Positions 1-32,348 of a stretch of DNA of 32,348 nt are shown here, piece by piece; within the stretch, counting starts at the first letter, position 1, and each line of letters begins with the position of its first letter. Origin of the DNA: Lentisphaeria bacterium (GTDB taxonomy: Bacteria > Verrucomicrobiota > Lentisphaeria > Victivallales > Victivallaceae); the NCBI GenBank assembly GCA_017504585.1, contig JAFVQX010000082.1, positions 1 through 32,348 on the forward strand, written 5' to 3'. Both the position numbers and the translations under genes were made by a program. The notes beneath the pieces are model-generated. The model did no database searches and was not told the origin of the DNA. It saw only the letters and a program-made list of their open reading frames with translations.

Positions 1-33
1 GCCGGCTGCCAGAAGAACTAATGTTTTGTCCAT
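1..33 (-). CDS. Nucleotidyltransferase (NDP-sugar pyrophosphorylase type), N-terminal fragment
   Basis: The minus strand carries an ATG at 33-31 followed by eleven open codons that run off the left edge of the window, reading MDKTLVLLAAG. A short hydrophobic strand ending in LAAG at the extreme N-terminus is the start of the nucleotide-binding loop of NTP-transferase family proteins, which make NDP-sugars or CDP-alcohols. An AGAGG ribosome-binding site lies seven bases upstream of the ATG and a promoter is visible further up. Only 11 residues can be seen, so the family is a reasonable guess and the substrate cannot be given. Confidence 0.5.
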   Translation of the reverse strand, partial: MDKTLVLLAAG

Positions 34-75
34 AAAATAGCCTCTTTTGAGCTAAAAGTTTTATTTCTCTGTTAT

Positions 76-103
76 AATATAATCCATGTTATGAAAAAAT
101 CAA
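76..103 (-). promoter_or_regulatory. Candidate sigma-70 promoter of the partial nucleotidyltransferase gene
   Basis: On the minus strand TTGATT (103-98) and TATATT (81-76) are separated by 16 bases, about 40 bases before the ATG at 33. The -35 matches consensus at 4 of 6 positions and the -10 at 5 of 6. The surroundings are AT-rich, so a chance match is possible. Confidence 0.4.
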
Positions 104-168
104 TATTATATGGGGCTATTTCCCAAAGTTATTAAAAAACCCTGATATTATCTCTGTTAGTTGCTTGA

Positions 169-1443
169 TCAGTTGCTGCGCAGTACATCTATAGGATTCT
201 GCTGGGCGGCTTTCCATGCCGGGTAGGTACCGAACAGCACCCCCACAAAACTGGATATGAGCAATGCTGCTATAATGCTTACCGGCGAGTAATATGTCGG
301 CATATTGGCGTAAAACGTGATGATCTTGCTGATACCCACGCCCAGAAGAATACCAAGTATACCGCCCATACTGGTCAGAAACACCGTTTCGATAAGGAAT
401 TGGAACAAGATATCGCCTTTTTGAGCCCCCAGTGCCCGGCGGGTACCGATCTCTTTGCGCCGCTCGTAAACGCTTGCCAGCATGATGTTCATAATACCGA
501 TACCGCCCACGATCAGCGAAATACCGGCAATGGAACTCATAACGATAGTAAAGATATTCTGGGTGGCTTCCCGCTGTTTCAGAAGATCCAGCGGAATTAT
601 CACATCCCAATCTTTGATCTTGCTGTGGCTGGTGCGGAAATATTGAGTTACCCGGTTGGCGGTGTTGTCGATATATTCCAGCTTGTCCACCGTAATGATG
701 AACAAATCGAAGTCGATTTGGGTAACAACCGGTACTGCCGTTTCCTTATTTATTGTAAAGCTGCCGAAAAGCGACTCCGACAAAGTCAGCGGTATAAAAA
801 CCATATTGCCGGGTGTACCGAGTTCCGGATATTGGGTGCCCATGTCGTTATTTAATATACCGATGATGCGGTAACTTTCGGTATCGATCTTGAGCAGCGA
901 GCCGATAACGTCTGTTTTGCCCAGCTCAAAAAGTTTGCGCCTTGCTTCGGCGCCGATAACGCATACCGGCTGTTTATTGAGCATATCAGGCACAGAGAGC
1001 CATCGGCCCTGCTCAATGATCGAGCCGGAGTCTTTGAGGAAACTCGGCGTTACTGCTGCCAGCTTTACATCCAACCGGGTCAATCCCTTCAGTACGTTTT
1101 TCCGGGTATTGCGCACAATGGTTATGCGGGATATATTATCCATTTTCATCAGATTTTCGTAGTCAGCCCGGGTCAAGCCGTAACTTTCGGCATATTGAAT
1201 GGAGCGGCTGGTCTGGCTGTCCACCCCGCTGGGCGGCGGCTTTTGGGAGTAAACGATGATCTTGTCGATCCCCATAGCTTCGATCTGCCCCAACGCAGCA
1301 CGTTTGGCCCCTTCGGAAACCGCCAGCATGGCAATAACGCTGCCTACGCCGAAGATGATCCCCAGCGAGGTGAGTATGGAGCGCACTTTGTGCAAAAGTA
1401 TATTGTGCATTGACAAGCGCAATGCGTCCGAAGCCAGCATCAT
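169..1443 (-). CDS. MacB-type ABC transporter permease
   Basis: A 424-residue membrane protein of the MacB/FtsX-like permease family. It has one N-terminal membrane helix (about residues 20-42), a large periplasmic MacB-PCD-like domain (about 45-295), and three C-terminal helices (about 303-330, 346-372, 388-410). The segment GGIGIMNIMLASVYERRKEIG is typical of MacB. Unlike E. coli MacB the ATPase is a separate polypeptide, encoded just upstream with a 4-base ATGA-type overlap. Such permeases are mechanotransmitters: they use ATP to push periplasmic substrates through an adaptor and outer-membrane channel rather than to carry them across the inner membrane. It is the last gene of the secretin-adaptor-ATPase-permease operon. 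The start is one of two consecutive ATG codons (1443 or 1440). The substrate is unknown. Confidence 0.93.
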   Translation of the reverse strand: MMLASDALRLSMHNILLHKVRSILTSLGIIFGVGSVIAMLAVSEGAKRAALGQIEAMGIDKIIVYSQKPPPSGVDSQTSRSIQYAESYGLTRADYENLMKMDNISRITIVRNTRKNVLKGLTRLDVKLAAVTPSFLKDSGSIIEQGRWLSVPDMLNKQPVCVIGAEARRKLFELGKTDVIGSLLKIDTESYRIIGILNNDMGTQYPELGTPGNMVFIPLTLSESLFGSFTINKETAVPVVTQIDFDLFIITVDKLEYIDNTANRVTQYFRTSHSKIKDWDVIIPLDLLKQREATQNIFTIVMSSIAGISLIVGGIGIMNIMLASVYERRKEIGTRRALGAQKGDILFQFLIETVFLTSMGGILGILLGVGISKIITFYANMPTYYSPVSIIAALLISSFVGVLFGTYPAWKAAQQNPIDVLRSN

Positions 1444-2138
1444 TTTTTCCGGTACTCCTGATGTACGATCCTGCCGTCGCGCAAATGCACGATTTGATCA
1501 AAGTGTTCGTCAAGATCCGGGTTGTGGGTCACCATAATGATCGTTACGCCGCTGTCATTGAGTTCGTGAAAAAGCTTCATGATCTCCAGACCGGTTTTTT
1601 CGTCCAAATTCCCGGTAGGCTCGTCTGCCAGCAGAAAGGAGGGGTGGTTGCTCAAAGCTCTGGCGATGGCCACCCGCTGACACTCCCCGCCGGAGAGCTG
1701 GTTGGGCCGATGACCGAAACGGTGTCCCAAGCCTACCCGTTCAATAAGTTCATGAGCGCGCTGGCGGCGGACTTTGCGGTCCACTCTGCCGTAGAGCATA
1801 GGTATTTCCACATTCTGCTCAATGGTCAGATGCGGGAACAAATTGAAGCCCTGAAAGATAAATCCGATCTTGCGGTTGCGGATAGTCGCCAGTTCCGAGT
1901 CGGTCAGCAGATCCACCTGGACTTCTTCAAGCTGGTAGATCCCCGAAGTCGGCACATCCAGCATACCCAATATATTGAGCATGGTGGACTTTCCGGAACC
2001 GGAAGTACCCAATATGCCGAGAAATTCTCCTCGCGCCACACTCAAATTCACATCTTTGAGCACCGGCACCGGATTCCCCCCGGCATAGTAAGTTTTGAAT
2101 ATATGCTCCAAACTTACGATCGTATCCTTTGACTCCAC
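1440..2138 (-). CDS. ABC transporter ATP-binding protein (MacB/LolD type)
   Basis: An ABC ATPase with all core motifs. In the longer 234-residue reading these are Walker A GTSGSGKST (46-54), Q-loop at FQGF (97-100), signature LSGGE (150-154), Walker B LLADEP (171-176) and H-loop THN (206-208). The sequence is of the LolD/MacB subfamily, which energises periplasmic export or lipoprotein release. The frame is also open to a TTG at 2144, but the AAAGGA site lies one base from that TTG and an ideal seven bases from the GTG at 2138, so I prefer GTG (232 residues). It sits between the adaptor gene and the permease, whose start overlaps its stop, which implies coupled translation of an ATPase-permease pair. 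Confidence 0.94.
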   Translation of the reverse strand: MESKDTIVSLEHIFKTYYAGGNPVPVLKDVNLSVARGEFLGILGTSGSGKSTMLNILGMLDVPTSGIYQLEEVQVDLLTDSELATIRNRKIGFIFQGFNLFPHLTIEQNVEIPMLYGRVDRKVRRQRAHELIERVGLGHRFGHRPNQLSGGECQRVAIARALSNHPSFLLADEPTGNLDEKTGLEIMKLFHELNDSGVTIIMVTHNPDLDEHFDQIVHLRDGRIVHQEYRKK

Positions 2139-2162
2139 AGGCAAATCCTTTATTCTGGCAGT

Positions 2163-3683
2163 TTATTTGCTCTCGGTACGTCCCTGATGGGGGCGGTAAA
2201 GATAGATCACATCGTCTTCTTTAAGCCCGTCAAGGATCTGGACAAAGCGGTCGTTGGATTCGCCGATTTTTACATCGACTTCTTTATTGCCGCCGCCGGG
2301 CGTCTGCATATATACATAGAAGCGTTCTTTATCTTCGAAAATCGCTTCCACGGGTATAAAGAGCGTATCTTTTATGGTATTGGTGATCACTTCGATCTGC
2401 ACGCTCATACCGTTGACCAGCAGTTCAGACTGTTTGTCGAAACGTATGCGTGATTTGTAGACTTTGGGCGATGTTGAATCCCAGAAGATGATATTCACCG
2501 GCAGCGTGGGGATCATATCCACCGTGCCGTGGAATTTTACTGACGGCATACTGTCCGGCGTGACCACCACCCGGTCGCCAACTTTGACTTTGCTGCGATA
2601 CTGCTCGGGCAGATCCAGATTTACCACCATATCCGACATTTCCGGAATGGTCATCAGGATCATTCCGCGCCATACTTCCATACCCGGTTTGATATCCGGG
2701 TTGCTGTGGGGACGGTCGGGGTTGCCGTAGATCACGATGCCGTCGGCGGGGGCGTACAGGGTCATCATGCGCAGGAACTTTTCGTTCTGATCAAGATTTT
2801 CCCGGACGCGGCGGATGCGGCGGGTATAGTTGTGCAAACTGCGATTGGTTCTGGCACGGCTGGACTGGATGGCCACTTTGACCTTTTCCATATTCAAGTC
2901 AGCCTGATCCACTTCGTTGTAAAGTGCTTTGAGCTTGCTGGGGTCGTCGTACATTTTCCACAAGCGGCGGGAGCTTTCGTTATTTTCCAGCTCATTTTCT
3001 GCCGAATCGATACTGGACTGGGCGTTGGCAAGGTTTTTCTTGTATGCCTTTTGCTTGTCTTCGTCGGTATCAGTTTCCGGATTGGCTTTGTAGTTGCGGT
3101 AGGTTTCCCGGGCGTCATCCAGCTTGCTCTCGCTGTTGGAGATATTCAAGTCCAGCGAGTCGCGCTTCTGGCGCCGCTCAAAACGCAGATATTTGCGCAA
3201 GGCGTCGTCGGCTTTGGATACCCGGTCTTCGGCGGCTTTCATATTCGCTGCCTGGGTGCTTTCTTCCAGCTTCTGGGTTTCCAGCGCAAGTTCCTGTTCT
3301 TTTTCCAGATTTTCCAGTTCGATCTTGCCGTCAAGGACCCGGTTTTCCAGATCGGTGGGATCCAGCTTTACGACTACATCGCCTTTTTTGACCCGGGCAT
3401 TTTCTTCGATGATCCACACTATAGTGGAGCGCACGTTGGCTTGCGGCACCACCCGGTGTTTCTTTTTGGCGCTGACAGTGCCCGGCTGGGTGATCCCCAG
3501 CACCAGATCGCCTTTTTTAAGGGTAAAGGTACGGTCAACGCTGGCTTCGGCATTTTTCAGTTCGGCTGCAGCGGTTTTTTCTTCGGTGTCTGTATAGAGC
3601 CACGCCAGAGTGATTATTGCTGTTGCTGCAACAATCGCGACGCCCAAAAGCAGCAGCCGTAATTTTTTGCGGTCGATTTTCAT
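2163..3683 (-). CDS. MacA/HlyD-like periplasmic adaptor with an extra-long coiled-coil hairpin
   Basis: A 506-residue membrane-fusion (adaptor) protein. One membrane anchor (residues 8-30) is followed by the first lipoyl/barrel-sandwich half (about 52-110), a charged helical hairpin (about 112-308), the second lipoyl half beginning at LYAPADGIV (309-317), a beta-barrel (about 340-430) and a membrane-proximal domain. In tripartite exporters such proteins bridge the inner-membrane ABC permease and the outer-membrane channel. The roughly 195-residue hairpin is much longer than I would expect for E. coli MacA. The gene lies 9 bases after the secretin gene and 19-24 bases before the ATPase, in one operon. 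No TolC-type gene is present, so the neighbouring secretin is the obvious candidate channel; that is inference. An AAGG site lies 7 bases before the ATG. Confidence 0.88.
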   Translation of the reverse strand: MKIDRKKLRLLLLGVAIVAATAIITLAWLYTDTEEKTAAAELKNAEASVDRTFTLKKGDLVLGITQPGTVSAKKKHRVVPQANVRSTIVWIIEENARVKKGDVVVKLDPTDLENRVLDGKIELENLEKEQELALETQKLEESTQAANMKAAEDRVSKADDALRKYLRFERRQKRDSLDLNISNSESKLDDARETYRNYKANPETDTDEDKQKAYKKNLANAQSSIDSAENELENNESSRRLWKMYDDPSKLKALYNEVDQADLNMEKVKVAIQSSRARTNRSLHNYTRRIRRVRENLDQNEKFLRMMTLYAPADGIVIYGNPDRPHSNPDIKPGMEVWRGMILMTIPEMSDMVVNLDLPEQYRSKVKVGDRVVVTPDSMPSVKFHGTVDMIPTLPVNIIFWDSTSPKVYKSRIRFDKQSELLVNGMSVQIEVITNTIKDTLFIPVEAIFEDKERFYVYMQTPGGGNKEVDVKIGESNDRFVQILDGLKEDDVIYLYRPHQGRTESK

Positions 3684-3692
3684 TGCGTAACC

Positions 3693-5186
3693 TTATTTTT
3701 CAGCTTTTTTTGCTGTTTTTTCAACTGTGGGGACCTGGTCTTTTTTGACGGCAGATTTTTTGTCGTCACGGCCTTTTTCCGGATCGTTTGCTTTGCGGCG
3801 GCGTTCGGGCTCGTCGATAAACTCTTCTTTGAGCTGCTGAAGCGTGGATTTGAGCTTGGGCAGCGACGATGAGTTCTGCAATATTTCGCCGATCCTGCTG
3901 CTGGTGTTGGCTACTTCATCGGGGTCAAAGGCTATGCCGGAGGGATTTTCGGCAGGACGCAGGATGTGAACACGCATAAAGAATACCAGCTGCACGATTT
4001 CCTGTTCCCGGTTTTTGGAAGTAAAGAGTTCGCCGATGTAGGGCAGGTCGCTCAACAGCGGAGTGCGGTCTTCCTGCATACTGGTGCGGTTGCTGTAAAG
4101 TCCGCCCATCATAATGACTTCGCCATCGCGCAAAGTCAGGGTCGTATCCAGATTGCGGATGGAAATAACCGGCACCTGGAAGGATATCGCTTCGCCGGTG
4201 GAGGCATCGTACCCCTGATTGATACGCTGATACTGCTGCACGGTGGATACTTCGGGTGCTACCCGCAGAGTTACCAGATTGTCGTTGATGATCATGGGGG
4301 TCAAAGTCAGAGTCACACCCACCCGGCGGAAGGTGGTGGCGATATTGGTGCCGCTGGAAGTTGTGCTCATTTCCTGAATAGGTATATCCTGACCGGTGGA
4401 GAGACTGGCTTCTTCGTTGCGGCTGATCACCAGATTGGGCGAAGTCAGAACTTTGGCGTCCTGACCGTTGAGCACCCATTGGAAAGATGTCTGCATACTT
4501 TTGGTGCCTGATACATACGGGAACCAGTTCAGATTCAATCCGGCGGCTTCGGAACTGCCGCTCAAGTTGTTATTGACGATCCCGCCGGTGGATTTGAGCA
4601 ATGTATTTTCGTGCAAAGCATTCTTGCCCCGGTCGCTGTCGTTGAATTGGAACGAAAGATTGCGGTTCATGCCGTCGGAAAACAATACTTCGATAACCTT
4701 TACTTCCACCACCACTTGCGGCATGGGTTTGTCGATGGCAAGCAGAGCATTTTTCAGATTTTCGATATTTTCCGAGCTGTCGTAGATGGTCAGCAAATTC
4801 TGTTCGGCATGAAACTCCACCGAACCGTTGCGCAGCATATTTTCAATAGCAATAACGCTGGCGCGGTTGGCCTGGATATAGCGGCAGCGATAGATAAGCG
4901 TGGATCTGCCGTTGCTGCCTTTGATGATGGTAAAGTCCGGCTTGGGCAGCGGGGTGACGATGCGTTTGGCGCTGGCGGGTACCGGTTCCAGCAAAGCTTT
5001 GAGTTGTTCGGCAACGTTTTTTACATTGCGTTTGCCTTGCTCCAGATATTCCGGAGTTTTTTTAATTGGCTCGGAAGCCAGAAAGGAGTTGATCGCATCA
5101 TTGGCAACACATTCGGTTGCACCGTTCAAAAAAGAAAATGCTGCGGCGGCGGTCAGACATTTTGCAACACCGGATAATCGGATCAT
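3693..5186 (-). CDS. GspD/PilQ-type secretin, short form
   Basis: A 497-residue outer-membrane secretin. A signal-peptide-like N-terminus (about 1-28) leads to a helical stretch (30-75), a single short N-domain (about 97-152) and the secretin beta-domain (about 155-410). The latter has the family hallmarks VPVISIRNLDTTLTLRDGE (338-356), MMGGLYSNR, the PLLSDLPYIGELF loop (376-388) and a terminal hydrophobic strand. Full-length GspD has several N-domains (N0-N3); here there is room for about one. The last 85 residues are highly charged and probably disordered. Secretins form large gated rings for type II/III secretion, type IV pili and phage exit. No gspE, F, C or L gene is adjacent; instead it leads an operon with a MacA-like adaptor and MacB-like ABC exporter. 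The ATG at 5186 follows an AAAGGA site. Confidence 0.9.
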   Translation of the reverse strand: MIRLSGVAKCLTAAAAFSFLNGATECVANDAINSFLASEPIKKTPEYLEQGKRNVKNVAEQLKALLEPVPASAKRIVTPLPKPDFTIIKGSNGRSTLIYRCRYIQANRASVIAIENMLRNGSVEFHAEQNLLTIYDSSENIENLKNALLAIDKPMPQVVVEVKVIEVLFSDGMNRNLSFQFNDSDRGKNALHENTLLKSTGGIVNNNLSGSSEAAGLNLNWFPYVSGTKSMQTSFQWVLNGQDAKVLTSPNLVISRNEEASLSTGQDIPIQEMSTTSSGTNIATTFRRVGVTLTLTPMIINDNLVTLRVAPEVSTVQQYQRINQGYDASTGEAISFQVPVISIRNLDTTLTLRDGEVIMMGGLYSNRTSMQEDRTPLLSDLPYIGELFTSKNREQEIVQLVFFMRVHILRPAENPSGIAFDPDEVANTSSRIGEILQNSSSLPKLKSTLQQLKEEFIDEPERRRKANDPEKGRDDKKSAVKKDQVPTVEKTAKKAEK

Positions 5187-5221
5187 TTTTTCATTCCTTT
5201 GTTTTTTTCAACCGACAGTAA

Positions 5222-5236
5222 AGCACCTGTGGTGCT
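5222..5236. repeat. Perfect inverted repeat in the secretin leader
   Basis: AGCACC-TGT-GGTGCT, a perfect 6-base inverted repeat with a 3-base centre, lies 36-50 bases upstream of the secretin start and just downstream of its putative promoter. It could be an operator or a small mRNA hairpin. No regulator is tied to it. Confidence 0.35.
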
Positions 5237-5257
5237 GTAATTTAAGGTAATTAAAAG

Positions 5258-5285
5258 AAGATAGCACAATTTGCGGATTTTTCAA
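5258..5285 (-). promoter_or_regulatory. Candidate promoter of the secretin-MacAB operon
   Basis: On the minus strand TTGAAA (5285-5280) and TATCTT (5263-5258) are spaced by 16 bases, with a TGC extended -10 element directly before TATCTT. It lies about 75 bases upstream of the secretin ATG. A very similar TTGAAA-17-TATCTT element precedes the TIM-barrel gene at 6866. Confidence 0.45.
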
Positions 5286-5311
5286 GCTCAAAACCGACTT
5301 AATATCCAAGA

Positions 5312-5343
5312 AAAACGCATTTGCTTGCTGCTTACTGCGTTTT
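5312..5343 (-). terminator. Putative intrinsic terminator after the CDF gene
   Basis: AAAACGCA (5312-5319) pairs with TGCGTTTT (5336-5343) around a 16-base loop, and the minus strand continues into a short T-run. It lies about 30 bases beyond the CDF stop. The stem is AT-rich, so it would be weak. Confidence 0.4.
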
Positions 5344-5371
5344 ACCGGAGTAAAGAGGCGATTTTTGCACG

Positions 5372-6310
5372 TCAAAAACAGCCGAAATCGGAGATGCGTT
5401 CCGGTTTGGTCTGCACAAATTCCAGCGTCGAGTGGGTTATGTTATGGGCTTTCAGGATTTTTTTCAGTTCCAGGCGGGTCGCTTCCTGTTTTTGAGGATC
5501 GTGGAGCATTATTTGAGCTGTAAAGCTGTTTTCGGTGGTACTCAATGCTCTGATATGGGTGTGGAATATATCGGCAATGTTCTGATGGTTGTGCAGTTCG
5601 TCAAGGAGCAGGGCGGTATTTATATTGCGAGGCACACCATCCAGCAGCAAGTTGGCGCTTTCGCAGAAAAGCTCCCGGCTGCCCATGGCGATCAGCCCGG
5701 CGATGATCAAACCGGTTATGGGGTCAATGATATTCCATCCGGTAAGGGCGATCAAGCCGCCGGAAACCACCACCCCCAGCGATACAAGGGTATCGGCAAG
5801 CATGTGCAAGTAAGCGCTTTTTACATTCAAATCTTCATTTTTTCCTTTGCTCAAAAGCAGTACAGTAAAGCCGTTGACCACGATCCCGGCGGCAGCAGTT
5901 GCCATGACCGCACAGCCGGAAACCGCTTCGCCGGTACGGAAGCGGCTTATGCACTCCCACACGATCATTACGATAGCGGCTGCCAGCACCAGAGCGTTGA
6001 CAAATGCTGCCAGTATGGTCGCCCGTTTGAAGGCATAGGTAAAGCGTTGATTGGGGGATTTTTTCAGGAGCAGAAAAGCTGCCAGCGAGATCACCAGACC
6101 GCCCACATCCCCCAGATTATGCCCGGCATCGGCAAGCAATCCCGCTGAATTATAGTGCCAGCCAAGATAAAACTCGCCCGCTACAAAGAGTATATTTACA
6201 GTTATAGCCCAGATGAACCGTTGGGCAAGTGCCGGGTCAATCCCGTGATGATGATGGTGATGATGCCCCCCATGTTTGTGGTGATGGCAGTGGCAGTGAG
6301 CGTGTTCCAT
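5372..6310 (-). CDS. Cation diffusion facilitator (CzcD/ZitB-like) metal efflux transporter
   Basis: A 312-residue CDF antiporter that exports Zn2+ (perhaps also Cd2+ or Co2+) from the cytoplasm in exchange for protons. The N-terminus is extremely His-rich (15 His and 2 Cys in the first 22 residues), a probable metal-loading tail. Six membrane helices follow. The metal site is recognisable: D61 and the HNLGD motif (64-68) in helix 2, and H169-x3-D173 (HMLAD) in helix 5. A His-loop between helices 4 and 5 is absent. The C-terminal cytoplasmic domain (about 215-312) is a normal CDF dimerisation domain. It is co-transcribed with an ArsR/SmtB-type sensor 14 bases upstream, so it is almost certainly metal-induced. 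Confidence 0.95.
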   Translation of the reverse strand: MEHAHCHCHHHKHGGHHHHHHHGIDPALAQRFIWAITVNILFVAGEFYLGWHYNSAGLLADAGHNLGDVGGLVISLAAFLLLKKSPNQRFTYAFKRATILAAFVNALVLAAAIVMIVWECISRFRTGEAVSGCAVMATAAAGIVVNGFTVLLLSKGKNEDLNVKSAYLHMLADTLVSLGVVVSGGLIALTGWNIIDPITGLIIAGLIAMGSRELFCESANLLLDGVPRNINTALLLDELHNHQNIADIFHTHIRALSTTENSFTAQIMLHDPQKQEATRLELKKILKAHNITHSTLEFVQTKPERISDFGCF

Positions 6311-6324
6311 AACAAAAAATTACC

Positions 6325-6699
6325 TTATTGATCTTTGGAGTGTTCGCTTTTTTCGCTGATGTGGGTCTTGCATAAATCAAACAGCATGGGTATATGGTAA
6401 TCATCCAGACTGTAAAAGATGCTTTTGCCTACCCGGCGGGACTTTACAAGCCGCATCTGCCGCAGCTGTTTAAGGTGGTGGGATACTGCGGGCTGGGTCA
6501 TTTGCATTATCCGGGTTATATCGCAAACGCAAAGTTCGCTTAACAGCAGAGCGTTGATGATTTTCAGCCTCGTGGGGTCGGCAAAGCACTGGAAACGCTC
6601 TGCCATATATGCCAGAGTCAGGTCATCGGTCAAATCTTTGGCGACTTTTTCCACACAATGAGCATGGTCGCCGCCGCATTGAATGAGTTCTTCGGTCAT
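6325..6699 (-). CDS. ArsR/SmtB-family metal-sensing repressor
   Basis: A 124-residue winged-helix repressor. The recognition region is TQPAVSHHLKQLR (68-80). Two metal sites can be read. The alpha-3 Cys pair is in ELCVCD (C57, C59), with extra Cys/His near the N-terminus (C8, H12, H14, C15), as in ZiaR/CadC-type sensors. The alpha-5 site matches the SmtB pattern D-x-H-x10-H-x2-E exactly (D100, H102, H113, E116). Zinc binding should release it from DNA and derepress itself and the CDF gene 14 bases downstream. An imperfectly symmetric SmtB-like operator lies within its own promoter (6719-6746). Zinc, cadmium or lead are plausible inducers; the alpha-5 site favours zinc. Confidence 0.94.
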   Translation of the reverse strand: MTEELIQCGGDHAHCVEKVAKDLTDDLTLAYMAERFQCFADPTRLKIINALLLSELCVCDITRIMQMTQPAVSHHLKQLRQMRLVKSRRVGKSIFYSLDDYHIPMLFDLCKTHISEKSEHSKDQ

Positions 6700-6718
6700 A
6701 AAAATACCTTTAAATATG

Positions 6719-6746
6719 ATTATATAAATATTTGTTTATATGTTAA
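6719..6746 (-). promoter_or_regulatory. arsR-CDF promoter with embedded SmtB-type operator
   Basis: Minus-strand TTAACA (6746-6741), a 16-base spacer and a perfect TATAAT (6724-6719) form a strong promoter 20 bases before the repressor ATG. The inverted repeat ATATAAA-N6-TTTATAT (6722-6741) fills the spacer and overlaps the -10, resembling SmtB/CzrA boxes. Repressor bound here would block RNA polymerase directly. Confidence 0.65.
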
Positions 6747-6792
6747 TGTATTGCATCCTCCAATGAAAATCAATTTTTCTAAAGCAAAAAAG

Positions 6793-6821
6793 TTGAAAAT
6801 TACCGGTAAATGTTGTATCTT
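6793..6821 (+). promoter_or_regulatory. Candidate promoter of the TIM-barrel isomerase gene
   Basis: TTGAAA (6793-6798), 17 bases, then TATCTT (6816-6821), about 45 bases before the ATG at 6866. The arsR promoter fires in the opposite direction from the same 166-base intergenic region. Confidence 0.45.
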
Positions 6822-6865
6822 TAGGCGCATAACAAAATTTTAATGCAGAAAGCGAGTTGATTATC

Positions 6866-7639
6866 ATGCTGTTGGTGGAGAACATATTTCCGGTGGAGTT
6901 TTTGAAAAAACACGATCTTGGCGTGGAGCTTTATATCACCACTCAAACTGACTTGACAAAGCTTGAAGCCGTGCGGGATTTTGCCAGAACTTTGCACTTG
7001 CAATACGGCGGCATCAATCTGGCGGCAACCGATGAAGCTGTCCGCCGCCAGAGCATCAACGATATAAAGTACGGAGTCGAAGCGGGGGTGAACTTCAACA
7101 TCAAAACCATGATCCTTCACCCTTGCGGAGTTTTTTCCAGCAATGGCGAAGATGTGGGTACTTACGGACCTATGATCGACTCCTTGCGGGAGATCGCTGA
7201 TTTTATGGCAGCAAAAGGTGTGACGTTGAGTCTGGAAAATCAGGTGCTTCGCCACCCGGATCTGCGGATCATTGCCGGCTGTACCAGCGATGAGTGGTTC
7301 CAGCTTTATAAAGATGTGGATCGCAAAAATGTCAATCTGACTTTGGATACCAGCCACGCCGCCAGTGCTTCGGCACACGAAGATAATCTGGAAAAACGCC
7401 ACGAAAAACTCTGGGAATTTATGGCACACCCGGAACTTATCGGACACTTTCACTGGTCAGATGCCCGGTTGGAAACCGACGATTGCCAATATGCCGACAT
7501 CCATCTGGTGCCGGGGCAGGGGGATCTGCCGAGGGATTTCCACAAAGCCATTCTGGAACACAGTGCCCCAAAACTTTTTGAACAGAACTGCACCGAAGAA
7601 GAGTTGGAAGCGGGTCTGGCATTTGCTCACAGTTTGTAA
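6866..7639 (+). CDS. Sugar phosphate isomerase/epimerase family protein (xylose-isomerase-like TIM barrel)
   Basis: About 257 residues of an AP-endonuclease-2/xylose-isomerase-like TIM barrel. The segments typical of the metal site are visible: SLENQ after strand 4 (Glu), LTLDTSHA (Asp and His) and HFHWSDAR (His and Asp) near the C-terminal strands. These enzymes isomerise or epimerise sugars, inositols or sugar acids using Mn2+, Co2+ or Zn2+; the substrate cannot be told from sequence. The frame opens with a TTG at 6857, but the ATG at 6866 is better spaced from the upstream purine-rich sequence. The gene is monocistronic with its own promoter and ends at a strong terminator shared with the convergent pseudopilin operon. 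Confidence 0.85.
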   Translation: MLLVENIFPVEFLKKHDLGVELYITTQTDLTKLEAVRDFARTLHLQYGGINLAATDEAVRRQSINDIKYGVEAGVNFNIKTMILHPCGVFSSNGEDVGTYGPMIDSLREIADFMAAKGVTLSLENQVLRHPDLRIIAGCTSDEWFQLYKDVDRKNVNLTLDTSHAASASAHEDNLEKRHEKLWEFMAHPELIGHFHWSDARLETDDCQYADIHLVPGQGDLPRDFHKAILEHSAPKLFEQNCTEEELEAGLAFAHSL

Positions 7640-7647
7640 CCGTGCAT

Positions 7648-7684
7648 AAAAAAGCCGGTTATTTAGTGGATAACCGGCTTTTTT
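7648..7684. terminator. Bidirectional intrinsic terminator
   Basis: A perfect 15-base-pair stem (7648-7662 with 7670-7684, core AAGCCGGTTAT/ATAACCGGCTT) with a 7-base loop is flanked by A- and T-runs on both sides. It sits between the convergent isomerase gene and pseudopilin gene and should stop transcription from either direction. Confidence 0.88.
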
Positions 7685-7697
7685 GTTGAGCGATGTT

Positions 7698-8402
7698 TTA
7701 CAGTTTATCAAAAACAGTAAACGGGTGATAATCGTTGTTCTGGCATTGCTCTTTGCTGAATGTTTCCACATGGGTATCCGCCATCAGCACATTTGCCAAC
7801 TTGTTATGAGCAAGATAAATGCCTTTTTTGCTGCTGCTGCTGCAAGAACACTCAAGAGTGTACCACATACTTTTGTCGGCTGAACAGTGGGAGTCAGCCA
7901 TCAGCGGAGTTTTGGATGGATCACCGGCAGTCTTGCTGCCTTTGGGCCCGGCAATGAATCCTTCCAATAACCCCTTGCCGGTATACCACGGGCCGTTGCC
8001 ATGATAATTGTATCCATCAATAAAGCCATAGATGTATGAGGCACTATCCATGGAGTTTTCACTATAACACAACAGTTCTGAACTGCCCGGACAGATGAAC
8101 CACTTGGCTTCCTGCGGGTCAAGCCCTTTATCGTGCTTTTTAAGCAATCCGGCATTGACCAACTTTTCTACATAGGTTTTGGCACTGGTAAAACCCCTTG
8201 ATCCGGTTGTATAACCGTTATTGGCATCTACATAAAGCATTTGGATTATGCCCAGCTGTTTCAGATTTGCCGTGCAGTTGGCGGCTTTGGCTCTTGCCCG
8301 GGCTGCGGAAAGTGCGGGCAAAAGCATTGCTGCCAAAATGGCAATGATGGCAATCACAACCAATAATTCGATCAAGGTGAAAGAATAGCGGGATTTTTTC
8401 AT
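7698..8402 (-). CDS. Type II secretion-like pseudopilin (prepilin N-terminal cleavage/methylation domain)
   Basis: A 234-residue protein with a classic class III signal: basic MKKSRYS, then the [19 protein letters not shown] helix with Glu at position +5 after the cleavage site. The C-terminal globular domain ends in a variant of the H-x9-DG block ([15 protein letters not shown]), as in the large pseudopilin family of Lentisphaerota, Planctomycetota and Verrucomicrobiota. A Cys/Ser cluster (ECSCSSSS) is near residue 185. It is processed by a prepilin peptidase and stays in the inner membrane or assembles into a pseudopilus. A strong AGGAGG site precedes the ATG. It is the last gene of a glycan operon, 21 bases behind the 923-residue secreted protein, which suggests a role in placing or exporting those proteins. 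No other pilus gene is close. Confidence 0.92.
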
Positions 8403-8423
8403 AAATAAAACCTCCTTTTCAGT

Positions 8424-11195
8424 TCATTTTTGTTGTTTGAGTATAAGTTGAGCCGCTTCTTCGCGGACTTTGTCGGCTTCGGCCGGGTCGTAGGCTTTGT
8501 CGATCACCACCCGTTTGGCGGCGGTTTTCAAAAAAGCCTGTGCTTCGGGGGCGTCCTTGCCGACTTCCCGGAGCTTATCCAGATATTTTACATCGGTTAT
8601 GCCCTGCCGGAGTGCCATGTAGCGGATGGAAGGTACAGCCATTTCTTCGGAGTTATAGAGCAAGGCGGCTCCGCCATTACCTTTCCAGATAGTGTTGGGC
8701 AAGCCGTTGACCGCCTGATACATGTCGTTGAAATCCAGATTGTGATATTCGCCGAACCATGCGTTGTGGCGGAAGTTTTTATAGAGCGGTGCCCGCACAT
8801 CTGTATAACATGTGTAATGACCGAAAGTTACGCCTTTGGCCTGTTGGGTTTTGATAAAATCCAAACGCTCTTTGCCGGAAAAATATCCGCTTCGCCACAA
8901 GATCCAATGGTCTACATAGGGGGCAATGGTTTTCATATTTTCCAGACTCATGATACCGGCCCCCAAAGTCATGCAGACCTTGATCCGGGGATCGGCTTTG
9001 TGGAGAGTTTCCAGCTGATATTTTACATCGTTGAAGGCTTTTACCGGCGGTTCATCGTAAACTTCGATATAACACTTGGCGGGATCAAAGCCGTTCTTTT
9101 CCAGAAATGTTTCCAGCGTTTTCACCCATTCGGCAAACAAATGCAAATTCTTTTTGCCGTAAAGCTGGGTAAAGGTGTGGACTGCGCTGTAACAGACAAA
9201 GACCGTTTTGCCGCCCATAGATTTTATTATTGCCGCCCGCTGGGCTGCCACTGGGGCATGGGGGGTAAATTTGCCATCTTTGAGCGGGAATTTAAGCGAC
9301 CACGGATTGAGCTGATAAAACTTCATGCCGATAGCATCTTGCAGGATGCGTGCCGTATCGCTGGTGTACGGTGAAAAATAGTTGCAGGGGCGGCGGGGGA
9401 ATTTATCCAGCACAATATTATCGACCGTTAAAGTCAGGGGGATATCTTTCATATCGCCGGAGTAATTCAAGTTGCCGTGCCCGTAGCCCCGGCGGGTAAA
9501 GACGCCTTTGCCCGTGATTTCGATAACGCGGATGCGGCCTTTGTATTCGCCGGGCTTAAAATCGGTAGTGTCAAAGTCCAGCCAGACCAAGGCACACTCT
9601 CCGGCAGGCACCGTTACGGTGCGGGCTTCGTTCATTTTGGGCAGCGGGTCAAGGATGGCACTGTTGCCGGAGGTGTTGTCCCGGTGGGCGACAGCTTCCC
9701 GGTAAGTTACGCCGGGGAAGAGTTTGCCGTTGTGCCATTCAAGGGATTTATCTTTGGGTATTTCGGCGGTGATTTGATAGACGGCAGTTTTTTTGCTGTT
9801 GTTGTAAATGGCAAGGGGCAGGGGCTTGATTTCGTTGATTGCTGCCCGCAGTTCGATTTTGTTTACCGGCTCAAACAGGGCATCGGGCAGGAAGGGCAGC
9901 GAAAAGTCGTCGGTGATATTTACCGGGGCACAGAGCATTTTCTGCTTGCGGAAAGAGTCAAGTTTTTCCTGAAGAGCTTTGGCTTCAGCTTCGGCTTGAG
10001 CTTTTTCAAAGGCGGCACGGGTGGTATTATCAGGGAAACTCCCGCAATAGATCTTGCCGAAATATTTTAAGTCAGAAAAACCGCTTGTTACCTTTGCCCA
10101 CGAACTCAACTCGTTGGCAGCACGCCGCTGACGGGCAAGGTTAAAGCCGATAAAATCGCCTTTTTGCGGCTTCTCCCAGCCCAAACTGGCAAAGGGTATG
10201 GTGGCAACACCGCCCCAGCCTTTGGATGTAACATGGGTTTTGACCGACCACGCCAGCGGTTTGCCGTTGACAATACTGGTATAGGTGTAATTGTTGGCAG
10301 AAACTGCAAATTGGGAGTATTCACGGTCAGACTTTTTGGGCGTAAAGAAAAATTCCACCACATCGCCGCTCCACAGATTGCCGGGGGCTTTTGCCGGAGT
10401 AACTTGCTGGGGTTCTTCGCAATCAAAAGTTATGACAAAAGCGTTGTCGGTCATCTTGATATTAAAAGAAGTTTTGGCAGTCAGATCCTTGGAGCTTTTG
10501 AAGCGGTGAAAATCGCTGTAAGCAGTGCCGTCAGCCGGGATGATCTTTTTGATATCAAGCTCAACTTTAGCCGGGGCGGCAGCGTTGTTCAAGGCGGGGC
10601 GTTTGCGTTCTTTGATCACGATATTGTCAAAGAGGATGTGATCGCCCACTTGATGAACCAGGGGCGAATAACGCTCGTTGTTGCCTATGGAAAGAGTCAG
10701 GGCGGCACTTACACTGTCAGCTTTGGTGCGGAAAGTGCCTTTGTAAGTAATCCACTCATCGCTGCGTTTTACCGGAGCGGCGCTGGATTTATAAGTTTTG
10801 CCATGCCAGAGAGTCTGTTTGTCGTTCCACAATGTTACCCGCAGCATGGCACCGGTTTTGATGGGATTTTTTATATCAATGGAAAAATCGTAAGTGGTGT
10901 TGGGTTTGCACTTGAATCCGCCGGGGGCGTTATTGCTGTCGTATTTGCCGCCGATCCATACGGCAGCTTGCAGCGAGCGGTATTTGCCCGAGGTGCGCAG
11001 TTTGTCAAACGCCAATTTTCCGCAGCGGTTCCAGGTGGCATTTTCGGTAAAGACCGTAAGTCTGCCACCATTGGTGCGGAATTCCGGGCCGTACTTCTTT
11101 TCGTCAGCGTTAAAGTCGCTGTTTTTTATAATGTTCTGACCATAAAGAGCCACTGAAAGCATGGTCAGAACTGTTGGCAAAAATAACTTTTTCAT
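8424..11195 (-). CDS. Secreted multidomain glycoside hydrolase-like protein (CBM-like, CBM9-like and DUF4091 domains)
   Basis: A 923-residue secreted protein. After a signal peptide (about 1-20) comes a carbohydrate-binding-like jelly roll (21-197), then a CBM9/DOMON-like beta-sandwich (about 220-385) and a helical linker (393-425). A beta-rich region follows and then a C-terminal TIM-barrel-like DUF4091 domain (about 600-915). The EVYDEP motif near residues 710-715 and the RQGITDVKYLDKL stretch near the end are characteristic of DUF4091, where the acidic pair may be catalytic. Expected role: extracellular or periplasmic hydrolysis of a polysaccharide; substrate unknown. The first 197 residues are about 60-65% identical by eye to the whole protein encoded immediately upstream, so the two arose by duplication. 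It lies in the operon with a GH20-like enzyme and a pseudopilin. Confidence 0.85.
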   Translation of the reverse strand: MKKLFLPTVLTMLSVALYGQNIIKNSDFNADEKKYGPEFRTNGGRLTVFTENATWNRCGKLAFDKLRTSGKYRSLQAAVWIGGKYDSNNAPGGFKCKPNTTYDFSIDIKNPIKTGAMLRVTLWNDKQTLWHGKTYKSSAAPVKRSDEWITYKGTFRTKADSVSAALTLSIGNNERYSPLVHQVGDHILFDNIVIKERKRPALNNAAAPAKVELDIKKIIPADGTAYSDFHRFKSSKDLTAKTSFNIKMTDNAFVITFDCEEPQQVTPAKAPGNLWSGDVVEFFFTPKKSDREYSQFAVSANNYTYTSIVNGKPLAWSVKTHVTSKGWGGVATIPFASLGWEKPQKGDFIGFNLARQRRAANELSSWAKVTSGFSDLKYFGKIYCGSFPDNTTRAAFEKAQAEAEAKALQEKLDSFRKQKMLCAPVNITDDFSLPFLPDALFEPVNKIELRAAINEIKPLPLAIYNNSKKTAVYQITAEIPKDKSLEWHNGKLFPGVTYREAVAHRDNTSGNSAILDPLPKMNEARTVTVPAGECALVWLDFDTTDFKPGEYKGRIRVIEITGKGVFTRRGYGHGNLNYSGDMKDIPLTLTVDNIVLDKFPRRPCNYFSPYTSDTARILQDAIGMKFYQLNPWSLKFPLKDGKFTPHAPVAAQRAAIIKSMGGKTVFVCYSAVHTFTQLYGKKNLHLFAEWVKTLETFLEKNGFDPAKCYIEVYDEPPVKAFNDVKYQLETLHKADPRIKVCMTLGAGIMSLENMKTIAPYVDHWILWRSGYFSGKERLDFIKTQQAKGVTFGHYTCYTDVRAPLYKNFRHNAWFGEYHNLDFNDMYQAVNGLPNTIWKGNGGAALLYNSEEMAVPSIRYMALRQGITDVKYLDKLREVGKDAPEAQAFLKTAAKRVVIDKAYDPAEADKVREEAAQLILKQQK

Positions 11196-11221
11196 AATAG
11201 ACCTTTACATGTTTCCCGGAG

Positions 11222-11869
11222 TTACTTTTCTGTTGTGGGTGCAGCTTTTTTTCCATCGGCTGCGGGAGCTTCAACGCGTTCTTTGATCACGATATTATCA
11301 AAGAGGATATAATCGCCCACTTTATTGATCAATTTGGCATAACGCTCATCATTGCCGATCGACAGGGTCAAACTGGCTGTAACGCTGTCGGCATTGGTTT
11401 TGAAACTGCCTTTATAGGTGGTCCACTCGTTACTGACTTGCAGCGGAATTTTAGCCAGTACCGTTCTTTGGGTTTTGCCGTACCAGAGAGTTTGTTTATC
11501 ATTCCATAAAGTTGCCCGGATCATGCCGCTGACTTTGACCGGAGTTTTTATATCAATGGAAAAATCGTAAGTGGTATCGGGTTTGCACACAAAGCCGCCG
11601 GGCTTCTGATTTACAGTATATTTGCCGCCGATCCATACGGCAGCTTGCAGAACGCTGAATTTGCCGATTTTACGCACTTTGTTGAACTCAAGTTTTCCGC
11701 AGCGGTTTTTGGCGGCTTCTTCGGTAAAGACCGTAAGTCTGCCGCCGTTGGTGCGGAATTCCGGACCGGGCTTTTGGGCGTGGGCATTAAAATCGCTGTT
11801 TTTTACAATGTTCTGGGCGGAAGCCGCCAAGACGGTTACCAGCAGGGCTGCTGCAAATAATTTTTTCAT
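11222..11869 (-). CDS. Secreted stand-alone carbohydrate-binding-like protein
   Basis: A 215-residue protein with a signal peptide (about 1-19, MKKLFAAALLVTVLAASAQ) followed by one jelly-roll domain. It is closely similar throughout to residues 1-197 of the next protein in the operon, sharing runs such as GPEFRTNGGRLTVFTE, LQAAVWIGGKY and TTYDFSIDIK. The short tail after KERVEAP is low-complexity. There are no catalytic domains. It is most likely a free glycan-binding partner of the 923-residue enzyme, perhaps on the cell surface. The binding fold is inferred from CBM4/9-like patterns (NIVKNSDFN start, FDNIVIKE end), not proven. A strong GAGGAGG site precedes the ATG. Confidence 0.8.
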   Translation of the reverse strand: MKKLFAAALLVTVLAASAQNIVKNSDFNAHAQKPGPEFRTNGGRLTVFTEEAAKNRCGKLEFNKVRKIGKFSVLQAAVWIGGKYTVNQKPGGFVCKPDTTYDFSIDIKTPVKVSGMIRATLWNDKQTLWYGKTQRTVLAKIPLQVSNEWTTYKGSFKTNADSVTASLTLSIGNDERYAKLINKVGDYILFDNIVIKERVEAPAADGKKAAPTTEK

Positions 11870-11893
11870 AAGAAAACCTCCTCTTGTTGTTTA

Positions 11894-13330
11894 TTATTTT
11901 TGTAAATTTTCCGATGTTTGTCCGGCTGCTTGCTGCAAGTTATGCTGCCACTTTTGTTTTGCTTCTTCAATGACTTTGCCCCAGTATTGATTTTGTTCCA
12001 GCCGGGCGGCAAAATGCTGTTCCCAGAGTTCATCCCATTGGTTTTTATAGAAATATCTGGTGATCACCGGAGTCAGATCGTTATAGAGTTTTTCGCAGCG
12101 TTCCGCAGCTATCCTTACGCCGTCAGCCCAGTTGCCGGTCAATTCCGGCGGCGAACCGCCATTGCGGTAGCTGGCAAGGGAAGCTTGATTGTTGGAAAAA
12201 CACATATCCATATAATCCAGCAGCTCATCCATTTTATTGAACGCTTGCAATATTTCAGCAATACTGCGGTGATAAAGAGCTTTTTCACAAAGTTCTGCAA
12301 GAACTTTTCCGGCGATCGCCGGTTCATAATTGAAGTAACGGATCATGGTAAAATAATCCAGATCCACCCCGAAAAAATCTCTGCCGTAACTGTTGATAAA
12401 CTCCTTGCGGTCGGCAATCAAACCATCGGTCAGGGTCTTGCCGGAATAGGCGGTCATCAAAACGGCTTGCGTCAAGTTGGTGTTGTAAGGGCTCAAACAT
12501 TGATTCCTGCCCCAAAGGGTGGCAATATGTCCGGTGAACCGTGGGTATTTTGGGTGGATACGCCCCCAGTCATCCACATTATCCATCTTGATTTCGTGGG
12601 GATTCATCACATAGTTGTTTTTATTGGCCTGCAAACTGCTGGCTCCCCACAGTTCAATATCCATTCCGGCAATTTTTTCCAAATACTGCCAATCGATCTC
12701 GCGATAGAGCCATACACAGCAGACCACCCCGGAAGGCAAACGCTTGAATTGCTCAATGCCGTATTTGCGGAATACATCGTCCCAGATAACCGCTTTCATA
12801 TTTTTGGATTGTATGTATTCAACACACCGTGCGACCCGCTTGATGTAAAAATCAAGTTTGTTTTCGCCGCAACGCTGACAGGGTTCTCTCATGCGGCACT
12901 CGTCGGCGCCGATGTGGAAGATTTTTGTATCCGGAAAGATTTCCAGAATTTCGTCGGTCATTTTCTGCCAGAGTTCGTAACTTGCTTCCAGCGCAAGACA
13001 CCACTGGTAAGTTGTCCCCATTGCTCCGCCATCGCGTAAATGCTGAAATGCCGGATACTTTAAGAGGTAATCCAAGTGACCGATGCTTTGCATCAGCGGT
13101 ACTATTTCTATATTGCGTTCTTTGCAATGCTGTGCCAGACTCCGGAAATCATCTTTGCTCCATGCCGCCGGGTGATGAAACCCCCGGGTGGCTTCAAAGG
13201 GGAATTTGTCCTCGAATTCCAGAATTATGGTGTTGAATCCCTGTGCGGCAAAAATGTCGATCATCTCCAAAGCGTGATCCAGCTTGGGGATCACCGCTTT
13301 CATATCAAAATGCAGTGCTTTGATGTTCAT
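11894..13330 (-). CDS. GH20-like beta-N-acetylhexosaminidase family protein, cytoplasmic
   Basis: A 478-residue TIM-barrel glycosidase of the GH20 type. The catalytic Asp-Glu pair is in HIGADECR (H139, D143, E144), preceded by barrel-strand motifs LEFEDKFPFE (38-47) and PLMQSIGH (78-85). A CQRC pair (151-154) follows the active site. GH20 enzymes release terminal GlcNAc or GalNAc from glycans by substrate-assisted catalysis. There is no signal peptide, so it should act inside the cell on imported oligosaccharides. Its ATG overlaps the stop of the upstream regulator gene (ATGA), and the secreted binding proteins follow 24 bases later. Exact specificity is open; the barrel departs from classical hexosaminidases outside the core motifs. 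Confidence 0.85.
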   Translation of the reverse strand: MNIKALHFDMKAVIPKLDHALEMIDIFAAQGFNTIILEFEDKFPFEATRGFHHPAAWSKDDFRSLAQHCKERNIEIVPLMQSIGHLDYLLKYPAFQHLRDGGAMGTTYQWCLALEASYELWQKMTDEILEIFPDTKIFHIGADECRMREPCQRCGENKLDFYIKRVARCVEYIQSKNMKAVIWDDVFRKYGIEQFKRLPSGVVCCVWLYREIDWQYLEKIAGMDIELWGASSLQANKNNYVMNPHEIKMDNVDDWGRIHPKYPRFTGHIATLWGRNQCLSPYNTNLTQAVLMTAYSGKTLTDGLIADRKEFINSYGRDFFGVDLDYFTMIRYFNYEPAIAGKVLAELCEKALYHRSIAEILQAFNKMDELLDYMDMCFSNNQASLASYRNGGSPPELTGNWADGVRIAAERCEKLYNDLTPVITRYFYKNQWDELWEQHFAARLEQNQYWGKVIEEAKQKWQHNLQQAAGQTSENLQK

Positions 13331-14409
13331 GAATGATTACCCTTCTTGATATTTCTTATGCTTTTGCGTATTATCAGTTTGGTGGGGATCTGCAAAATGG
13401 TCCGGTGGTTGGAAGGCGTTTTTAATTCGCTGAACAACAGATCTGCCGCCTGGATGTTGCACTCTTTAATGGAGCGGTCAATAGTGGTGAAAAACGCATT
13501 GTGCTGCAGTTCCGGATCATGCCCTTCGTAATTATCCACGCTCAATATATCCGGCAGCATTTCCGGCGACAGCCCGTTTTGCTCAATATACGAGTATACC
13601 CCACAGCTGATATGGTCAGAGAGCAGGATAAAAAGTGAGTTTTTTACATCATCTTCTGTAAACCGGCCCGCCAGATTATGACCGAATATCACATTGCCAT
13701 ATCCGCTTGTTACATTGGTGTTTTGAATGATCACCCGTGATGTGACACCGGTCATGTTGAAGTAATCAACCAGTCTTTGAGCAGTTTCAGTAGAGTTTCT
13801 TGTTTGAGTCGGCATAATTACTATTCTGGCGTATTTATTCAGATCGCAGCATTGACAGAACTCTTTAAGCGCTGTGGAAAAATCTGCCATTACCTGATTA
13901 CAAAGCAAACGTTTTTCCTGAAAAAATGCACCAAATACAACTATGGGCTTATTGAATGTGTGCAATATAAGCAAACTGTTATCATCCAAAAAGCTTGCAT
14001 GGAGCAGCAACCCATCCAAATTACGCAAGAGTTTTTTGCCGGATTCAATGTTTTGCAAAGCCCTGTACTGTATGTGCATTATATCCACATCTTTGTTGCT
14101 TTCCAGATGATCCATCAATGCAACCAGAGCTTCGTTGACTGCGGCATCAATAAAGGGAGCCGGAGTATTCCCAAGATACCCGATCTTTTTCCTGGTTTCG
14201 GGCTTTTTGTTAAGAAAATACCCTTTGCTTGGGACAGAATAAATGAGATTTTCTGCACATAAATCAAGCAAAACCGCTGCGGCTGTGCCCGGGGCGCAAT
14301 GCATTCTCGCTGCCAGTTGGCGTACCGATTCCAAACGGTGTTTTGCCGGGAGATTGCTGGAAAGCAACTCCTGCCGGTATTGATCGAGAATTTGTTTTTT
14401 TGATGCCAT
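13327..14409 (-). CDS. GntR/LacI-type transcriptional regulator (wHTH plus periplasmic-binding-like sensor)
   Basis: A 360-residue regulator. Residues 1-68 form a GntR-type winged helix (ESVRQLAARMHCAPGTAAAVLLDL), and from about 72 onward (KKIGYLGNTP) the protein has a LacI-like ligand-binding domain. This AraR/GntR-LacI hybrid design is usual for sugar-responsive regulators of glycan-utilisation genes. It is the first gene of the operon and overlaps the GH20-like gene by 4 bases, so it probably controls its own operon. An inverted repeat inside its promoter (14437-14457) is the likely operator. The inducer is presumably a sugar released from the target glycan; nothing in the sequence identifies it. 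Confidence 0.88.
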   Translation of the reverse strand: MASKKQILDQYRQELLSSNLPAKHRLESVRQLAARMHCAPGTAAAVLLDLCAENLIYSVPSKGYFLNKKPETRKKIGYLGNTPAPFIDAAVNEALVALMDHLESNKDVDIMHIQYRALQNIESGKKLLRNLDGLLLHASFLDDNSLLILHTFNKPIVVFGAFFQEKRLLCNQVMADFSTALKEFCQCCDLNKYARIVIMPTQTRNSTETAQRLVDYFNMTGVTSRVIIQNTNVTSGYGNVIFGHNLAGRFTEDDVKNSLFILLSDHISCGVYSYIEQNGLSPEMLPDILSVDNYEGHDPELQHNAFFTTIDRSIKECNIQAADLLFSELKTPSNHRTILQIPTKLIIRKSIRNIKKGNHS

Positions 14410-14431
14410 AAGAACTATCCTTTACTGTTAA

Positions 14432-14460
14432 AAAATACTTGAAACTATTACTCAAGTCAA
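14432..14460 (-). promoter_or_regulatory. Promoter of the glycan operon with an operator-like inverted repeat
   Basis: On the minus strand TTGACT (14460-14455) and TATTTT (14437-14432) are spaced by 17 bases. The spacer is framed by the inverted repeat ACTTGA-N9-TCAAGT (14437-14457), an ideal position for a repressor encoded by the first gene. The adjoining 14 bases AAACCTTGACTTGA (minus strand, 14465-14452) recur exactly at 17495-17508 in front of fucI. Confidence 0.55.
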
Positions 14461-14465
14461 GGTTT

Positions 14466-14749
14466 TTGCCAGGTAATAGAATGATATTGTCCGTAAAAAG
14501 GCTATTGCTGTATTACAATAATTTGATACAGTTTATATTTAAAAGTTTGAAATAAAATATGTTAAAGTTTTTTCGTGTTTTATGATCGTGTGGCAACTCT
14601 TGGAAAATAACTTTGCCGCTCCAAGGCTTGCCGGCGGCGGAGGCGTTGTAAAACCTTTTTGGTTTGTAAGGGTTTTTTTGTTGCATTTTCCGGTTTTGGT
14701 TTTATATTATTGCTGTGCAGTATAATTTATGATACAGGATCTGTGAAAA
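14466..14749. other. Intergenic region between the glycan operon and hisC
   Basis: No protein-coding gene is convincing here. 14466-14580 is AT-rich. 14590-14660 is a GC-rich island with short complementary segments (CTTGG/CCAAG, GCCGC/GCGGC). It is followed by AAACC-TTTTT-GGTTT (about 14650-14665) and a T-run at 14673-14680, which resembles the end of a small structured transcript. The hisC promoter lies to its right. Confidence 0.3.
14681..14726 (+). promoter_or_regulatory. hisC: Candidate hisC promoter region
   Basis: A perfect TATAAT is at 14721-14726, 23 bases before the ATG, with only a weak TTGGTT 19 bases upstream. An alternative pair is TTGCAT (14681-14686) with TATATT (14703-14708) at 16-base spacing. 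Which one is used cannot be decided by eye. Confidence 0.35.
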
Positions 14750-15817
14750 ATGAAAGAATATAAGAGTTTTTTCCGTAATACAGTCGATGAAATGGCTGGC
14801 TATACTCCCGGTGAACAGCCCAAAATGCTGGATCTGGTCAAGCTCAATACCAACGAAAATCCTTTTCCGCCATCCCCGGCAGTTCTGGGCGCGCTGGAGA
14901 GTTTTGACGGCTCCATGCTGCGGCGTTATCCTGACCCCATGGCGGATAGTCTGTGCAGCGCTATTGCGCAAGTCAATAATGTAACGCGCAACATGGTCAT
15001 TGCCGGTAACGGTTCCGACGATATATTGACCATGACTTTCCGGGCATTTACCGCGCCGGATAAGCCGGTGGCGATATTGGAGCCGACTTATTCGCTCTAT
15101 CCGGTACTTGCCAAGATGCAGGAAGCGCCGGTGATCAAAATCGCTTTGGATGAAAATAACAACTTTGCCATGCCCGGCGATATTCTGGAGCAGGCCAAAG
15201 ATGCCAATATCCTGATCATCACCCGACCCAATGCACCTACGGGCAATACTTTCCCCAAAGAAGATATCCGCAAGCTGGCTGCCGAATTTGAAGGCATATT
15301 GTTTATTGACGAAGCTTATGCGGATTTTGCGGAAGATAACTGTATGGATCTTGCCAGCGAGTATTCCAACGTGATCGTCAGCCGGACTTCCAGCAAAAGT
15401 CTGGCGCTGGCCGGTTTGCGTTTCGGTTATGCCGTGGCGCACCCCGCAATCATTGAGGGGCTGAACAAACTCAAAGACTCCTACAATATGGATATGCTGA
15501 CTCAAAGACTTGCCGAAGCGGCGATCCGCGATCAGGAGTATTTGCAGACAACGGTTGCCAAAGTTAAAAAATTGCGCGCAGAGCTTGCCGGCGAGTTGGA
15601 ACGGCTCAACTTCAAGCTGATCCCCGCGCAGGCAAACTTTATTTTTGCCTGCCCGCCGGATGAAGATGGCGCCAAAGCGTTCAAGTTTTTGCGCGACCAT
15701 GCGGTGATCGTGCGCTACTTCCCCGGCGAAGTTACCGGCAAGTATTTGCGTATTACCGTGGGCACCGCCGCCCAGAACAAACGGTTGATCGATGTGCTGG
15801 AGATGCTTTATAAGTAA
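14750..15817 (+). CDS. hisC: Histidinol-phosphate aminotransferase
   Basis: A 355-residue class I/II PLP aminotransferase of the HisC type, converting imidazole acetol phosphate and glutamate to histidinol phosphate in histidine synthesis. Motifs: LNTNENPFPPSP (32-43), RYPDP (59-63), RPNAPTG (159-165, a variant of NPNNPTG), DEAYADF (187-193), the PLP lysine in SSKSLALAGLRFGY (K216) and the phosphate-binding Arg in GLRFGY (R224). Length and start fit the family. It stands alone from other his genes and is followed after 32 bases by a kinase-like gene on the same strand. Some HisC-like enzymes act on other amino acids, but the N-terminal Asn/Pro motif is that of true HisC. Confidence 0.93.
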   Translation: MKEYKSFFRNTVDEMAGYTPGEQPKMLDLVKLNTNENPFPPSPAVLGALESFDGSMLRRYPDPMADSLCSAIAQVNNVTRNMVIAGNGSDDILTMTFRAFTAPDKPVAILEPTYSLYPVLAKMQEAPVIKIALDENNNFAMPGDILEQAKDANILIITRPNAPTGNTFPKEDIRKLAAEFEGILFIDEAYADFAEDNCMDLASEYSNVIVSRTSSKSLALAGLRFGYAVAHPAIIEGLNKLKDSYNMDMLTQRLAEAAIRDQEYLQTTVAKVKKLRAELAGELERLNFKLIPAQANFIFACPPDEDGAKAFKFLRDHAVIVRYFPGEVTGKYLRITVGTAAQNKRLIDVLEMLYK

Positions 15818-15849
15818 CTTGCCATATTAAAAAGCAAGGCCGAGGTATT

Positions 15850-16671
15850 ATGAAAAATTTTGTTGCAGAAGCTTTTGAGCAAAAGCAAACTTCCATTTGG
15901 AGTTCGTGGCAGTTTGTTCAAAGCGATTTTGCAGAAGAGTTTGCTTTCCTCCGGCAAAATTCGCCGTTGGTACGCAATGGCAAACACCAGCTTATCTGGC
16001 GTACCAAACAAAAATTTGTGCTGAAAATCACAACAGCATCCGGCAAAACTTTTGCTTACAAAGCTTATGACAAACTTAAGAAAAAATACAAGTTCTTTTT
16101 CCGGCTTTCTCCTTGCGGTGCCGAAGCGGTTAATTATCAGTTGATAAAGTCAATAAATATTCCGGTTCCGCAAATTTGGGCAGCAGGAGATGTCCGCAGA
16201 AAAGGTGTTCTGGAAACAGCTTTTATTGCTACTGAATTTGCCGAAGGTTATCTTGACGGCAGAGAGTTTTTAGCCGACGGCAAATATCATGACCGGCTTG
16301 ATTTGCAAGAAGAATTCATTGTACGCCATTTACAGCTGCTTGCCCGTTTGCACGATCACAATATACTGCATCGCGGTTTTACGCCCATGAATCTGCTCTT
16401 TCGTATCAGCGATAAGGTGAATTCGGCCGACTGTGCGCTGGATATTATGTGGATCGATGTGGCAAGCTGCCGCAAGATGCCCCGGTTTATGCTCAAAAAG
16501 CGTATGATCGTGGATTTTGAACAATTTTTCCGCTTTTTTGAATTCAGCACTGAAGAATTGCGTAAATATTTGAATGTTTACCTGGCGGCGGCGGAAAAAC
16601 CGCTGGCAGCTTCGGCAGATGAAATTTTGCCGAAACTGGAAAAAGCATTGCAGAAGCGCCGCAAACGTTAA
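15850..16671 (+). CDS. Lipopolysaccharide kinase (WaaP/Kdo kinase)-like protein, possibly a pseudokinase
   Basis: A 273-residue protein with a eukaryotic-like kinase fold of the WaaP/Kdo-kinase/RIO type. The ATP lysine is probably K71 (FAYKAY). The catalytic loop reads LHDHNILHRGFTPMNLLF (167-184) and the metal-binding Asp is D203 (WIDVASC). The loop Asp of HRD/HGD is replaced by Gly (G176, codon GGT at 16375-16377), while the downstream Asn (N181) is kept. WaaP-family enzymes phosphorylate heptose or Kdo of the lipopolysaccharide inner core at the cytoplasmic face. Loss of the catalytic base would make this one inactive or unusual. It is probably co-transcribed with hisC. Its TAA overlaps the TAA of the convergent araC gene by 2 bases. 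Confidence 0.72.
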   Translation: MKNFVAEAFEQKQTSIWSSWQFVQSDFAEEFAFLRQNSPLVRNGKHQLIWRTKQKFVLKITTASGKTFAYKAYDKLKKKYKFFFRLSPCGAEAVNYQLIKSINIPVPQIWAAGDVRRKGVLETAFIATEFAEGYLDGREFLADGKYHDRLDLQEEFIVRHLQLLARLHDHNILHRGFTPMNLLFRISDKVNSADCALDIMWIDVASCRKMPRFMLKKRMIVDFEQFFRFFEFSTEELRKYLNVYLAAAEKPLAASADEILPKLEKALQKRRKR

Positions 16672-16678
16672 TTTGCGG
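16659..16678. terminator. Hairpin spanning the convergent stop codons
   Basis: CCGCAAA (16659-16665) and TTTGCGG (16672-16678) form a perfect 7-base-pair stem with a CGTTAA loop that holds both stop codons, TAA on the plus strand (16669-16671) and TAA on the minus strand (16670-16668). There is no T-run on either side, so it is not a standard intrinsic terminator; it may stabilise mRNA ends. Confidence 0.35.
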
Positions 16679-17489
16679 TAAAATCTCTCCGGTAGTAACT
16701 TCTGTAAGCCGCGGGGGGCATACCGAAAAGCTTTTTGAATTGCCGCGAAAAGTGAAATCTGTCTTTAAAGCCTACGCTGTCGCAAATATTTTCGATGGGC
16801 AGATTGGAGTTTTTCAGCAATCGCGCCGCACAATTGTAGCGCTGCTGCAGTAAATACTGATAGGGCGTTATACCGCACTCATCCTTAAATAAACGGATCA
16901 TCGCTTCCCGGGACATGCCGCAGCGTTTGGCAAGAAAATCCAGCGCAATATCTTCTTCCAGATGGGTATTTATATAATCCCGCAGCATCGTTATCCGGCT
17001 GTCCATTGCCGGGGCGGTAAATATCGTTTCCGGCAGATAAGCCAGCGCTTGCGATATGATGCTCAACGCCGCCAGACGTACTGCCGGGGTACCGGCTTTG
17101 CCAGCAAGGATACGGTCGCGGAGCTGTTTTATCGGCTCAAGGTCAAATTCTTCGGGCAGCAATATGATCTCTCCGGCAAAAGCCGCGCGGCAGCCCCGGA
17201 GTTCGGCGTGGATAAAAAGCTGTTCGGCAGAAGCATTGCAGAAGCTTTCCAAATTGCACGAGGGCGGCAGCAGATAACAGCGGTTGGCAAGAAAACTTTT
17301 TTTACGCCCATTTACGATCACTCCCGCTCCGGGAGCGTTATGAAAATAAAATCGCCAGTAATCGCCCGATAGCGTGATGCGATCCCAGAAGCTCCCCAAA
17401 GTTACAACCCCCATGGATTCCAGCAGCAAATTCAAGTCGCTGGAAGAGCGAATATCAATTTTATTCATAAATTCAGAAATATTGTTCAT
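16668..17489 (-). CDS. AraC-family transcriptional regulator
   Basis: A 273-residue AraC/XylS-type regulator. The N-terminal half (about 20-110) is a cupin-like sugar-sensing domain, and residues 170-270 hold the double helix-turn-helix, with LDFLAKRCGMSREAMIRLFKDE as the first motif and the typical GFKDRFHFSRQFKKLFG ending. Such proteins usually activate sugar-catabolic genes when their sugar is bound. It is divergent from fucI with 123 bases between the starts, so L-fucose or a related deoxysugar is the natural guess for its ligand. It reads tail-to-tail into the WaaP-like gene. An AAGG sequence lies about 9 bases before the ATG. Confidence 0.93.
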   Translation of the reverse strand: MNNISEFMNKIDIRSSSDLNLLLESMGVVTLGSFWDRITLSGDYWRFYFHNAPGAGVIVNGRKKSFLANRCYLLPPSCNLESFCNASAEQLFIHAELRGCRAAFAGEIILLPEEFDLEPIKQLRDRILAGKAGTPAVRLAALSIISQALAYLPETIFTAPAMDSRITMLRDYINTHLEEDIALDFLAKRCGMSREAMIRLFKDECGITPYQYLLQQRYNCAARLLKNSNLPIENICDSVGFKDRFHFSRQFKKLFGMPPAAYRSYYRRDFTAN

Positions 17490-17499
17490 AGTATAAACC

Positions 17500-17528
17500 T
17501 TGACTTGACAACCTTATTACTATATATT
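17500..17528 (+). promoter_or_regulatory. fucI: fucI promoter
   Basis: TTGACT (17500-17505), 17 bases, then TATATT (17523-17528), giving a leader of about 80 bases before the ATG at 17613. The -35 lies inside the 14-base element AAACCTTGACTTGA (17495-17508) that also occurs in the glycan-operon promoter. A small CCCA/TGGG hairpin (17577-17591) and a good AAGGAG site (17601-17606) precede the start. Confidence 0.5.
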
Positions 17529-17612
17529 TCCAAAGAGTAAAAGCCAATTTTACTTATCAGAAAGATTAAATTTTTCCCATAAAAAGTGGGAGTATAAACA
17601 AGGAGAGTCGTT

Positions 17613-19366
17613 ATGAACTACCCAAAAATCGGTATCCGTCCTACGATCGACGGCAGACGCAAAGGTATCCGCGAATCGCTGGAAGACCAGACTATGAACA
17701 TGGCAAAGCAGGCCGCCGAGCTTTTTACTGCCAATCTGCGCTATACTGACGGCACTCCTGTTCAATGTGTAATTGCCGATACCACCATTGGCGGCGTTGC
17801 CGAAGCCGCTGCCTGTCACGAAAAGTTCAAGCGCGAAAATGTGATGATCACCGTGTCGGTAACGCCCTGCTGGTGCTACGGCTCGGAAACTATGGATATG
17901 GATCGCCATACCATCAAAGCGGTGTGGGGTTTTAACGGTACCGAACGCCCCGGCGCAGTTTATCTGGCGGCGGTGCTGGCGGCTCATTCCCAGAAAGGTC
18001 TGCCCGCCTTCGGTATTTACGGCAAAGATGTGCAGGATGCTGACTGCAAAGTGATCCCCGCTGACGTGGAAGAAAAACTTTTGCGTTTCGGCAGAGCGGC
18101 TCTGGCGGCGGCGCAGATGCGGGGCAAGAGCTATCTTTCTATCGGCAGCGTTTCCATGGGGATCGCCGGTTCGATCCTTTGCCCGGAAATGTTTGAACAG
18201 TACTTTGATATGCGCTGCGAGTCGGTGGACTCCACCGAAATCATCCGCCGTGTAAATGAAGGCATTTACGATGCCGAAGAATTTGCCAAAGCCTCCGCAT
18301 GGATCAAAGCCAACTGCCCGGAAAGCGAAGACTTTTACAATGTGGGCGATGCCCGCCGCTCGCCGGAAAACAAGCGCGAGATCTTCGATTACTGCGCCAA
18401 GATGACCATTATTGCCCGCGACCTGATGGTGGGCAACCCCAAATTGGCGGAAATGGGTTTTGTGGAAGAATCCTGCGGGCATAACGCGATCATGGCGGGT
18501 TTTCAGGGGCAGCGTCAGTGGACTGACCACATGCCCAACGGCGATTTTATGAAACCGTACTCAACAGCTCTTTTGACTGGAACGGTATCCGCGCGCCTTA
18601 TGTTATGGCGACCGAAAATGACGGTCTTAACGGCGTAGCCATGCTCTTCGGCAGACTGTTGACCAACAGCGCCAGCGGTTTTTCCGATGTGCGTACCTAT
18701 TGGAGCCCCGAAGCGGTCAAGGCTGCCACCGGTTATGATCTGGAAGTACCGGGCATGATCCATTTGATCAACTCCGGAGCTACCACCATGGATGCCACCG
18801 GTGCCATGACCATTGACGGCAAACCGGCAATGAAACACTTTTGGGATATTACCGAAAGCGATGTTCAGGCGGCACTTAAAGCCACCACCTGGTGCCCCGC
18901 CAACAATGGTTACTTCCGCGGCGGCGGTTTCTCCTCGCGCTTCTTCACCCGCGGCGGTATGCCCATTACTCTGGCGCGCGTCAACCGTATCCATGGCTTG
19001 GGTCCGGTGCTGCAGATCGCCGAAGGTTATACCTACGCTCCGCCGAAAGAAGTCCACGATATCCTGGATAAGCGCACCGACCCGGGCTGGCCGACTACCT
19101 GGTTCGTACCCCGCCTGACCGGCAAAGGCGCGTTCAAAGATGTTTACAGCGTTATGGCTAACTGGGGCGCCAATCACGGAGCCTTCAACTACGGTCATAT
19201 CGGGGCGGATTTGATCACGCTGGCAAGTATCTTGCGTATTCCGGTGTGCATGCACAATGTGGACGAAGACAAAATTTACCGCCCCAGCGCATGGGCAGCA
19301 TTCGGTATGGATGCCGAAGGTGCGGACTACCGCGCCTGCGCCAACTTCGGTCCGGCATACAAATAA
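17613..19366 (+). pseudogene. fucI: L-fucose isomerase, interrupted by a one-base deletion
   Basis: Two overlapping frames (17613-18638 and an open frame ending at 19366) together encode a nearly complete L-fucose isomerase. The first supplies residues 1-313, ending at PNGDFM (ATG 18549-18551). The second resumes at 18554 with [23 protein letters not shown]. Inserting one G after 18551 restores a continuous protein of 584 residues, close to the 591 of E. coli FucI. The family landmarks are intact, including [16 protein letters not shown] before the break and [24 protein letters not shown] and the [14 protein letters not shown] end after it. The enzyme converts L-fucose to L-fuculose using Mn2+. 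The rest of the gene shows no decay, so a recent mutation, a phase-variant state or an assembly error are all possible. No canonical -1 slippery heptamer is present at the site. Confidence 0.9.
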
Positions 19367-19382
19367 GAGATCACAAAACATC

Positions 19383-19405
19383 ACCGGCAGACCCCATCTG
19401 CCGGT
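19383..19405. terminator. Stable hairpin after fucI
   Basis: ACCGGCAG (19383-19390) and CTGCCGGT (19398-19405) form a perfect 8-base-pair GC-rich stem with a 7-base loop, 17 bases after the fucI stop. There is no T-run, so alone it is a poor terminator, but it lies just before a full one. Confidence 0.5.
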
Positions 19406-19410
19406 AATAA

Positions 19411-19463
19411 AAACAGGGGCAGTTGCCAAACCTCTCAAAAGGTTGCAACGCCCCTGTTTTTTT
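19411..19463. terminator. Bidirectional terminator between fucI and the convergent glycosidase gene
   Basis: ACAGGGGC-A-GTTGC (19413-19426) pairs with GCAAC-GCCCCTGT (19445-19457), a 13-base-pair stem with one bulged A. T-runs follow on both strands (seven T on the plus strand at 19457-19463, five on the minus). Confidence 0.85.
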
Positions 19464-19484
19464 GCTTGAAATTACTTCTGAAGA

Positions 19485-21560
19485 TTATTTTTCTATGACT
19501 ACCGAGAAAAATCTCTTCAAGCCTTTCAAATCAACCACCGCTTTGCCAGCTTCTGCTGCAATATCTTTTGCATCGCCCAGATCGGCGGCGTAAAGTTTGG
19601 CACTCTTGATATTGCTGGCGATTTCCACCGCGCCGGTCAGCGCTTCGTAATTCAGTGATTCCACGATCGCCTGACCGGTTTTGTGCAGTTTTACGGTCGG
19701 GTGAAGATTGGCTGTAATGGTTATGGGCATAAAATGAACCACATAATTGCCATTTTTATCGGTATAGACCCGGTAACGCAAATTATCGGGCAAATCGATT
19801 TGCAGCGCAGTGGGGATCATGTTTTTCAGCATTTCTGCAATATTTTCTGCCTGACCGGGGGCGTTGCCCAGCACCGGAGTCCACAACAGTTTTTCTGCAA
19901 GTTTATAGAAGCCGTACTTGTCAGGTTCCGGCAGATTTTCTTTGCCGGTAAATTCGATCACCGCAGGCACCGTGCCGGGGATCTCCCAGAAGGTGATCTG
20001 GAAAAACTCTTTCCGCACTTCCGGCGGCAAAGTCCGGTCAACTTGCGGCTTTTGCGGGTCGATGCCGTACTTTTTCAAGGGTGAACCGCTGGCTCTGGCT
20101 GTACCAAATTCATCGCAAGAACCCATCAAGCCGGTAACGATCAGCGTGCCGCCAGATTGCTGATAACTGGCAAATGCGGCAAGTTCTTTATCGCTCAAAC
20201 TGTCGCAGTTGGTAAGGATGAGATACTTGATCTTATCGGCATTTTCCGGAACTTCCGAAGTTACATTCACTGCTACATTGCTGCGGTAAAGCGCCCGGAT
20301 TATTTCCTTGAAGCCATCCACATAATCCGCAGAAAAACTGCCGTTGTAGTTGCGGGATGCACTGCTGAAATAGACCGCGACTTGCGCTGTATCAGTCAAT
20401 TCCGAAAGTTCCGGATAGCGGGCATCAAAGTTGTACGCTTCGTGGACGATCTCCGGCTCATCGGGCAGCTGGCACTGTTCTTCAAAAGTCAAGCCGCAGC
20501 GGGTCTTGTGCGTGGAGATCCAGCTGTCGCTGTTGAAAAATTTGTTCAAGCTCCAGGTCTGGAATCCTTCTGCCGGGAAAAATGCGTAACCCAACCCCAG
20601 ACAGGGCATATCGTATTTTTCGGCAATGCCGCCATTGAGGAGCATATCGGGTATGCGGACTTCGATGGAGTTTTTGCCGCCGGAGATATTGCCGCACATT
20701 TCCAGCATAACTGTATTGAGCGAACTGTGCCATACAGCCATATCCAGCCCGCTGTTGTCATTGCTTTTGCCGGTGGAACTGCTGCAGCAGCTGGTCAAAA
20801 GTTTGCCCGCCGGAATAGCGTTGCGAACCATGGCAAGGAAATCTCTGCCATCTTCAGCATGCTGTTTTATCCACATGCGGAAATCCGGATTGTCGTAATT
20901 GCCCCAGAAGCTGAAGTCGCTGGTATCCGGCAGTATTTTGCCGGTGGCAAGGTTGAATTTTTTCCGGCAATGTTCGCAGCCGCAGCTTGCCCAGTGGGCG
21001 TAGTGGCAGACATCGTCGCACATAAGTCCGTCGATATTGGTATCAGAAAAGAGCCGCTGCACATAGCTTTGATAAGCAAAGCGGAAATCCGGATTGTTCA
21101 CACAAAAACATTCGGAGTGATACCTTGCTATATATATAGGAGTATTGTCATCCACCCGCCGCTGCCGGAAGTCGTTGAGTTTTTTACCCGCATAGCTCAA
21201 GCAGTCGATAAACGCCGGGTCGGGCGTCATGGGCACATGGTGATGGTTGCGGTTGAAGTTTTCCGCACGGTCTTCCCAGTTCCGGGGGCGGTAAGTCAAA
21301 ACCGCCGAATGGTGGTCGATGACCTTGATGCCGTATTTGTGATATTCATTGACCGTAAAAGCAATAAGTTTGTGGATCAAGTCAAAGTTAAAGACATAGT
21401 CCCAGCGGAAATGATAGCCGAAAACCACTGCCAGTTCCACTTTGGCAGCGGCTGCGGCGGCAACCTTTTGCCGGATGCGTTCTTCTACTGCGGGATTGGG
21501 AAAATCCATATCTTCCCAGGTGAACCAGTGGCTGATGGTGCGGAGGTGATTGGTACGCAT
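19485..21560 (-). CDS. Glycoside hydrolase-like protein (GHL6/GH151 or GH42-like, with a trimerisation-type domain)
   Basis: A 691-residue protein without signal peptide. The N-terminal TIM barrel (about 1-370) has WFTWEDMDFPNP (12-23), IDGLMCDDVC (176-185) and the Cys cluster CGCEHCRKKF (193-202), typical of hypothetical glycosyl-hydrolase families around GH42. Residues from about 400 to 560 resemble the flavodoxin-like GH42 trimerisation domain (VAVYFSSASR, YLILTNCDSLSD, GGTLIVTGLMG), followed by a small beta-domain. The GHL6-plus-trimerisation arrangement is, as far as I recall, that of GH151 alpha-L-fucosidases. The convergent fucI gene makes fucosidase an attractive guess, but this is inference. 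It is the last gene of the ROK-hpt-glycosidase group, 4 bases after hpt, and has an AGGAG site. Confidence 0.72.
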   Translation of the reverse strand: MRTNHLRTISHWFTWEDMDFPNPAVEERIRQKVAAAAAAKVELAVVFGYHFRWDYVFNFDLIHKLIAFTVNEYHKYGIKVIDHHSAVLTYRPRNWEDRAENFNRNHHHVPMTPDPAFIDCLSYAGKKLNDFRQRRVDDNTPIYIARYHSECFCVNNPDFRFAYQSYVQRLFSDTNIDGLMCDDVCHYAHWASCGCEHCRKKFNLATGKILPDTSDFSFWGNYDNPDFRMWIKQHAEDGRDFLAMVRNAIPAGKLLTSCCSSSTGKSNDNSGLDMAVWHSSLNTVMLEMCGNISGGKNSIEVRIPDMLLNGGIAEKYDMPCLGLGYAFFPAEGFQTWSLNKFFNSDSWISTHKTRCGLTFEEQCQLPDEPEIVHEAYNFDARYPELSELTDTAQVAVYFSSASRNYNGSFSADYVDGFKEIIRALYRSNVAVNVTSEVPENADKIKYLILTNCDSLSDKELAAFASYQQSGGTLIVTGLMGSCDEFGTARASGSPLKKYGIDPQKPQVDRTLPPEVRKEFFQITFWEIPGTVPAVIEFTGKENLPEPDKYGFYKLAEKLLWTPVLGNAPGQAENIAEMLKNMIPTALQIDLPDNLRYRVYTDKNGNYVVHFMPITITANLHPTVKLHKTGQAIVESLNYEALTGAVEIASNIKSAKLYAADLGDAKDIAAEAGKAVVDLKGLKRFFSVVIEK

Positions 21561-21564
21561 ATTT

Positions 21565-22074
21565 TTACTCCTGATCTAACACGCCGATAAACGGCAGATT
21601 TCTGTATTCCTCGTTATAGTCAAGGCCGTAGCCCACTACAAATTCGTCTTCGATCTCAAATCCCACCCAATCCGGGGCGGAGAAAAGTTTGTCTTTGATT
21701 TTTTTATTGAGCAAAACGCAGCTTTTTACACTCAAAGCACCTTTTCGGGTAAACTCTTCGATAATGCACTTCATAGTAAAACCGGTATCCAGAATATCGT
21801 CGATCAACAATACATGGCGGTTTTCGATGGGCAGCTTGAGGTTGCTGCGGATCTTCAACTCACCGGTGGAGCTGGTGTTTACATAGCTGGATGCTGCAAA
21901 GGTATCGTACTGCAGCGGCAGCTCTATGGCTCGCATGATATCCGAAGCAAAGATCATGGCTCCGTTGAGCAGACAAACTACCGTCAGATCTTTATCTTTG
22001 TAGTATTCAGTAAGCTCTTTGCCCAGACTTTCGATCCGCTTTTGTATCTCTTCTCTGGAAATCAAAGTTTTCAT
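21565..22074 (-). CDS. hpt: Hypoxanthine phosphoribosyltransferase
   Basis: A 169-residue purine salvage enzyme that makes IMP or GMP from hypoxanthine or guanine and PRPP in the cytoplasm. The PRPP loop LIDDILDTGFT is at 90-100, the flexible-loop segment SSYVNTSSTGE at 62-72, and the C-terminal purine-binding part GFEIEDEFVVGYGLDYNEEYR is intact. The frame is open three bases further to a TTG at 22077, but the ATG at 22074 is preferred. Its A is shared with the TGA of the upstream ROK gene (TGATG), so translation is probably coupled. Purine salvage between a sugar kinase and a glycosidase has no obvious pathway logic. Confidence 0.94.
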   Translation of the reverse strand: MKTLISREEIQKRIESLGKELTEYYKDKDLTVVCLLNGAMIFASDIMRAIELPLQYDTFAASSYVNTSSTGELKIRSNLKLPIENRHVLLIDDILDTGFTMKCIIEEFTRKGALSVKSCVLLNKKIKDKLFSAPDWVGFEIEDEFVVGYGLDYNEEYRNLPFIGVLDQE

Positions 22075-23057
22075 CAAAGGATTCCCGTCTGCTTGAGTTC
22101 ATACAAAGCTCCGGCAAGTCCGGCATAACTGCCGATATCCCGTTTTAGCAAACTTGGCACAACCTGGCACGCTTCAAGAGTCTCTTTCCACGCAAAGTCA
22201 GGCAAATACTTTTTCACCGGCTCCATAAAGAAATCCCCGGCGGCATAAGCAATGGTGCCCAGCACGATTTTTTCGGGATTGAATATGTTCATGAGCATCC
22301 CGAACATTTGGGCGTCACGCAAACACATTTCGTCCCAGAGTTTTACGGCGTATTCCACACCATCTCTTGCGGCATTTTCCAGCGAAAGCATATCCAGATT
22401 TTCAAGCAAACCGTCTTTGGCATATTTGAGCATGGCGTGACCGGTTTGTCCGGCAAGTTCTTCCTGCATACGCTGGGCGATGGCTCTGCCGCCGCAGTAG
22501 GCTTCCCAACAGCCTTTGAGCCCGCAGTTGCACTGTCTGCCATAAGGTTCGATCACGGAGTGACCGATCTCCCCGGCAAGGAAAGTTTTGCCCTGCACCA
22601 GTTTGCCCCCGGCAATGATCCCGGCTCCGATGCCGGTACTCATAGTCAGATAAATCATATCCTTGCAGCCTTTGCCAGCTCCGAAGAGCCACTCGGCCAA
22701 AGCTCCGCAGTTGGCATCATTTTCAAAACAGCCCCGGATCTGCAAAGCGTTTTCCAGATAGCTCTTGATAGGCACATTCCGCCAATAAGGATTGTTGGGC
22801 GGCGTGGTAATGATGCCGTTGGGTATATCCGCCGGGGAGGGCGTGGATATACCGAATGCCAGCACATCTTTGCCGGTGATATTTTCTTTTGCCATAAGCT
22901 CTTTGGCGATTGCCGCCAGCCGGGGCAAGATCACCGCCGGATCAGTATTTTTATTGTCGAGCCGGTCGCTTTGCACGATCACGCCATCAATAGTACCCAA
23001 GCCGATACCGATTTTGGTACCGCCGATGTCAAACCCGATCAAGTATTTGTTGCTCAT
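22074..23057 (-). CDS. ROK-family sugar kinase (glucokinase-like)
   Basis: A 327-residue ROK kinase. The ATP loop is GFDIGGTKIGIGLG (8-21), the catalytic Asp lies in FENDANCGALAEW (D114), the ROK signature runs from GIGAGIIAGGKL through GEIGHSV (163-169), and the zinc motif CNCGLKGCWE is at 176-185. It has no DNA-binding domain, so it is a kinase rather than a NagC/XylR repressor. Expected reaction: ATP-dependent phosphorylation of glucose or an N-acetylhexosamine. The frame extends upstream to 23198, but that extension lacks family similarity; the ATG at 23057 begins MSNKYLIGFDIGG and is preceded by AAGGATA. It lies 20 bases after the M16 peptidase gene and overlaps hpt. Confidence 0.93.
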   Translation of the reverse strand: MSNKYLIGFDIGGTKIGIGLGTIDGVIVQSDRLDNKNTDPAVILPRLAAIAKELMAKENITGKDVLAFGISTPSPADIPNGIITTPPNNPYWRNVPIKSYLENALQIRGCFENDANCGALAEWLFGAGKGCKDMIYLTMSTGIGAGIIAGGKLVQGKTFLAGEIGHSVIEPYGRQCNCGLKGCWEAYCGGRAIAQRMQEELAGQTGHAMLKYAKDGLLENLDMLSLENAARDGVEYAVKLWDEMCLRDAQMFGMLMNIFNPEKIVLGTIAYAAGDFFMEPVKKYLPDFAWKETLEACQVVPSLLKRDIGSYAGLAGALYELKQTGIL

Positions 23058-23077
23058 AGATATATCCTTATATTGTA

Positions 23078-25612
23078 TTAAAATGTTATTTTTCCGGCAT
23101 TGACCAGCACCCGGGGCGACCGGGTCAGGACTTCTTTGAGTAAAGCGTTGCACTCCGCAAGGGGCATGGAGCTGATTATTTGTGCATCCTGCAAACAATT
23201 TTCAGCTTTATCATTGTAGAACAAACCCAGCTGCAAGTGCAGTAATCTTGCGTCGGCACACTCCATTTGTTTGGCGTAAGCACTCAAGGCAGCCAGCTTG
23301 GCGGCTGCGAACTCATCGGCGGTCAACCCCTGATCGATCAGGCGGTCAAGCTCACTATTCAAACACTCCAACGCCAACTTGGCATTTTCGGGCAGCACTC
23401 CGGCATGAAGCCCCACAACTCCCTGCACCAGACCGCAATTTGTCCAAATGCCTGTGGAGTAGGCAAGCTGCCGCTTTTCCCGGACTTCCTTGAATAAATG
23501 GCTCGCCAGACCGTTGAGAGCGGCATCCATGATCAGCAACGCATAATATTCCCGTGTATGGGCAAAACCACCGGCGACCGCACAGATCACGGTATTCTGC
23601 TCTCTGGGCAGCTCGATATTGTGGATTTGCGAATTTTCCAAACTTGCCAGATACTCTCTGGTTGCTCCGACTGGCGGAGTCAAAACTTCCTTGCTCCAGA
23701 TGATATTTGCTGCAATATTTTCAAAATAAGTTTGATACTCTTCTGCAGATTTCAGTTTGCCGGGGGCGGCAGTTGCTCCAAAGATCACCCATTGGGGCGA
23801 GAAACGGGCGGCAAAAAACTTTTGAACTTCATCAAGGGTTATCTTCTGTAACTCTTCCAAACTTTCCATGCGGCTGTTTCCGGCGGGGTGATCGCCAAAA
23901 ATCAACCGTTTGGCAGCCACCGAACCGGCAAAGTTGGTATCCATCAAGCGGCTGGCAAGCTGTTCAGCAAGATTGTTTTGTATGCGGTCAAAGATTTTCT
24001 GATCCAGCCGGAGTTTGGTCAATAGTTTCACAAAAATATCTTCGGCAAACTTCTGCGATTTAGGTGGATAAGTCAACTCCACAGCCAGGGTGTTGTTCCC
24101 GCAGCTGACATCCAGATCAATGCCGTGATCGTCCAAAAGCGTGTAGAATTTTTCTTCTGCAATACCGTTGTACCCGGTGGCAATGAGCTTGCTCAAAAGC
24201 TGGGTCAGGCCCTTGGAGTAAGTGTTTTCCCAAACCGGACCGGCAGGCAAAACCGCCGAAAGGGTATCCAGCGGGATATTGTTCCGTTCCAACACCGCAA
24301 AACGGCTGGAGTTTTTGAGCGTGCCAGTTACAGGTATAGCGGCAGAATTTTCCGGATTGCTCTTGCGAACCAGACTTTTTGCCGCAGCAGGCGAAACAGA
24401 AGATTGCACGATTTTCTGCTCATCAAGATATTCAAACGCCGCCTGATTGATCTCTTCGAGAGTAACTTTTTTGAGCTTATCCAAATAAAGTGTAACATCG
24501 GGTGTGCCAAAGTTCATGATCATACCATTGACCATGCTGACGGTGGAAGAAGTGTTCTTCAAGAGCTGATACATGGTCATCGCCTGCTGCATTTTTTCCC
24601 GTTTGAGTTCAGCCGCAGTCACGCCTTTATTGCGGATTTGGGCAAGATGCTTGGCAAGAGCCTTTTCGAGCTTGCTCTGTTTAGCCGGTTCGCAAGCTGC
24701 CGAAATTGCCAATATACTGCCGAAACTCATGCCGTCAAACTCCGCATCACACGCCAGAGCCAGATTTTCTTTGCAGATAAGCTCAAATGGCAGTCGCGAA
24801 CTGTCACTGCCGCCTAAAATTCCGCCCAAAAGATCCAACGCCGGAGTAACTTTGCCAGCGGCTTCAGGAGCTTTTACGCCCCACGCCAAACGGGTCAGGG
24901 GGTCGGCAAAAGTTGTGGTATAACGCCGGGCAAAGGCCGGTTCCGGCACCTGCGGCAAAATGATTTCATTCAAATTGCCCCGGCGGAAATCCGCTAAAAG
25001 GTCGCTTAAAACCGTGGCAATATGGTCAGTATCAAGGTCGCCGGTCACGATCCAGTGCGACCGCATGGCTCCATAGCGTTTCAGATAATACTCCACCATC
25101 ATATCTCTTGTGACGGCGGCGATTTTGTCAGGATAGCCGATAATGGGCAGCCGGGCAGGGTGGTTGGGGAAGATCCCGCCCCAGAGCTGCTGGATCATCA
25201 CATGCGCGGGGCGGTCAAAGATCATATCCGCTTCCCGGGCAATGACCTCTTTTTCGCTGTTGAATTTCTCTTGCGGAAATTCAGGCTTGGTGACCATGGC
25301 AGTGATCACATCAGCGGCGCGGTCAAACATGGCAGTTGGCACTTCCACATAGTAGGCTGTGTGGTCAAAAGTTGTGTAAGCGTTGCACTCGCCGCCGAGG
25401 GAATGAATGGTTTCAGCAGCGGATTCGCCGGGATAGCCGGTGCAGCCGCCAAAGAGCATGTGTTCCAGAAAGTGGGATAAACCGCAGCCTGAGAACTCCT
25501 CTTCATGGATGCTCCCGGTACGCATGACCGCCTGGATCCGGGTCAGCTTGGATTGGTTGAGAATGTGATAAAGCACAGCACCGTTTGGTAAAGCTCTGAC
25601 GCTTACGGGCAT
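23078..25612 (-). CDS. M16-family zinc metallopeptidase (insulinase/PqqL-like), two-repeat form
   Basis: An 844-residue protein with two M16 halves. The N-terminal half holds the inverted zinc motif HFLEH (47-51), with the third ligand Glu probably E127 in EKEVIAREAD. The C-terminal half (from about 440) has the inactive-partner fold with the RQLAYSTGIW segment near residue 730. M16 enzymes form a clam-shell chamber that degrades peptides. There is no signal peptide, so it is probably cytoplasmic. The frame could begin at 25687, but that would overlap the upstream gene by about 65 bases and adds a non-homologous tail; the ATG at 25612 (MPVSVRALPNG) fits the family and leaves a 10-base gap. 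No clear Shine-Dalgarno sequence precedes it, so it may rely on coupling. Confidence 0.92.
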   Translation of the reverse strand: MPVSVRALPNGAVLYHILNQSKLTRIQAVMRTGSIHEEEFSGCGLSHFLEHMLFGGCTGYPGESAAETIHSLGGECNAYTTFDHTAYYVEVPTAMFDRAADVITAMVTKPEFPQEKFNSEKEVIAREADMIFDRPAHVMIQQLWGGIFPNHPARLPIIGYPDKIAAVTRDMMVEYYLKRYGAMRSHWIVTGDLDTDHIATVLSDLLADFRRGNLNEIILPQVPEPAFARRYTTTFADPLTRLAWGVKAPEAAGKVTPALDLLGGILGGSDSSRLPFELICKENLALACDAEFDGMSFGSILAISAACEPAKQSKLEKALAKHLAQIRNKGVTAAELKREKMQQAMTMYQLLKNTSSTVSMVNGMIMNFGTPDVTLYLDKLKKVTLEEINQAAFEYLDEQKIVQSSVSPAAAKSLVRKSNPENSAAIPVTGTLKNSSRFAVLERNNIPLDTLSAVLPAGPVWENTYSKGLTQLLSKLIATGYNGIAEEKFYTLLDDHGIDLDVSCGNNTLAVELTYPPKSQKFAEDIFVKLLTKLRLDQKIFDRIQNNLAEQLASRLMDTNFAGSVAAKRLIFGDHPAGNSRMESLEELQKITLDEVQKFFAARFSPQWVIFGATAAPGKLKSAEEYQTYFENIAANIIWSKEVLTPPVGATREYLASLENSQIHNIELPREQNTVICAVAGGFAHTREYYALLIMDAALNGLASHLFKEVREKRQLAYSTGIWTNCGLVQGVVGLHAGVLPENAKLALECLNSELDRLIDQGLTADEFAAAKLAALSAYAKQMECADARLLHLQLGLFYNDKAENCLQDAQIISSMPLAECNALLKEVLTRSPRVLVNAGKITF

Positions 25613-25622
25613 TAAAGATCGG

Positions 25623-26021
25623 TCAGTCAATTTCGGGGATCTCCAAATCCAGACGCTTTTTACGGCGGCGGCGTGGTTGGTCAACAAGCTTGAACTCTAC
25701 ATCAAAATCAGATCGTTTGTCTTCAGCTGATGCACTCAATATTTGTAAGTTTATAAGGTCAAAAACAATTTCGCCTATATCCGAAGCGCTTTGGATGTTC
25801 CAGCTCTCAAGGATCAATGCTGTAAGTATGCCGAACTCGTCGGCAAGTTGTTTTTTCAACCCTTGCAGAACTTCCAGCGCCGAGAGATGACGCGGGGGAT
25901 CCAGGCGGTTGACCTGTTCGATCACTGCACCGGTCACGAACTCGTACGCATCCGGAGCATATTTGCCGGAGCGCTCATAGAATTCGTTGATCTTGCGCCG
26001 GGTTTCTGACATATTCTGCAT
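25623..26021 (-). CDS. Minf_1886-like small protein (Planctomycetota/Verrucomicrobiota-restricted family)
   Basis: A 132-residue protein of unknown function. The core (about 20-105) matches what I recall of the Minf_1886/TIGR04138 family: YAPDAYEFV, then LSALEVLQGLKKQLADEFG, a WNIQSASDIGEIVF segment and ASAEDKRSDFDVEF. The tail is basic (RRRRKKR) and ends in acidic residues. It is predicted soluble, largely helical, with no signal peptide or metal motif. An AGGGA site lies 7 bases before the ATG at 26021. It precedes the M16 peptidase gene by 10 bases and lies downstream of the ECF sigma gene. The family assignment rests on memory of its pattern and gives phylum information rather than function. 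Confidence 0.68.
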   Translation of the reverse strand: MQNMSETRRKINEFYERSGKYAPDAYEFVTGAVIEQVNRLDPPRHLSALEVLQGLKKQLADEFGILTALILESWNIQSASDIGEIVFDLINLQILSASAEDKRSDFDVEFKLVDQPRRRRKKRLDLEIPEID

Positions 26022-26104
26022 GGATCTATCCCTGATATTTTTACTGAAATAACGTCGGATATATAAGTTAATCCAAATAGCAGAAAGTTCAAGTGTTTTA
26101 TACT

Positions 26105-26130
26105 AAAAAATCCGTTTTTTTTAGCCGGAT
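26105..26130 (-). terminator. Putative terminator after the ECF sigma gene
   Basis: On the minus strand ATCCG and CGGAT (26130-26126 and 26114-26110) flank an A-rich loop and are followed by TTTTTT (26110-26105). A second stem, GGATCG/CGATCC, lies just before it. The short stem makes this a moderate call. Confidence 0.4.
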
Positions 26131-26147
26131 CGGGAGTGGGCGATCCA

Positions 26148-26780
26148 TCAAATCTGTTCTTCGGGAGTTATGCCGTAATTTTTCAATCTTTTCAGCAGCA
26201 GTTCCCGCCCGCGGGATAAGCGGGACTTTATGGTGCCAAGTTGGCAATGCTGAAGTTCAGCGATCTCTTCGTATGCCAGATCCTGAAAATGGCGCAACTG
26301 CATGGTTTCCCGCAACGATTCGGGCAACTGGGCTATTTCGACAGTCAGCAATTCTCCCAGTTCGGCGTTGTTCAAATCTCTTGCCGGAGAGTTTTTGCTG
26401 TCGGGGATGTTGAAATCTTCCTGCTGCTGATTGCCGCCGGGTTCCGGAGGGCGGCTGATACTGAAATTTACTTCGCTGCCCCGCCGCCGGTTCCAATGAT
26501 ATTTATTGTGCGCCTGATTGATGACTATCCGGCACAACCACGTCAGAAGCAGCGAGTCCCCGCGAAATCCCGGCAATGCCCGGTAGGCTTTGACCAGAGC
26601 ATCTTGAGTTACTTCTTCGGCATCGTGGTGCGAATTCAATATGGCAAAGGCGGTTTGATAGAGCCGCTGATGATAACGGTTGACAATTTCTTCAAAAGCG
26701 GCGGTATCGCCCGCCTGGGCGCGTTTTATCAACCCGGTATCATCGACTTGATCTCCGGATTTAGTTTGCTGATTGCTCAT
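26148..26780 (-). CDS. ECF-type RNA polymerase sigma factor
   Basis: A 210-residue extracytoplasmic-function sigma factor. Region 2 spans about 29-95 (NRYHQRLYQTAFAIL, DAEEVTQDALVKAYRAL, TWLCRIVINQAHNKY). A long polar linker with Pro/Gln/Asn (about 98-140) joins it to region 4 (143-195), which ends in the DNA-binding helix LAYEEIAELQHCQLGTIKSRLSRG. ECF factors redirect RNA polymerase in response to envelope or oxidative stress, normally held by an anti-sigma factor. No anti-sigma gene (zinc-finger or single-span) lies next to it on either side, which is unusual. A GGAAC...TCTAA pair upstream hints at autoregulation. Confidence 0.94.
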   Translation of the reverse strand: MSNQQTKSGDQVDDTGLIKRAQAGDTAAFEEIVNRYHQRLYQTAFAILNSHHDAEEVTQDALVKAYRALPGFRGDSLLLTWLCRIVINQAHNKYHWNRRRGSEVNFSISRPPEPGGNQQQEDFNIPDSKNSPARDLNNAELGELLTVEIAQLPESLRETMQLRHFQDLAYEEIAELQHCQLGTIKSRLSRGRELLLKRLKNYGITPEEQI

Positions 26781-26827
26781 AAAGCATAGATCGCTTTCTT
26801 TTCAAAAAAATCTTGGTCTTTAATTAA

Positions 26828-26857
26828 TTAGACCGGGAAACGCCCTGCTTTTGTTCC
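26828..26857 (-). promoter_or_regulatory. Possible ECF-type (self-recognised) promoter
   Basis: On the minus strand GGAAC (26857-26853) and TCTAA (26832-26828) are 20 bases apart, about 48 bases before the sigma-gene ATG. The elements look like RpoE-class boxes, though the spacing is about 2 bases longer than usual for RpoE. Confidence 0.3.
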
Positions 26858-27042
26858 ATTTTCGGCCGGATATTCCAGGAAATGCAAAAAAAATATCAAT
26901 GGAGCCAATTTCAAAACTCCTCAAAATTGTCAAAGCGTCCTCGCTTCGCTCCCTTTGCAGTTCTTTGCAATGCCATCTTTGCCATCTTTTGAATTACTTT
27001 TGAATTTGCCTCAAGGATAATTTTTTATTCCGGTTTTGCCAT
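26858..27042. other. Intergenic sequence with repeat-like segments
   Basis: No gene is visible. The stretch 26905-27005 contains several close variants of CTTTGC (CCCTTTGCAG, TCTTTGCAA, ATCTTTGCC) and self-complementary pieces such as AAAGCG...CGCT and CGCTTCGCTCC, giving it the look of a dispersed intergenic repeat or a decayed sequence. Only one copy is in the window. Confidence 0.25.
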
Positions 27043-27079
27043 AAAAAAACAGCCTGGAGTTGGGAAACCCCAAGCTGTT
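27043..27079 (-). terminator. Intrinsic terminator of the hydCBA operon
   Basis: On the minus strand AACAGC-TTGGGG pairs with CTCCAG-GCTGTT (27079-27048), a 12-base-pair stem with two G-U pairs and an 8-base loop, followed by a T-run (27049-27043). It lies 23 bases beyond the hydA stop. A T-run on the other strand (27083-27089) suggests it could work both ways. Confidence 0.8.
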
Positions 27080-27101
27080 GAGTTTTTTTCAGAAAACTTT
27101 A

Positions 27102-28853
27102 TTATTTGCTGTGGTATTCGGTGTGCAGCAAGTGGTGGGCTTTTTCGCCGCCGACTTCACCGAGGAACTCCGCATAAAGTTTCTGGATATCTTTGTTTTC
27201 GTGAGAGAAACGCAGAACTTTGCGTTCATCTTCGGTATACAAGCCCTTCATGCGTTTTTCCAGCAGCGCCGAATCGCCATGCAGGAAGGGCTGACCGCCG
27301 CCATTGATACATCCGCCGGGGCACGCCATGATTTCAATAGCCTGGAACCGGTTGGGGTCTTCGCGCACCATTTCCAAAACCTTGCGGGCATTGCCCAGTC
27401 CGGAGCAAACTGCAACTCTGATGCTCTTGCCGGGAGTGATCTCCACCGAAGCTTCTTTGATGCCGTCCAAACCGCGGACTGCCCGGAAGTTGATGGCATC
27501 GCCTTCCAGATTTTTGCCGTTGAGCATAAAGTAAACCGAGCGGCAAGCCGCTTCCAAAACCCCGCCGGTAACACCGAAAATATCCGCAGCACCGCTGGAT
27601 TCGCCCAACGGATTGTCAAACACATCATCTTCCAGATTGGCAAGGTTCACACCGGCTTCTTTGAACATCTTGCAAAGTTCGCGGGTGGTCACTACATAGT
27701 CGACATCACGCACGCCGTCTTTGGCAAATTCCGGACGGGCGGCTTCGTATTTTTTTGCCTGACAGGGCATGATGGAAACCACCACCAGATCTTTGGGCGC
27801 CACGCCGATTTTTTCGGCGTAGTAGCTTTTGGCAATAGCTCCGAACATCTGCTGGGGCGATTTGCAACTGGAGGGTATGTGCAGCAGATCCGGGAAGTTG
27901 TGTTCAATAAAGTTGATCCACCCGGGGCAGCAGCTGGTCAGGATCGGCAACTTTTTATTGGCTTTGATGCGTTCAACGATTTCGTGGCCTTCTTCCATAA
28001 TGGTCAGGTCAGCAGAAAAGTTGGTGTCGAAAACTTTATCGAACCCCAACGCCCGCAAGCCTGCCGCCAGTTTGCCGGTCACCGGTGCACCCGGCTCAAA
28101 CCCAAACTCCTGACCAATGGCTACGCGGACTGCCGGAGCGGTTTGAACCACCACGGTTTTAGCGGGATCGTTGATCGCATCCCAAACCTTTTTTACATAG
28201 CTTATACCGGTAATGGCACCTACCGGGCAGACATTTACGCACTGTCCGCAGAATGTGCAGTTGGATTCCGCCAGCGGAATAAGGTTGGCAGTACCGACCT
28301 TGGCGCTGAAGCCGCGACCGTAGCCGGTGAGGGCGCCCACCGTCTGGATCTTATTGCAGACAGTTTCGCAGCGCCGGCACATGATGCATTTTGAGAGATC
28401 CCGGCGGATAGCTTCGCTGGAGGCATCGGGCTTAAAACGGTTGCGCTCGCCAAGGTACTTGATTTCTTCAATGCCGAACTCGGCTGCCAGTTCCTGCAAT
28501 TCGCAATTCTGGTTTTTTGCGCAAGTCATACAGGTCTGCGGGTGATCGCTCAAAAGCAGTTCCAATATGGTTCGGCGGGCGTTCAGGGCACGGCGGCTGT
28601 TGGTGTGGACCTTCATGCCTTCCATGACCGGGGTCGCACAGGAAGGCGCCAGATTGCGGCGGTTTTCCACTTCGACCACGCAAATACGGCAGGAGGCCGG
28701 ATTGTTGGATATACCGCAACCGCCGATCTTGTCGCAATGACAGAGGGTGGGGATCTTGATATTGAGTGCTCTGGCTGCATCCAGAATGGTTGAGTTAGCC
28801 GGCACAGATACAGCTTTGCCGTTTATCGTAAGGTTGACCATTTTACTATCCAT
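27102..28853 (-). CDS. hydA: [FeFe]-hydrogenase catalytic subunit (HydA/HndD type, group A3-like)
   Basis: A 583-residue iron-only hydrogenase that evolves or consumes H2. In order: an N-terminal [2Fe-2S] domain (Cys at 38-58 and 72), a His-ligated [4Fe-4S] site (HPQTCMTC, 104-111, and C117), two [4Fe-4S] clusters (CIMCRRCETVC, 156-166; CTFCGQCVNVC, 199-209), and the H-cluster motifs TSCCPGW (306-312), IMPCQAKKYE (361-370) and MACPGGCINGGGQP (509-522). There is no extra C-terminal [2Fe-2S] domain, unlike the longer Thermotoga HydA. It lies 9 bases behind the NuoF-like gene, in the order hydC-hydB-hydA known from NAD(H)/ferredoxin-linked bifurcating enzymes. The maturation genes hydE, hydF and hydG are not in the window. 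The start at 28853 is chosen for its spacing to AAAGGA. Confidence 0.96.
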   Translation of the reverse strand: MDSKMVNLTINGKAVSVPANSTILDAARALNIKIPTLCHCDKIGGCGISNNPASCRICVVEVENRRNLAPSCATPVMEGMKVHTNSRRALNARRTILELLLSDHPQTCMTCAKNQNCELQELAAEFGIEEIKYLGERNRFKPDASSEAIRRDLSKCIMCRRCETVCNKIQTVGALTGYGRGFSAKVGTANLIPLAESNCTFCGQCVNVCPVGAITGISYVKKVWDAINDPAKTVVVQTAPAVRVAIGQEFGFEPGAPVTGKLAAGLRALGFDKVFDTNFSADLTIMEEGHEIVERIKANKKLPILTSCCPGWINFIEHNFPDLLHIPSSCKSPQQMFGAIAKSYYAEKIGVAPKDLVVVSIMPCQAKKYEAARPEFAKDGVRDVDYVVTTRELCKMFKEAGVNLANLEDDVFDNPLGESSGAADIFGVTGGVLEAACRSVYFMLNGKNLEGDAINFRAVRGLDGIKEASVEITPGKSIRVAVCSGLGNARKVLEMVREDPNRFQAIEIMACPGGCINGGGQPFLHGDSALLEKRMKGLYTEDERKVLRFSHENKDIQKLYAEFLGEVGGEKAHHLLHTEYHSK

Positions 28854-28862
28854 AATAAATAC

Positions 28863-30794
28863 TTATCCTTTGACAATAGCTTTTTTCGGGCAGTTATCGA
28901 TGCATTGACCGCACTTGATGCATTTTGCTGGATCGATAAAGTGTTTCTGTTTGAGTTCGCCGGTAATTGCATCCACCGGACAGTTGCGTTTGCATTTGGT
29001 GCAGCCCACGCAATCATCGGTAACGTGCAGAGTATAAAGGTTCGGACAGGCTCCTGCCGGACACTTTTTATCCACAACATGTGCCAGATATTCGGCTTTG
29101 AAGTACCGCAGAGTATTCAAAATGGGGTTGGGCGCGGTCTGCCCCAGTCCGCACAAGGCTGTATCGGCAATGGTTCGGGCAAGCTGTTCAAGCTCGTCAA
29201 GCATTTCCACTGTGCCGGTGCCGTTGCAGATCTGCTCAAGCATTTCCAGCATACGGCGGTTGCCGATACGGCACGGCGTGCATTTGCCGCAGGATTCGTC
29301 TTTGGTGAATTCCAGATAAAACTTTGCCATGGAAGGCATACAGTCTTTATCCGAAAGTACGATCATACCGCCGGAGCCCATCATGGAACCGATGCGCTGC
29401 AAGTTGGCATAATCAATGGGGGTATCGAGGTTTTCGGCAGTGATACAGCCGCCGGAAGGTCCGCCGGTCTGCACGGCTTTGAACTCATGTCCGCCGGAAA
29501 TACCGTCGCCGATCTCGTAGATGATCTCGCGCAGAGTCGTACCCATAGGTACTTCGACCAGACCCACGTTGTTGATCTGACCGGCAAGGGCAAAAACTTT
29601 GGTCCCTGAATTGCCGCTGATACTGCGCACCCAGTTGCCGTTTTCATCGAATTCAGCCTTCCAGTTACCGATCTGGCGGTACCATTCGGCACCTTTCTTG
29701 ATAATGACCGGTATGGAGGCATAAGTTTCCACATTGTTCACATTGGTCGAGCAACCCCAAACGCCGCCGCCGATATTGGCGGGGAAGGGCGGCTTGGTGG
29801 TAGGTTCGCCGCGCAGACCTTCCATGGAGTGGATAAGGGCGGTTTCTTCGCCGCAGACAAAGGCACCGGCGCCCAGTCGGAAGTCGATGTCAAAGGAGAA
29901 ATCCGTACCCATGATATTTTTGCCCAGCAGTCCAAGTTCCCGGGCCTGTTTAAGTGCGCCGATCAGGCGGTCAAGTGCCAGCGGATATTCTGCACGGATA
30001 TAGACATAACCCTGGTGGGCTCCGATAGCGTATGCCCCGATAGCCATAGCTTCGATAATACTGTGGGGGTCGCCTTCCAGGATCGAGCGGTCCATGAACG
30101 CTCCGGGGTCGCCTTCGTCGGCATTACAGACGATGTATTTTTCGTCGGCTTTGACTCCGGCAGCGATCTTCCATTTAAGCCCGGTGGGGAACCCGGCGCC
30201 GCCGCGGCCGCACAAGCCGGAGTTCAAAACTTCCTGAACTACCTGATCGGGCGTCATTTCAAAAAGTGCTTTGGCAAGCCCCTGATAACTTTCGTGAGCG
30301 ATATATTCGGTAATATCTTCAGGATCCAGCAAGCCGCAGTTGCGCAGCGCAATACGCTTCTGCTTGGCATAAAAGGACATTTTTTCGTAATCGTGGATGC
30401 GTTCTTTGAGCATGGGGTCGATAAAGAGCAGATGTTCCACAAGTTCTTTACCGATAATGTGCTTCTGGACGATTTCGCGGGCGTCACCGGGAGTTACCTG
30501 CACATAAAATACGTTGTCCGGCATAACCTTTACAATGGGGCCCTGGGCGCAGAAGCCGAAACAGCCGGTTTGAACGACTTTTACATCTTCTTCCAAACCG
30601 TTTTTGCGGATTTCTTCGCGCAAGTGCTGCATAAGCGAAAGGGATTCCGATGCGTGACATCCGGTACCGCCGCAGCAGAGGATCTCTTTTTTGACCGAGT
30701 GAATATCGTGTTCGTTGGTCAAACGCAGCGCCAAACTGCCTTTAGACTGATTATAAAGTTCAAGCAATTGTGCCTGGGAAGTGATCTTTTGCAT
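28863..30794 (-). CDS. hydB: NADH-binding hydrogenase subunit (HydB, NuoF-like)
   Basis: A 643-residue flavo-iron-sulfur subunit. An N-terminal thioredoxin-like [2Fe-2S] domain (about 1-125, CCGGTGC and TGCFGFC) precedes the NuoF core. The core has the NADH/FMN-binding GRGGAGFPTG and CNADEGDPGAFMDR motifs, and the ESCGKCTPCRIG [4Fe-4S] site near residue 490. The C-terminus adds two ferredoxin clusters (CVGCTKCKRNC and CIKCGQCIDNC). This is the standard layout of HydB of trimeric bifurcating hydrogenases, where FMN splits electrons between NAD(H) and ferredoxin for H2 formation. The gene starts 5 bases after hydC ends and stops 9 bases before hydA starts. Confidence 0.96.
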   Translation of the reverse strand: MQKITSQAQLLELYNQSKGSLALRLTNEHDIHSVKKEILCCGGTGCHASESLSLMQHLREEIRKNGLEEDVKVVQTGCFGFCAQGPIVKVMPDNVFYVQVTPGDAREIVQKHIIGKELVEHLLFIDPMLKERIHDYEKMSFYAKQKRIALRNCGLLDPEDITEYIAHESYQGLAKALFEMTPDQVVQEVLNSGLCGRGGAGFPTGLKWKIAAGVKADEKYIVCNADEGDPGAFMDRSILEGDPHSIIEAMAIGAYAIGAHQGYVYIRAEYPLALDRLIGALKQARELGLLGKNIMGTDFSFDIDFRLGAGAFVCGEETALIHSMEGLRGEPTTKPPFPANIGGGVWGCSTNVNNVETYASIPVIIKKGAEWYRQIGNWKAEFDENGNWVRSISGNSGTKVFALAGQINNVGLVEVPMGTTLREIIYEIGDGISGGHEFKAVQTGGPSGGCITAENLDTPIDYANLQRIGSMMGSGGMIVLSDKDCMPSMAKFYLEFTKDESCGKCTPCRIGNRRMLEMLEQICNGTGTVEMLDELEQLARTIADTALCGLGQTAPNPILNTLRYFKAEYLAHVVDKKCPAGACPNLYTLHVTDDCVGCTKCKRNCPVDAITGELKQKHFIDPAKCIKCGQCIDNCPKKAIVKG

Positions 30795-30799
30795 TGTGC

Positions 30800-31315
30800 T
30801 TACCCCTGCTTCTTGTATTCGTTGATGATTTCAATGGCTTTGGCAACAGTCAGCTTGCCGTAAACTTTGCCGTTTACGATCATGACCGGAGCCAATCCGC
30901 AAGCGCCTACGCAGCGCAATGCAGAAATCGAGAAAAGTCCGTCGGCAGTCGGTTCAGTATCAGCTTTGACTCCCAGCATACGCTCTATTTCGGCAAGGAT
31001 GTTCTGTGAACCTTTGACGTAGCATGCAGTGCCCAGACAAATGTCGATGCAATATTTACCTTTGGGCTTTGTGGTAAAGTAGTTATAAAAACTTACGACC
31101 CCGGATACCTGGGCTTCAGACAGGAAAAGCCGTTTTGCCACATGCTGCTGAACTTCGCGGGGGAGATAGCCGAAAATCGCTTGTGCCCGATGGAGCGATC
31201 GAATAAGCCAGCCACGGCGGCGTTCATTTTTCCGATCAATATTCAGAGTGTCAATAAAACGATCAAGCTCGGCGAATTTTGCTTTCGCGGCTTCCGACAT
31301 TTGTTGGCAACACAT
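30800..31315 (-). CDS. hydC: NuoE-like hydrogenase subunit (HydC)
   Basis: A 171-residue thioredoxin-like [2Fe-2S] protein with the four cluster cysteines in CLGTACYVKG and CVGACGLAPV. The N-terminal helical part (about 1-75) is as in NuoE. It relays electrons to HydB in the trimeric NAD-dependent hydrogenase. It is the first gene of the hydCBA operon. The ATG at 31315 has GGA eight bases upstream; the next in-frame ATG at 31300 has none, so the longer start is used. Confidence 0.94.
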   Translation of the reverse strand: MCCQQMSEAAKAKFAELDRFIDTLNIDRKNERRRGWLIRSLHRAQAIFGYLPREVQQHVAKRLFLSEAQVSGVVSFYNYFTTKPKGKYCIDICLGTACYVKGSQNILAEIERMLGVKADTEPTADGLFSISALRCVGACGLAPVMIVNGKVYGKLTVAKAIEIINEYKKQG

Positions 31316-31385
31316 GCTTTCGGTCCTGTCTGGTTGATTTTATTTTGTTGGTTTATAATCTGTATAATAAAGATTTACATCTCTA

Positions 31386-31414
31386 ATATTAGCATAATAT
31401 ATTTGCTTTTGCAA
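31386..31414 (-). promoter_or_regulatory. Candidate hydCBA promoter
   Basis: Minus-strand TTGCAA (31414-31409), 17 bases, TAATAT (31391-31386), about 70 bases before the hydC ATG. Both boxes match consensus at only 4 of 6 positions in AT-rich sequence. Between hydC and the DUF454 gene (31316-31533) I see no gene. Confidence 0.3.
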
Positions 31415-31533
31415 GTAAAAAATAATGTCAAAGCATAAAAAATGAAAAAAATATTTCACTTTTTTGCAAAAACGAACGAAAAATATCAAATCATTCCTGA
31501 AAAAACCATTTGTTATCATTGATTTTTCCGGAT

Positions 31534-31920
31534 TTATTCTTCTGGTACCTTTATAAAAAACACACATAACGAGCCGGCTATACCCGAAACGATCAAAACA
31601 CCCCACCACTGGCTGCTTTGCAAAACTATTCCGGAAAATGTGATCGACAGCCAAATACATACAATAACAGTCAATTTTGCGGTCGTACTCATTCCTTGTG
31701 ATGATCGGTATTTATCCAGACAGCGTTTAAACAGTTTGTTTTTCCGGATAAAATTTTTTATATCCGGCTCATTGGCGGCAAAGTAAAGAGCAGCCAGCAA
31801 AAAAGGCACAGTGGGTATGACCGGCAATAAAGCTCCGATGATCGCAGCGATTATGCAAAGTATGGCAAGAATTCTGAAAATGCACTTTTTAACACTCATT
31901 TTGCTGCGACAATATTCCAT
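31534..31920 (-). CDS. DUF454 (YbaN-like) inner-membrane protein
   Basis: A 128-residue protein with three or four membrane segments (about 13-45, and a pair between 81 and 122). It carries the DUF454 signature: GALLPVIPTVPFLLAALYFAA near the first segments, then a short amphipathic stretch with FKRCLDKYR. The family is widespread in the inner membrane and its function is unknown. The ATG at 31920 has an AAAGAG site upstream; an internal ATG at 31899 (MSVKK) has none, though the family often starts close to that point. It is transcribed in the same direction as the hydrogenase operon but is separated by over 200 bases, so it is probably independent. Confidence 0.85.
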   Translation of the reverse strand: MEYCRSKMSVKKCIFRILAILCIIAAIIGALLPVIPTVPFLLAALYFAANEPDIKNFIRKNKLFKRCLDKYRSSQGMSTTAKLTVIVCIWLSITFSGIVLQSSQWWGVLIVSGIAGSLCVFFIKVPEE

Positions 31921-31978
31921 TATTGGGAACTCTTTCCGGCATATAACAACTTTTTTTCAATTTTTATGACTCCTGAAA

Positions 31979-32006
31979 TTGCAAAAAGATCAATATGGGG
32001 TATATT
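31979..32006 (+). promoter_or_regulatory. tRNA-Arg promoter
   Basis: TTGCAA (31979-31984), 16 bases, TATATT (32001-32006). The predicted transcription start falls about 8-10 bases before the tRNA 5' end at 32022. Confidence 0.5.
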
Positions 32007-32020
32007 AAAGTCCAAACAAG

Positions 32021-32098
<78 letters not shown>

Positions 32099-32113
32099 TT
32101 TTTTTTGCCCTTT

Positions 32114-32153
32114 CCGGTGTTTTGAGTTCAAAGGCAAAGCACCGGCTTTTTTT
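32114..32153 (+). terminator. Intrinsic terminator of the tRNA-Arg gene
   Basis: CCGGTGTTTTG (32114-32124) pairs with CAAAGCACCGG (32135-32145), an 11-base-pair stem with one G-U pair, followed by C and seven T (32147-32153). It lies 15 bases after the tRNA. Confidence 0.85.
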
Positions 32154-32348
32154 GTCCATTCTTTCGGATTCTATCAAATTCCTGCCTTCCCGAACAGGAA
32201 ATGCCACATTTCTGCCACACAAACGTAACTTTATTCTGCCGTATAAAAAAAATGAAACTTTTTTTAAAGTACACATTCCTGTTTATTCGGTTGGCAAGAA
32301 GCAGAATGTTCCGATTCCAGCAGATTCTAACGTCAAATATCCGACAAA
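32154..32348. other. Unassigned right end
   Basis: No supported gene. A plus-strand frame is open to the window edge but has no credible start codon with a ribosome-binding site and no recognised motif. A second frame begins at an ATG (32252) after an A-run and also runs off the edge; it too is unrecognised. Confidence 0.3.

Follow-up and report, generated by a model that had tools for sequence, protein, structure and literature searches.

A secretin gene at the head of a MacAB-type operon

The stretch of DNA analyzed here, referred to as the window, comprises 32,348 nucleotides and is the full length of contig C77 in the draft genome of a Lentisphaeria bacterium (2.94 Mb, estimated to be 81% complete). 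On its minus strand, between positions 169 and 5186, open reading frames for a secretin, a MacA/HlyD adaptor, a MacB-type ATPase, and a MacB-type permease are almost contiguous. An initial annotation had placed four tightly packed genes here, and all four reading frames as well as their family assignments were confirmed. The region contains the following features:

3693..5186, minus strand: secretin, 497 aa (Pfam PF00263, 7e-40)
2163..3683, minus strand: MacA/HlyD-type periplasmic adaptor, 506 aa (Pfam HlyD_D23, 3e-12), with an N-terminal membrane helix
1440..2144, minus strand: MacB/LolD-type ABC ATPase, 234 aa (ABC_tran, 4e-33), TTG start assumed
169..1443, minus strand: MacB-type permease, 424 aa (MacB_PCD, 6e-28, and FtsX, 1e-25)
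2769..3356, minus strand: coiled-coil hairpin of the adaptor, residues 110-200 and 208-305
about 3063-3083, minus strand: hairpin tip of the adaptor, residues 201-207
5285-5258, minus strand: candidate promoter TTGAAA-16-TATCTT with a TG before the second hexamer (consensus match only)
5194-5200, minus strand: candidate ribosome-binding site AAAGGAA before the secretin (consensus match only)

Secretin and adaptor genes are separated by 9 bp, adaptor and ATPase genes by 18 bp, and the ATPase and permease genes overlap by 4 bp. Since the window is the whole contig, it stops 168 bp past the permease. The description of these genes as 'fused by operon' applies to co-transcription at most, as there are no fused proteins. 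The one promoter candidate reported upstream does exist as a consensus match, but such sites are near noise level in this region (12 found versus 7.9 ± 2.9 expected).

MacB is the best NCBIfam model for the ATPase, whose sequence carries the full set of catalytic motifs (Walker A, LSGGE, Walker B, and H-loop), and the permease combines a MacB periplasmic core domain with an FtsX domain. Sequence matches also relate the two proteins to LolD and LolCE. Held against the MacAB-TolC pump, the cassette contains the MacB-type ATPase and permease with its periplasmic core domain and a MacA-like adaptor with lipoyl/barrel domains and a hairpin; a TolC/OEP partner is absent from the operon, and a secretin fills that slot.

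The remainder of the window is of mixed content. Just upstream of the secretin (5372-6699) lie a CDF-type cation exporter and an ArsR/SmtB-type regulator, which probably form a metal-response operon of their own. A protein with a prepilin-type N-terminal methylation motif is encoded at 7698-8402, followed at 8424-14409 by a carbohydrate-related run that includes a weak GH123-like protein, a carbohydrate-binding domain, a GH20-like protein, and a periplasmic-binding-protein-like domain. Further away (27102-30794), an [FeFe]-hydrogenase large-subunit protein adjoins a NuoF-like subunit, possibly as part of an electron-bifurcating hydrogenase.

A short secretin and a MacA-like adaptor with an altered tip

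The AlphaFold model of the secretin (mean pLDDT 76, with residues 205-234 poorly predicted) suggests a compact architecture: a signal helix (8-20), a conserved helix (45-66), a single N3-like domain (84-151), the gate and barrel (157-409), and C-terminal helices (422-466). Both the secretin domain and the gate fold that characterize the superfamily are present. Best Foldseek matches are GspD, PilQ, InvG, and pIV, that is, secretins of type II, pilus, type III, and phage systems, and the sequence matches include GspD and PilQ. No match to an N0 family was found in the 47 members of the cassette's secretin family; the type II GspD of the same genome does match N0.

For the adaptor, the AlphaFold model (mean pLDDT 89) predicts a membrane helix and a two-helix hairpin. 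Its best Foldseek match is MacA of MacAB-TolC, and MacA proteins are also the closest solved relatives among its PDB sequence matches. According to the alignment, E. coli MacA carries the R-x3-L-x6-S motif at the hairpin tip, and it is this motif that docks TolC. All six adaptors that adjoin TolC in close relatives have the strict form R-x3-L-x6-[ST]; the 48 rows of the alignment of secretin-linked adaptors (A3) lack it throughout. These rows include one from a Planctomycetota genome (L164), which probably belongs to a TolC-type cassette because it keeps a looser version of the tip. This version, L-x4-[FYSA]-x-[STN], is found in 25 of 26 TolC-linked adaptors, against 4.8 expected from shuffling, and in 11 of 41 secretin-linked ones, where 9.7 are expected and the matches are at chance level. 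Since chance matches arise in about a quarter of the rows, the loose pattern is not diagnostic alone.

Secretin-linked adaptors also have tips that are about 8 residues longer than those of their TolC-linked cousins, with aligned hairpin lengths of 207 and 199 residues, respectively. We considered whether the hairpin had become long to suit the secretin and rejected this idea: the TolC-linked cousins are nearly equal in length, and the tip alone differs.

Conservation of the cassette

Among 61 genomes of the same order, the window's own included, secretin and adaptor orthologs are both found in 38, and these are the identical 38 genomes for both genes. Secretin orthologs scored at least 138 bits and other secretins at most 104 bits; for the adaptor the separation is clearer, with at least 322 bits for orthologs and at most 33 bits for other proteins. 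The two genes lie side by side in 36 of the 38. In one of the remaining genomes (G059) each is located at a contig end, and in the other (G040) they reside on different contigs (L080 and L081/L151) away from the ends, a situation unique among the relatives that reflects either a real split or a mis-assembly.

Gene maps of the relatives show the order secretin-adaptor-ATPase-permease on a single strand with varying flanks. An all-against-all comparison of these loci revealed no further widely conserved neighbor, and the neighborhood comparison likewise revealed no conserved cargo gene beside the cassette. In a subset of relatives only, the recurring neighbors include a divergent ABC ATPase and a prephenate dehydrogenase.

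When public genomes were scanned with the alignment of the adaptor, 80 loci emerged, with record titles that include Victivallis vadensis DSM 14823, Lentisphaerota strain zth2 (a complete genome), Kiritimatiellae, Pontiellaceae, and Verrucomicrobia. Six contigs begin at or near the adaptor, leaving 74 loci with room upstream. The secretin directly precedes the adaptor in 71 of these with a median gap of 3 bp, and the complete four-gene order is visible in 61 of the 71 within the stretch of DNA covered. The three exceptions are a frame-broken adaptor (L103), a larger overlap (L158), and the separated genes of G040 (L151). Plasmid carriage was also considered and set aside, as plasmids gave just weak matches to the adaptor superfamily.

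The survey of gene order proposed in the initial annotation therefore turned out in favor of conservation, with adjacent genes in 36 of the 61 order-level genomes and in 71 of the 74 public loci. This order is far beyond chance, as dozens of genera share it despite unrelated flanks, and, as judged from the sequences, the cassette is an inherited unit. Evolutionary distances of secretin and adaptor correlate with 0.88 over 60 loci and with a partial correlation of 0.51 given the permease, which fits co-inheritance and weakly supports a contact between the two proteins.

The outer-membrane slot in related cassettes

What occupies the position of the secretin in more distant cassettes? A profile search with the adaptor in 289 genomes of the phylum gave matches in 126, which fall into tiers. 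Sampled matches above 430 bits are secretin cassettes. Those between 200 and 350 bits mostly show a protein of about 500-650 residues where the secretin would be, although one of them (L242) is another secretin cassette. By Pfam, all 18 slot proteins tested from this and the weaker tier belong to the OEP/TolC family. Such TolC-slot sister cassettes occur in Verrucomicrobiota and Planctomycetota; in a survey of the latter phylum, to which the genome of L164 belongs, the sampled loci are mostly TolC cassettes and include two secretin cassettes (L281 and L293).

Some relatives depart from both layouts. Two cassettes from the same survey, L277 (4596-8087, genome G436; gene order ATPase-adaptor-permease) and L278 (3905-7502, genome G551), have no adjacent outer-membrane gene. 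In three others (L248:2082-8328, L249:2224-8157, and L258:2893-8974) a protein of 850-884 residues with adaptor domains is accompanied by a second adaptor, the ATPase is fused to the permease, and no outer-membrane gene was recognized alongside.

A tree was built from ATPase and permease, leaving the outer-membrane partner aside, with E. coli MacAB as the root. In it, 41 secretin cassettes group into a single clade amid the TolC cassettes (SH-aLRT 99). When the long-branched Planctomycetota rows are added, the secretin rows remain one group, now with L277 and L278 inside it, and support drops to SH-aLRT 82. An AU test of the clade rejected it, but scored L277 and L278 as outsiders and was disregarded for this reason. 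Since there is a single secretin clade among TolC cassettes, one replacement of TolC by a secretin suffices, and this would be the simplest history.

Other secretin and TolC systems of the same genome

The genome also encodes a type II locus with a GspC-like protein, GspD with its N0 domain, GspE, GspF, GspG, and a GspJ-like gene, and a separate locus with PilM and two secretins. Genes for GspE, GspF, GspG, and GspC are absent from the secretin cassettes and are found in this genome at the separate type II locus. Three more short secretins are located on contigs C191 (L086:8376-11568) and C57 (L087:1618-3078), two of them adjacent (606 and 475 aa), and the list of open reading frames shows no recognized partner genes near them.

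On contig C193 (L089:7961-12948) lies a TolC-adaptor-ATPase-permease operon with the layout of the cassette and TolC in first position, which recurs in five relatives and offers an internal control for experiments. Additional TolC-family proteins are encoded on C107 and C4 without an obvious adjoining MacAB. The idea that the cassette is a MacAB system missing its TolC was rejected in view of the separate TolC-MacAB operon.

The initial annotation had named a variable gene order, or a type II system without a secretin of its own next to a TolC that pairs with this adaptor, as findings that would speak against it. Neither was observed, because the order is conserved and both systems come with an outer-membrane component of their own: the type II locus has its GspD, and the TolC-MacAB operon has its TolC.

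A secretin in place of TolC: proposed machine and alternatives

We consider it quite likely that the cassette encodes a tripartite exporter of the MacAB type, with a minimal secretin ring replacing TolC. Judging by gene position and homology, the motor is of MacB type, and the secretin occupies the place where related cassettes have TolC. That the secretin takes TolC's place, as first suggested in the initial annotation, gains support from the conserved order, the TolC-family protein in the sister slot, the single clade on the motor tree, the lost tip signature, the MacA-like fold of the adaptor and the genuine secretin fold, the correlated distances of secretin and adaptor, and the outer-membrane components that the other systems have for themselves. 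On the other side stand the lack of a linked cargo gene, the lower clade support once the Planctomycetota rows are included, the separated genes of G040, and the two cassettes without an outer-membrane gene (L277 and L278). Beyond this, we infer a physical complex, a direction of export, and an opening of the gate.

MacB has been described as closing its periplasmic domains with ATP while transporting nothing across the inner membrane (PMC8277102), and the Aat system shows that a related pair of separate permease and ATPase can export a periplasmic protein (PMC7943197). Following the mechanotransmission cycle of MacB, permease-ATPase pairs in the inner membrane would close their periplasmic domains on ATP binding and thereby push periplasmic cargo into the adaptor ring. 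Because of the homology with MacB, cargo is expected to be taken from the periplasm, which it would reach by another route, probably Sec, and to be sent through the secretin. The long hairpins of the adaptors would span the periplasm and may meet the short secretin via its N-terminal helix or single N3-like domain, not via a TolC-type tip, and the gate would then open to the outside. Secretins of known structure have about 12-15 subunits, which a six-fold adaptor ring does not trivially match; a secretin of twelve subunits could fit such a ring. Secretin pores are wide, so that export of folded proteins appears possible. An extended claim, which we put forward tentatively and would at present lean against, is that Planctomycetota-Verrucomicrobiota-type bacteria have here a secretion system in its own right. 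A mechanotransmission ABC motor would move large periplasmic cargo, possibly in folded form, through a secretin, and no pilus, pseudopilins, or GspE-type ATPase would take part.

In an improbable alternative, adaptor, ATPase, and permease would act as an assembly or extraction device similar to Lol or YbbAP that helps to position the secretin, or a lipid or lipoprotein associated with it, and the secretin itself would serve another system. The kinship of ATPase and permease with LolD and LolCE is in line with this, yet the trio includes a MacA-like long-hairpin adaptor, a part of tripartite pumps that, to our knowledge, Lol systems lack, and the TolC-family protein in the slot of sister cassettes is an indication of a duct. 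Also in line with the alternative, some type VII ABC transporters work without exporting their substrate through a duct (PMC12646458). Even less credible is an ordinary MacAB-type efflux pump that uses a TolC encoded elsewhere, for instance on C107 or C4, with the secretin linked but independent: the linkage is kept over phylum-level distances with near-zero gaps, the secretin cassettes form a single clade on the motor tree, and the adaptor has lost the TolC signature. Finally, characterized secretins mostly belong to type II, type IV pilus, or related systems and the sequence matches to GspD and PilQ would fit a remnant or variant of one of these that lost its other genes, but membership was rejected in view of the neighborhood (GspE/F/G and PilM do not adjoin the cassettes in the distant loci surveyed, and relatives share no further gene widely), the missing N0 domain for a GspC/PilP partner, and the separate type II and PilQ-like loci of the genome, which have secretins of their own, making this the least plausible reading.

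Comparison with known systems

Filament machines, injectisomes, and phage export are the settings in which characterized secretins operate, and the characterized tripartite pumps with MacB rely on TolC-like ducts. A secretin conserved alongside MacAB would cut across this division. It would mean that evolution can swap one outer-membrane duct for another, with the adaptor tip changing to match, and would give Lentisphaerota, Kiritimatiellota, and relatives an export route unrecognized until now. Moreover, nature would have provided an experiment on the adaptor features required for docking TolC as opposed to a secretin, testable in the cultured strain Victivallis vadensis DSM 14823. A search of full-text literature by title and abstract returned no description of such a cassette; subscription papers were mostly outside its coverage, and an earlier account is possible. 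MacAB-like genes may also be present in the Geobacter oxpG type II operon, although no mention of them was found in the text consulted on it.

With GspD and PilQ the cassette's secretin shares the outer-membrane family and the gate fold, whereas an N0 domain, a GspC/PilP partner, a GspE-type ATPase, and pseudopilins are missing. Filamentous phage pIV (7ofh among the Foldseek matches) is likewise a secretin outside type II, type III, and pilus machines, but serves virion export together with inner-membrane phage proteins and not with a MacB motor. The Aat system (AatPABC), which exports a periplasmic protein, resembles the cassette in its separate Lol/MacB-related permease and ATPase, its adaptor, and its outer-membrane channel; this channel is type-I-like where the cassette has a secretin, and Aat alone comes with dedicated cargo genes and the acyltransferase AatD (PMC7943197).

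Close parallels are found in MacAB-TolC, which likewise combines a MacA-like adaptor with a MacB-type ATPase and a permease that has the periplasmic core domain, is encoded in a compact operon, and would be expected to take cargo from the periplasm. In contrast to it, the cassette has a secretin for TolC, ATPase and permease are separate chains, and the adaptor hairpin lacks the TolC tip motif and is about twice as long as its counterpart in E. coli MacA. The TolC-linked cassettes of Verrucomicrobiota and Planctomycetota share hairpin length and gene order and provide the nearest relatives of motor and adaptor, but have a TolC-family protein in first position and a TolC-type adaptor tip.
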